Part shown: piece after piece, positions 1 through 64,000 of the stretch
How the letters are laid out: each line of letters begins with the position of its first letter
How positions within the stretch are numbered: the first letter of the stretch is position 1
Assembly: GCA_015956445.1 (NCBI GenBank)
Contig: WIUZ02000024.1
Coordinates: forward strand, 372,001-436,000
DNA length: 64,000 nucleotides
Origin: Thelephora terrestris
Taxonomy: Eukaryota; Basidiomycota; Agaricomycetes; Thelephorales; Thelephoraceae
Direction of reading: 5' to 3'
Translations under genes and position numbers: made by a program
Notes under the pieces: model-generated
Told to the model about the DNA's origin: nothing
Database searches by the model: none
Seen by the model: the letters and a program-made list of their open reading frames with translations, nothing else

Positions 1-640
1 ATAACGAACTTGTGAACCTACTGAGGCGGCGCATGTGTTAGGAAATCGGGTGGACCCATATGCGTGTCCTTGAGGGTGTAGGAACCTTTGTCCAACTGGG
101 CGGATTGATGGCTCGCCTCTGTAAAGTGGTTCGTGTTCTCGTCACTTGGTTTCTCCTGTGGCTCCCAGACTCAATGTCGGATACCACAGGGAATGAAGCC
201 AGAATTATTCCAGATACAATGAGGTGCTTGACGAAGGCCCCTCCTGTTTTCGAGTCCTACATCCTCTGCTTTGTCACGAATGCTATCATCTATCCGCGAT
301 CCTGCTTCCTATTTGCACGCCGGATGTCACTGCAAGGTCCACACCAGCGAGAATTAGTTCTTACTCAACATTTCGCAGGGTCAACGCGCCCAGCATCTAT
401 CACCGCGAATATTTTACCCATCGGGCGTCTGTCGGAGGTGGAAAATGATGTTGATAGATACTTTTAGCTGTTCATTCTCGAGGGCAGCGAAAACGACTCC
501 CGCAGAAGGCGGCCGCTACAAATGATAAGTAATCCTGACTCACGATCCATTACGAGGTCTTTCTCAGAGTTCAGCGGTTGGAACACAATCCACCCCCTAT
601 CCCTTGAGCAAAGCCTTTTCCGGGACGAGAACTTGCAGGA
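1..640. other. No recognisable gene
   Basis: Only short chance reading frames are present; the longest (60-467, +) matches no family I know and has no clear start context or intron signals. The stretch lies downstream of the minus-strand F-box gene that ends at 781. Confidence 0.5.
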
Positions 641-780
641 CACTCAAGCAAGGAGCCACATGACAGCGAACACTCTTCCAAACGAAGCTTCTAACGTCGA
701 AAAATAAAATACAAATACGCCATGATGTACAAGCACACGGTCAACATCGGATTCGCGTAATTGCCTGTCACATCGGTGAA

Positions 781-2313
781 CTACAGCCTGTTAAAGTCCG
801 TGAACCTTGAATCGTTCAACCAATCCAGCTCTTCGACCTCGTAGTTCCATGGCTTGACTTCTACCGAGCATACGTACGCCCTCAATTCCGCCAATTGATC
901 TGGTTCGGACGGCTCTTCTGCGCGACAGCCGATGTCCACACGAAGGATGTTACTCGGGCCCGGGTGGTGCCCCCGGACACGAGCCAGCTCGACCAAGGAC
1001 GGCCAGTAAGTCGTGTGGGATTGGACGTTGACAAGCACCACTGTGTTCAGTCGAGGGAAAATATGCGGGTCGCACAGGCGCCTGAGTATTCCCTCGCAAC
1101 CACGAACCCGCTGGAGGATGAGTGCCTGTAGACGGGAGAAGGAGGAAAAGTTCGACTCGAGGAGGTATCCGGGAATGTCGACGAAGGTCAAAGAGGGGTC
1201 AGCCTCTCCCGTTCCGGTGTCAGCGAAGGAAATTGAAAGTTGTTTAACTAAGCCCAGAGTGACATCGGAGATGTCCAGGTTGAGCCCATGGAAATAGATA
1301 GTGAGGAGGAACGTTCCGTTCGGACCGGATCCGAAGACAGTGCGCGTGAGTCTGGATAAAAACCTGAATTGCAGTTTTTCGACCGTGGAGGCGTTCAGCA
1401 GGTCATCCGATCGTGGTATAACGGATCGAGTGATACTAGTACAGGTGAGATGGGTCCCTGGTGGGAGGACAAAATCCCGTAGAATTCGTTCCACAAGGAC
1501 GTCATGAAGCTCCAACCGCCGAAGATGGGGGAGATTGATAGGGGTAGTCTCCGAGCCGTCCATGGATATCCTTTCCTCCCAATTTATGGCAGTACCACGG
1601 AGAATCACGACCTCGAGCATGGGATTGGCTGCCATGACGCTGCGATAATCACAGGCCCAAGCCGTTGCGCACGATGATAACTCGAGGTGCGTGAGGTGAT
1701 GTAATTCAAGGAAGCAATCAGAGAATGGGAGTGTGGACGCTCGAAAGAATTTGAGGGTAGTGGCATCCCTAAGCATTGCTGGGAGCTCGAAATCCTCTTT
1801 CCACGTTTCCGTACTGTCATCATCATCATCATCATCATCAGCATCATCATCATCATCAATATCTCGCTCGTCCGCAAAACTACACCGGAGCTCCACCGCT
1901 TCAAGAATGGGAGAATGGCCACGGAGGTTGGACAAAAATTCCATCAGCTGTTCCAACGAATTCACGTCGATGTGAAATTTCTGGATTCTGGAGAAGTGGG
2001 GTAGGAGTGCTTCTGTCGAAGGAACGGGTGCGTCTGTGTTGGGGGTCATGTAGGTAGCGATGATCGGCAGGCTGCCTGATCTTTCGAGCAAAGCGGGGGT
2101 CATGAATCGGTGCGACAAATCGGCGGTGGTCCAAAACTGTGGGCTGGATAGAATAGTTGCCCTCCAATATCGGCATACGTGAGTAAGAGTAATGAGGGCT
2201 TTGCGATGCTCCGCCGGATTAGTGATGAGAAATCCCGTCCTCGTTGTCCGTCGAGCTGATTGGCAGATATGGCAGAAGATACAGGTAAGGATTTCCGGCG
2301 GGATCGTCTGCAT
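781..2313 (-). CDS. F-box protein, tandem copy 1
   Basis: This is a single-exon 510-aa protein that begins with a degenerate F-box (IPPEIL, then LTHVCRYWR and a conserved Trp near residue 60) followed by leucine-rich LRR-like segments. That layout is typical of the large F-box families of Agaricomycetes, which act as substrate receptors of SCF ubiquitin ligases; the substrate is unknown. The start is supported by the paralogue at 4914-6497, whose F-box begins with the same M-x-x-IPPE spacing. An acidic run, mostly Asp, sits near residues 150-166 and comes from a trinucleotide repeat that is shorter in the paralogue. The conserved C-terminus (PWNYEVEELDWLNDSRF) is shared with copy 2, which supports both as functional. 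Confidence 0.85.
   Translation of the reverse strand: MQTIPPEILTCIFCHICQSARRTTRTGFLITNPAEHRKALITLTHVCRYWRATILSSPQFWTTADLSHRFMTPALLERSGSLPIIATYMTPNTDAPVPSTEALLPHFSRIQKFHIDVNSLEQLMEFLSNLRGHSPILEAVELRCSFADERDIDDDDDADDDDDDDDSTETWKEDFELPAMLRDATTLKFFRASTLPFSDCFLELHHLTHLELSSCATAWACDYRSVMAANPMLEVVILRGTAINWEERISMDGSETTPINLPHLRRLELHDVLVERILRDFVLPPGTHLTCTSITRSVIPRSDDLLNASTVEKLQFRFLSRLTRTVFGSGPNGTFLLTIYFHGLNLDISDVTLGLVKQLSISFADTGTGEADPSLTFVDIPGYLLESNFSSFSRLQALILQRVRGCEGILRRLCDPHIFPRLNTVVLVNVQSHTTYWPSLVELARVRGHHPGPSNILRVDIGCRAEEPSEPDQLAELRAYVCSVEVKPWNYEVEELDWLNDSRFTDFNRL
1817..1859. repeat. ATC/GAT microsatellite inside the F-box gene
   Basis: An (ATC)n run with one GC interruption encodes about 14 acidic residues on the minus strand. 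The corresponding place in the paralogue (about 6018-6050) has a shorter, mixed GAT/GAA version, so the tract has changed length since the duplication. Confidence 0.9.
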
Positions 2314-2399
2314 TTGTGTTCGGGAGGCTTCGGGAGGCTTGTTGGTTGCCGGGTCTACAAACGACTATCCATTGGTGGGTATTTAGGTCTCGTGGTCGA

Positions 2400-3356
2400 T
2401 CTCATTGATCTTTCTGGTGACTTACTTACCACGCCACAGCCAAGGATTGCGGAAAGGATGGCCGCGCTTACACAAGTGGATGTTCGGGATCAAGGAGTCG
2501 ATGATCGAGCGCTTTGCGGAATGGGTTGCTGGCCGATCGCTGCAAGTGGCAAGTGCCCGGTGGCCCCAGGACAGAGCCCGTTGGCAGAAGGCGGCAAACC
2601 CAGCACCGGCTTGGGGTACCCAAGCGCAATAACGAGGTTAGAACCCAGCCTCGGGTTCAGTGGAAGGCTCTGAATCGAGGCTGGGACTCGGCGGACGACG
2701 TCCATGGAGGTCATCATTTGACCGATTTGCCTAGTCGCCGAAATTCCGCGATCCCATACGTGTCCTGGACGAATTCAAACCTATTCGAAACCCGAGCGGA
2801 GCGACTGAACAGTCCCAAGTAAATTTAGTTCGGGTGTGTTCAGACACGATGCTGAGCTCAAGACAACAAGGAGGAAAAAGTGCTCCTAAGAATCTAACCG
2901 CCCCCACCGATGTTCCACAATGCTACCGAACATCCACAGTTCCTGTTTATCGCCATCAATTATCAACGCCACTCGAAGGTCTAAAACGGGTCCAGCAGAT
3001 GTCGATCAACCTGCAAGCACTATCATTGTACCAGGCTTGAACGTAACCTCGGAACTCACCAATAGGGCCTGCTACGCCGGCAATTGTCAGAACCTGACTC
3101 CGGATATCCTCGCCCCCAACGCTAAATGCGAGCCATGTCACAGAAAGGCAAATTTCCGACGGTACCATACCCCGCAACAGGGGACGCATCCAGCAGTTCT
3201 CTTTTGGCCAACTGCAATAAGATTTATTTTTCTTCAAACCCCACGGGATTCCATTGGCTATACAGTCCGGAAGCTTGGTTTTGCCGTCGGGTCCGCACCC
3301 TGTAGGGTCGGCTTTCACTAATAACTACGGCCGTGCGCTTTCGTGTCCCTTTCTTC
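2400..3356. other. Intergenic between divergent F-box and thioesterase genes
   Basis: No convincing gene is visible. Near 2420-2440 the minus strand carries GTAAGTAAG, which could be a donor site in a 5' UTR of the F-box gene. The stretch should hold the promoters of both divergent genes; I see no diagnostic motif. Confidence 0.4.
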
Positions 3357-4586
3357 ATGGCGCCTCTCTTCGACACATTCGACGTACATTATGCAGGCTC
3401 TGGGGCCGGTTCTGAGGTCTACAAGGGGGATGTAGACCCTAAATGGAGCATCGGACGGTAAGCTCGAGTGCCATAATGGCCGCTATCTCGAAGCTCATGC
3501 ACTTCACGCCAGTATCTTGTTTGGAGGTCCGCTACTTCTGCGTTCACGAGGTGGATGGATCGCTGATCCCAGCTATGCGTACCGGCTTTCCAGGCTACGT
3601 GTTTGGTTTGATCATAGAAGCGTGCACAAAACATCAAGAGAAGCACAACCCGACGCAAGTGGACCCTATCCAACTTTCATCTCACTACCTCATGAGCTCG
3701 GGTCCAGCACCGTACGAGGTTCACATCAGGACCCTCAAGTCCGGCCGTCATTACACCAACATCTACGCAGAGTTCCGTCAAGAGGTACTCCCCCTCATCG
3801 CACCTCACAATTTGTGATTGTCAGCAGAACTAAATTTCGATCATCGAGGGGAAACTTCGGGCGACCGCTCTGGCATTATTCGGCAACCTCACAGCCACTC
3901 CAGAACGCTCGTCCGGATATCACATCGAGATTCCTTCTCCGTACGCCCGACGTATCCCACTGTTTACCCACCCGGCCCTCATCAAGAAGCCGAGACGCGG
4001 CACGGATGTGTTCGAGAAGATCATCAACTTCAGCGATGAGATTCAAATTATCACAGACCCTCTCTGGCCGTCTCGTAACGCACCTGAAGTTAAGGAGACG
4101 CTCTTCGAACACCCCACGAAGGACAGCACATCAGAGAAGATAGGAGGTGGGGGCGTAGACGAAGGTCAATGGATTGAGCTTACTTCCAGCGCAAGGGGGT
4201 CAGAACACAACATTCTCCGCCCGTCATTCTGGCCCGTCATCGCAGACATGGACCATGGCTTCCCGGTTCTCCTTGGTTCACCGGTCCGCCGCTGGACTCC
4301 TACAATGACCTGGTCAGTTACATTCTACGGGAAAATTCCGCCACGTTCGAGGGACCGGTCAGACATGACGACGGGGATGTACACACACGCTAAGTCGATG
4401 GTCGATCCAGATGGTCGACAGCTTGTGGTGACGGAGTGGTGGACTGCACCAAGTGACGTTGGCCAAGGTAAGGTGGAGGAGGGTTGGAGAGAGAAGCAGA
4501 TATGCTTGGCCTCGTCGGAACAGGTGGCCATTGTCCTCCCGCTAGAAGTTGAGCAGAAGAAGACACAGAGGCAACCAAAGTTGTAG
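3357..4586 (+). CDS. Thioesterase-like (hotdog-fold) protein
   Basis: This resembles the fungal thioesterase-like superfamily, whose members have a double hotdog fold and act on acyl-CoA thioesters; the substrate here is unknown. Exon 1 starts at 3357 (MAPLFDTFDVHYAG..., ending KWSIG near 3457). After one or more introns the frame GYVFGLIIEACTKHQ starts near 3595 and runs to 3784. A 64-bp intron (3785-3848) leads into the last exon, 3849-4586, which contains TALALFGNLTATPERSSG, SDEIQIITDP, a TMTWSVTFYGKIP segment and a TEWWTAPSD segment, ending LPLEVEQKKTQRQPKL. The intron structure between 3458 and about 3594 could not be settled: a single intron using the nearest splice sites does not keep the frame. 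It may therefore carry an unrecognised microexon or be slightly damaged. A decayed copy lies at 6895-8014. Confidence 0.6.
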
Positions 4587-4913
4587 TCGTAGGAGGGTAC
4601 CAATTGGAATTTTAGCATTGTCCACCATTGTGCGTAGTGAACCCACGACGGTGTTTAGCCAGATCAACAACCATTAATATTCCCGCCAAAGGTGGGGGTA
4701 AAAACAACGATGTAGTGTATCAACCTCCAACATCCAGAACACAATATACTTTCCATCCCTCAAGGATGACATTCCTCTCGAAACAGGGTGCCCACGTGCA
4801 CACAAAATGGTGCTGGACGTTTGAGGCCGCTGACGTCGAAAAGTAAGATACAAATTACGCCATGGTACATAAGTATGCGGTTTACCATCGGACTCACATA
4901 CTACATCTGTGAA

Positions 4914-6497
4914 TTACAATCTGCCTAGGTTATTGAACCTTGAATCGTTCAACCAATCCAGATCTTCAACTTCGTAGTCCCATGGCTTGATCTCCACCGA
5001 GAACACGTGGGCCCTTAATTCCGCCAATTGATCTGGTTCGGGTGGCTCTTCTGCACGACAGCCAATTTCCACACGAACGACGTTGCTTGAGCCCGAGTGA
5101 TGCCCCCGAACGTGAGCCAGTTCGACTAAGGATGGCCAGTAGGTCGCGTGAGATTGGACGTTGACGAGCACCACTGTGTTTAATCGGGGGCAAATATGTG
5201 GGTCGCACAGGAGCCTGAGTATAGCTTCGCAACCACGGACCCGCTGGAGGATGAGTGCCTGTAGGCGAGCGAAGGGAGAGAATGTGGACTCGAGAATGTG
5301 TCCGTGTATGTCGACGAAGGGAGAGAATGCGGGCCTGAGAAGGTGTCCGTGTATGTCGACAAAGGGGAAGAATTTGGACTCTAGGGTGTATCGGCGTATG
5401 TCAGCGAAGGTCAGAGAGGGGCTTCCCTCTCCCGCCCCGGTGTCAGTGAAGGAAATGGAAAGTTGTTTAAGTGACCCCAGTGGGATTTCAGAGATGTCCA
5501 GGTTTAGTCTATGGAAATCTTCACAGAGTGAGAATGTTCCATTGGGACTCGATCCGGAGGCCACGCGTGATACGGTCCCAAGGCGTTCGGAGAACATGAA
5601 TTGCAATTTCTCGGCCGTGGAGACGATCGGTAGGTCATCATCCGAGTCTCGTATGGGGTGTCCTTCGATACAGACATGAATCCCGAGTGGGAGGGAAAGC
5701 GTCCCTAGAATTTGTTCCACGGGTAGGTCATAAAGCTCCAAACGCCGGAGATGGGGGACATGAATGGTCTCCGGGTCGTGCATTTCTTCCTCGCAGTCTT
5801 CAGTGCCACGGAGAATCACAGCCTCGAGCATGGGATTGGCTGCCATGACAGCAAGGTACTTAGAACACCAAACTCCTGTGCATGATAACTCGAGGTGCGT
5901 GAGGTGATGTAGTTCAAGGAAGCAATCGGAGAATGGGAGGTTGGAAACTCGGAAGAATGTGAGGCTAGAAGCATCCTTGAGCATCTCTGGGAGCCCAAAT
6001 GACCATCTCCACACCTCTTCGTCTTCTTCATCTTCATCATCAATATCCCGGTTATCCGCAATACTAGACTGGAGCTCTACTGCTTCAAGAATGGAGGAAT
6101 GACCACTGAGAATGGACAGGAAATCCATCAGTTGTTCCAATGAAGCTGCGTCGATGTGGACTTTCTGAATCCTTGGGAAGTGGGGTAGGAGCCGTTTGGT
6201 CGAAGGAACGGTGGCGTTTGGGTTGTGGGTTATGTAGGTGGCGACGATAGGCATGCTGCGCGATCTTTTGAGCAGGGCGGAGGTCATAAATCCATGCGTC
6301 AAATTTGCGGTGGTCCAGAACTTTGGATTGGATAAAATGGTCGCCCTCCAATATCGGCACACGTGGGTAAGAGTAACGATATCTTTGCCATACCCCGTTA
6401 GATTAGTGGCGAGAAACCCCGTCCCCTTCGTACGCCCATCTGGTCGGCAGGTAAAGTCGAAGATAGAGGTAAGGCTCTCCGGCGGGATCCGGTCCAT
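4914..6497 (-). CDS. F-box protein, tandem copy 2
   Basis: This is a single-exon protein with an N-terminal F-box (MDRIPPESL, then VTLTHVCRYWRAT) and LRR-like repeats, closely related along its whole length to the F-box gene at 781-2313. The frame is open upstream to a Met at 6575, but the Met at 6497 is preferred because it matches the start of copy 1; that gives about 527 aa. Unlike copy 1 it contains three tandem versions of a 15-residue unit (FSPFVDIHGHLLR type) near residues 370-410, where copy 1 has one. The C-terminus (EVEDLDWLNDSRF) is conserved. It is probably a variable SCF substrate receptor; the target is unknown. Confidence 0.85.
   Translation of the reverse strand: MDRIPPESLTSIFDFTCRPDGRTKGTGFLATNLTGYGKDIVTLTHVCRYWRATILSNPKFWTTANLTHGFMTSALLKRSRSMPIVATYITHNPNATVPSTKRLLPHFPRIQKVHIDAASLEQLMDFLSILSGHSSILEAVELQSSIADNRDIDDEDEEDEEVWRWSFGLPEMLKDASSLTFFRVSNLPFSDCFLELHHLTHLELSCTGVWCSKYLAVMAANPMLEAVILRGTEDCEEEMHDPETIHVPHLRRLELYDLPVEQILGTLSLPLGIHVCIEGHPIRDSDDDLPIVSTAEKLQFMFSERLGTVSRVASGSSPNGTFSLCEDFHRLNLDISEIPLGSLKQLSISFTDTGAGEGSPSLTFADIRRYTLESKFFPFVDIHGHLLRPAFSPFVDIHGHILESTFSPFARLQALILQRVRGCEAILRLLCDPHICPRLNTVVLVNVQSHATYWPSLVELAHVRGHHSGSSNVVRVEIGCRAEEPPEPDQLAELRAHVFSVEIKPWDYEVEDLDWLNDSRFNNLGRL
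5275..5409 (-). repeat. In-frame 45-bp tandem repeat in F-box copy 2
   Basis: Three consecutive 45-bp units encode a 15-residue motif (DIxxYxLESxFxPF to DIHGHxLExxFSPF). F-box copy 1 has only one unit at the matching position, so the array expanded after the gene duplication and kept the frame. Confidence 0.8.
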
Positions 6498-6894
6498 TGG
6501 GTTCAAGAGGTTCGTTGATCGCTGGATCGATAAAAGCCTACTGGACGTCAGTGAGTGCTCGGATCTTGCATACAATTCTGTTGGTCTTTCTAATACTCAC
6601 CACACTACAGCCAAAGTTTGTGGAGAGGGTTAGGCTGGAATAGTTCTGAGCAGAGGTGGAGGGCTTTGGATTGAAAGAGAAAGGGGGTTGCCACGCTTAC
6701 GCCATTGTACTAATCAAAGATTCAAAGAGTTCATAGCTAGTCGGCGAGCGCTATTTCTGCAGCAGAAGTCACGCCACAGAAAGGTGAGACGGAATCACAA
6801 TCCGGGCGGGGAATACATCCAGCAGTTCCGGTAAAGTCATGATCATGCCAACGCGGATTCCCTGTTTAGACTCCACGAGACTTTCTTGATTATA

Positions 6895-8014
6895 CATTCC
6901 CGGACCTAACGAAGGAGAGGTGGACCCAAAATGGAGCATTGGCCGGTGAGTTGTATTGGCATATAACGTATAACGTCCTCGATCTCTAAGCTTATGCAAT
7001 GCACTCCAGCGTCTTGTTCGGAGGTTCGCAACTTCTGCGTTCACAGGATAGATGGAGTGCTGATCCCAGCCATGCGCTCCAACTTGCCAGGCTACGCGTT
7101 TGGTTTGATTGTCGAAGCGTGCACGAAACATCAAGGAAAACACAGATCGGGTGAGACCGACCCAAGTGGACCCTGTTCAACGGGACTTGGAACCTCTCTC
7201 GTCATGCCTCTCACGATGTACAATCATTCGCAGAACTTATGTTCAATCACCCAGGGAAACGTCGGGTGACCGCTCTAGCACCATTCGGCAACCTCACAGT
7301 CACTCCAGAACGATCATCTGGATGCCACATTGAGATTACTTCTCCATGCGCCCGCCGGACGCCACTGTTCGCCCACCCGGCTTTCATCAAGAACCTGAGA
7401 CCTGGCACAGATATCCTCGAGGCAATGGTCAACTCCAGTGATGAGATTCAGATCATCACAGACCCTGCTTGGCCGTCTCGTAATGCACCCGAACACCCCG
7501 CAAAGGACGACAAAACGGAGAAGATAGGAGGTAGAGGGGTTGACGAGGGTCAATGAATGAACCTACTCCCAGCGCCAGGGGGTCCGACGACAACGTTCCG
7601 TTCTCCAGCCGTAATTCCGGCCCCTCATTTCAGACATGACACGGTGACCTTAGTATACTCCTCGGTGCACCTGCCTACTGGAATCCGACAATGCCTTGGA
7701 CGGTTACATTCTACGGAAAGATCCCACCGCGTTCGGAGGATCGGTCAGACAGGACGACGGGAATGGACACGCATGCTAAGTCTATGGTGGATCCGGTGTA
7801 AGCGTAGCGCCATGCCGACAGTGGCTGATAAGCCCGGATGGTCGACAGCTTTTGTTGACGGAGTGGTGGACTGCACCTAGTGGTGTGGGCCAAGGGAAGA
7901 TGGGGAGGAGGGTTGAAGAGAGAAGCAGATACGCTTGGCCTCGTCGGAACAAGCGGCGATTATTGTCCCACTAGCAGTTGAGCAGAAGACACAGAGGCGA
8001 CCAAAGTTGTGTTC
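6895..8014 (+). pseudogene. Decayed thioesterase-like copy
   Basis: DNA similarity to the gene at 3357-4586 is clear: GGTGGACCCAAAATGGAGCA at about 6920, the GGTTTGATTGTCGAAGCGTG segment near 7102, the EIQIITDPAWPSRNAP-coding part near 7445-7490, and a WSVTFYGKIP-like segment near 7700. The first exon with its ATG is missing, the middle of the protein is shortened (the HIRTLKSGRHYTNIYAEFRQE region of copy 1 is lost), and the frame shifts several times. I see no way to obtain a full protein by splicing, so I call it a host pseudogene. Confidence 0.7.
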
Positions 8015-8726
8015 TTAAGAGCACATAACCAGGGATTCCAGCGTGCCCGCGCCGTTTTGTTAAAAGGAACCACAGCGGTCTTCCGAAAGCCATAAGAACT
8101 TCACTGGGACACTTTTCATAGATGCTCTCCGATGAAGATTTGTACGATGCATCATCGAAGACGGGGATTATTCCAAGCACAAGCATCGCCCACCCCCTCA
8201 GACCCGGTGCTTGCGGAACAAGTCAGTGAGGAAAAGGTCTGCTGCGATTCCACGAGCTTCGGTGCGCTGGGAACGACGGTTGTTCCAGGTACTTCCAAGT
8301 CCCAATCTGGATTTCGCGGAGCTGACCCCCTGATGTCATCATAGGCTAAGCCATCTTCTCCCGACGCGCTCGCTCAAGCGCTCAATAAGTATCAATCCCT
8401 GTCGGCCGCGCCTCCGGGTGACCGCTCTTTCTCTGACCCGCGCCTCCGACGTGTCCACCTTCTACGCTGCAGAGCCCGACTCCCGCAAATTCACAGATAT
8501 GTGTTCGACCTAACAGTGGGCTACCAGTAGCACTTGTCGTGATCTCGTTCATAATCATGAACCATGCTACAGCCGTATCGAGCGAGAATCTACGGGCGCC
8601 GCTCAGAATCCTTCGAAATATCGGGTTTCAAGGCTGTGCTTGCAACGGGTGAATCATCAAAAACGGACCGTCCTTCTGCATTCGGGCTCGGGCTCTTCCC
8701 CATAGCTTTGTGCTCCGCAGTCTTTT
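8015..8726. other. Intergenic, no recognised gene
   Basis: Short frames only. A stretch near 8340-8500 reads as protein-like (KPSSPDALAQALNKYQSL) but is not supported by a start, a family match or splice sites, and could be a gene relic. Confidence 0.35.
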
Positions 8727-10571
8727 CCTAGTTGCCACGACTCTCGACCATGGATGCAAACTCCCAGCAACAAAATGCGCAAGATGGCGTTCTCTCAGCG
8801 TTGAACGCAGCCATCGAAGCTCTGAACCGTGCAAAGGAGGCTTCATGTGTCAGATCTGTCAAGGCTGTTTTTGGCTCCGTCAGCGCCCTTCTCACCGTGA
8901 TCAGAGTGAGTTTCCTCCCAACCCACCTTTGTCGGCTTCTGACTAATATGAACAGGATTCGATGGCCAAAAGAAAAGATTTTGTCGAGCTAGGGCTGGCC
9001 TGTGCTGATATCTGTAAAGCCATCGACCGGGGGATGAACGGTCGACAAGCGGACAATTTCAACCAGTCTGTCTTTGAGGCGATCGAACAATTGACGACGT
9101 GAGTTGGACTAGCGGAAGTACATGTTGAGCCCGAATCACTTACCGTGGCTCCAATCGCAGGACCGTGTCAGAGATCCAGAGGAACGCCGACAAGTTGTAC
9201 GAGCGAGGCGCCATCTCTCGCTTTTTCCACGCGAAAAAAGACAAAGAGACGATCGCCGCCTGGAGGTCGGAACTCAACAGGATCCTTCATGTCTTTAACG
9301 TGCGTTCAGTCATCTCTTCACCTACATCGCCATCGCTAATAATCTGTCCCCAGACCGAACTCGCTCTCAATACTCATGTGTCAGTCTTGAAAGCCCAGAA
9401 GCTCGCTGTGGAAATCTACCGTACTGTAGTGGAACGCCGGGAAGGGGCTGACAAGGGGGACGAGACGGTGACACACGAAGTGGTTTTCAACCTTGGCACC
9501 CTCACGATCAGGGTATGTAATTCACGACGCGTGCCGATGCCTTTAGGGACAAGCCACTTACAGCCAATTCTTGCAGCTCGTCGTCGCGCTCAACCTCACT
9601 AAGAAGACCTTCAGCATCTGTTCTTACGGGAGGCTTCCTCTTCTTCCCGAGTTCAAGCTCGAATGCCGAACTGGAAGCTCTCAAGAGGGTATCGCTATCG
9701 AGATTGACGCGAAGGTTATCAAAGGAGCACTCAAGTTCTCCGTCAAGGACAAATGGTTGTTGTTGGACTGCGACGCCGCGGTATTGAACAAGAAATACAC
9801 CGGCACGGTCAAGTTGGTCCCTGTCGAGTGAGTGCTCCTTGCTACCAATCTTGTGCTGCCTGACGTTCACGGATACCTCAGCTTCTAGACCAAGGGTTTA
9901 TCTTGCCCGATCGAGCTCGTTTGAATCCCGAACTTCTGGCGTGGAATTACAGTGTTGTGATTGCGTACACTGGGCGACCGTCTGTAATATACGCACAGCG
10001 GACACTCAAATGCAGACGAATATTCGTGGACTTATAGCGAGGGTCGGGAACCCTCCGAAACTTCGCTCTCCCTTCTACGACAGATATATATACTTCTAGT
10101 CTAATCTATTCCTATGGACAGTCACCTACTACCGGAACGATGCAAACTGCTGTACTGAGCTAAAATGATGAAATTGTTTTTGTGCTATGTGATTATTTGA
10201 CGAACGGCAAGTGTGGCGTCGCCGATCACAATGATTACCTTGGGCCCTGTGATCCGGAAACTGGTAGCACACCCCACTGTAACTGTTCCTTCCGAGTTTC
10301 AGTTTTTCCCCGCTGCTCCCACTCGTCGAATTGACATTTCGGTTGTGCCTCTGCCCGATCCTGAACCCAATCACCCGCGATTAGCACTCAACTAGTCTCG
10401 GCCCCGTACGGCCTGATCTTCCTGATCACCTGTAGAATTGTGCTTTGGACCCTTGACTTAGGAGGTGAAAATCAGTGATCAAACCACCCGTCGCACTTGC
10501 CGCGATCACAAATGACAACCGACGGCCGTAGATCACTGCCCCGGCGCCCATTCCCACGGTTGAACAGACCT
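8727..10571 (+). repeat. Inverted duplication, copy 1
   Basis: From CCTAGTTGCCACGACTCTCG (8727) to about 10571 this sequence recurs in reverse orientation at 36378-38164 plus 42915-43048. It covers the whole helix-bundle gene and about 740 bp of its 3' flank. Similarity stops abruptly at both ends. Confidence 0.85.
8750..9831 (+). CDS. MLKL-like four-helix-bundle protein with beta-rich tail
   Basis: Five exons (8750-8905, 8956-9098, 9161-9299, 9354-9512, 9577-9831) join in frame to give 283 aa; all introns are 50-64 bp GT..AG. Residues 1-150 match the N-terminal helical domain common in Agaricomycete NLR-like and signalling proteins, which is related to the MLKL/HeLo four-helix bundle: EALNRAKEASCVRSVKAVFG, then DFVELGLACADICKAIDRGM, then QLTTTVSEIQRNADKLYERG, then AAWRSELNRILHVFNTELAL. 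In MLKL and HeLo proteins this bundle acts on membranes in cell death; that role is inferred here. From about residue 185 the protein is beta-rich (VVFNLGTLTIRL, FSICSYGRLPLL, FKLECRTG, IEIDAKVIKGALKF, KYTGTVKLVPVE) and I cannot assign a fold. No NTPase or kinase domain follows, so this is a compact two-module protein. A disrupted inverted copy lies at 37202-43025. Confidence 0.75.
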
Positions 10572-10763
10572 CCCTTAGCCACGCCGAGGTAGGGCTAACC
10601 GTCTCTTAACACCGCTGACGGAACTGCCACTGCATTCAGGAAACTAGCCGATACCTAATTCGGTAGACACGTGGCGCTGCTGCGTGCTGCGCTTGTGACC
10701 TTCTGACCAAAGTGATCCTGGAAGGTACACACTTCGGTTTGACCTCTATCAACAACCCTCGCA
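9832..10763. other. Non-coding 3' flank of helix-bundle gene
   Basis: No gene is visible. Most of it (to about 10571) is retained in the inverted copy at 36378-37200, including the stretch around GTGTTGTGATTGCGTACACT. The last 190 bp should hold the promoter of the gene at 10764. Confidence 0.5.
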
Positions 10764-11741
10764 ATGTCCGTTGTCATCGAGAATGGGACAATGAACGCGA
10801 GTGAGCTAGTGTCATCTCAGGCGTCTTCGAGTTTGATACCTCCGTCCGATTGGGACCTCTTGACGATCCCGCCAGAAATAACCCTTCGAATACGTGCGTT
10901 CCAAGGTCACAATCTCTACGGCCATTCACTGACATACCCCCTCGTAGTGGCATATCTGGATATCCCAGATCTAGCCTGCCTCTCATGCGCGTGTCCCCAG
11001 CTTGCTGTCCTCACCTCAGATCCAATCCTTCACAGGAATCGTTTGCGCTTAACTGCGCCCTCCAGGATCGCACATTCCCTGTTCGGTACGAGTCCAGGTG
11101 GTATCTTACTCAGACCTAGCGTCGGAGAGTTGTTCCAAAGAGGTATCATGAGGGGCTTGGGGATTGAAAGACAATGGAGGATCGGAGGATACATCTATAG
11201 TCCAAGGGTATGTGATGGGTTGCTGCGCTTTCCCCAAGGTTAACTCACCTAATAACAGATGGTACTCGTGCTTGAAAATACGCTTAGAATACACCGTCTC
11301 CGCGCCAAGAACCTCGTCTCTGCTGTCCTGCGCGGCCGTCTCCAGCCCTCGGGTCCAAGCGCGCTCGTCGCTTCATATTCTACCACTATACGGACCGATA
11401 TTCACGGCGTCACCGAAGGTTTGAAGAAGACCAAACCTGGCGTCGTGAGCCGCACTCTCTTGCCTACCATCCGAAGCCTCGGTTGGTGCTTCAAACGTGA
11501 CCAGGTCAGTCGAGTGGTTCGGGGTGCAAGCGGCATCGGAGCACTGTTCGTCAAACGGGGCTCTGCGGACGGTGAGACAGATTCTCCGCATCGTAGCGTG
11601 GCGACGTGGATTGAGAAGCAAGGACCGAAGTTGGTCCCTGATTCTAGCCCTGGGCTAGAGGTGGAGAGGACGAGACTGGCTCTGTGTCCTGATGTTGGGA
11701 AGATCATCCGGTTTTATGAAGGACTTTCTGTTGATGACTGA
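10764..11741 (+). CDS. Conserved fungal F-box protein
   Basis: Three exons (10764-10893, 10948-11207, 11259-11741) give 290 aa. The first intron (54 bp) falls inside the F-box: splicing yields LLTIPPEITLRILAYLDIPDL followed by ACLSCACPQLAVLTSDPILH, a canonical F-box. Downstream the protein has the segment SRIAHSLFGTSPGGILLRP and then GIERQWRIGGYIYSP, which I recall as conserved in single-copy fungal F-box proteins, unlike the fast-evolving F-box genes elsewhere in the window. It is probably an SCF substrate adaptor; the target is unknown. The start is the first ATG (CGCAATGTCC context). Confidence 0.75.
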
Positions 11742-12125
11742 TCACTTAGCATTAACGTTTGAAGATACCATCTGGCGACTGTGTCACAGTATCCGGACTT
11801 TCCACTCTCATCGTCTTGTATGATATCCCTCCGCCTTTGTTACTGATCAGGCGAATTCTCCTATCTTGTCACATCATGAACTCTTTCCTCCAGCTGCGTG
11901 TCCGGTGCTCTCACGTTTACGCGCATTTGTACACATGATCTATCTGTACTTGTTTAACCTTGTAGTAGCCCAACATAAAACCCAATGATACCGAGGATAA
12001 ACCCATAAGTTATGCCACCCAAGATGAGTCGCATAACAGGAGGAAACGAGATGAAAACCGACGACCCAACCGTTAAGGTATGGCGAATAAGCCGATTAAG
12101 AGGTGCAGAAGGCCTTCTGAATCGG
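11742..12125. other. Convergent 3' ends, no gene
   Basis: This lies between the plus-strand F-box gene and the minus-strand cutC gene. It probably holds both terminators; no further feature is seen. Confidence 0.5.
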
Positions 12126-13459
12126 TCATCCTCCTTGTGGCAGTCCGTTTATCCCAGGCGGACTCGCAGCGGCAGCCCGGTCGATGATTGCCCTCATTTG
12201 CCGGACCACGTGTTCGTCCGTTTTCCACACCTTCCACTCCCCCATCCCCATACCGATCGCATCTGAATCCTCCCTCCCCGTCTTCTTCCTGTACTGCATC
12301 TCACTCTCAACAAATTGACCCGCGCTCAAGTGGATTTCCTTAAGTCCGACGCGAAGAAGAATAGCGACGAGGATCTGTACGGTGTTCGGGCTGATCCCCG
12401 AACCGGGGAGGATCGTTATAGGCTCGGTTGGGGCGGCGCGTAGCTGCGAGGTCGTTGAGGAGGTCGAGGAAGCAGAATCTGCTCTAGAGTGCCAAGGGTG
12501 GGGACGGGTGAGAGAATGGTAGTGTTGAATGGATTCTTTGTGGAGGTCTGAGAGGATTGAGAGGGACGAGGGAGATGTCGCGATTTTTCCATGGCCGCTA
12601 AAGTTGGCCAGTTAGGGATGGCGTGATTTGAGATGCGCATGATCTGTGGATTACTGTACCTTGTTAGGACTCGTGTGATGCCTGGTATTGAATACAGATG
12701 TTGTAGGGCAGCGTGTGGATCTTGCGTCATGTCGAAGGCGCGATGAAAACAGACTGAAATGCTGTATTGGTTTCCGATCCAGGTGTATTCCTGGGACTCA
12801 CTTGCCTTGTAGCGGCAGCGCTTCGTTGACAAGCCTAGGAACCGGGGATCGTCGGTAAACAGAATGCGGAGAGTATAGGCGAGCTTACTGTCTGGTGGTT
12901 TCTACGTTGATCTGGCCATAGGTTGTCAACACTCCAAATACTACCCCGCTTGCTCCTTCTTCCTTGAATATTCGGATATCTTGCTTCATGACCTCGATCT
13001 CAGCTTCTGAGTACAGAAATGAACCGGTCCTTGGACGAATCATAATCTATGCCGATGAGTACGCCACACGTTTGGAGGAAGGCCAGGCAGCAGAAGCCCA
13101 GAACCCACGGTGAAGGCGGGATGGTCGATTGTCGATCGGAGGGGTATCAATATGTAGAGATCAACTGGTAGACATGAAAAAGGATGCGGGTGACCACCCA
13201 CCATGATTGGAACGGTTGGTCCCACAGCGTTTTTCACCTCTCTGAACAAGCCTAGAGATGGGGTAAGGCCACCACCGTTTGCGAGATTCGAGCAGAGCTC
13301 TAGCCTGTCCGCCCCTCCTCGTACGGCACTGTTTGATCACGATCATATCATGAGAAGGAGAAGAGAGTTAGACCGAATCATTGGCGAGGAGAGAGCGTTG
13401 ACGAACGCGATTGCGGACTCGACAGAGTCCACGCAGATTTCCATGACCAACACCGTCAT
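12126..13459 (-). CDS. cutC: CutC family copper homeostasis protein
   Basis: Conserved CutC blocks are read in order on the minus strand: MEICVDSVESAI at the N-terminus (first ATG 13459, second at 13444 matching the usual family start), GADRLELCSNLANGGGLTPS near 13310-13260, FREVKNAVGPTVPIMV, then after an intron MIRPRTGSFLYSEAEIEVMK and KEEGASGVVFGVLTTYGQIN (13045-12900), VCFHRAFDMTQDP near 12750, ILPGSGISPNTV near 12400 and EIHLSAGQF near 12330. CutC is a TIM-barrel protein linked to copper handling; its biochemical role is still debated. At least four introns are needed. Exact boundaries of the first intron and of those between about 12900 and 12420 were not fixed. Confidence 0.8.
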
Positions 13460-13722
13460 TTTGGCAGTTCACTTGTGACTTCGCACAGAGATTAGGGGAG
13501 GTATAAGCGGGGATTTAAATAATTATCTGCGTCCTCCTGACCCGTTCCGGGGATATAGTCCGCGACCTCGTGGGAAAGCCGATAAGATATCTTCCACGAG
13601 AGGAAACTATTTCCCACGTTTGCCGCTTGTGAGGGCTGCACGGGTTCTTCGCCCTGACTTTTGGCCCGGAGAACTCGGTTCCTGGTGACGACCTTTCTCT
13701 CTAAGACTGGAATTCTCTCTGG

Positions 13723-16435
13723 ATGAAGAGAGAGCTAGAAAGGATCTCAGGTGCCGGCTCGGTTGACGTCGATTCTCCTCGTGCAAAGCGACGAAAAGAA
13801 ACCGCGCAAGCTGCGATGCCAGCCACTACCCCCAAATCGAATAACCTCGCGTCGGATCCCAGCGCGATCAAGTTGAAGCAGGACGCTCTTTCTCTCTGGT
13901 CGACAATCAAGGATGCGACAAACAAAGAGTGCGCTTTCTCTCCTCTCATCTCCTAGACGGTTCTTATAGCCGTTTTTTTGCTGCAGGGGTCGTCTGCTCT
14001 CGACGGAGTTCCTACGCCTGCCGTCAAAACGTCAGTACGCGGATTATTACCAACAAATTCAAAATCCAGTTGCTCTCGACGAAATCAAGTCTCGGATAGA
14101 AACCGGAAAGTACGCCAGCCTCGACGCAGTCAGACAGGACCTCGAACTCTGCTTCAAGAACGCCAAGAAGTATAACATGAAGGATAGTCCCATCTGGAAG
14201 GATGCAAAACACCTCCACGTATGTCTCCCGCTCTATTCCCATTGCAGATTTGGTCCAGCTGAGCTCTTCCAGAAACTGGTCAACAAGGAATACGCCCGAT
14301 TGACGGGAGAGTTTCCGGAAGACGCGAAACATGTGGATGCGGAGAACGACGGAGAGCCAGGATCTGGAGACGAAGGAGGCAAGAAGAAGAAGACACCCAA
14401 TCTCTCGCGGGTTCTCAAACTGCGTTTACAGAAGCTGGTCGACAAGACTGCTGACGAGTGCGCTTTCTTGCATTTTATCTCATACGGAGGCTCACTCTGA
14501 TCCTCTAGCGGACGGGTTATCTCTGCCGAATTCATGGAACTCCCCAACAAGAAACTTTGGCCTGACTACTACAAAGTTATCAAGAGACCTCAGTGTTTCG
14601 AGAACATCTTTGTACGCGTTTCCTGTCCAAAGGCCGACTTAATCTCACCTTGTGCCTCAGAAAAAGTTGAAACGGAAGGAGTACCATACAAGCGGCGACT
14701 TTTCCAGGGATGTTCAGCTTGTCTTTTCAAACGCGATGGAATTCAACGCCGAAGGGAGTCAGATCTACGGAGACGCGCAGACTCTGAAGGTGCGTTCCCT
14801 GGAGATTGGTATTTCTGCCCCCCGAGGCTAAACAGTGTGCCATAGTCCTACTTCCACCAGTCCATGTCTGATCTCCCTGCACCTTACTCCCTTCCGGAGT
14901 ACTCGCCGTCCACTGGAACCTCCAAGATTACGCTGAGGCTTCCTGGTGCTGGGGCTGCTTCGACCTCAACTATGAATACCCCGACGTCCATCCCTGTCAA
15001 GGGAGGGTCTGTAATGCTCAGAGTCCCAGGTTTGCCGAAAGACTCAAGTGCACCCACCACGATCAAGGCAGCAGAGCCAGAAACTTCTGCTCCCGCCCCA
15101 AGTACGAGTACTAGATCCAGAATGGCGAAGGAAGAAGCCGCAGTGGCTGAGCCAACACCAATTCAGCCTACTCCATCGACATCGAAGACCACTACCACCA
15201 CAACTCAACCACCTCGTATAATCTCTACTACCACAGCCACCACATCCTCTGTTCAAACAACTGGCCAACAAGTCACGGCAGCGCCTGTTCAGACCTACTC
15301 TACCCATTATCCAAATGCTTCCTATCAACAACCCACGGAACCTGGCAGGCCGACTCCAGTTACCCCATCCACAACCCAACATGCCACTTCCACCCCTTAC
15401 ACCCCTGCGGCGATCCTACCTACCTACCCCACCTACACTAATCCGGGATACACACCCTCCACCACGACCCCCCTCAACCCTCTCTCGAATCTCAATAACT
15501 ATGGATACGCATATGGAGGGACGGGGTTCGGCCCAGGCGCTACGGGGACGACACCTTACTCGACAACGAACGGAATTTCCTACACGAATGCGACTTACGT
15601 CAACCCCACCACTCCGTCTACACCAGCACCGTATTATGGCACCACTACAAGCACCACCCACAATGCAAAGGCAAACGTGAATGCGGTGACCGCCCCTGTC
15701 GTGACAAAGACCCCAGTTCCTGTGCCTCTGCGGACGTTCAGGACCGTGCTCCTCACGACGAGACCATGTGAACGGAGGTTGGAGCTGGATGTGAGGGAGG
15801 GGGTAAAAGTGTGGAGTGTGAGGTTGTTGAATAAAGAGAAGCGGCTCAGTATAAGTGGTGTCAAGTTCGACGTTCCTCCCCGATCGGTCGTCAACTCGAC
15901 TGTAAAGGTTGAGACGGGAGGTGGAGATCAAGAGGAGGAAGAGGAAGGGGATGTGAAAATGAATGAAGGCAAGGAAGCCGACGAGGAGCACGAAGATGAT
16001 GGGGATTACGAGGTTGAGGCTTCCCCGACCAAGCGCGGGGTCAAGGGCAAGAGGAAGGGAAAGGGAAAGGGCAAAGTTGGGAGACCGAAGAAAGTCAAGG
16101 TTGCACCCCCCCCTCCTGTCGTCGCCCCGACGACCCCGACAGTCCCTGTTGTGAGCACTGTGTTGGGAGAGGAAGATGTGACGGTGAAGATAAACAACAC
16201 CGTCGTTCCACTCTGTTCTCGTACGTCAACTTCCTCAGAAGAAGCAGCCGACGAGTCCGACGAAGAGGAAGATGGGGATACTGTCGCCGCGAACGGGAAG
16301 GAGAACAAGAACAAGAAGAGATGGGAATGGGATGTGGACATCCCGTTAGGATCGAGCGTTTTGGAGATTAGCGAGAAGGCAGGAGCGGTGTGGAAGGTCT
16401 ATGTGGATAGAAATTTCTTGTTGGATGGGCCTTAG
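13723..16435 (+). CDS. RSC4: RSC4-like tandem bromodomain protein
   Basis: Six exons (13723-13928, 13987-14218, 14273-14457, 14509-14611, 14661-14789, 14846-16435) join in frame to 814 aa. Two bromodomains are visible: the first with YADYYQQIQNPVALDEIKSR and the acetyl-lysine Asn in FKNAKKYN, the second with WPDYYKVIKRP and FSNAMEFN. A basic linker and a long Ser/Thr/Pro-rich, low-complexity stretch follow, then a conserved C-terminal part (RTFRTVLLTTRPCERRLELD and KRWEWDVDIPLGSSVLEI). This layout matches Rsc4, the acetyl-histone-reading subunit of the RSC chromatin remodeller. For intron 2 the acceptor at 14272 is chosen over one at 14247, because the latter would leave a 29-bp intron. The tail holds acidic tracts and an AT-hook-like KGKGKVGRPKK. 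Confidence 0.85.
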
Positions 16436-16669
16436 ACGACCTCTCTCCCTTTCCTCACTTCTCTGGGCTACTTTTCCTTTTCCGCCGTACAAATTTTCTC
16501 CTAATCCAACCTTTTTCTTCTCTTTCAGCCCGTTGCATGTCTATATTTTTGTCAGTTCCAGACCCATACCTTACGATCTGAATATATGCTCAAATGGTCG
16601 TTGCAGTTTCACTAGTTTCGGATGTACAATGAGAATGCGTACGGTAAAATCCACAACAAATTACAGGCG

Positions 16670-18721
16670 TCAGTCGTGAACCGGCAAGCCATTTGGTACT
16701 TGTTCCACCGCCGCATCATCTTCCTCGTCCTCACTCTCCCACCTCTCAGGGACGTATGGACGATATCGCCCCGCCTCTCCGACACGGTCCATGACTTCCC
16801 TCTCCATTTCTTCCTCGTCCTCGAGCTTGTTATCACCCTCACCTTCGTCGCTCACACCGTAGTTATCACCCTCGTCGCCCAGAACGGCCCTCTCCTGGGC
16901 TCTTGCGAACTCCGTCAAGTGTGGTTGAGAACCGATGTACTGTCTCATCATTGCTTCCCGATTTATCGGACGGACTTCGTACCCCTCCGACCCACGTCTG
17001 ATGAACTGTCGATTCTGTGTTCTGTCGTCGTAGTGATCATCGTCTTCGTTTTCATCCTCGTCTGCGTAAGGTGGTCTGGAGAGGTGTTCGTACGGAGGTT
17101 GTGATCCATCGTGGTCCGGGTGGTATGGAGGGACCGGGTAGGTTCCATCCCTTCCTTCGTCCTCGCCAGGATAAGGGTAGGCGTAACGTTGTCTCGAAGC
17201 AGGCGAGCCGCGACGTCCTCTCAATCCACCATCGGAGGAACTAGGGTGGAGGTCTGGGTTGAAAGCCCCATTCCCATACGTCCACGGCTCCTTCGGGAGT
17301 GTGAAAGTGTGGTCTTCGGCCATCCTTGAGGCGGGGTCTTCGGGTGGCCATTGACCGGTGTACTCTCCGTCTGCGAAAACGCACGTGTGAGCATAGGGGA
17401 TGCGGTGGGAGGGTTTGGCCCACCTTGGATGATTTCATAACTCAGGCCGTCCCCCGGAGGCGCGGTGGGCCAGCACCACAAGAGAGGATTCGGGCCGAGT
17501 ACGGCTTTGATGTTCTTCACCCTGCCAAGATTCTGCAACGCCCAACCAAAAGTTAGTCTTAACCCACCGACGAACGCGCCTCATCTGGGGGAGTCAAGTT
17601 CATGAGAAATGCTTACATAGGGAAACTTGACCTGCAAAGGGAACCTTCGTCAACTTCTGGGTGGGAAATATGTTTGAAAGGGACTACCTCTCGGATCTCA
17701 CCGCGTCTTACGAGTGTGGCGACTTTATCTTTCTCCCACCCTTCGATAGTTGTAGAGTTCCCCATTAGGCAGTAGAAGTGGTACAAACTAGATCCAGGTC
17801 AGTGGATAAATCATGATACCACAAAAAACAATGAGTACCTGAAAATTCCGACGCCGACTAGCACCGGGATGCATGTAACATAATTGAGGACAATGAAGAA
17901 TACTTCTATGGTATCCGGCTCGATCTGTGAGCCAGAGGAGTCAAGGACGTCTGAACTTCTCCTCAGGTGATAGGAATTACCCAGTAGTTTCCCTCAGCTG
18001 TAGACAGAACCCGGTATGTTATCATGAGGAGATGGTAGCTGCATGCGAGGTCGACGTAGAACAGAAAACGGATGAAGTAGGCGTAGTTGTGTTGACCCAG
18101 GCAATTGTTCACCCACGGACAGTGGTGATCTAAGACCGTTCCATCAGATGCGATCGAGGGCGAGGAGCGAAGGGAGGTGGTTTACCCATCCGGAGGATGC
18201 ACCTAAGTTGGAGCTAAGCCATAAAGTGAAATAAACTGAGCAGACGAGAGGCTTACACTTTGCAATCCTTGCAGTGATGCGCTCTAGGGGGTTTGTACCG
18301 CTTGCATTTCCGGCAGTATCGGGGATTTCCCACTCGGTTGACTTCAAAACCTTGTTTGTCCGACACATCTGGTTCCTAAGGTAAATCAGAGGTTGAGCCG
18401 GAGTCGTTTCCCGCTACTGCGGATGCTGGATGAGATGTTGGTATGTACCCACTGCGGAGGCACTCGACCGGGATCGGTCACGATGCATAAGTAGTAATTC
18501 CACCATAGCATCGCCAGAAGAACGCTGCAACCTGCTTCAGACAAAAAGACCGCATACATGCCGGAACAGACGTACTTGAACGGTATTATGAGTCCCAAGA
18601 GGTCGAGCGAAACCTCTTTGCCATACCATGGCCAAATAACGAAATACTGCGATGAATAACCGTTGAAAGAAATCAAAATAGTCGTGAAGCAGACGAATAT
18701 TCGACCGATGAGTTTCCCCAT
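16670..18721 (-). CDS. PFA4: Palmitoyltransferase PFA4 (DHHC)
   Basis: This is a multi-exon gene for a DHHC protein S-acyltransferase of the ER-associated Pfa4 type. The N-terminal membrane segments ([20 protein letters not shown], then FVIWPWYG) are followed by [13 protein letters not shown], a cysteine-rich domain ([20 protein letters not shown]) and the catalytic motif [11 protein letters not shown] near 18090-18165. After it come [35 protein letters not shown], the [16 protein letters not shown] segment and a Pfa4-like [12 protein letters not shown]. In yeast Pfa4 palmitoylates chitin synthase Chs3 and amino-acid permeases. The C-terminus is a long acidic, Tyr-rich disordered tail. The start at 18721 (MGKLIGR) is preferred over an upstream in-frame Met at 18838, which falls in the shared promoter. 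Confidence 0.88.
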
Positions 18722-18843
18722 GTTCGCGCTCCTGCGCCGTCGGCCGTGTTTTTCGTCTTTTCTGACTGTCGGGGTCAGCGGCTGATGATGACAACTCGAA
18801 GCGAAAGTACGCGAGACTCCGACTATTTTGATCAACAACGGCG
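18722..18843. promoter_or_regulatory. Compact divergent promoter
   Basis: Only about 120 bp separate the start codons of PFA4 (-) and the gene at 18844 (+), so both must be transcribed from this stretch. No TATA box is obvious. Confidence 0.6.
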
Positions 18844-19885
18844 ATGTATTCGACCTCTCTCGGTCGACATTCCGCCTCCGTCGTCCAAAAGCCTTCTGGT
18901 GTCGCGGCTAGGCTACTCTCTTCCACCCCGGGAAGGGTCAGGATTAGCAGGGCCGGTACATTCGCTGGCGTTGAGATTCGTGCGTCCTATCAACAAAGCG
19001 CAAATCCCTCATTAACCTTCGGAGTTGACATACGACCAATATTTCTCTGTAGCCGCTGCGCCCAACTCGAAGGATGTCAAGAGTGAGGCTAGCGCGAACA
19101 AGCCCGCCAGACGCCCCAACAACTACAAGGCCGGGCAATCTCCTGCAACATTCCAACCCGAACGAACCAGGACCTTCCAACCTGGTCTCTCTTGGTTAGG
19201 AGACGACGAATTTGAGTCTACTGGACTCGCGTACAAGCTCGCTCGTCACCACATGCAACGTGAGGCTGCAAGTAAGCCCGCAGGTGGTTCCGGTCCCGAC
19301 AGAAACACGAATAGAAACGCGAACGCTGGTTCCGGCCCTCGGACGAATGGAGAGAACGCCCGGACGCGGACGAAGGCTTCGAATAATTTCGAAACGGAGG
19401 CCTCTCAACGCAGGAGGGACCCTTCCCATACTCATCTTTCGAAGCAGAGAGATCCTCCGAAGGTCGAGACTTCCCAGACCGCCCGAAGGCCAGCTACCTC
19501 CTACCCAACTCTCAAACTTAAACCTTCCCCCGTCCCGCAAACTCCAGCGCACGTCAACTTTGAATCAACAGACTTTACATCTCTATTTGGCGCCTCTTCC
19601 CTCCCTACCACATATACGCCAACAAGCCAGAGGATTGCCCCTTCCGATGCTGTCTCTCGTCGCGTGCAGCTCGCTTTAGAGTACCGTGGCGGTGATTATT
19701 CCAATTTAGCCCCAAAAACTCTGGTAACTAGCCAGGGCGACCCCTTGGTGTATGCCGCGAATACGTTGGCGCGAAGGAGGGACCTAGGACCTAACATGAG
19801 GAGTAGTGCCTTGGAAATCGTTCGAGAGATGGTCAAAATCACTGGAACCTCAGCCAGCAGACAGAGGGCAGGAAGTCTGTTGTAG
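18844..19885 (+). CDS. Probable mitochondrial protein of unknown function
   Basis: Two exons (18844-18979 and 19053-19885, intron 72 bp) give 322 aa. The first 35 residues look like a mitochondrial presequence: no acidic residues, many Ser and Arg (MYSTSLGRHSASVVQKPSGV followed by AARLLSSTPGR). A low-complexity, Asn/Arg-rich centre follows, then a more ordered C-terminal part (SRRVQLALEYRGGDYSN... DPLVYAANTLARRRDLG... ALEIVREMVKITG). I do not recognise the family. A mitoribosome- or translation-related role would fit the presequence but is only a guess. It shares a 120-bp divergent promoter with PFA4. Confidence 0.6.
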
Positions 19886-20060
19886 GGATTTAATCGTACG
19901 GTACTTTGGAATAATTTAGACTCGATCCCCTCCTAGTAACACAGACCTTCGTGAAACGAAAACCGCGTCAGATTACGCGACGAAGTGTAAAGATAAGCAT
20001 CAGCGGTGCGGGGAACCCTCGGGACAATGAAACTACATCCCAAAAATTGAGGGCGGGAGG

Positions 20061-22326
20061 CTACAGCAGCATTTCCATCTCTGCAGGTTCAGAGGTGGAA
20101 ACGGCTTCTGAGGGTTGACTAAGGCTCATCCCAACCGTGCTTCCAACATCCACATCCAACGACCCAAAGACGTGTGGGGATTCATCTCCACCTCCCGGTC
20201 CCTCGACCCCTCCTTCACCTTGACCCATATAACCCCCGCCCCCAGGGGTACTCCCTCCGCCGAACTCACTAGCGCTAGCCCTAACCGAATTCTCGTGCCC
20301 AATCACGCTCTCCGCGAATTCCCCAACCCCCCCGAACTCTCCGAATTCTCCCTCCGGCTCCTGACCCATAAGCATCTCCAACCGCTCCTCCTTCAACCAG
20401 TACGGAATCTCGAAATCCCGGATCTCCTCGATCTCAGGGTGTATCTTCAGCCCGAAAGCGGTAAGATGCCGTTGCGTCCGTTGGGTCTTCCGGTGTGAAG
20501 TCAAGGAAGAAGAGCGCAGAGCGGTAGTCATGAGGGTCCCCAAAGAATTGTATGTAGGGTAGAAGTGAGGAACTTTAGGATGGGTTTTGCGGGAGAGGGT
20601 CACCGAGGCTGGGCTGGTCGGTTCCACCTCTTCCCCGGTATCATTGTCGACGTAGTCCCCATCTTCCGCTTCCTGAGCCTGAGCTCCCCGTCGTGGTCGC
20701 TTGGAGGGCCGAGGGCTTTCCAAATCCACGACGGAGGGTGACTCTGTGATCGAGGTTCGTGTCCTCGGCCTTGTACCGGAAGAGACGGGCGTCGTAGGCG
20801 CCGTGCCAGCGCTTCGTGTGCTCACTCGCCTCGGAGGAGGTTCGGGCTTCGGCGTCTGCGTTCGGATCTGGGTCGGAGGTTGCACTTGAACGAATTTTGG
20901 GAACACCCCATTCCCGTTTCCGTTCGCGGATGGAGACCGCTGTTGCGGGAACTTGATCCTCAGCTTTAGCTTTTGTTGAGGTAGTGATGTGGCTGCTTCC
21001 TCCACCGCCTCCTCTGGCTCCAGAGATGCGCTCGGGCGCCTACTACCCCCAGCACTGGCACTAGTGAGCTCTTTAACCACCTTATCAGGAGGCAGCAGGA
21101 CTCGATAGCGCTCCTCAAGGCCCGCGGCGGTTTCGAGGATCTCTACCCTCCGTCGTTCACCCTCGTTGTGTAACGCTGCGCCGTTGACGTGAATCCCGGG
21201 GAGATCATGCAGCCCTGTACCGACCTCGTCACCGCTGGGGATGAGTCCGTCTGCAGGCTCGTCGCCCTCCTGCGAAGCTGCGGTACCGGGGGGATGGAAC
21301 AGGGAGGCGGGTAGCGTAAGGAAAGCAGTCCCGTCCATGCCACGCAGCTGTTCGATACGCTCCTTGAGCTTGTATTGTTCGTGCTTGAGTTTCTCCTTTT
21401 CTCTCAGCCTCTGACGCTTCTCGAACGTCTCGTATTTGCGATGTCGTTTCTCGTAGATCGCATCCGAAGTATCGGCCAGGTTCTGCGTGCGAACAAGACG
21501 TCGTCAACGCTCGCAAGGAAGCGAGCAGAGTTGAATGTATGAACGTACTTCTTCGAACCCTGCCCGAGGCCTGAACCTGCTTCCAACAATTGCATCTTCA
21601 GATAACGCCGAGAACTCGGGGGTCTCTATGAGTTGTTGCTTCTTGTAGGCGGCTGTTACTTCTGGCCGGTCGAAATAGCGCTCGTAGCCTTTCTTCTCTA
21701 TATCCAGTCCGTCTCGTGGAACGGCCGCGGTAGAATCGAGGGTTATCGCCGAGGAAGAAGCGACAGCAGCAGCCGAGGAAGGCTTCAAGGAGGGGATAAG
21801 TTTTGAGTTCGTTGTCAAGATGAGGGAGACGTCTGAGAAAACGAGAGGATCTTGCTCATCTGTAGAGAAGAGATAACGAAGCGCATATAGTCAGTTACAC
21901 GAGATAATCAACGCAACAGAGGAGGGAATACGCAAAACGCGAAGCCGCACGCAAAACGCGTGCAGCTCGGCGGGGCGATAGTGATCACACACGCCGCACA
22001 CACATGCTCCGTCCCAACCGGAGCGGTTTTGTATAAGGGGAGTTCCCAGAGGAAGAACGAACAAGCTCACATTTTCGTTTTTGAGCGTCCAAGATGATTG
22101 TGTCGACATCGGCACTGCCGAGTCCGGGTCCGCCCCGCCTTGACCGGGAGGGTAAGACCCGTTTCTGAGGTGGGCGAGGGGTCTGGTGGTCTGTACGCGC
22201 CGGAGTCGGTTTTGGGGTTTCCGTACTTGCTGGTGGGTGGAGGGCTGAGGTCTTGCGGAAGGGCGTTGAGGAGGTCCTCGCTGGCGTTGCGGGTTTCTTC
22301 CCTTGGGAGACGGAGGATACCATCAC
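20061..22326 (-). CDS. SAS4-like chromatin protein (probable)
   Basis: At least three exons are used. The N-terminal exon (from 22326) ends GSADVDTIILDAQKRK. An intron with donor GTGAGC near 22068 and acceptor near 21860 joins it to EQDPLVFSDVSLILTTNSKL. A further intron near 21490-21550 leads to a strongly basic and acidic helical block (YEKRHRKYETFEKRQRLREK, then KLKHEQYKLKERIEQLR) that resembles the conserved domain of SAS complex subunit 4, the scaffold of a MYST acetyltransferase complex. The rest (20061-21338 encodes 425 aa) is mostly disordered with basic and acidic tracts, plus a short conserved-looking part (KVPHFYPTYNSLGTLMTTAL) and a Gly-rich tail. The family call rests on the helical block alone. 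Confidence 0.55.
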
Positions 22327-24060
22327 GCGCTCGGCCTTTGACTTTTTGGCAATGAAGGCGGTACCGGAGAGACTTATAGTGGACGAGAGCTTCCTAAAAG
22401 CTCGAAACTAGGCGTGGGGGATGGGGAGAATTGGAGGGGACTAGTGACCGTTCTTCAAGTCGATGGGGTCAGGTCAGATACATCCGGCGTGATTGTCGTA
22501 AGAATCAGCCATCCTTTTCACAGATAAGTGAAATCTATAAGATGTACGCTTCTGCCAATTATGACATAGGATTGACGATTATGGGTGTAAGTATGTACTG
22601 ACATGAGGCTACTGGTGTCCAAACTTGCCCAAGAACTCTCCTACCTGTTTAGTCTCGCTTTGCCATTTTGCATCCATTCCATCTCGGACTCACGCACCCG
22701 CAGATATTTGTCGGAAGTCTTAATGAGTTGGGTGATTCACGAATAAGGGCGGTTCGCTTCGTACCATGCTCGACGACATTGCAACGGCGATTATTTCTCC
22801 AATGGTCGAATATCCAGGGAAGTGAAGTGAACGCTATCTTTCGTTCAATCCCTGTTGCCGACTGTTGCGGTGTGTTGCCCGCGAAGGATCTATGAATCTG
22901 TTTTATGACTTGAAGCGCAGGAGAAAGAAGCGTTCGAGTCCGTCTGTCGATGGCGCGATCCTGGGCTCTGTTGCACAGGGCGCGCCCCTTTTCACGCCGT
23001 CGGGTCATCAACCTCAGGCTTTTGGCATTGTGTCAGGACCTCGTTAACCCTCCTCTCACCTGACAAGCACACGCGTCGTGATTTACTAGTCAAGGAGGTA
23101 TGATAGTCTATTCCTAAATCCATCGCTCATAATGGTCAGCCGATCGTACATGATGCAGTGAATCAGTGATGCGGCACACAGCACCACTGCATTGATTTGG
23201 CAGAATGAAAATCCCCGGCAGGAGGTGGCTGGGCTCTGCTACGGTTTTGTTTTGGTCCAGGTGCACCATGACCCGACGCATCCTTCAGGACTTTTGAAAC
23301 AGGATTTTATTTCAATTCGCCCCGCTACCACTGATGCTTTGGCAAGCGTTGCGGTGAAGAAAGGGAAACTCTCGGTTCGGTCAGCCGCCTTACCTTTCGC
23401 GCTATGGACGATGCTCCCACTGGCAGACGTAGAAGAGAAGAGGTGTTGGTATACTGGAGTGTACATGTGAAAATCATGGGATTTCTGGGTCAGGTAATGG
23501 CTAACCCACACGCTGACTCTGGCGGAAGCTTTCGAATAAGAGTGCTCTGAGCACTATACGGGCAGCTCCCTCCTTCGCATGTGCCGACTGGACGCCCTTC
23601 CATACTCGATGTCATCAACTGTAGGCTTGAGGTAAGTCAAGGGCAGTGTTGCTGTATCAGAGTTACTCGCTCTAGCAAATGGCAGTCCAGATTAACTCAT
23701 GCTTGGGGCCTGTGTGGGCCGTTTGCCACCGAAGACGGGCAGCTGCACAAATCACTTGGAGGAAATTGTTGAGTTGGAGGCGATGGTCTGCGCATTCGTT
23801 GGTTCCGGAGACACGCAGGGGTATAAAGAGGGAGAGACGAACTATTTGAGGAGATGTCAGACATGATGCATGATGAAAAGGGCTGGTGGCGTACGACTCT
23901 TGTTTGCTCGCCTACGGATCCCAGTGATAACGGAGGGATGGGCGGCAGCACCGACGCCCAAAGACGCGCAGCCCTCAAACCCCGGACACTACCGTGTGCA
24001 TAGGAAAACTGTATCGTTAGATCAAGAACCCTCACACCTTCCCTCGAGCTGCCCTCTGCG
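22327..24060. other. 1.7 kb without a recognisable gene
   Basis: Frames on both strands are short and lack family matches or splice structure. The last few hundred bases should contain the promoter of the F-box relic at 24061. Confidence 0.5.
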
Positions 24061-25818
24061 ATGAATACAGACAAACCCACGGGAGAAAGTCACCCTGCTA
24101 CAGGGCTCTCCATAAAACATCTTTTGCGCGCAACAAGGGCAGAAGTAATGCAAATCATGTCAGTCGACCATACTGATCTACAGTCCGTGTCTGTTCCATT
24201 AACCCCATCCATCCCGCTGGCTAGTCTGCACAGGCCTTTGGATATGACTATCCAAGAAGTACACACCATTTGTGTTCCTTCTGCAATCGGCTATCGTCAG
24301 TCAGGTTCTACGGTGGGAGGAAGAAGCAACGGGCATGGTCGCAGATATGCGGCAGCTCCTGAACACTTTTAACACCGCCGCACAACTTCCCACAGATATC
24401 CTCGTCGAGATCCCTTCATTCCTTCCCAAATACATTGACCCGCTTGTGCTCTCCCATGTCTGCCGTCGCTGGCGATCAGTGGTGAACTCGGCTCCCCTGT
24501 TGTGGGCGCAGATGGGTTGAATATGAACCGGACGGTCATCGGCCTTGAACGCCTCCAGTCTGCGCCAATTCTGTTGAGACTGAACGGCGGGCTCTCGACC
24601 GATGCGCTGAACGCGGTTCTGGACCACAGATGCAAGATCGTCTCGGTAATCGCAGATATTCCACTTAGTAGTCAAATTCGACCATTCCACCAGCGCCTCC
24701 TAACTCCATCCTTGGAAGAATACATACTCTCCGCCAGTGATGACGAGGAGCCGGAAGAAACGGAGACGCTAAATATCGAAGGCGAACTCATGTCCATGCG
24801 CAAACTGTTCGTCTCTGGATGCTTAATATCCATCGACAGACTTACAGCTACGAACCTCATACATCTATCCCTCGAATTCCCCAGCGAAATCTCGGTGGTC
24901 ACCGGTCAATCGATCCTGGATTTTCTCGCAAGATGCTCGCTGCTGGAAACCGTCCTCATTAACATCGTCTCCGATGATAGTACGCAGCATGCACTTCAAT
25001 CACACAATCCTATCACTCTCCCAAGGCTTCGCAGTATCGATTTGGGCCGCAGCGAGGTCCAGTCCGGTCTGATAACATACCTCCGAAGCCAGCCGGGAGT
25101 TGCCGTTGGTTTTCGGGCTTGGGTCATCGATAAGGAGGATTGGCCATGTCGATCAGTCTGACACATACTGGCGACGATCAACATTGAATCTGTTACCATT
25201 ACCCGTGTTCGGAATTGGAGGCATTTATACCTCTTGCGGTTCGAGGGACCCGAAGGCTCTCTTGAGGTCATCACCCCCAACCCGAGCGACACCATGCCCC
25301 CGGGTCCTGGCGAGCTCTTCCTTTCACCTTCTCTCCGACTTGAAAACGTCAAGACGCTGCGCCTTATGCATTGCACTCACCAGGATATTTTCAGGGACTT
25401 AGCGCCTGTGATGCCAAACATCGTTTCGATCCAGTTTTCCGGCGTCAACCGGCAGCTGTTGTCGTTGAATAAAATGGGTAGTCCACAGACTACTTTTCCC
25501 TGCCTAACACACGTTGCGGGCTTGCCGCCGCTGTACAGTCTTGTGGGCTTCGCGATGGAAAGGAAACAAATGGGGGTGCCACTCAACTCTCTGGACGTCG
25601 ACGACGACGAGGATCATTGGAATACCCTGCGGGATTGTCGTGCAGAGGACGCACCAAGGAACATTGCAGAGTTGAGAGAGTTTGTGGAGGATGTGAGGGT
25701 TTGGAAATGTGGTTTACCTCTGGACCGTTGGGCAGATGTTGCGATTCTGGACGTTTGGGAGGATGCTGGTCCTCTTGAACCCGTGAGTGCTGATGCTATC
25801 GTGTGTAGAACCCATTAG
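24061..25818 (+). pseudogene. Broken F-box gene (C)
   Basis: This is a host F-box gene. Exon 1 (24061-24258) joins across a 46-bp intron (24259-24304) to EVLRWEEEATGMVADMRQLL, then an F-box (AQLPTDILVEIPSFLPKYID, VLSHVCRRWRSVVNSAPLLW). At about 24510-24520 the frame ends and similarity to the usual F-box/LRR layout continues one frame over (MNRTVIGLERLQSAPILLRL). That frame runs to a TGA at 25159-25161, after which the same frame continues open with LRR-like sequence (TITRVRNWRHLYLLRFEGPE) to the stop at 25818. One frameshift and one in-frame stop therefore separate otherwise good coding sequence. Unrecognised introns could rescue it, but I see no fitting splice pairs. Confidence 0.6.
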
Positions 25819-26204
25819 ACTGACTGCCTTCCCAGGTTACGCTCAGATGGCTAAGCCGTAACGTATGCCGCAGATAATAAATTTTACAGCTACTCAGCCA
25901 TTGAGACCTCTTCAATGCCAGGACTGTACTTTTCGCCTCTTGAATTTCGCCAGGTCCAGATACTGTACGTCGATCTTCTCCAGGGGGGGGGGGCGAGCCG
26001 AACCGCCGAATCTGTTGGCCATCCATTTTCGCAACGTACCAAGGGACCGTTAAAGTTGATCGTCGCGGTCACCGACCAGTTACTCACTTGGGAAAAACAT
26101 TCTCATAAGCGGCAAACCAGTTACCAGTGCCAGTACAGGATTAAATACAGATACACGAAATTCGACCTTCGTAACTTACGATATCGTGGACGTCATAAAC
26201 AACT
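25819..26204. other. Intergenic with a poly-G run
   Basis: A run of ten Gs sits near 25985. No gene is seen; this lies between a plus-strand and a minus-strand 3' end. Confidence 0.5.
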
Positions 26205-27352
26205 TTAACCCATCTGAGCAAACAGATCCGTAGGACTGAGGTGCTTGAGCTTCTGCGATTCTCTCACCTGCGGATCTTTAGGTGGTCTCCTCGTAGGCGG
26301 CGGAAGGTCAGGTAAATCTTTGCGTTCTCCCCGCCGGTTCGACCGACGGGTCCCTTGCCTACGACCGATTCTCGGAACGGCCTCGGAGTCCGCGTCTAAC
26401 CCGAGCGGGTGGAACGAAGGAAGCGGAGGAAGCGGGGGGATGGGCGCCGCGTTAGATGGAACTCTCTGTGGGTTCGTTTGGTGAGGTTGGGAACGTGTGG
26501 AACGCTTCCGGCGTGGGGTGTCGTAGGGATCGCGTGGTCGGGGAACGTACGAATCCGTGGGTCCGCTAACGTATGAACTGGACGAACGGAAGCTCCACTG
26601 TGGGTACTTTCTCGGCAGATCCAGTTCTTTCACAGGCCTTTTCCCGCCGTGGGGGCTGTTCAATCCCGTCCTGGAACTTCTGTCCAACCACGAAACGGCC
26701 AGTCCTCCGACAGCTGGATGAACGTTCAGATCGATACCAAGGGCACAAGAGGCACAACGAGGTGGTAGAAGAGAGAGAGAGCTCACCAAAGAGAACCGCT
26801 ATCCACGTGAAAGTCATAGCGACCGCGGCGTTCGTGCACCTCTCAGGGTGTGGATCAGCGAAATCTTCACACAGGCCTTTTCCATTTCTGGAGGCACCGC
26901 GGGCCGTCAATCCGATGGCACCGACCAACGAGAGAACGGAAAGAATGGAAAACGCGAGCAAGTTGAGGATTCGATTCGGTGCTTCATTGCGGCGTATGTA
27001 TTTGAAAACAGACCTAGGGACACAGGGAGATGAGTTTGGGGAGAGGTGATGGGTGCGTAGGAGTGACGTACAAACAGAAGATGGTGAACAGGACGGAGGT
27101 GTCCATGGAAAACTGCAAGGCTTCGTAGTCTTTGGTCAGTCTGCAAACCGGTTTCGCGGACGGCATTTGTGTGTTTCTTCTTACCTCCAGCCGCGAATGC
27201 CAACATCCCAACTGCGATGATTCCAATCAAAGCCGAATGCAAGCAAAACAGTGCGCCTTGAAGGGACGTTAACGCTCATGAAACGTTATCAAAGCCTCGA
27301 GGGACTCACACAGCGCGACTACCCTGAAAATTCTGTACACGTGCCCAGACAT
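26205..27352 (-). CDS. MARVEL-like four-TM membrane protein
   Basis: Exon 1 (27352-27310) starts MSGHVYRIFRVVAL. A 53-bp intron leads to exon 2 (27256-27185: ALFCLHSALIGIIAVGMLAF), a 55-bp intron to exon 3 (27129-27072: DYEALQFSMDTSVLFTIFC) and another to exon 4 (from 27013: VFKYIRRNEAPNRILNLLAF, then SILSVLSLVGAIGLTARG, and CTNAAVAMTFTWIAVLF). All join in frame. Four hydrophobic segments and the ...C(T/N)xAxAxxF-W block before the last one resemble fungal MARVEL-domain proteins of the plasma membrane. At least one more intron precedes a Pro/Arg-rich disordered cytosolic tail (26205 to about 26700: PPLPPLPSFHPLG, KDLPDLPPPTRRPPKDPQ). The joins after exon 4 were not fixed. The cargo or partner is unknown. 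Confidence 0.7.
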
Positions 27353-28185
27353 AAGCGGTCAAGACCCAGGGGAGCGTGCCTGAGGGCACGATCAGAGGGG
27401 AGATTCCAAGAGGTAGGGAGGGGAAGGAGAAGGGGGAAGAGAAAGACCACGCAAGCAAAAGACCTCTTCCGTTAAATCCTTGGAGGAAATTACCAAAGCG
27501 TCGGTGGCTCAAACATGGCTCCGATGGTGGTCGGTTCGCAGCACGGTCAATGCACCCCGCCTTTGTCGAGCCAACAACCGTGCAGGTTTTCCTCGACATC
27601 ATAGCACATACGACACACGAGAGCCTAGGGTATCAAAGGACGCTCTGTCAAGTGTGAATCTCAGGCCAGAGGGGAGATAGGAGTGTTGAGCGTCAGATAG
27701 ATTGACACGTTGGTGAATGCGCGACAGGGTGATTCCGTGATCAAGTCTGTACGTCGTAGAGGAACCGAACAGCCTGTTAAGGGCACGGCGAATCAAATAT
27801 GCGCCCACGCCGTGTGTGCACCTCCGCAATCATTAATGAAAGACTGGCTTTCAAGGAATTCAAAGAGGGAAGGACGCGCGCTTGATGATCTCGGCTCTCT
27901 CCGATATCAATACTTCCATGTTCGGATTCGGAGCGAGCAGTTCAATTATTAACTCCAAACTATGCGCCAGTCTAAGTCGACGCCTAAAAAGCACCATCAT
28001 CAATGGCCTTCCACCGGCCCAGCCCACCAACTTACGCGTATGAACGCATGTCAACGTCTGTCCTTCACTTCTTTGCGACTTGAGGCTCGGCCACCGGGAT
28101 CTAAACGATCACCACGGACCAGAAGTCGAGCAAGGGAGGGCGGAAGAGGGAAATAGAGATCGTCCGTGAGACCGATGAAACGCGC
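27353..28185. other. Intergenic, no recognised gene
   Basis: Short frames only. It lies between the start of the MARVEL-like gene (transcribed leftwards) and the 3' end of SNF4, so it should hold the promoter of the former and the SNF4 terminator. Confidence 0.45.
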
Positions 28186-29639
28186 CTACGCCTCACTGGT
28201 AGTCCCCGACTCCTGTTGAGACTGTCCTTGTTGGGGGTTTTCTTGAGGTTGGGGAGGAAGCTTTACTTCCGGAGGTTCCGTGTGCTCATGCAAAGGGGCA
28301 GTGCCGACGAGGTATCGCAGCACATCGGTCAACGTGATGATGCCAAGCAGACGACCCTTCCTCCCACCGCGCTTCTCGTCTTCTTCTCCCTCGACGACGA
28401 CCAACCGATGCACCCGGCGCTTGTTGATCAGTTGGAGAAGCGTTCCAAGCGAATCTGAAGCGGTGCAGATAACAACGCCAGGGAAGTCCGGTGAGCGCTC
28501 ATTGAGCGCCTGAGCGATCGTCAAGTCCAGTGACTGATAAGCTCCTAATCGTACCAATGTCTGCCATGTGGAGGCGACGAAATGCGCAAGCAGGATTAGT
28601 ACGTCATGATCATTTGTACGACGAAGAACGTGACGCACGATGACATCGACCGTTTCGTACAGATTTACGACAATCCCTTCTTCATCAATAATTGGTACGG
28701 CTGAGATACCACGCCCGGAGAATTCATGGACGACGTCAAACACGGGCGTTGACATTGTTGCTGTTGCCAAGGGCCAGAAGGGTGGAGAACCCTCCGGGGC
28801 ATCCTTGGGATCCACGACATAAGTCCCGATTCCTAGTTTACGAAGGGGAAGATGGAGTAGAGCCACTTCTTTCGTACACTAAGGGGAAACATTAGTGGCT
28901 TTGTCTTGGTCAAAGGGAAATAGAGAACACACGTTGATGGAGATGAATTTGAGAAGGCGATATTGGGTCATTATCGAGACTATCATCTCGTGCCCAGTCT
29001 CTGTGTCGTTATCAAGGAGGGGGAGACGGCGTGCGTGGGTTTGCATGAGAAGGGATGCGGCCTCATAGAGCGATTGGTCTGGTGATGCCCAAAGGAGCGG
29101 AGGGGTGTTTACGCCGAGGGCCTTTTCAATGTCTGAAGAGAGTGGGTCAGACATGTGGGCCGAGTTTTGGGGGAATGGCTTGCCTCGCAAAGACTCTAAT
29201 CGTAGAGTCTCGACGTCTGTGACGGCGGTGGCGAAGTTGGAGGTGTGGTAGTAGTATTGGATAAGGTGGATAATGTCGGAGACGGTGAGCATTCCGGCGA
29301 AACAAGATTTTTCGCTGTTCCATAGCGGTGCGGATACGACGCCTGGATGAGATCAGTGAAGTGAATTGGAAGCGATTGATGAGACTGACCGTTGAGAAGA
29401 AAACATTGGAGGGCTTTCTTCACCTCGAGCTTCGTGTCGAGGACGATAAGCCTGAAGGAAACAGGGAAGACATCGTAGCAGGTTCTACCCTTGAGATAGT
29501 TTCTGAGCATGTTGAGCGCGTTGTCGTGGCTCTCTTGACCCTGAACCGGAGGTAGCTGAGATCCGGCACGTCTGCGAGTGGTAGTGGCACGTCGGAGCAT
29601 CCTGGGCGAGTTTGAAGAGATGGCAGCGCTCATCGTCAT
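28186..29639 (-). CDS. SNF4: SNF4, AMPK/Snf1 kinase gamma subunit
   Basis: This is a multi-exon gene with the four CBS repeats of the AMP-activated kinase gamma subunit: ALNMLRNYLKGRTCYDVFPV and LDTKLEVKKALQCFLLNG, then FAGMLTVSDIIHLIQYYY; a second block (PDQSLYEAASLLMQTHARRL); a third (FSGRGISAVPIIDEEGIVVN, LYETVDVI then TLVRLGAYQSLDLTIAQAL); a fourth (LGTLLQLINKRRVHRLVVVE, GRLLGIITLTDVLRYLVG). In fungi it controls the Snf1 kinase in glucose derepression. An intron of 78 bp (28561-28638, GTGCGTC...GGCAG) interrupts the third repeat. It is a multiple of three and stop-free, so a transcript keeping it would still be readable. The C-terminus is Gln/Pro-rich. First Met at 29639. Confidence 0.9.
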
Positions 29640-29921
29640 TCACACCTCCTTGTACTTGTCGTTTCTCTCTTCGCCTTTCACTCCGCTCTACTTTGAGTGG
29701 CAAAGCCGCAATGGTATGAAGGGGGACGTGACAGTGGGTAACGCATATGTCACACACCCCAACTTTGTCACAGTTGTGCGGGGAGCCAGGGACAGCCTTA
29801 GTGCCGATCTTTTCGCCTTTCGACCTTTTATATCCCAGGTTTCGCCTTCCAGTTTATCCTCACTTTAATCCACCGCAGCGACGACAACGAAGGGCCCCCA
29901 TCCATCTTCACACCCCCCGTC

Positions 29922-32330
29922 ATGGGTGAAACTCAAATACCGTTTTCATCTGTCATCGATTCGCAGCCCGCCCTCGTCTCGTCCGTCCCTTTACTGGTCG
30001 GTGAACTCTTAGCAGAAGCGGTCTTGTCACAACCCTCGGCAGTCAACAACGTGGTTGTGGAGGGTCCAGTCCAGCCGGGAGCCCCTCCAAACAGGGACGC
30101 TTTACTTTTTCTCCTCCCATTGCTGATTGTACTCTCCACCTTCCTCTTCCTAATCCTTCTCTTCCTCGTTTTCGTCATCCTTCTTCGCAGGCGCCGTGGA
30201 ATACGCTTACGAGATGGCGATGGTCCCATTGACTTGAGCAGGGAAGATCTTGTCGAAGGTGAAGGTGGTCTCGAGGGCGTCGAATCGAGATGGTTAGAGT
30301 CGGTCAGCGAATCCGAGAGGCGGACGTATCTCCGGGCGAAGGGTACGTCCGTTATAAACAACTCCGTACCGTGTACATCGACATCTAACTGAACCTCCGC
30401 GCCCTCAGATTACCAACTACAGTACCCACCAAACTCCTTACCAACCGATATCACCCTTTCCCAATTCCTCTCCATCCAAGAAAAGGGAGTAGCTGCCTGG
30501 TCGTTCGAACCGGACTTGGAAGCCATGCATTCGTTGTTAGTTCACGCCCGGACCGAAATCACATTCCTACCCGACCCCTCCTCTGCTTCTTCCGTCCAGT
30601 CCAATCTTCCGCTACCCAAATTGAACGAAGTATATTATTGGGAGGTCAAGATGTTCGACCTTCCGCCCACCACAAATGTCGCAGTCGGGCTGGCGACGAA
30701 GCCGTATCCCTCTTTCCGACTACCTGGTCACGCTCGTTTCTCGATCGCCTACCATTCTAGCGGAGACAAATCCTACAACTACCCGTTCACTTCTGCCACG
30801 TTTAACTCTATCCTCAAGGAAGGAGACGTTCTAGGTATAGGTTACCGTCCTCGCACCGGCACAGTGTTCTACACCAGGAATGGCCGGAAGATGGATGACG
30901 CGTTTACCGGGCTCATGAACTACAACTTGTTTCCAACCGTGGGCGCTGACGGACCTTGTAGTGTCCACGTGAATCTCGGTCAGGCTGGGTTCGTCTTTAT
31001 CGAGGCCAACGTCAAGAAGTGGGGCTTAGCACCAAGTGTCGGAACCCTCGCCCCGCCTCCTGCGTACGGTGCCGAACGTGGCAGTATTCTCCTTGCCGCT
31101 GGTGATTCTCGACCATCAAGTCGGCATCAACCACGTCAGGATTACTCGAACGGTTCATCTCCCACACGCCGCCCCACACACCGATCACGCCGACCGAAGC
31201 GCTCGACTCTTGCCACAGGAAATCTTCCCCCGTCCCCGCTGAGCAACCCTGAGAGGACACCTCCACCACCGTTGACCCCACCCCCACCAATCACGCCCAT
31301 CGATGAGTTGTCGGAGGTTGGTGCCCAAGGGAACCCTGGCCCAGGTCCGTCGAGTTCTGGACGATATATCTCCCCAACGGACATGCCATTCCACACGCCG
31401 ACGGCGAGGAATGATCTACCACCCTCCCCTCCGAGCCGAAGAACTGACGACAACGAGGTCTTTGAGTCTGACGAAGACTCGTCCCCCTCACAAACATCTT
31501 CGAGCCCAAATCCTCGTCGCAACCCCAACCTTAATTTGAGCCAGGACCAGGGCACTGTTCGAAACCGGAGTCGGTCACCCGCGCCGTCGTCAGGTGCGAA
31601 TCCGTTTAACACCCCTCGAGGTATCCGTTCTTCACAAACCCACTCGATAGTAGTATCCCACCACCACCATTCCTCTTCGACTTCCTCACACAAACGGCGC
31701 GTGTCTGCTTCTCGACTTGGTTTAGGACAGGCACAGTCAGTTGTGCCAGATGAGGATGAGGCGTTGGGACAGGAGGAGCTGGCGGACTTGGATCGTCAGG
31801 GTCAGGGCTTGAAGCAGAGGCAGAGGGATGAGATCATTGTTCAACCACCGCCGGATTCACCCTTGAGTCCCAATCCACCAACCCCTCACGCAAGGGACAT
31901 TGGGATGAGGGCATTCGCGATAAGCCAGAGGGAACTGAACCCGCTTGCTCAACGTAATGGACGAGCGAGCGGGAGTCGGCTCGTTGACACCATCGAGCCT
32001 TCTGACGTCCTCGACTCCGACATAGATTCGATCTCGAGGGATGATGATCTTCAGCGCACTCGCGAGCCCATTTCGGAAGGTTCCACAGAATCAGACCGGG
32101 ATGCTGCGAGACGACCTCCAGACTACTCTCCGTTGGATTCGTTTGCGTACCCGGATGGCGTGCATCTCGATCTGCCGACAGACGCTGTAGTGGCGATGTT
32201 GGAAAACGGTGCTTTGCCGGCGAATTATGTTGGGGGTAGGGGGGATGGGAGAGAAGGAGAGAGTAGGGAGGAGAGGAGGGAGAGACGGAGAAGGGAGAGA
32301 CAACGAGAGAGTGGCAGGAGGAACCGGTAG
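29922..32330 (+). CDS. SSH4: SSH4/EAR1-type Rsp5 adaptor (TM + SPRY + PPxY)
   Basis: Two exons (29922-30342, 30409-32330; intron 66 bp) give 780 aa. A single strong membrane segment (residues about 60-88, LLFLLPLLIVLSTFLFLILL onward) is followed by a basic stop-transfer RRRRG. A SPRY/B30.2-like domain follows from about residue 165 (YYWEVKMFDLPPTTNVAVGL, FRLPGHARFSIAYHSSGDKS, GYRPRTGTVFYTRNGRKM, GADGPCSVHVNLGQAGF). Two PPxY motifs (PPAY after the SPRY domain, PPDY near the C-terminus) could bind WW domains of the ubiquitin ligase Rsp5. This is the layout of yeast Ssh4 and Ear1, which guide endosomal and vacuolar sorting of membrane transporters. The rest of the tail is long, Pro/Ser-rich and disordered, ending in an Arg/Glu-rich run. 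Confidence 0.88.
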
Positions 32331-34404
32331 CCCAGTCAAGTGTCCATCCGTGGCCGTTCATTCGATGGTGCCGCCTGCGACACCTGACCTTCACCTCAAG
32401 CACTCACATCCTTTAAGAGGGCACCTTAACTCAGCCGTCCCTCTATGGATACGGCATCCCTCTCCCCACTCCGACAAATCGAAACCTTTCAAACAAACTC
32501 AAGTTGTGCCTTTTGCTCTCGATCCCTTCTTGTCTAATCTTTGTCTGTGTCACCTTCAGGGCATTATAGCAGCGTGTAAACATATGTACTATTTTCGATA
32601 TCTTCCATCCTTCCATATATATCTCGACCCCATCCGTGTTCTCGCCCTCGCTATATTGTCGGACTCCTCCGTAATTTTCCCGTTTTTCCATCGACCCCAT
32701 CAGTTGCATAGTCCTATTCATTGGCCCCTTGTATGCTACCGCCATAATTTCGGGTCTCGGTTTTCTGTCTTTACTTAGTAGTAGACTCACGGACACGTCC
32801 ATACACCCCAGCAACCTTGTCTTCTACCACAACATCAATTTCCCTTTCTGCGATCTGTTGATGAGGGGTCGACAGTGTCACTGGCGAGCTTTGACGAAGC
32901 CGGGCAGAAGCCCTACTAACTATCGAACGGAGTGGGTGAGAGGGTGGCGTTTCGGACTGCGCATCTCCGCTTCTGCCATAGCCTGCAGTGAGTCCACACT
33001 TCCGCTATTGTATGTCTTAGTTTCTTATCTCCACCCCGACGGAAAGGTTACGACGGTCGCCGGGTACAGGCCCGCATGCCTGTGCGCACAGCCATGTCCA
33101 GGTTTCAGTGGTGTCTCTCACGCTTCGCGCTCTCTTGCAGCCTCAATTACCCAAGTTGCGAGCGGTAATCGATAATCGATGGCGTCCTCGATCCTCAATT
33201 CCGATGGACTGCTCTCTACAGAATGCGGTCCAAGGTTTTGTCCCCCTTCCGATCGACGGCCGCCGGTTCGTAGAATGGCCTGGACATGTTAGGGTCCCGG
33301 TTTTCCCGTTTAGCTCTCAATTTTTGAGACCACTGAGCCCAAGCAACCGTATACATTCCGGTGTTGCCGCAATGCATTACAGACGAGTTTCTGCGTTGCT
33401 GTATTCCTGCACTCGTGTTGTAGACTAGCTGTATGCCTGTAGAGTTGGGTACTATGCGATTGTCACAGCGGCCACAGATGTCCATAGCGATCTTTCAGGC
33501 CTGGTGGTCCCTAGCTGATCCATACCCGGTAGACAGGCATCGCCATTCAGTGTAGACGCCAGAGGCTGAACTTTCTGTACATTTGGCCCTCCCTTTTGGT
33601 TCTGAGGCGGTGCGGGACTGTGCACTCATGATCAATTGTACTTACAGCGAGTTGCTGGAAGCCGCCGTGAGGTGCAAAACGATAGACGTGTTTTTGAAGA
33701 GATAGGGCAGTTCTCTTTGTTTACACCGTGACACAAAATGCATAAACAATTGAAGATTTTGAGCTCGAGGCTACTCAATTAGCTGAGCGCTCTCCACAGT
33801 TTGCCCTCCCACGGCACCATCCATCGACGCCCGGGTTTGACCCCCGTCCGATTTTGAATTCTTATGTCACAGTGTGAACAAAAAAAACCGTCCTATATGT
33901 TCAAATCGCGTCTGTCGTTTTGCAACTCGCTGTAGTTGGAATTTTCCCACCACCTCAGATTTCCTCCAAAAGCCCCTTGTCCTGTCCACCGCCTCCGATA
34001 ACCCAATAGTAATCTCATCAGCTTGGGGGACACAGCAATGACTCTCAGGCAACCCTCGGACGCCCCATAGACCACGAGGACCACGTCTCGACAACTATAT
34101 ATACAGAATGCTTCCCGTCTCCCCTCCCTCCGCCGAGCTGCTCTCATTCGAGAGGGTGTTCATCAGGACGGAAGTTTTCCCACCAAGTTTATTGTTCGCA
34201 TATCTGCAGGGCCAACGGCGAGTATATCATTCTGTACCCGAACTCATTTTTCTCAATGTTGCCCTCACAGGTCCAACCACGACCAACCACTACTTCCCCA
34301 CCCCGAATCCTTACACCAACCAGAAACCCTCCTCTTCGCCTGGTATCGTGCCAGTCTTACGGCATCGACCTAACGGCCGGTTTCACCCTCAGCCACGATA
34401 TCCT
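32331..34404. other. 2 kb intergenic, no recognised gene
   Basis: Short frames only. From about 34030 on, the sequence resembles the upstream region of F-box B (CACAGCAATGACTCT, then TATATA with ATGCT(G/T)CCCG), so it is duplicated promoter and leader of F-box A. The rest is featureless to me. Confidence 0.5.
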
Positions 34405-35781
34405 ATGCCAACTGTCATTACCATACCGAAGACCGTGCTTCCGGTCGTTGTCCCCGAGCCCAAGCCAAAACACACCCCGGTTATTTCGAAACTTTCCGAT
34501 GACGTCCTGCGCATGATCATGGCTATGGTGGTTGACGCGGACCCAAATCCCCTTTCCGTTCTCCCCACCCTATTGTCAGTTTCCCCCCGCTGGAGCTACG
34601 TCGCGTGCAACACATCAGAACTTTGGACCCTTATCCGCCCGGTGTACCCGTTGACGGCTCCTCAAGTCAAGTTTTGGAAGGAGGCGCTCCAATATTCCAG
34701 GGGAAGATCACTCGTCGTTGAGATCAACGTCCCAACGGAACCCGTTATAGGACGAGACCCTTACACTGCCTTCATTCAGCAAGTGATTAAAAATTCCAAC
34801 CGCTGGCAGAAATTAGAGATCAGGTCCAAGAAGTTCCGTCCAATTGCCAACTTCCTCGCTCATTCCAGGTGTCTGTATTCTCTTCCAAGGCTGCAGGAAT
34901 TACGCCTCTACCACTCGAGCTCCGATCCAAGGGATAACTGGGAAGAAAACCGAGCACGCCCGGCCTCAATGGTCCTGTTCGCTAATAATGTCTCCGCGCC
35001 ATTGCTCCAAACCGTCGATCTCAGAGCAACGTACCTCAATCATTCCCAAATGTTGTCGTTGACAAGTGTGGTCACCAATCTACGGCTTGAAAACCAAACG
35101 AACACCCCCTGTAACATCATGATGAAGTTGTTGCAAGTACCGTACATGCTTCAAGTCCTCAGGCTCATCAATGTATATGCCAATCGGTCCAACTGGCCGC
35201 AGCGCGTAGAGTTGCCACAATCTCTCAGGTTGTTAGAGGTCAGAGGGTCGGACTGGGCACTCACGAGTGTCATGTCCAACCTTCTCGTTCCTGGATTGGA
35301 GACATTCATTCTGGGGGAATGTCAACCCGAAGCCGGCTCAGAGATGGCCGCAGAGTCTCTCCTTCTCGGCCCCGAGGCAAGTGAGGCCGTACAGATTGCA
35401 ACCAAGTGTCTCTTAGGGAGATGGGACGAGGGGGTCGAGGGGTGGGGGGTGGGGAATCTAAGGGAATTGTTGTTGGAGTACAGTAACTGTTCTCACTCTG
35501 CACTGGAAGGGTTTCTGAGGGCTACCCCAAACGTCAACCGCCTCTACGTATCTGGCCAGGCCGTTTTCATTGTCCTCCACAACATCCCAGGTATTTTACC
35601 AAACCTCCAACGCTGGGTTGTGGAGGGTTCAACCCTCTACAAGGGTTGTCCACTCTCCGACATTCTCACCCACCGCCCTGATGTTAAGCTCATTGTCAAG
35701 GGAGACCTCACAGAAGATGGGAAGGCTATATATGATACCCTGAAGTGCACCCATGACAGGAGAGTCTTCTGCCAGGAGTAG
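34405..35781 (+). CDS. F-box/LRR-like protein A
   Basis: This is a single-exon gene of 458 aa from the Met at 34405. The frame is open further upstream to 34108, but the paralogue B starts its coding region at the matching place (after CGGTTTCACCCTC), so the upstream part is taken as leader. An F-box-like start (PVISKLSDDVLRMIMAMVVD, then VSPRWSYVACNTSELWTLI) is followed by LRR-like repeats (LPRLQELRLY, APLLQTVDLRATYLNHSQML, LQVLRLINVYA, GLETFILGE, LRELLLEYSN) and ends with a conserved part (ILPNLQRWVVEGSTLYKG, SDILTHRPDVKLIVKGDLTE). It is probably an SCF substrate receptor. Paralogue B at 43739-48618 is disrupted. Confidence 0.8.
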   Translation: MPTVITIPKTVLPVVVPEPKPKHTPVISKLSDDVLRMIMAMVVDADPNPLSVLPTLLSVSPRWSYVACNTSELWTLIRPVYPLTAPQVKFWKEALQYSRGRSLVVEINVPTEPVIGRDPYTAFIQQVIKNSNRWQKLEIRSKKFRPIANFLAHSRCLYSLPRLQELRLYHSSSDPRDNWEENRARPASMVLFANNVSAPLLQTVDLRATYLNHSQMLSLTSVVTNLRLENQTNTPCNIMMKLLQVPYMLQVLRLINVYANRSNWPQRVELPQSLRLLEVRGSDWALTSVMSNLLVPGLETFILGECQPEAGSEMAAESLLLGPEASEAVQIATKCLLGRWDEGVEGWGVGNLRELLLEYSNCSHSALEGFLRATPNVNRLYVSGQAVFIVLHNIPGILPNLQRWVVEGSTLYKGCPLSDILTHRPDVKLIVKGDLTEDGKAIYDTLKCTHDRRVFCQE

Positions 35782-35896
35782 CCCAAACACTTCTTGATTT
35801 CATTCCCTCCTCCACTTTGTTTCTGTGAGTTCACCTTGTTTTCCTTAAATTTCATTTTATCATCAAATACCTATCAGATTCCCCAACAGCTGTACC

Positions 35897-35990
35897 GCAG
35901 GTCTTCAACAGGCCTTCAACGCACTTTCATAGGTCTTCAACAGGCCTTCCACAGGCCTTCAACAGGCCATCAATAGGTCTTCAACATGGT
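35897..35990. repeat. Imperfect minisatellite, about 12-bp unit
   Basis: About eight imperfect copies of AGGCCTTCAAC/AGGTCTTCAAC follow the 3' end of F-box A. They are non-coding. Confidence 0.75.
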
Positions 35991-36377
35991 CACCACCTAG
36001 AAGCTCTAGATAGATTTTTCAGACCTGCTCCCATGAACCTATATGATCCACCTTATGTGGTGGAGTATCCCAGAATGTGATAAAATATCCTGGAAACCCA
36101 TAGAACATCCTAAAAGGCAATGGTATTGCAACCTGTCAGCTTCCATTCTGTGGAGGACTATCACTGTCTAGGGAGCATAGGGACAAGGCCAGAATAGCAG
36201 GAGTTGAGGGGTCACTGGTTGTGCAGTGGTTACAGTAAGAGGGGGTAGGAGGTAGGATGGGGAAAGAGGTAAATAGTGACATGTTGCAAATGTTCAGGAG
36301 ACAACAGAGTCTGTGGAGGGGAATTGGGATAGGTCAGCACATGGTATAACAACTATGAGAGAAAAGGGGTAAACAAC
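35991..36377. other. Intergenic spacer
   Basis: No gene is seen. It separates the minisatellite from the inverted duplication. Confidence 0.4.
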
Positions 36378-38435
36378 AGGTCTGTTCAACCGTGGGAATG
36401 GGCGTCGGGGGTAGTGATCTACAACCAGTTTAGGCGTCAGTTGTCATTTGTGATCATGGCAAGTGCAACGGGTGGTTTGATCACTGATTTTCACCTCCTC
36501 ATTAAGAGTCCAAGGCACAATTCTACAGGTGATCAGGAAGATCAGGCAGTACAGAGCCAAGACTAGTTGAGTGCTAATCGCAGGTGACTGGGTTCAGGAT
36601 CGGGCAGAGGCACAATTGAAGGGTCAATGGGAGCAGCGAGAAAAACTGAAACTCAGAAGGAACAGTGGGATGTGCTACCAGTTTTAAAACCACGCCGCGT
36701 TGCAAGACTGGGTACGTGTGCGGAAAACCCTTGTAAGGAGCTCGGAGTTGAGCAAGCCATGAACTGCGCACGCAGGCATGATGCCCAAGGTAATCATTAT
36801 GATTGATGCCAGACTTGCCCTTCATCAAATAATCACATAGCACAAAAACAATTTCATCATTTTAGCTCAGTACAGCAGTTTGCATTGTTCCGGTAGTAGG
36901 TGACTGTCCATAGGAATAGATTAGACTAGGGGTATATAGTATATCTGTGTAGAAGGGAGAGTGAAGTTTCGCAGGGTTCCTGGCCCTCGCCATAAGTCCA
37001 TGAATATTCATCTGCATTTGAGTGTCCGCTGTGCGTATATTACAGACAGTCTCCCAGTGTACGCAATCACAACACTGTCATTCCATGCCAAAAGTAAAAG
37101 TTTGGGATTCAAACGAGTTTGATTGGGCAAGATAAACCCTTGGTTTAGAACCTGTGGTATCCGTGAACGTCAGGCAGCACAAGCTTCATAGCAAGGAGCA
37201 CTCACTCGACAGGGACCAACTTGACCGTACCGGTATATTTCTTGTTCAACACCGCAGCGTCGCAGTCCAACAATGACCATTTGTCCTTGACGGAGAACTT
37301 GAGAGCTCCTTTGATAACCTTCGCATCAATCTCGATAGCGATACCCTCTTGAGAGCTTCCAGTTCGGCACTCGAGCTTGAACTCGGGAAGGAGAGGAAGC
37401 CTCCCGTAAGAACAGATGCTGAAGGTCTTCTTAATGAGGTTGAGCGTGACGACGAGCTACAAGAATTGGCTGTAAGTGGCCTGTCCCTAGAGGCATCGGC
37501 ACGCGTCGTGAATTACCCTGATCGTGAGGGTGCCAAGGTTGAAAACCACTTCGTGTGTCACTGTCTCGTCCCCCTTGTCAGCCCCTTCCCGGCGTTCCAC
37601 TGCAGTACGGTAGATTTCCATAGCGAGCTTCTGGGCTTTCAAGACTGACACATGAGTATTGAGAGCGAGTTCGGTCTGGGGACAGATTATTAGCGATGGC
37701 GATGTAGGTGAAGAGATGACTGAACGCACGTTAAAGACGTGAAGGATCCTGTTGAGTTCTGACCTCCAGGCGGCGATCGTGGCTTTGTCTTTTTTCGCAT
37801 GGAAAAAACGAGAGATGGCGCCTCACTCGTACAACTTGTCGGCGTTCCTCTGGATCTCTGACACGGTCCTGTGATTGAAGCCACGGTAAGTGATTCGGGC
37901 TCAACATGTACTTTCGCTGGTGCAACTCACGTCGTCAATTGTTCGATCACCTCAAAGACAGACTGGTTGAAATGGTCCGCTTGTCGACAGTTCATCCCCC
38001 GGTCGATGGCTCTACAGATATCAGCACAGGCCAGCCCTAGCTCGAGAAATTCTGTTCTTTTGGCCATCGAATTCTGTTCATATTAGCCAAAAGCCGACAA
38101 ATGTGGGTTGGGAGGAAACTCACTCTGATCACGGTGAGAAGGGCACTGACGGAGCCAAAAACAGTGTCACGAACGCGTGACATAATAGCCAGAATCACAC
38201 AGATAGTTAAAGACATTGGTCTTATTCGCAATAATAAAAGTACAAAAATAACCGGCGGAAGTTACAAACTCAAACAAGGACAAAAGGATCTACATCGCAA
38301 GCACAGTCCTGAGCGAACGGACAACAATGAGCGAAATGGTGGGGGTTATGAACGCTCTGAGGACAATACGAGTAAACCCGAGTCACCGGATCTACCCAAC
38401 ATTCTCGACATCCCAACACATCATGATACAAACTA

Positions 38436-39173
38436 TCATGCATTTCCCTCCGCACGTCCGACAAGGCTTCGCTCACTAATGCGAACCCATAACGGTCTTG
38501 GAGACCCGCCACCTCCACTTTCAACTTCATCCGAACCTGCCGTGACTTGTCGGAGGGACGACAACGTTGACCAGAACGAGTCATCGGATTCTTGCGGGTC
38601 TTCTTCCTCTGGGACCTCTCCACCATCTGGCAAACTGGGGCAGGACTCCAGGGAGGGGATGGAGGGAGAGGAACGCCCTGATCCTGGTGGTGGCGAAGGG
38701 ATGACTGGGGACTTAGCAGGGGGATCGGTGCAATAGGCTCCGTGACATTGGTGTCCGAAATATCGGAAGAGAGACGCCTGGAAAGGTCCCCAATGTTCCA
38801 AGGCAAAGTGAGAGAAGTCCTCATTCAGACTGTTCATGATGACGTACATAAGGTCCACCCGCTTCTCCAATTTCGCAATTCGATCCTCTCGCTCTCTCTC
38901 CATCCTATCCAAAAGCAGAACGGCTCCAGGATGAGCAGGTGTAACACGAGGCCCCGAAAGTCGAGGGTCTTCATAACCGGCCTGTTCCCAGAACTCAGCG
39001 GGAGCGTTGTGAGCCGAGAGGAAGTCTATGGCGACCTGGTTGTAATGGGCGATGTTGGCAGGGGAGTCATATAGGTGTTGCTCCACGTCGAAGGGAGCAT
39101 TCGTCTCGAAGGACGGAGTGAAGGGGGTGGCGACGGCGCTAAGCACGGTGTTGTTGGCAACAAAGGAAGACAT
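38436..39173 (-). CDS. Element-borne ORF, 245 aa, unknown
   Basis: This is an open frame inside the 38165-42914 element, preceded by a possible TATA box (TATTTAAG near 39275, minus strand). The N-terminal half is ordered (FDVEQHLYDSPANIAHYNQV, FLSAHNAPAEFWEQAGY) and includes a short coiled coil (DRMEREREDRIAKLEKRVD). The C-terminal half is Pro/Ser/Glu-rich and disordered. It matches no family I recognise and could be a structural or accessory protein of the element. Confidence 0.45.
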   Translation of the reverse strand: MSSFVANNTVLSAVATPFTPSFETNAPFDVEQHLYDSPANIAHYNQVAIDFLSAHNAPAEFWEQAGYEDPRLSGPRVTPAHPGAVLLLDRMEREREDRIAKLEKRVDLMYVIMNSLNEDFSHFALEHWGPFQASLFRYFGHQCHGAYCTDPPAKSPVIPSPPPGSGRSSPSIPSLESCPSLPDGGEVPEEEDPQESDDSFWSTLSSLRQVTAGSDEVESGGGGSPRPLWVRISERSLVGRAEGNA

Positions 39174-40543
39174 GGTAATACGAGATGTTTGAGAGAGGAG
39201 GATGGTAGTGGTTGGTTTGGTGGGAGAGGAGAAGAGACGATGGAGGGAACGATCATTAATCCCCCTGACTTAAATACATCCTGACTCAACAGAATCCCAA
39301 AAGGGAAAACAATAACTATCTCCCATTAAGATCCCAATTAGGGCAAACGAACCCTCAACCCCAATCGCGATCCCATCAGAACCCCGAGAAAATCCCCATC
39401 GATCACGAGAAATCCCCACCACGCTTCTACTACATCCGAAACCCAGAGAAATCCCCGTCGATCAGAAGAAATCCCCAATACGCTTCTATTGCCACCATGA
39501 AACACGAGAAATCCCCTAGTACTTCCATCAGTCGCTCCTCCTATTGTTCCATACTAGTAAATTACCATTTGTCGTCCCAAGTCCCCTTTCCCTGACTCAG
39601 TCGACCTACCCTAAAGTACGCACAGACCATGTTTACGCACGATTGGCTCCTCGTAGAATTATGACTCCTGTAGAGGACTGGGTATATAAGGAAGAGCGTT
39701 CGCTCCTTTCTTCTCCCCATTCTCAATCTCTTCTGTACTCCTCTACCCACAACCTGAATATAAAAGTAAGCCTGAGGAATTCTCCTCCCGTCTTACTCTT
39801 TCTAACTCATTCTAAGCAGGAATTCTCCTGCTAGTGTATGTTCAGTGTGCCAGACCCTTTCCCCTCCACTAGTCCAGTCACTCGTCCCGATATCCCTGAC
39901 GCCAGGAGATCTATCTGGGAGTATAAACTCATCAGAAGTCTTCAAGTAAATCGTACCAACGGTTTACTAACTCATTTCCCTTACTATCGTCCCTTTGCTG
40001 CCCTAGACGCAGGAGTCACCTCCCCTCCCTTCCTTCTAGGCGCAGATCATCAGTTCCTTTGGAACTCAGACCTCACTGTGTGATGATTTCGCCGTTTACC
40101 CCCTTTCATTCCCTTTATTTAACGCCTCATCACCACTAAGTCAGTTGGTGCCTTGCCCTAAACACGGCGGTAAACTGTTTATTATGCAGTATGCCCTATG
40201 CTTAACGACTCAAAAGTCCAATACGTGGAACGTGCTACTAGTCAAGATACCCCAGAAGACCCGAGGTATAATACGTGAACATGTACCGGCAGATCTTCAT
40301 ACGAAGATCCCCCCTACCTGGCCCTCCGTTGCCCCTGGACGACTAGTAGATATTCAGGCTACCGACAACAAGGGATGTATTAATAAGCGTCGCGCGCTGA
40401 CCTCTCGCAGAAGTCAACCGGCTTATTAATCTGACCCTTGGATTGGACTTATGAAAACCATTATGCTTTACGACTCATGGATCACGCGCAATAGACAATA
40501 TAGAAAGAAGATTAATTGGAAGCCGATAGTACAAAAGAGTTAT

Positions 40544-41811
40544 TTAATCAATATCTCTTCGGATCCTTTGTACTACTTCCAATGCCGATCTCACCAACTC
40601 CTCATTCAACCAGTTCTGCTCCCGGATCTCGTTCGGGTCCACGTCCGACAAGTCATCGTAATCTGGAAGCTCCGTATCAGAGTTTGGTTCACTATCGGGA
40701 ACGAACTCGGCGTACGGATCATACTCCAGAGCAGGCCATTGACGGCGACTACCCCAAGGAGTAGAAACGAACTCAGGACGAGGAGTGTCCCGACGGACGA
40801 CTCCTACGTTCTGGTAAAATTCGTCGCTCCCAATTTCAATGACCTCATCATCGACGGGAACCAACCTATTCTCGTGACGGACCAACAAGCGAGCGGGCGG
40901 CGACTCAGCCCGGTTAGGGATGATCGGCGACCCGGCCCGATGCAGAACTTCCTCTCCCTCCTCTTCTTCGACTCGGACCTCCGGCTCGTTACACCTCCTC
41001 TGGAGATCCCGGACTTCTCCGGTCAACTCGGAGACACGACGAGTAAGGCGAACCTAAAAAGGAATAGGGTTAGAAGATATCAAAAAACCTTCAACCCCTA
41101 CCCCTTACCTTATCGTCCTCCAATTCTCCGGTCTTGGTAACTAGAGCCCGGACCAAGTCCTTGAGAGTGGTCATCTCTCCCTAAAAGAAAGTTTGAGTTA
41201 GAAAGGTCAATTACTCCGGACCCAAACTTTCTTACCTTCAACAAATCAATATCGGCCCCCTGCCGAACAACGGTATCTTCCTGTCCATGAATAACGCCTT
41301 GCATATCCTCCTTCCAGTTCTCCAAGGCTTCGATCTCCTCACGACGTCCATCGATACGCTCATTGACATGAGCCACTTCGTCCATCAACATGGACCCAAC
41401 GTTCCCCGTATGGAGAACGCTGGCCTCCAACACGGAGTTGAAGGTTTCGTTGGCCTCAGTCACGAACTCAACACCCCTATTGAGGAGTTCGTTCGCATAC
41501 GGGTTAGTCTCGATACGCGCCAACTTGCGCCGAGACACCCTACGAGCGGCCTGGAGAAAGTCCCTGAAACCTAAAAGGAGTTAGCTTGGTTTCCTAAATC
41601 GGAATGCGCAAGCAGGGCCCCCACCTAAATCAGAGAACCCCTCATTAGGGTCGGCGGTGGCGGTCCGGTCCATAACCGCTCCCAAAGTAGGATAAGGGCG
41701 GGACGGATCACGGCGGGCATGGGAGAAGCGGTCAATGTTGTAGTTGTTCTCCTGAACAGGAGAATAGGAGGAGGAACGACGAGTGGGATTGCGAGTAGAA
41801 GCACGAGGCAT
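40544..41811 (-). CDS. Element-borne coiled-coil gene, unknown
   Basis: Coding segments lie between 41811 (MPRASTRNPTRRSSSYSPVQ) and 40544, separated by short GT..AG introns (near 41630-41575, 41240-41180 and 41110-41055). A TATA box (GTATATAACC, about 41875, minus strand) sits roughly 65 bp before the ATG. The product is a helical, coiled-coil protein (NERIDGRREEIEALENWKED, LTRRVSELTGEVRDLQRRC) with an acidic Pro-rich tail (DSEPNSDTELPDYDDLSDVD). The introns and a proper promoter suggest a real transcription unit running opposite to the Gag-like piece of the element. Function unknown. Confidence 0.45.
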
Positions 41812-44341
41812 GTTGGCTGTGTGTAACAAAGGGAGGTTTGTTGGAAGACCAGTCATCCAACCCCCTTTGGTTATATACCAAATGCCACGCCCCTTTCACG
41901 ACTCAGGAGTTGAGTCATCATTTCTATTGTTTACTGCGCATGACCCACATGACATCATATGCCCCTATTTCTTAGTCATATGCTCCCCTTTTGCCATTGG
42001 CTGTTAGTCAGTCATATCCACATTCCTTCCGAACATTCCCAGGCTACGTCATGCTTTGTAATTGCTCTGTAATGCTCTCAAATTGCTATTGGCCGCCACA
42101 CTTTCGTTTATCAGCTGATAATTTGTAGCATTAGTCACCACGTAACGCACAGACCATGCAGTGCTGCGCACGGACCATGTTTGTCTGTGTTTGTATCTTT
42201 AGGGTAGTTACATGTAACGGTCACATCACAAATCTAAGTAGTATATATACTCAGAGTAGTTTAGCCTGTACTCCTTAGATTTGTTATCATCAGACTCTCC
42301 GTGACCTCTACTGCTGTGTGCTTAGAGCAAGAGTGCCTGAAGACCCTTGTCTCCTTCTTTTCTCCTCTTCTCCAATCTAGTCCGTGAAGAGACTTCCGAT
42401 ATCCCTGGGTTTGCAACAGGATTATAACTGTGTGTTTGCCCCCTGCGTGTGTAAGGTTTGGATAGCAAGAGTGCTATTGAACTGTAGAGGTCGCGTCGGC
42501 CTGACACACTGAGAGCGTCCTAGCGACTGTCTACTTCAGTGTTAGCCCAGCCTTCTACTTCCCTTCCCCTAAAGTTCATCTGACTACCAACGTTCATACT
42601 CATTGTCCCGCCCTCATCATTCTCTGGTGGGATATTCCAACTGAACTCCCTTATTCGATTATAGAATACCTCGTTCAATTCGAACGACTCAGCGACCAAG
42701 ACTTCGAGCCGTTCGTTCAGCAGTTAACACAGTTCTGCCAAGACTACCACTCGCCCGTTCATCCCTATCAAACAGAGTCACCACTCTCGCTTGATATTCC
42801 CCCGCCTCTCCTCTCTACACCCGGTACTCCACTCAAAAACCGTCCCGACACCCCTTACCCCTCCGCTAATCCTCTAGCGCCCCACAGAAAGTAAGCAGGC
42901 CCACAACCCTGACAAACAGCCTTGACAGATCTGACACATGAAGCCTCCTTTGCACGATTCAGAGCTTCGATGGCTGCGTTCAACGCTGAGAAAACGCCAT
43001 CTTGCTGCTGGGAGTTCGCATCCATGGTCGAGAGTCGTGGCAACTAGGAGCCAGGGATAGATGATTTTGCGAGGCTCCCGATGGCGGGAATGAGCGACAC
43101 CCAACTGACTTGGTCCCGGCATGGTGAGTGATGCAGGGATGCCAAGCCTCAATACCACCAAGAGCAACACAAACGATTCGTCGAAGAGGCTGAGCGCTGA
43201 ATAGGGATATCCGGTACAGTCACCCCTCTCCTCTCCACCGGAATTTTACCACCGCCTCGAAGTTGCCCGGGTTTCTTCTCAAGTCCACAGCCTTCCCTGG
43301 TCTCGTCCATTGCGCCTGCAAGCAACAGAATGCACACAGCAATGACTCTTGGCGACTCCGTTGACTCGCAGGACAGTTATATAATGCTGCCCGCTTCCCA
43401 GTCCTTTCCCTCAAACCACCACCATCGAGAGAGCGTCCAGCAAGGCGGACGCAATTTCATACTTTTGCATCAGATATATTCTTCGCGGATCGACACAACC
43501 AGCGGTGAGCGTGTCACTCAAAATCGTTTTTGCACTTGAACCCTGTTCTCGTCAAGGTCACCCTTATAGGCCCAAAAGGCAACAAAGTACTACTCCACCT
43601 GTCCCGAACCCCCGAATCAAGTCAAACAAATCCCTCCATCGCCTGTTGCCCCACGAATATCAGTGCCCGGGACTTGAAGCAGAAAGATAACGATCGGTTT
43701 CACCCTCCGGCCACGGCCTTCAATCTGTTACAATACAGATGACTGTTTCTGCCACAGAACTGGTACCGAAACGGTCCGTCGACGACTCCTCACTTCGTTC
43801 ACCATACATTTGCTCCATCCCCAACGAGATCCTTATACGAGTCATGCAACTCACCGTGTCTGATCTGTACCCCCTTCAAAACACCTTTTACACAGCTCTC
43901 AGACTATCGCATGTCTCCTGACACTTCAAAACCATTGCTGACAGCGCCTCCGAACTTTGGACCCTCATCTGCCCTAAGTTTCCGTTGAAGAACGATCAAG
44001 TCCTGTTTTGGCTGGATGTACTTGCACGTTCCAAGGCAAGATTGATAGATGTCGTGGTCAATGCGCAAGCGAAAACTACGGGAGCGACCCAGCCATACGA
44101 GGTTTTTATTGCAGCAGTGATTGGTCACTCTGACCGTTGGCGCAAGTTCGAGATCACGTCTGATACGTGGGAGCCAATAGCCCTCTTCCTGGGTCAATCA
44201 CACCATCTGGTTCCTCTGCCGAGGCTGGAGGAATTAGTCCTCTACCGCTCAGAGAACCCTGGTCGAAGGACCAACTGGGAAGTCCAAGGTCTGGCACCCA
44301 AGTTTCTGTCAGGGCCACTCTACCCCAACAACTACCAGTGC

Positions 44342-47300
44342 ACTGAGCCGACTCTGCAGAGTACTCACTAGTCCAACTAGCTTGTGAGAGAACGATCACG
44401 TCTCTATTCTTCCGGTAGGTTGTCCGAGGTCACTACAAGTCAGGTCGAAATCCTAAAGAGAAACCCAACCTAAACCGTACTTCGTTCGGTTTAACATGCA
44501 AGGGTTTATCTCTACAACAGGATTGACGACTCCACCAGGTGATCGACTGGACGCTCGAGGTGTTCTATAAGGTGAACGCTGGGGTTCTATAGTTACGAGG
44601 CGCAGTTGACGCGCAGAGCGGGAGGGAGAGCAGATGGGGATGTCTTGGATCAAACAAGAAACTCTGACTTGTCCTTAACTGCAACTGGGCTGAGAAGGGC
44701 AGAGGATTTCCTGAGGTAACAAAACTAAGGTACTACGATACAGCCACAGTTGCTACTTATACTAAAGGAGTGGCCATGACGTCAATACCCTAATATACCC
44801 TTATCAAGTCCGAACAAAGGGAGATAAGGAGTGTGAGAACGCTAAGTAAGGGAAGCGAACAAATATGATGTGTGGGAGAATAAAGGACAAAGGGCCTTAC
44901 TAGCGTGTGAAGGATTGCATATGAGATAAGAAATGTCCGCATGAAACATAGGGGTAAAGATAACACTAGTCCTAAAAGAAAAAGGGGCATGGGGTCATGA
45001 AAGTTCGTACCTGGGGATCACACCCAAGGGTCAGGTGGAAACCTCCCTTTACATGGCTTTGCCAGCTGGATTCGGGAGTGGAGCCATTCAGCATCCCTTG
45101 TTGTCTGTAGGCGGTAACAGCATCACGGACTAGTGGCAACCTCAACGTACGTCCGAACATGAGGAGGTCGGGCCTAGACTCATGGGACATGAGGGATTAC
45201 AGATTCGCCGGCGTTTCACGCTAACGGCTACTCCTCATGCGCTGGGCTAACCAGAAGAATCCTAAGGCGATGCTTCCGAATAACGGCGAGTCCTTCCTCC
45301 GGTTAGGAGACTGTGATGTGACTGTCCACGTGTGTGATCAGGGTCCAGGGTTGATCGTAATCGTAAAGTCATGAGGGGTCGTAAAAAGGGTTCGTGATGT
45401 CATAAAGGGGTCATCAGGGTCTTGAGACCTATTTTTAGTGCGCGCGCGTTCTAGGCGTTCCGGAACGAGGTTCTTCCAAGGCCGTCCCGCGGGCCGAGGT
45501 GTCAGCTTGATGTAGTAAGCCAACGATGATGGTACAGTGGCGGAAGTTGATGTGACCCGGACCAATGAGGTTCGTCGAGGTAGGTCACGTGAAGGATCAC
45601 CGATCTAGGCTATAAGAAGGACGTCTTCTTGGAGCCATCCTTGATCAGCAACACCAGCAACTTCCCCATCATTTTACCAACATGTCTTTCCCCAACAACC
45701 ACACCTACAAAGTCGCCAACGGCATCTCCACCATCTCCCGTATCGACCGCCGTGCCGCCAACCGCAAGACCTACGCCAGTGAGGCGGGGGTTCCCTATAC
45801 CACTGATGACCAGGTATGGGGGAGGTCTAGAGCTTTTTGTGTTAGCACTAACGCCTTCCTCTAGGTAGAGGTTGTACAGCATCAGCTTTAGACGTTGAGC
45901 TAACAGCTTCTAGATCTTGGAGGTCGTGAAGCAAGTGGACGCCGAACATCTCAGGGAGACGATCCCTCATTTGATGGGGTTGACCTGGGACGATGAGCTC
46001 TGGGTCCGGTCCATGATCGCCGAGAAGGTGATCTTCCAGATGAGGGGTAGGTTCGGGGAACTGGAGCATCCGATCAAGAAGGAGCTCTGGTACACCCTGC
46101 AGAGGGGGATCTATGATCAGGACCTATTGGAGCACAGGGCAACCGTTCCTCGGGCCGTCCGCCATGCCACCGCTTCCACCACGCTGTTGTGGTCGCTCAT
46201 TCGGGAAGGAGAAAGCCGGGTAGGTTTTCAGTCTGGATAATCGAGTATGACTCTCGATTAACCAAACGCCTAGGTTGAACGATTGGAGCGCGAGGTGAAG
46301 GAGGCGAAGGCAGACGTCCTTCGTTTGTCGGCGGAGGGTCTTCAGCTGAAGGAGACTCTGGCCGCCTTCCAGCAGGGAACGAACGAAGCGTTGGAGGCGA
46401 TGGTTGCAAACCATCAGGAGTTGATTGCCGGGTTGAAGGTCCGGGACAACAACATCAAGGGGGCGTTGGCCAGGAGGGATGAAAAGGTGCTTTCAGCCTT
46501 TGCAGGTTTATGCAATGACTGAGAGGATTCTTATAGACTGAACAGCTTGAGGATGTGGTAGCTGTGTTGACGGCGCAGGTCGCGTCCTTGCAGGATAAGA
46601 CCTGCAACTGCAAGGAGGGTCCGAAGTTGGTTGGTCAGGGGACTGCCGACGTTCCGTTCGAGCTGGAGTACGCCTATGAGGTGGTACTCCCATCGCCTAA
46701 CCCGTCATCCTATGCGACACCTCCGATCGAGAACGCAGTTCCCGTTCCTACTCCGGCTCCGGCTTCCACGTTGGCCGAGTCCAACAAGGAGAACTGTGGG
46801 CGTTGCCCGCTGCAGCCGATCAGTCAGCTGGTCAAGATCGAGGATGAGGTCATGCAAGTCGACCGGGCCGAAGATGTTCCGAGGGCCATTGAGGTATGTC
46901 CGGTGACGACAGGGCAGCGTTGCAAACGCTCTCGACGCCGTGTTGCTCATCGCATGGCTCCATCGGCTAACCCTTACCCGCGTCCAGTTGAGTCGGATGG
47001 TGACCAGTCTGATCGAGGTGGGAGACGAGAGTTCCGCTATCGGGTCAACCGTCCCTACCGACAGGTCGAGTCGGAGATCCAGCTTCGACACCAGCGTCGA
47101 CTCGCAGTACAGGATTCCGCCCAGGGGTCCGACGAGGGAGACGGAGGGTTGCTTGCCGACTACGTCGATAGTGCTGTCGAGCAGTCACCCGGTGATGGAG
47201 ATGTGGGACCAAGTGTTCCAGAGTTCGGTGACATCTGGGAGGCTGATCGGTCCGCTCGAAGGCATCTCTTCCTATCGGCTTGAACTAGTCGTTCAGCTGA

Positions 47301-47640
47301 GTGCCGAAGATGGTGACGCCATGTTCGGGGAAGTCCTTGCGAGAAGGGGCCAGCACTACGATCTCCGGGATGGACGCTTGATGACCATGAGGCCTGCCGT
47401 AGATAGAGTCGACTTTTGAGGACGTTGTAGAAGCATTGTATAGCCAGTTGTTCCGTATTGCCATGAATGTATGCGCGTTTGTGTGTTTTTGAATGATGGG
47501 TGTGAAGGATAAGGAGTGTGAAGCATTCAAAACATAAGAAGTGGTAAGAAGAGTTCGAAGAAAGAGTGTGTTATAAAAAGTTTAAAAATACCATGTTCCT
47601 GACAGTTTCACAACTGCTTATTCGGTAGAGAAGCTATCGC
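44342..47640 (+). mobile_element. 3.3 kb inserted element of uncertain class
   Basis: It interrupts F-box B exactly where the paralogue A continues (before PVLNIIKLGA). The 8-bp sequence ACCAGTGC flanks it on both sides (44334-44341 and 47641-47648). No terminal inverted repeats are visible. An alternative reading shifts the edges slightly to give TGCACTG...ATCGCA ends with a 4-bp CCAG repeat, which would be LTR-like. Near the left edge there is a perfect 12-bp palindrome, ACTCTGCAGAGT. It carries one intron-bearing coiled-coil gene (45682-47283) and no recognisable transposase or polymerase. Confidence 0.6.
45682..47283 (+). CDS. Element-borne coiled-coil gene, unknown
   Basis: The ATG at 45682 (MSFPNNHTYKVANGISTISR) follows a TATA box (CTATAAGAAG, about 45608) by some 65 bp. 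Coding segments with short introns run to a stop at 47281-47283. The first half is helical (LEVVKQVDAEHLRETIPHLM, MIAEKVIFQMRGRFGELEHP); the middle is a clear coiled coil (VERLEREVKEAKADVLRLSA, LEDVVAVLTAQVASLQDKTC); the C-terminal third is disordered and charged. No family is recognised. The layout (TATA promoter, short exons, central coiled coil, disordered acidic end) parallels the gene at 40544-41811 in the other insertion, though I see no clear sequence similarity. Confidence 0.5.
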
Positions 47641-48086
47641 ACCAGTGCTTAACATCATCAAGCTGGGAGCCACGTACATTGATTACTCCCGGATGCGGTT
47701 GCTAGTAAAAGACCTTGTAGAACTCCACTTTGAAAACTACTCATATCCCCACACTTCAGATGCCCCTGAGGCGATATTAGACTTGTTGCGGGCATCGCCA
47801 AGGCTTCAGGTGCTTACACTCGTCGGCCTAAACACAGAGTTCGTCAGTTGGCCGGGCCCTGTAGAGTTGCAACATCTCAGGCAATTAGAGTTCAGAGGAT
47901 CACCCCAGGACACTTTGAAAATTCTTTCCCTCCTTCGCCTCCCTGGATTGGAGGTGCTCCTTCTGGGGGAATGTCCATCGGCAGAATCAGTCACAATGCC
48001 TCTTCATTCCATCGCAAATTTCACCATGGGGATCATGATCGCCCTATTCAAGGATCCGGGGAACAGGCTGTGGCACTGGAGGGCGG

Positions 48087-48290
48087 CATCAGCAAATTGT
48101 GGAAAGTCTGATAATTAGTTATAACTCCGTGAGAATGGCTCACGACGTTATAATGCGTTGTATCCCGTTATATGTGTGGGCGCTAAGGGTCGCCGGAAGG
48201 AGTTATAGCGAGTTATAACACGTTATAATGGGTTATAAGCCCTTGTCGGGGAAGTACCCCGATCACCAGACTTTCCACGGTTTGCTGATG
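48087..48290. mobile_element. MITE-like element with 25-bp terminal inverted repeats
   Basis: The left end CATCAGCAAATTGTGGAAAG followed by TCTG matches the reverse complement of the right end, CATCAGCAAACCGTGGAAAG followed by TCTG. The interior is palindromic and rich in GTTATAA(C/T) motifs. It sits in the coding region of F-box B, where the paralogue A has none. Target duplication is unclear (at most GG). Its 204-bp length and lack of coding capacity fit a miniature inverted-repeat DNA element. Confidence 0.75.
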
Positions 48291-48618
48291 GGAAGGTTTG
48301 AGGGAATTATCGCTGGAGTTCAGTCACTGTGAGGGGCGGGTGGTGGAATCGTTACTGAGATTGACCCCAAACATCGAAACGTTACACATGTCCTGCTCAA
48401 GCATATTCCCCATCCTCGTCGACAACCCGGAGATTCTACCCAACCTCCAGTACCTGATCGTAAAGGGTTCAATCTTCTGCGAGTGTTATCCATTCTCCGC
48501 CATCCTCGCCAGTCGCCCTGATGTCATGCTCTTCGTCGAAGGCGGCCTCACACAGGACGGGGTGCGTCTCTACAACGCCTTGAAGGAAGCTCACAACGCG
48601 GTCACCCTCCGCGTGTAA

Positions 48619-49606
48619 CGCGAACACTTCCCAAAGATTTCATTTCCCCACGCCACTACATCCCCCACGACATAACCCCGTTTGTTTCATAGTGCCCTGG
48701 GGAATGGGCTGAGACCTGCTCTCAGGCACCTCTATGTATCTTCATAGTCGAAACAGTATTTATATCCCATTATCTACGCACATATAGATGGATGGGTGTT
48801 CTTTACTTTTCACCAGTGGTGGTTGGATCAAGCGCCGACCGCCCAGTGGCGAGAAAATTCCGGTATCGGCGCTTGGACGGAACTTGTTAATTGACTTAAG
48901 CAAACGACTACTTCCACGTCTACTCCAACGCGTAGGCGTGTCTAGGGTGAATCAGTCAGACAGCACGCGTTACTGAGATGTTGGTAAATAGAGAACAAGA
49001 CTTGAGGTACGTCTCTCCGTCTCTTCACTGGAAGAGCACTGATCCTCGCGGGATTCTCGCAACTGATCAACCAACTTGCAGGGTTTTAGGTGACACCCAG
49101 CAAGTGTCAGGTTGCTGCGCGCTTGATGGCTCATCCCCGCAAAGAAAATTGAATTGGCACCTCAAAAGGTTAGGGGGTGCAGGCCTCTCCACTGCCAGCT
49201 TTCCTGAGGCGCACAACGGCATCAGTCAGTAGCCTAGTGCCTTTCCGGATTCTGCTTACCTAACGGTAGGCATTTGCCCCAGAATAGTACCATATAGCAT
49301 CGCCTCCAGAGCTGGTTGACCGCAGAGATTTTTCCAAGTGGAGGTCAACCCCAAATGCGCCCACACCCTGTGTCGTTCACGGGAAGGCGGTGTGTATTGC
49401 AAGGCGGACACAAATTCTCAGACGGGGTTAGGGATTGGCGCGTAGCGCCCTGGCGCCGCTACCTGCTGTCAAGGAAATCGATAAGATGAGACGGACGAGC
49501 GTTTTGTTGCAAACGGACGAAACTTGCCCGAGAACTTACATCTCCCTCACATCTCCCTCCCCCTACTCCTCCGCCTCTCTCCCCCTTCCGGCCTAGGACG
49601 CTCAGA
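48619..49606. other. Intergenic, promoter of the fusion gene
   Basis: No gene is recognised. The last 60 bp before the ATG at 49607 are strongly pyrimidine-rich (CTCCCTC... CTCTCTCCCCC), common near fungal transcription starts. Confidence 0.45.
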
Positions 49607-52336
49607 ATGCCCTACTCCGCCCCTTCGTCTCCATCTCTGTCGTCTCTCTCTCTTTCCGGCACCACGGCTACGATGACCCTGACCGGCCCACATATGTCTC
49701 ACAGGCGGACGCGCTCACTCACTTCCCTCTCCGATGAACAAGGACCGGGCGCTTTCGTTTCCTTGGGTTCTCTGCCCAAACGAAAGCCTACCCAGAAAAA
49801 GACCATGTTCCACTTCAATGAGGAACACGACCAACAAGAAGAGATACACGACGTCCTTGTCCGAAATCCTTGGAAGACATTTCATCCCTCTCTCTTTCCC
49901 TCTCTCCGACTTGATCAGGTCGAGGAGCAATTCCCATATTCACCTTTACTTTCCCCTCTGTCTCCTACAGGGCCTTTGCATTTCCAAGCGCCTGTGAGGT
50001 CCCCGATTCCGGTGAACTCCTCACCGATCATCCTTTCCAACGGGAAACCTCTCAAGTCTTCTTTCAAGTCTTCTTCCTCTCCTCACATCTCCCAGGTCAC
50101 CCATCTACGCGATCAATCCATCCCTACTCTTCCCAACGCCCCCAAGAATGTCCACTTCAATAAGCGTCTCGAATCAATCCGCTTCTTCAAACAGCTTGGT
50201 AAGCCAGCTGACATCTCTAGGCCCACTGGGGAAGAGTCCGAATCCGAATCCGAGACAGAGGCAGATCTTTCCTTCCCACAATCTCTTGCTCCTCCCATTC
50301 AGATTCAGATTGATACCGATCGATCCACAACTCTCCCCAACACCTCCAATTCTCACGCCAATATCTACGTCGAGACTTTGTCCCTTGCAAAGCTTCTACC
50401 TGCTACCATCCACGGGTCTATTCTCGTTCGTAATGTCGCTTTCGAGAAGCAAGTTGCTCTGAGATTTACAATCGACAACTGGGAGACAACCTCAGAGGCC
50501 CCATGCAAGTACTCCAATTCCCTTTCCCACCTCCCACCTCCCTTCCCTGGATCGAGGGTTGTGGGTGATGCAGTCGATCGACTTGCCACTGGAGAAAGCT
50601 CTCAGGAGTTCCAGTGGGATCGTTTTAGCTTCGTCTTCCACCTCGAAACTTACAGGCGGAAGCTCACTGAGTGCAACCTCCTCTTTGTTGGGAGGTTCAC
50701 CGCAACCGGTGTTGGTGAATGGTGGGACAACAACGACGGCCAGGACTACCGCGTTTTCTTCATGCGTCCTCCCGCTACCGCTCCGAGCTCGATGGAGCCT
50801 ACTCCTGCCACTCCCAGTGTCCCGGTCGAGACCAGCGTTCCACCCTTCCCCAAAATTTCTCCTGTGATTCCTAGCCCGCCTTCCCTTCCTCTTCCTCCAA
50901 CCTCTCCTGCCTTGAGCAACGTATCGCCTGATAGTCAACCTGACGATACTTCTCGGCCCCCTCTGACTGAGCGTGGTGTTTTCTCTGGAGGGGGTATGGG
51001 GCAAGGCGGAGAAGGAACCACCCAACAATCCGGAAGCTCTCAGACAACGACACAAGAGCCAACCTCGAATGAAAACGGTTCTCCCGGCGGTGAGCAAGGC
51101 GGCCACTCGAATGAGCGTAGTCCGGACCAGGACGAAGCCCCAAGGGACGACGATGACCGAGCTCTTGTCCCGGTAGCATCCACTAACTGGCCTTCGCGTA
51201 TTGCGAACGAGATATTGGACCTCACCGATCAAGTTGCGTCAGTCGCTCTTTTCGGTCCGATCGGCGTCGGAAAGACTTTCGTGGCCCGTAGCGTCCTGGA
51301 CCACGAACGAACCAAAGCAAAGTTCGGTGACAACCGTTACCTGATGCGCTGTGATGACCTCGCAAACTCGCTGGAGGGTTTCACCGAACGCCTATTCGAT
51401 GCCATCCACACAAACGCAATGCAAGTCGAGTCGCGCCTTCAGTCCTCTCCTCCACTCATGCTGTTGCTCGATGGCGTGGATTCCGTCCTCGATCCACTGG
51501 CTCCTGATGCTGAGGGGATTTATGCAAGGATAGTAGAAATCGGAAGCTACGAACACGTCTGCTTGGTCGCTACCAGCAGAACGTATCCAGATATTCACGG
51601 ATTCCATCGGGTCGAAGTAACACCACCCCCCGAGGCCGGCGCACGAGACATCTTCTACAGCCTCTGTAACTTGGCCAGATCGCCTGCGGTGGACGCGCTC
51701 ATTGCGACACTTGACTCCCACCCGTTCTCTATCGAATTGGTCGCTCGGTATACACGTGAGAACAGTTGGGACGAGCAGATGTTGTTGAAGGCGTGGGCTG
51801 ATCAGAAAGGCGTACTGAGAATCAGCTATTACCAGAGTCTCAAGGACGCGATTGAGCCGGTGTTCTGCTCTCCGATGATCGAAGGGTTAGGAACCATGGC
51901 TCGTGATGTACTTAGGGCGATCGCATCCTTTCAATCTGGGATTAAAGAATGTCAACTGGAGGGGATCTTTCGCGGAACGGGCGGTGTAGGGGAAGTGATT
52001 GATGTGCTTTGCAGATCCTCCCTTGTTCATCGCCGGGACGGGGTTCTGAAGATGCTTTTGCCACTCCAGTTCTACTTTCTAAAGTCTATGATCGTATATG
52101 CGGAAACGGAGGAAGTTATCAAATGGGGTCTTGATTGTATGCCTGCACAAGGCGGTACGTCTTCCTCGCTGAATCCATTTCACGGTTGTTGGGTGACAAT
52201 TTTTCCAAGTGCCCACTACCTATACCCAAGGACCACCAGATGGTTGGTTGTTACATCCCTCCCCCGTACGTCCCACCATCCACCGCCCAAAGAAGAACTG
52301 GATCAGAAGACTGCCGAAAATCATAAAGAGAAGTAA
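49607..52336 (+). CDS. PP1 glycogen-targeting subunit fused to a STAND/NB-ARC-like NTPase
   Basis: This is a single open frame of 909 aa with no intron needed. Residues 180-184 (KNVHF) form an RVxF-type motif that docks protein phosphatase 1. Residues about 253-385 are a CBM21 glycogen/starch-binding domain: GSILVRNVAFEKQVALRFTI, DNWETTSE, WDRFSFVFHLETY, GEWWDNNDGQDYRVFF. Together these define the Gac1/Pig1/PPP1R3 family, which brings PP1 to glycogen. After a 130-residue disordered linker comes a P-loop NTPase: Walker A GPIGVGKT (550-557), DLTDQVASVALFG just before it, Walker B LMLLLDGVD (617-625), a sensor-like CLVATSR (652-658) and a following helical/winged-helix-like part (to about 830). 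This matches the STAND/NB-ARC NTPases of Agaricomycetes. No WD40, TPR or ankyrin repeats follow, although the frame may be spliced into 3' sequence to about 52706. Gac1-type proteins normally end soon after CBM21, so the fusion is unusual. Confidence 0.85.
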   Translation: MPYSAPSSPSLSSLSLSGTTATMTLTGPHMSHRRTRSLTSLSDEQGPGAFVSLGSLPKRKPTQKKTMFHFNEEHDQQEEIHDVLVRNPWKTFHPSLFPSLRLDQVEEQFPYSPLLSPLSPTGPLHFQAPVRSPIPVNSSPIILSNGKPLKSSFKSSSSPHISQVTHLRDQSIPTLPNAPKNVHFNKRLESIRFFKQLGKPADISRPTGEESESESETEADLSFPQSLAPPIQIQIDTDRSTTLPNTSNSHANIYVETLSLAKLLPATIHGSILVRNVAFEKQVALRFTIDNWETTSEAPCKYSNSLSHLPPPFPGSRVVGDAVDRLATGESSQEFQWDRFSFVFHLETYRRKLTECNLLFVGRFTATGVGEWWDNNDGQDYRVFFMRPPATAPSSMEPTPATPSVPVETSVPPFPKISPVIPSPPSLPLPPTSPALSNVSPDSQPDDTSRPPLTERGVFSGGGMGQGGEGTTQQSGSSQTTTQEPTSNENGSPGGEQGGHSNERSPDQDEAPRDDDDRALVPVASTNWPSRIANEILDLTDQVASVALFGPIGVGKTFVARSVLDHERTKAKFGDNRYLMRCDDLANSLEGFTERLFDAIHTNAMQVESRLQSSPPLMLLLDGVDSVLDPLAPDAEGIYARIVEIGSYEHVCLVATSRTYPDIHGFHRVEVTPPPEAGARDIFYSLCNLARSPAVDALIATLDSHPFSIELVARYTRENSWDEQMLLKAWADQKGVLRISYYQSLKDAIEPVFCSPMIEGLGTMARDVLRAIASFQSGIKECQLEGIFRGTGGVGEVIDVLCRSSLVHRRDGVLKMLLPLQFYFLKSMIVYAETEEVIKWGLDCMPAQGGTSSSLNPFHGCWVTIFPSAHYLYPRTTRWLVVTSLPRTSHHPPPKEELDQKTAENHKEK

Positions 52337-52706
52337 AGACTATAATCTCGATTCCTCATTCACCATTGCTGACCCTGTTGTTTACCCGGTAGGGTTTCTT
52401 GCTCTCTTTCGCGGGCAGATAGCGCCCACAGCCCAGACCGACTCACAAGCAAATACTGTGAATATCTCCCTCACCCCCCTCGAAGAAAAACCTGCGAATA
52501 TTCCATCCACCGCCGAACGAGAAGATTGTCCTAATATCCCGCCTACCATCATACAAAAAGATCTCACAAATATCCCGCCTACCGTCGTACAAGAAGATCT
52601 CACGAGTATGTCGCTCTCCGTAGTGCAAGACGTTCCAAGCACCCCACTTTCCGCCCCAGAGAAACGGACCCCGCCGGAGATGGTAGCATACGAGATCGAC
52701 TGGTGA
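52337..52706 (+). other. Possible 3' coding exon with 36-bp repeats
   Basis: One frame (open from before 52337 to the TGA after EMVAYEIDW near 52706) encodes four imperfect 12-residue repeats of the type NIPPT(I/V)(I/V)Q(K/E)DLT (DNA about 52495-52640). The repeats keep codon phase, which suggests coding. It could be an alternative C-terminal exon of the fusion gene; GTACGTCTTCC at about 52155 is a candidate donor. I could not fix the acceptor. Confidence 0.35.
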
Positions 52707-55700
52707 TGAAACACCGGATTGGGGGAGTCTCGACCCTATTTTTTTCTATTCGAAAACCTCGCACCGCCTTGGCGGCACTTTTTATGGTTGATCTATACGC
52801 TCGATGCATATCTTGTGACGATTTCTCAGATTTGATAGCAGGGAAGAACCTGGGGCGCGCATATCGCATTTCCCACAGGCCCGCCCAGATTCAAGGAAGT
52901 ACAGTTGATCTAGGAGTTGGTTGCAGGTACTGTACGAAAACGAAATGGACGAAGAGAATGTAGAATCCTGTGGTGTCATTCCACAAAAACTGCGACAGTC
53001 ACAGGGGCACCCCCCCCTCTCCCCTTCGCCCAAGGTGAATCAAATAGGTGTGTATTGACTCTGAACAGGTAAGTTAGCTGAGCGGCAGGACGGTCTTCGA
53101 GAAATCAAGCTACATTCATGCAAATCGGCGACACACGAACCCTTCCTGTAGGCAGTAAGAAACGAAAAGTACACGAGAGCGACAGGTAGAAGTGGTAGTA
53201 CCTCGTGTGTAAGCTCGTCTACAATACGAGTTTTCTTGAAAAACGTGGAACAACGTGCCGACGCATCATGCATCATGGACGCCTACCACCGCGTTCACAT
53301 TTTACGACATCCCTCCACTCTACCCCTTCGGGCACGCCTTTTTAATGAACGCAGCGTTCTCGTCAACGGCGCAAATCCCCCCCCATCAGCGTTGGGAATG
53401 GAATGGAGATCACCGCCTTCGGTGTGTATGTGGTGAGGTGGCGGTGCGAGAACTGGAAATCGAACGTGCCCTTCCATGATAAAGCGGGTTTGATCACTTG
53501 AAATTCCTCGTTCGTTCGACCCGATTTCCGTGAGGACATGCCCGGTTTTGGGTCTAGATAGTGAAGATAAGTAGAAACATAACGCGCGCAGACGCGGGTG
53601 CCTACACCGCTTGTGTCCTTATCTCTTATCGTGAAGCGCCCCGTCCTGCATTCACCCACTTCGAAGGGAGAATGTTCCCGCCCCAGCTGAGCGCCGGTAG
53701 ATCTCGCGCCGTTATCCTCGTCCACTCAAGTCTGAGAACTAACGACTTTAAGCCGTAGCCATCATCCGACCGTACCCTCAAACCCAAAATTCAAAGGGTG
53801 GCACAAGATCGTCCCCCCGTTCCTCTGGCGGGTAACTCCGCGCCCAAAGAAACAAACTTTGGCCCCGTGAGCTCCTAGACCCATGCAATGATTCTGCAGG
53901 GTGGGCGAGATGTGCGGGACGCATCGAAAAGAGTTCATCCAGGTGCTGGGTTCGGATGTTCGTTACCGAGATTCGAGCCAGATGTTTCCTTTCCCGTAAA
54001 ACACGGTTTCTGATCCTACCCCAACGCGGGGAAAGGAAAGGGGCTCATTTCCCCCGATAGCGTGCACCGAATATGTTCTTCCCCACTTTGAGTCGATGCC
54101 GCGAGCGCTGTTCTCCTGTACTAGTCTGCAGGGTGTTCTTGATGGCCTCAGCGTGAGCCAAGGCTACCCCGAAAGTTGATTGGCCTCACTCGGGGCTTCT
54201 AGGTCTGATACAGTCCCTGACAGGCCACGAGGAGTGACAGGAACAACGGATTGAAATAAATTTGAATCTGGTAGATCTGGGGTGAGAACGGTGTTCTTAG
54301 CGAAGATGAACAAGATCCTGATAAAATTCGAAAAGAAGTCAAGAACGCGCCTGTGGTACCGTTATGTATACCCATATGCTCACGTCCCAAAGTCTCTTGG
54401 AGAACAACTGAGCCGAGGTAACGAGAGAACATGTGGTGCCGTATCGTGTGTCGGTCCGGTAGCGCTAGATGCGATGAATACTGACGGAACCCACCGAAAA
54501 AAGATTACAATCGAACCTAGTTGACCACCCCTCTCAGCGGTGGCCCCGTGGGCTGCGGAGATGAACAGTGGAGCTCCCCCCCGTCAAGCTGAGTTCGAAT
54601 GCCGGCTAAATTTGAAGCGTATTTACACGACCAAATGAAAATTCGGTCGCTGCCCACTGACCCCAAGATCACGACGAGGGGCCCGTCCGAGTCAAACTTG
54701 TGCGAGAAGAAAGAGCGTCGGCTATTATTCGTCCGTTCCAGAATACATGGGGTGGATTCAACCTCGCGGCAAACGGATTACCATGCGCCTTTACCCAAAA
54801 GGTTCCTATCAATCAAAAGGGAAAGTTCGAGCTAGTGGGACAGGGTGTATTGATCAAGAGTCACTGACCTGTGGGACGTGTAATTCGAGCACGCGCCAGG
54901 CGTTGAATAGCTGTGGATTTGACGGGGATGCGGTCCATTCGGGCTAGCGACTAACCTCGTTATGCTGGCGAGCAGAAGCTCTAGCTAAGGAAAGTTCGAG
55001 CAGAAGATCTGGCGATTGATTTCAATCTTCATGAGCAGAGTCTCAGTGATCCTTCATACCTCGCATCTCCGCATCGAAAGGGCGAGACAGGGCTGTAACC
55101 AAGGACTTAGCATAAAGAGTAAGGTACAGCAAAGGTCTGACGTAGTAGTTACGACGAAAGACGGTGTGGAGTCGTCATTGATGAGACCATACATTCACTT
55201 GATCTTTCGGCCGTCGCGCTCGAACTGAATAGCATCAGAATATATTATGAGACTCCCTGGTCTCCCCAGTGGTTATCTCTCTCGCTCATTGAACGATAAG
55301 AGGTGCACGAGAGCTTTGTGGCAAATGAGCGGGGAAGGCCCTCGGTGGGCGTTCGAGGCCGTGAGACGGCGGAAGCCGAAATCCAGAGCTGGATTCGATC
55401 AGATTCGATCATCCGTGGCCGCGATCCGGTTCTCGGCAAAATCCCGGCCGACGCTTTCTTTCAAGGCGCTTGTCGCTTGTGTTCTCGCTGTGGTGTTCGA
55501 TTTCGACAGACTTCATACACTCGCGGGATCCCCCTTGTACCGTTTGATCTCGTCAAACCCATTTTAAAGTGGCGGTTCGGGCCTGCCGCAGCCGTCTAAA
55601 AGCCATCATTTTCGCGCAGCTGGGAAAACCCGGCGTGACCGTTCTTCACGCTCGGAGTCTGCGAACGTTTTACCAGGGTGGGAAACCGCTGGAGTCTGGG

Positions 55701-58700
55701 CCAACGTCAAAGTGAATGCACCCCACCATTAAGAACACGCTCTTGTGGATCTCGGAGTATACCGGGGTGAGTTGGGAGTCGCTCGCAACCGAGCGGGGTG
55801 GTCACATAATGCTTGGAACCGTTCTGCGTCACGAAGAAAGCAGGGTGGATAGCATCCCCCGCGATAAGTGGCTGGGCCCCAATGATAACTCGAGCCAATC
55901 GCAATGCTATCCCACAGCGTTGGAGAATCGATTCGCCACTTGGACAGCACCCTCGGAGTTATGAACTCTTTCACCCTGAATCTCATCTGGTGTATCAACC
56001 CCATCCACGCTAGCGCCATGATATCTCAGCAGACCACGATTGACGTCTGCGGTTTGGCCCTTGCCCCTCTGTGGTCAATCAATTTTCCTCCCGTCTAATC
56101 AATCTCGATTTGCCCCCCACCGTCCGTGGCGCCATTTCCATAGGGCTCATGTGTGGGGGAGGCCTGGACCCCAAGCAGAAGCCTCGTATTTTCACGACAA
56201 CGTTCTGACATGGAAAGATCTCGAGAACGTCGATTCTGTCCAAGTGGGTGAAGAAGCCTGATGCCTCGGTCTACCCTCAACTCCGGCTCCGTTCTTTGTT
56301 ATCACATTCACACGCACAATGGGAGTTCGGCGCGGGCGAAACAAAAAACCGACATCAAGTATCGGTTTTCTCCCGCGCGTCGTCCAGGATCGACACGGTG
56401 AAAATTATCCGTGCCCTTCCATTTTGACAAACTTCCTCACCCCACCAAAGGATTCCACACAGACGCCGATTAGCGACATTCGACACTTGTAGCGCTCCGT
56501 CCACACGGAACCGAGTCGGCATCTATCCAACCCAGAGTTAGGCACAAAACATCGCACTCTTTCGAAAATGATGTCTCCCGCCTTCTAAACTTGGCCAACG
56601 GAGACAGAGTCCTGCTGGCGGGCTAAATCAGAAAACCAGCCATACCCGCCACGACTACCCGGTTTACGCTTCAGGCTGAGCCAGAGAGTTCACAGCAATG
56701 TCGAGTCCCTGATAGGAACAAAGGTTAAGCGAACAATTCGATACTACAAGGAACTACGGCCTGCGGCCGAGACGAAGCGGGGTAGAGAATCTCAGCTTCC
56801 TTTCCCTCTGACACCTGGCTATCGGCCACCTTCGTTTTCCCAAATAGGCAACTCAAATCTTTAACCCCTTCGGTCATAGCCGGTTTCACAATCACTGATC
56901 TCTCTTCTCTCTCGACCCATATCTCCATATTCTCAATCCAACTCTATTCTCTCTCGTTATCGCCCTCGAATGAGTTTCATTGTCTTCACGCAATCACACA
57001 TTCCTTTATCCAAGATCCCCTTCACACGTGTCAGCCCGACCCTTCACAGTAAGATGACAAAGCCAGGATGTCGTCCGGCATCCCTCCTGCAAAAATACAC
57101 GTGCTTTCTCCAGACGCTCGAGCGGCCTCGTAACATTACCGCCGAGCTGTTCAATCACCGTCGGCACAGCTAAAACACAAAGCCTACGTGTACAAAGCCA
57201 TAGGGAAGTGCGTGGGTTACACGCGATCGAAAAGAACCCGACTCTGGGTTTGCCCCACCTCTGGAAAGCATAGCTCAGGTGCAAAGAATTCTGCACACAA
57301 AGATCGCTAGCGCTTCGATTCAGGGGCGACGACTTCGGCGCACCTGACCGGGCCCTTCCAAATCGTTGCGGGGGTAGGGTCGTGCTCGCCAACAGCAAGC
57401 GAATGCGAACAGTTTGTCCGCGCACGAAGCGAACGAATCTCGCTTTCTTGATTCGGTTTGGGGCAGGCGAAGCCACCCGTGTTCAAACCGCGCAATGAAG
57501 AGGGAGGCATCGACCGTCTGAATCGGCCCGAATGGCTAGACGACCATCGGATCTAGCATTATCCTGGGGATCCGCTAACGTCTGCACCAGGGTATACTGC
57601 GGAGTATGAAGGAGTTTTCGGGAGAAGTCAACGTTTAGGAACGTGGTCGCTTTACAGAACGTTGGTTAACGTCGAGTTGTGAGTGCTGATGCAGATGCTC
57701 TTTGGACTGACTTCCTTCTTAGGATACGCTTGAAGGAGTCCAGGTTGACGGCAATGCTTCCGATAAACACAGATACTAAAACTCTAGGACGGTGTTTTCC
57801 CCCATCCTTTGAGCCACCATTTCTGGGGCCTGAAGCTGAAGTCCGGGAAACTCGGAAGCGAACAAGGGGCGGAAATAGGCTGCTTTTTTTTATACAGTTC
57901 TTCCCTGCCGCGATCGGGGTGGATCGTCTCGAACCATTCCAATAATGTCAACGACGGATTGGAACGTTCCACGATCGGCCCTGTCTCCGAGTTGATAGAC
58001 AATCTTCTGCTCATCGACGAATGTGGATTTTGGAAGCGTGGATGGCTCCGGTGTGGAGATCAAGCCGTGATGAAAAGGAGGGGTGGGAGAGAGATGTTCG
58101 ATGTACAGCCTGGGGCATCGCGACTACACGCCACTGGTGGCCATAGAAGAGTTACTTCTCAGACCGGCGGAGCCATTCTCGCTGATGCCCGTCAGAAACG
58201 TCTCGTGGCCAGCACGTGAGGGGAGTTTCAGGAGGAAGCTGTGGATGCGCGATGCTTACCTCAGGCTCGTGGCGCTCCGCTGCTCAACCAAAACGCCGTG
58301 TAGCGGTGGAGAAACTGGCGTGGAGCGCTCAAAAATCACTCAACCCCGGGTGATATGTAGAAACCCGAGAAGACCACGAGGAAGAGGTTAGCGTCGCTCC
58401 ACAAGAGGAGTGTGTGGGGGCGACCAAAGAGGTAGAGAAGGGACCTTAAATGAAAGTCAGATACAATCGAGCTTTGCACGCGCCTATGTAGCGGTCTGCG
58501 CAAAGTCTTTCAACGGCAATTTGACCTCCCTGGTTATTCTCTCATCAAAATCGATAACGTACCGCACCGTCTGGCCACCAGACATCGCGTGCGTCATACC
58601 CATCGAACCGCACGAAAGGCTCGGAATCTGGACCGTCGTTGCTCTGTCTGCGCCTGTCATCAAAAATTATCTGATGAAAAGGAACGGAGGGTTCTCTCCA

Positions 58701-59975
58701 TGGACGACAAAGGATCAGCAAGAACAGTGTTCAGCAAGAACATTGAAAGGGATAGGGGCTGCGATCTCTCTCCACGGTTTACGTGTACGAACACTTCGGG
58801 CCCGCTTAGATACCCCTCGTGGACGTAAGGACGTCACGCGTCAAGAGAGGGGGTGGTGCTCAATGAAAAAACCAGGAACGTCGAAAGAGTGGTTGACCGG
58901 GGTTAACGTAAGGATGTGAGGTCAGGCCGGGAGTTGCGAAGCTGTAGGCGTGGGTACGGGCAAGCCGGAGAAAGAGATAACGCGTAGTAGGGAGTGATCT
59001 TGTCAATGTATCCCCCTCGTCGATTCTACCGTCCGATCTCGGGGGCCAGCGTAATAGCGCAGGGGTGAGATGGAGGCGCACGCCAAAGACCGCGAGGATC
59101 CCACACGCCTTTGAAAAATTGAGGGGAGGGTGAAGACAATCAAGACATGTGCCTCAGACTTCCCGGCCGCATGATCAACACGGTGGAAACAGACCTGCAT
59201 TCCTTAGGCACAAGCACCACGCCTCGATCACTAGGTGGGGGGGGGAAAAAAGAGAAGTGAGAGGATATACTTCAATGACGCGACGTTCACAATTAAACCC
59301 GGTGAACAGACACCCACGAGCCTGACGAGGTAGATTACGAAAAGGCCGTGGGCGTCAGAACGCGTGATGCGAAACGCGCGAGTCCGGTCAACGTAGCGAC
59401 GGACTCTGAGCAGACTGTTTTGCGGATAAACGTTGGAGTAGATCTGGCACGCAGGAGAGAGAGGAAACGCCGTTCGAGAAGGTGGCGGGGAAGTATAGTA
59501 GGAAACACAGCGAACGGGCTTATCCAGGTTTGGGAACGTGGAGGGCGGAGAGTGGATCAAAAACCCCGTCGCGTTGCAAAGGTCGACGATCGAGTCCCAC
59601 CAGCCACAAATACAAGGGGCGCGGTCGAGGCTTCGCGTCCACTTCTCCGTTTCAGTCGCACACCACTCCCCACGGAGAGATCAACCCCGGGTTTTTTTAG
59701 GACGTCCTTAAACGTCCAATTTCCCCACATCCCCCATCTCTCGTTCCCCACGTACTCTGTTTTTTTTTTTTTTTTCAAAATGGCAAAATGGGCCGAAGGA
59801 TCACTATGGAAAGCGAATGGGTCGCGCTCGATTTCGAGTGCCGAATTGCAAGTCCGCTGATGCGCGTGATGGGATTTTGTGACCGGTCGTAGTGCACTAC
59901 AATTGCCTACGTTTCCACTTGTAATCGACTACAATTTCGTCCTTAGTTCACTACAACTCGCTCGAGTAAGACTGG
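52707..59975. other. 7 kb without recognisable genes
   Basis: Frames here are short, overlap on both strands and match nothing I know. The longest are 57006-57476 (-), 58410-58919 (+) and 59348-59860 (+). Low-complexity spots are a 9-G run at 59236 and a 16-T run at 59760. It may be decayed accessory DNA. Confidence 0.45.
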
Positions 59976-60416
59976 ATGACCAGCGAAGCAACACTGGAGA
60001 TTTCCCTCAGTGTCCACGTCAACGTCCCAGATCCCCAGATGTACACCTGCACGCTCAATCCCTTCGGCGACATATCTCAGTCCCGGTCAGCGACAAGACG
60101 CCAGGCCTCACCGCAACCGAATCGCGACCCAAAACTTCCGCGCTCGATGTCAAACCCATTTCGCTCACTCGGACTCAAGCGCTTGGCAGAGTCAAAGAGA
60201 ACCACCCACTACGAGCAGGGGAATGGATGGACTGCCGTCATCAAGGCGTTCCAGGCTTCTGGCCTCCCACTCAACATTCAAATTTCGCCGCGTGCTTCCG
60301 CTGACCCATGCGCCTCATGTGCTGGCTCGCTTCTCACTATCGCATGCCCACCACCAACCGCCTACCCCATTTCTCCAACCATTTCAGACTCGTCACTCTC
60401 GAGTTTGGATATTTGA
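59976..60416 (+). CDS. Hypothetical protein with TCTLNPFGDI motif (copy 1)
   Basis: This is an open frame of 146 aa beginning MTSEATLEISLSVHVNVPDP and containing YTCTLNPFGDI. The motif and its DNA (CGTCAACGTCCCAGA, then CACCTGCACGCTCAA and CCCTTCGGCGACAT) recur at about 60850-60915. No known family matches. A continuing intron/exon structure is possible. Confidence 0.3.
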   Translation: MTSEATLEISLSVHVNVPDPQMYTCTLNPFGDISQSRSATRRQASPQPNRDPKLPRSMSNPFRSLGLKRLAESKRTTHYEQGNGWTAVIKAFQASGLPLNIQISPRASADPCASCAGSLLTIACPPPTAYPISPTISDSSLSSLDI

Positions 60417-60746
60417 GGATTTTAAGTCCACTCGCCACGTGGCGACTGCTGAACCGGGCGCCCAACTCACCCCGATGTCCCTGCAGCGGGTGGACTTGCA
60501 ACGGACCACCACAACCACGAACTCAACGCCGCTCCATCTCAGCGACGACGACTGTCGTCAACGATCCGACAATCACCAGTCACCCTTCCCCACCCGCCAC
60601 TCGCTCATGACCCTACTGCAGATGTGATCTAGTCTCAGACCAGCCCAGTCGGACATGAACGAGTCTACCACCTCCACAACAGCGGTGGCCAACCCGCTCA
60701 CCCTTCGCAAACCTCCTTCGATCCAGTCCGCTGCCAGAGAGAGGGC

Positions 60747-61226
60747 GTGCAAATGGTTACAACGGGTGATGATCACCACGGAGTCACTATGGCTCGAGAA
60801 GATTCGGAGGAACAAGTTCACAACCTCCGCTTACATCTTCGTGCCCAGCCTACACATCCCGACGTCAACGTCCCAGAGCCCCACACCTGCACGCTCAACC
60901 CCTTCGGCGACATCTTACAAGAACACCTTGTTTTCTTGATTCTAGACAGCTCTTCCAGTCTCACAGGATATTGGAACGGGACCATGGCTGGAGGGACGAA
61001 GCCATTTACAGCGGCCTCGTCGCAATTGTCGCAGAGGTTGCGCCAGAGGCTCGAAGACCTCGACTTCTCCAGGCAAATGTACGGCGTTGTTGTCGACACG
61101 GCTCGTTCCGTCTACCAGCGATCGTTCCTTACGATAATGGACGTCCTTTCGCAGGATGTGTACTGGCATCCGTACCTTAGGAAGGCCATGGATATTTGGC
61201 TGCCTTTCCGCTGCGAGGGACCGTAA
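60747..61226 (+). CDS. Hypothetical protein with TCTLNPFGDI motif (copy 2)
   Basis: This is an open frame of 159 aa with PDVNVPEPHTCTLNPFGDIL, then LVFLILDSSSSLTGYWNGT and a helical C-terminus (LSQRLRQRLEDLDFSRQMYG, MDVLSQDVYWHPYLRKAMDI). The opening part probably belongs to an upstream exon. It is partly paralogous to 59976-60416. Function unknown. Confidence 0.35.
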   Translation: MQMVTTGDDHHGVTMAREDSEEQVHNLRLHLRAQPTHPDVNVPEPHTCTLNPFGDILQEHLVFLILDSSSSLTGYWNGTMAGGTKPFTAASSQLSQRLRQRLEDLDFSRQMYGVVVDTARSVYQRSFLTIMDVLSQDVYWHPYLRKAMDIWLPFRCEGP

Positions 61227-62071
61227 CAAACCCTCCGCATCGTTGTCAACATTCGCGGATTATCGCTCGCAGAGCGAGGCGATCAAACTTCCTCCTCCCT
61301 CAACCTAATGGTGGGCGAGTGGAAGGTGGTACCGGGACGTCCTGTGCACCACCTCACCGCTGATCGGCTGAGACCGCTCATGGAGGTCACGGAGCGGTTC
61401 AACGCACTCTTGTTCGACGACGGGCACCGGGAAGAGGTTCTTACTGAGGTCGAACAAGTCATTCCGGGTCTGTAGCGGTGATGTGATAGTGGTCACGAGG
61501 GTCTGGAAGAAGTTTGCTGACAATCTTCTGACAAAACTTTGTTTACCGCCCAAACGTCGGTTCACTGACGATTGAGATTTATTCCTCGTCTTCATTGTAC
61601 ACTTGTAATGTATGTATACTGATGACTCGTTGTAATATCTGATGTTTTCTGGCAACCGAGCGCAGAGGCTGGCCTGGTAGGCCATCAGTGAATTTCGTGA
61701 TCACTGGGTGAAGTAACCGAAGGTTTGCACGGTGACAGTTTCGCCTGTAGTTCGCCGCGCTACGACTCACTAGAGTAGGACTGGATGACACAGTTTTATT
61801 TGTATTGGCGATCTTACGTGTAGGGGGGGATCCTCGTGGCGATTGACGCGGACTCCTCGACCTCAACCACCTCGATGTCTGGCAGGGAATCTGGATTGCT
61901 GTGAACGCTTTGCAGCCATAGAAGAAAGGATCGGCTGACAGTGATCTCGAAAACGGAGGGCGGGATATTCGGGAAAAATGATCAACCTCCCTTCGCGAAC
62001 ATTTCGTTCCTTCACCTCGGTGCTCATTCACTCGCTCGCAAGACCATTCGGCCCCTCTAATATAGCCGGCC
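61227..62071. other. Intergenic, no recognised gene
   Basis: Short frames only; the promoter of the alpha-kinase gene should lie in the last part. Confidence 0.4.
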
Positions 62072-64000
62072 ATGCCACCGATTGTGGATTTTACGGCCGA
62101 AAAGTGTCATTCTTGCCCAAGGTTATGGGAAGGCTGCACTCCCGAGCAACAAGCACGGTGGGCTTCTTTCATCTCGTCGTCAACGGGGCGAAATTGCCGT
62201 GTGTGTCACCACTGTGCAATGCACTACAGTGAGAAGCACCGTAGTAAGGAGGTTTTTTTTTCCCCATTCAACGCGTGCTAAACGTATTCGATAGCCGCGT
62301 CGGTTCAAGTTCGTTCGGCCTCGTCGTCAAACCACATACTTGAAGAGACATCAAGTACCTCTGTTGCCAGGCTTGTGTCTGGTGCACAGCGAGGAACTGG
62401 TGAGGATGAGTAAATCCTATTGAGTTCATTAATTGATTGATGCCCAAACAGGACGTGCTCCAATCCGGGAGATCAGCCGCAGTGCCGCCACCTCCACAAA
62501 CCAGCACCTCCCCTCTGGTTACACACCAAACCACGCCAATTTCCAGCGTGAAGCAGAACGGTACAAGAAGAAGGCAGGAGGATTTGTAGGGAGCTCGAGT
62601 ACCACTGTGCAGGTGAAGGTTACAATGGTCAAACCCGTCAAGAAGGGAGGAGCGGTTGTATTCACACCGATCCACGAGGTAACATTATCTCTGGCAACGA
62701 AATGTAGCGCCTAACTACCCACCTACTACAGGACCTGTGGGTCACGATCTCTATCCCCGCAAATATCGGAATGGAGGCTCTACGACATGCGTCCATCGAG
62801 GGACTGCGTCCTGTATGGGACCGCTGGTCCCACAACTATCCCATCAACGAAGAGGAAGCGACGATTTTTGCGTCTGCCGGAAAGGGACACAAGAAGGTCT
62901 TTGGCGAAAATTGCATCCTCGAACTTTTCTTGAAGACGTCTCGCGGTTCGGCACCCGTTGCGAGTTATAATTTCTCTTCGGTCATACCACTTCTGCTCCA
63001 CTTTTCAAGTGCGTTTTTCGAGGCGGTCGCTGACCATTGTTTGGTTGAAGAAAGCCGACCTGAGGCAACCGAGCTAGAGGTGCACGGTTTGGATATCTAG
63101 TCCTTGTTACAGAGGAAGTCTAATATGTCACTAGGCGAGCACGAGACGCACAGTACGCCCCATCCCCCGACGCCGACGACAAGATCTATCTACAAAACCC
63201 GCACCTGGCACCAGTATACAGGGTGACCAGTTTGACCAGGAATCTGCTCGTGGCCTCGAGCGAAGGCTCAGCAGGCTGTCCCTGGAGAATACTGGCCAGC
63301 AAGGCGTAAGTTTTTGGGGACACTCCTTATGCATAAACTAAATTTCGTTTTGATCTAGATGGAATCACAGGGTGTGAAGAGAAAACGGGTGGTACCAGAC
63401 CCGAGTGAAGTTTGTCAGCCAGCTGCTTTGCCAGCATGTGTGTTTGACTTGAAGTATAGGATCACCATGAGGATCGACCGCTGCGGAAGACTTCCCGAAC
63501 ACTGTTTGTTGCAAATGCAAGGGAGATACAAGCTGCGCTCCGTTCTCAGGGAGCAGGCCACGAACATCGTAAAAAAAATTACTCTTAAAATTTGGGGTGC
63601 TGATAGTTTCTGTAGTTCGCAAGTTCAAAGTTTTGTTTCGAGTAATCCCGGCCCGCAAGTGGTCCGAGGAGGCTCTGGTTGGCAAACTGGATCTATTGAA
63701 CCTTCCTCGGGTTGAAGGTGAAATGGAGGTCGATCTCATGATTCAAAAAAGCCTTACTGGAACGTTCAAAACCGCCCACCACGGCCAAATCGTTCCCCCC
63801 ACTGTTGGCATCCCCCCCTGTTTCATGGAAAAAATCTGTGTCAAACAGGCTTACCAACAGAGACCTGGTGGGGCCATTTCCCGCTACCGAGGTGCCGACG
63901 ACTTTGAGAAGATTGTCAAGGAGGTCATCTGTTTGGATTGGGCCACAATTCTCCTTGACTTGACTTACGGATTCATCGAGGGAGCAGTCACCGAGTACGG
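62072..64000 (+). CDS. Alpha-kinase with N-terminal zinc ribbon (cut by window end)
   Basis: The ATG at 62072 opens a Cys-rich N-terminus with two CxxC pairs (EKCHSCPRLWEGCTPEQQAR, RNCRVCHHC), probably zinc-binding. After several introns come a Ser/Thr-rich linker, a conserved-looking middle part (VKPVKKGGAVVFTPIHE, DLWVTISIPANIGMEALRHA) and, from about 63740, the start of an atypical alpha-kinase (MHCK/eEF2 kinase family) domain: GTFKTAHHGQIVPP, ICVKQAYQQRPGGAISRYRG, DFEKIVKEVICLDWATILLD, LTYGFIEGAV. The invariant Lys of CVKQ is present. The domain runs past 64000, so the catalytic GxA(F)xDxQ-type and zinc-binding parts are not in view. Alpha-kinases are greatly expanded in many Agaricomycetes; substrates are unknown. 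Confidence 0.8.

Follow-up and report, generated by a model that had tools for sequence, protein, structure and literature searches.

A candidate single gene joining a predicted Gac1/PPP1R3-type PP1 regulatory subunit to a STAND-like NTPase in Thelephora terrestris

Introduction

Does one long open frame in the window (the whole 64-kb stretch of Thelephora terrestris DNA analyzed here) encode a single protein that carries both a glycogen-targeting PP1 regulatory subunit and a STAND-like NTPase, and, if so, where does the gene end and what might the protein do? If the locus makes one protein, control of an energy store (PP1 on glycogen) and a STAND-type nucleotide switch would be combined in a single chain, so that one could ask whether STAND modules regulate metabolism besides immunity, and recruitment of a phosphatase would join the known outputs of NLR-like proteins.

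Results

An unbroken frame with a predicted glycogen-targeting N-terminal half

The first-pass annotation had described an unbroken frame of 909 codons, and this is what we observed in the open-frame listing of the window: the frame is open from the ATG at 49607 to the stop at 52336. Measured from stop to stop, it has 948 codons and ranks longest among the 87 window frames of at least 130 codons. Its features are collected in Table 1. The codon score used throughout was trained on 11 other long window frames (4527 codons); 10 of these were scanned with Pfam, 5 of the 10 gave a match at an E value of ≤0.01, and 3 of those 5 were above the cut-off. In bits per 100 codons, the coding score is 10.8 for the N-terminal part, 8.3 for CBM21, 9.4 for the linker, and 1.8 for the NTPase; along exon 1, the score in its own frame is positive until about 51800 and then negative over the last 350 bases. 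A tRNA scan gave no hits.

Table 1. Positions of the proposed gene and its predicted features within the window
Feature	Position	Strand	Remarks
Exon 1 of the proposed fusion gene	49607-52154	+	849 codons plus 1 base; extends to 52265 with the alternative intron 52266-52392
PP1-docking-like stretch KNVHFNKRLESIRFF (RVxF with a second, hydrophobic site)	50144-50188	+	By-eye alignment to the PP1-contacting PTG residues given in the available text of PMC9582199
CBM21 domain	50354-50755	+	aa 250-383; Pfam CBM_21, E value 9.1e-21; PPP1R3C 7qf7/7qm2
GSILVRNVAFEK, GVNK motif plus start of glycogen-binding VxNxxFEKxV	50414-50449	+	
WDNNDGQDY, CBM21 site I motif	50723-50749	+	
Linker	50765-51190	+	142 codons; no in-frame stop; Pro/Ser-rich first half; acidic Gly/Ser/Gln/Thr-rich second half
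NACHT-like P-loop NTPase match	51242-51580	+	aa 546-658; Pfam NACHT, 21.9-22.0 bits (cut-off, 26.7)
Walker A, GPIGVGKT	51254-51277	+	
Walker B, LLLDGVD	51461-51481	+	
Candidate intron A	52155-52239	+	GTACGT donor at 52155; ends at 52209 (AAG), 52230 (AAG), or 52239 (CAG), all in the same frame
Candidate intron B (alternative to A)	52266-52392	+	127 nt; GTACGT...CTGAC branch...TAG; recovered by the strict scan
Exon 2, shared by the two intron models	52393-52706	+	Stop included; starts at 52210, 52231, or 52240 under model A
Tandem repeat in exon 2	52522-52630	+	Unit of 36 nt (12 aa), 2.3-2.7 copies; Tandem Repeats Finder

A CBM21 domain had been claimed for this frame, and it was confirmed by the Pfam family CBM_21, which matches at 74.7 bits, well over the curated cut-off of 28.9. 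When the whole frame was searched against the PDB with phmmer (E value of ≤1), PPP1R3C (two chains), PPP1R3B, and PPP1R3A were the top 4 of 5 distinct sequences, and a search with the 225-aa CBM21 piece (E value of ≤10) again placed PPP1R3C (two), PPP1R3B, and PPP1R3A as the top 4 of 6. The sugar contacts in the crystal structure of PTG are given in the available text of PMC9582199 as N177, F180, E181, K182, Y203, and D214 for site II and as R187, W193, Y196, C235, W246, N248, and N253 for site I. In the phmmer alignment with human PTG, all six of these site II residues have identical counterparts in the window protein, as do four of the seven site I residues, the changes being Y196 to T, C235 to V, and N253 to D. 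The GVNK motif, which is needed for glycogen accumulation in a Candida albicans protein according to the accessible part of PMC11520303, is present as G270, V274, N276, and K281; the glycogen-binding motif VxNxxFEKxV, as worded in the part of PMC9287172 available to us, occurs as VRNVAFEKQV, and WDNNDGQDYRV is a close but inexact form of the pattern WxNxGxNYx(I/L), with the second N replaced by D and the final I/L by V.

The frame had also been said to carry an RVxF motif, KNVHF. It is present at 50144 to 50158, N-terminal of CBM21, but the bare pattern has three sites in the window protein and turns up one or more times in 1161 of 2000 shuffled sequences, and hence its presence is not significant. 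PTG meets PP1 through V85, F87, L95, H99, and F101 (available text of PMC9582199), and these residues could be aligned by eye with V182, F184, L188, R192, and F194 of the window protein. The combination of RVxF followed by LxxIRxF was found in 1 of 2000 shuffles, a pattern written post hoc with the sequence already known. When 44 aa surrounding the RVxF stretch were searched with phmmer, no PP1 regulator was returned, the matches being galectin-3 chains only (E value of 1.7). The assignment of the N-terminal half to the glycogen/PP1-targeting type is well supported for its sugar-binding part by the profile and residue matches; targeting of PP1 by this half is predicted less surely.

The C-terminal half resembles a STAND P-loop NTPase

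Downstream of the linker, the complete P-loop GPIGVGKT and the Walker B sequence LLLDGVD that had been noted earlier were both observed. The Walker B consensus of STAND proteins is of the hhhhD[GAS]hD type, which MLLLDGVD fits, with GPIGVGKT as Walker A. The order along the chain is Walker A, Walker B, and a TSR sensor-like motif, and the corresponding patterns occur in 42, 5, and 177 of 2000 shuffles, respectively. The best Pfam match of this half is NACHT (E value of 1.6e-4 to 1.7e-4), with AAA_22, AAA, and AAA_16 close behind. The proposal of a STAND-type NTPase thus stood as to the ordered motifs and the best-matching family, but not as to the Pfam threshold, the NACHT match being below its cut-off (22.0 versus 26.7 bits). 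The NB-ARC profile (PF00931) suggested for it fared worse: its match is far weaker than that of NACHT (E value of 0.28; 10.9 bits versus a cut-off of 23.5), and the label NB-ARC was dropped for NACHT-like.

Other searches with this half gave weak signals. A PDB sequence search with the NTPase alone listed 26 weak matches, mostly AAA/P-loop proteins (best E value of 0.04; NLRP6, 1.3), and NCBIfam and PADLOC returned weak matches only, those of NCBIfam being far under the curated cut-offs. Single-sequence fold prediction of the NTPase alone reached a mean pLDDT of 34, too low for use. Beyond the NTPase core, the 909-aa frame had no Pfam match at an E value of ≤1, and so no TPR, ANK, WD40, or HEAT repeats were detected; Pfam also identified no canonical N-terminal NLR effector domain. 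We therefore regard the C-terminal half, with moderate support, as a STAND-like P-loop NTPase rather than a proven NACHT member. A search for relatives of the NTPase gave 1 pattern match in viral contigs and 25 in genome contigs, and one for relatives of the CBM21 region gave 1 in viral contigs; none of these was confirmed, and, because the collections consist of viruses and prokaryotes, the blank results say little about fungi.

Several other parts of the window are repeated or carry recognizable domains. The stretches 8865-10524 and 36435-38164 are inverted copies in six pieces, 87 to 96% alike, and apparently represent a single decayed gene whose frames are interrupted by stops; their pieces presumably resemble fungal NLR N termini, and the two pieces that were scanned matched no Pfam family. 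Compared by tblastn with the NTPase, of which they might encode close paralogues, they gave weak matches only (E values of 0.13 to 4.8; 37276-37151 and 9835-9876). Adjoining the first copy, 8779-8870 has a 98% inverted partner at 42914-43005. Duplicate F-box-like frames lie on the minus strand at 770-2364 and 4903-6596 (pieces 73 to 83% alike; Pfam below the cut-off), beside the duplicated stretches 3473-4560 and 6970-7989 (81 to 88%), and another F-box-like frame, also below the Pfam cut-off, lies on the plus strand at 10743-11240. An 11-nt unit is repeated in about 8 copies at 35898-35986. Bromodomain, SAS4-like, CBS, and SPRY proteins, all over their Pfam cut-offs, are encoded at 13970-14497, 20064-21503, 28189-28878, and 30393-32327, respectively.

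The linker argues for one gene

The two halves meet in a linker of 142 codons that has no stop in its own frame, compared with 4 and 11 in the remaining forward frames. At the stop rate of the DNA outside long frames, a stretch of this length would be open with a probability of 0.0027; when the dinucleotide composition of the linker was simulated, the frame was open in 370 of 20000 trials, and 949 of 20000 random placements of 142 codons over the window, coding parts included, were free of stops. The linker scores +9.4 in its own frame, compared with +1.0 and −3.0 in the other forward frames. Scores restricted to synonymous choices were −2.1 and 2.9 per 100 codons for its two halves, which equals background, and one other frame reached 24.6; the coding signal of the linker is thus made up of openness and amino acid content, and the synonymous-codon test has too little power for a verdict on the linker and does not favor it. 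Both strands of the region contain few stops, and a minus-strand frame of 246 aa (50492-51232) lies opposite CBM21 and the linker.

Two adjoining genes could give the same picture if they shared a frame by chance; an unrecognized intron would then let a Gac1-like gene stop within the linker, and an NTPase gene would start at one of the linker methionines, for example, MEPTP or MGQGG. We consider this unlikely. Such an arrangement would be in keeping with the unlike composition of the two linker halves and with their background level of synonymous codon bias, and intron signals do exist: a lax scan found 75 GT..AG pairs whose donor lies in the linker. Fifty of these would shift the frame, as would one of the two pairs that pass the strict scan, GTATGG...CAG at 50994-51043 (50 nt). 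The other strict pair, however, is 87 nt long and keeps the frame; the branch pattern CTRAY is found in neither, and a laxer pattern accepts the 87-nt pair (ATGAC). Two independent genes would, moreover, share a frame by chance in about one-third of cases. Since chance alone would leave the linker open in about 0.3 to 2% of cases, one gene is likelier than two, and we think it quite likely that the CBM21 and NTPase halves belong to one gene, which would be read as a single transcript.

The gene probably continues into a second exon

The C terminus had been placed at the stop at 52336, and here the coding scores disagree. In the 909-codon frame, the score is negative from about 51800 on, already within the NTPase, whereas a neighboring frame is free of stops and positive at 52400-52699, with scores of 12.4 (52400-52549) and 15.2 (52550-52699). 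The C terminus at 52336 was therefore given up, and an intron leading to a second exon that ends at 52706 is preferred. The exon 2 frame, followed from 52212, was open in 25 of 20000 simulated sequences, and over the whole of 52212-52703 it scores 7.5, compared with −7.5 and −11.1 for the other two frames. Its 165-aa translation matched no Pfam family at an E value of ≤1. The tandem repeat in exon 2 stays in frame because its unit is 36 nt long.

Two introns are candidates for the junction. Intron A would give a protein of 1014, 1007, or 1004 aa (ends at 52209, 52230, and 52239, respectively) and would make the last 60 codons of the 909-codon frame noncoding as read; its absence from the strict scan is explained by its AAG acceptors or, for the CAG end, by a branch match 43 nt away. 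Intron B would give a protein of 990 aa and leave the last 23 codons noncoding as read. The segment that is coding only under intron B (52157-52265, in the frame of the 909 codons) scores −6.4, and the segment that is coding only under intron A (52212-52265, in the exon 2 frame) scores 11.3 over 18 codons; in that same frame, 52266-52391 scores −3.9 over 42 codons, and 52392-52703, coding under both introns, scores 11.4 per 100 codons over 104 codons without a stop. The codon scores do not choose between the two introns, and both were kept as candidates. Under either, the last 23 to 60 codons of the 909-codon frame are probably wrong as read, and the gene probably continues through a short intron into exon 2 to encode a protein of 990 to 1014 aa.

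The weakening codon signal also bears on a different explanation, namely, that the NTPase half is a recently captured, nonfunctional passenger on a normal Gac1 gene. The codon score declines through the NTPase to negative values in its last third, and Pfam detected no receptor repeats, as a passenger might lead one to expect; about 320 codons of the NTPase half are, however, free of stops and frameshifts with the Walker motifs intact, and a further exon in a coding frame lies downstream. We judge a passenger quite improbable.

Discussion

The explanation that we favor, with modest confidence, is a single gene for a Gac1/PPP1R3-type PP1 regulatory subunit of ~1000 aa, followed by a linker and a STAND-like NTPase module that may gate or cluster the phosphatase. 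The N-terminal RVxF-type stretch would dock PP1, and the CBM21 domain would keep the protein on glycogen; among these steps, sugar binding is the best supported and PP1 docking is less sure. A low-complexity linker would then lead to a STAND-like P-loop NTPase in which receptor repeats were not detected. Binding of a nucleotide would most likely make this module self-associate or change shape, and the module might thereby cluster or gate the phosphatase on the glycogen particle.

Put more boldly, and as a possible but doubtful idea, the protein could be a nucleotide-switched phosphatase, a STAND module that follows NLR logic with PP1 recruitment to glycogen as its N-terminal output, so that the activated oligomeric switch, rather than setting off a cell-death effector, would assemble or release a phosphatase on the storage polymer. 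The same architecture might be taken for that of an NLR-like immune protein, with CBM21 acting either to sense a glucan or as a decoy aimed at an attacker of glycogen metabolism, and the choice of NACHT as the best NTPase match would suit it. Against this stand the absence of TPR, WD40, ankyrin, and HEAT repeats by Pfam and the location of CBM21, which is N-terminal, in the place of the effector, whereas the binding-type extra domains of the NLRs in PMC12258605 are mostly C-terminal according to its accessible text. The sugar site is kept, as is probably the PP1 stretch, and a decoy would not need both in full. The decoy idea is weaker than the switch idea because no C-terminal repeats were detected and the sugar site is kept, and we regard an immune role of this kind as distinctly unlikely.

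No described protein with this layout was known to the first-pass annotation, and the open-license papers in PMC agree: they gave nothing on CBM21 paired with NACHT, NB-ARC, or NTPase. Among the matches listed for PPP1R3 with NACHT, the titles point to human or animal studies, and no fusion of CBM21 to an NTPase was seen in the titles among the matches listed by related PMC searches. None of the main texts of PMC9815663, PMC4986451, and PMC12258605 contains the words glycogen, carbohydrate, or CBM, and the first two words are likewise absent from PMC10197012. From another basidiomycete, Ustilago crameri, a CBM21 protein of 1007 aa has been reported, and the available part of that paper makes no mention of an NTPase (PMC11546739). 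Odd fusions to NLR cores are not rare in fungi: in the accessible text of PMC12258605, 378 NLRs of Sordariales carry 185 noncanonical domains, 170 of which occur in one to three proteins each, and a fusion of CBM21 to an NTPase is therefore less surprising.

Set beside known systems, the window protein shares with PPP1R3C (PTG) and yeast Gac1p the CBM21 domain, the GVNK motif, and a putative RVxF-type stretch N-terminal of CBM21, as well as the site II residues of PTG as listed in the available text on its structure. Unlike both, it continues after CBM21 with a linker, then the STAND-like NTPase, and finally a tail that contains a short repeat; in the by-eye alignment, its second hydrophobic site also lies 4 residues closer to RVxF than that of PTG does. 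With fungal NACHT/NB-ARC NLRs, it has in common a NACHT-like P-loop core with Walker A and B and a TSR sensor-like motif; unlike them, it scores under the Pfam cut-off and, by Pfam, carries neither canonical C-terminal repeats nor an N-terminal effector. It is like the NLRs with noncanonical or integrated domains of PMC12258605 in that an unusual domain is joined to a STAND-type core, whereas the extra domains named in the accessible text of that paper are mainly zinc finger, SPRY, and kinase domains, mostly at the C terminus, and the predicted glycogen-binding domain described here precedes the NTPase.
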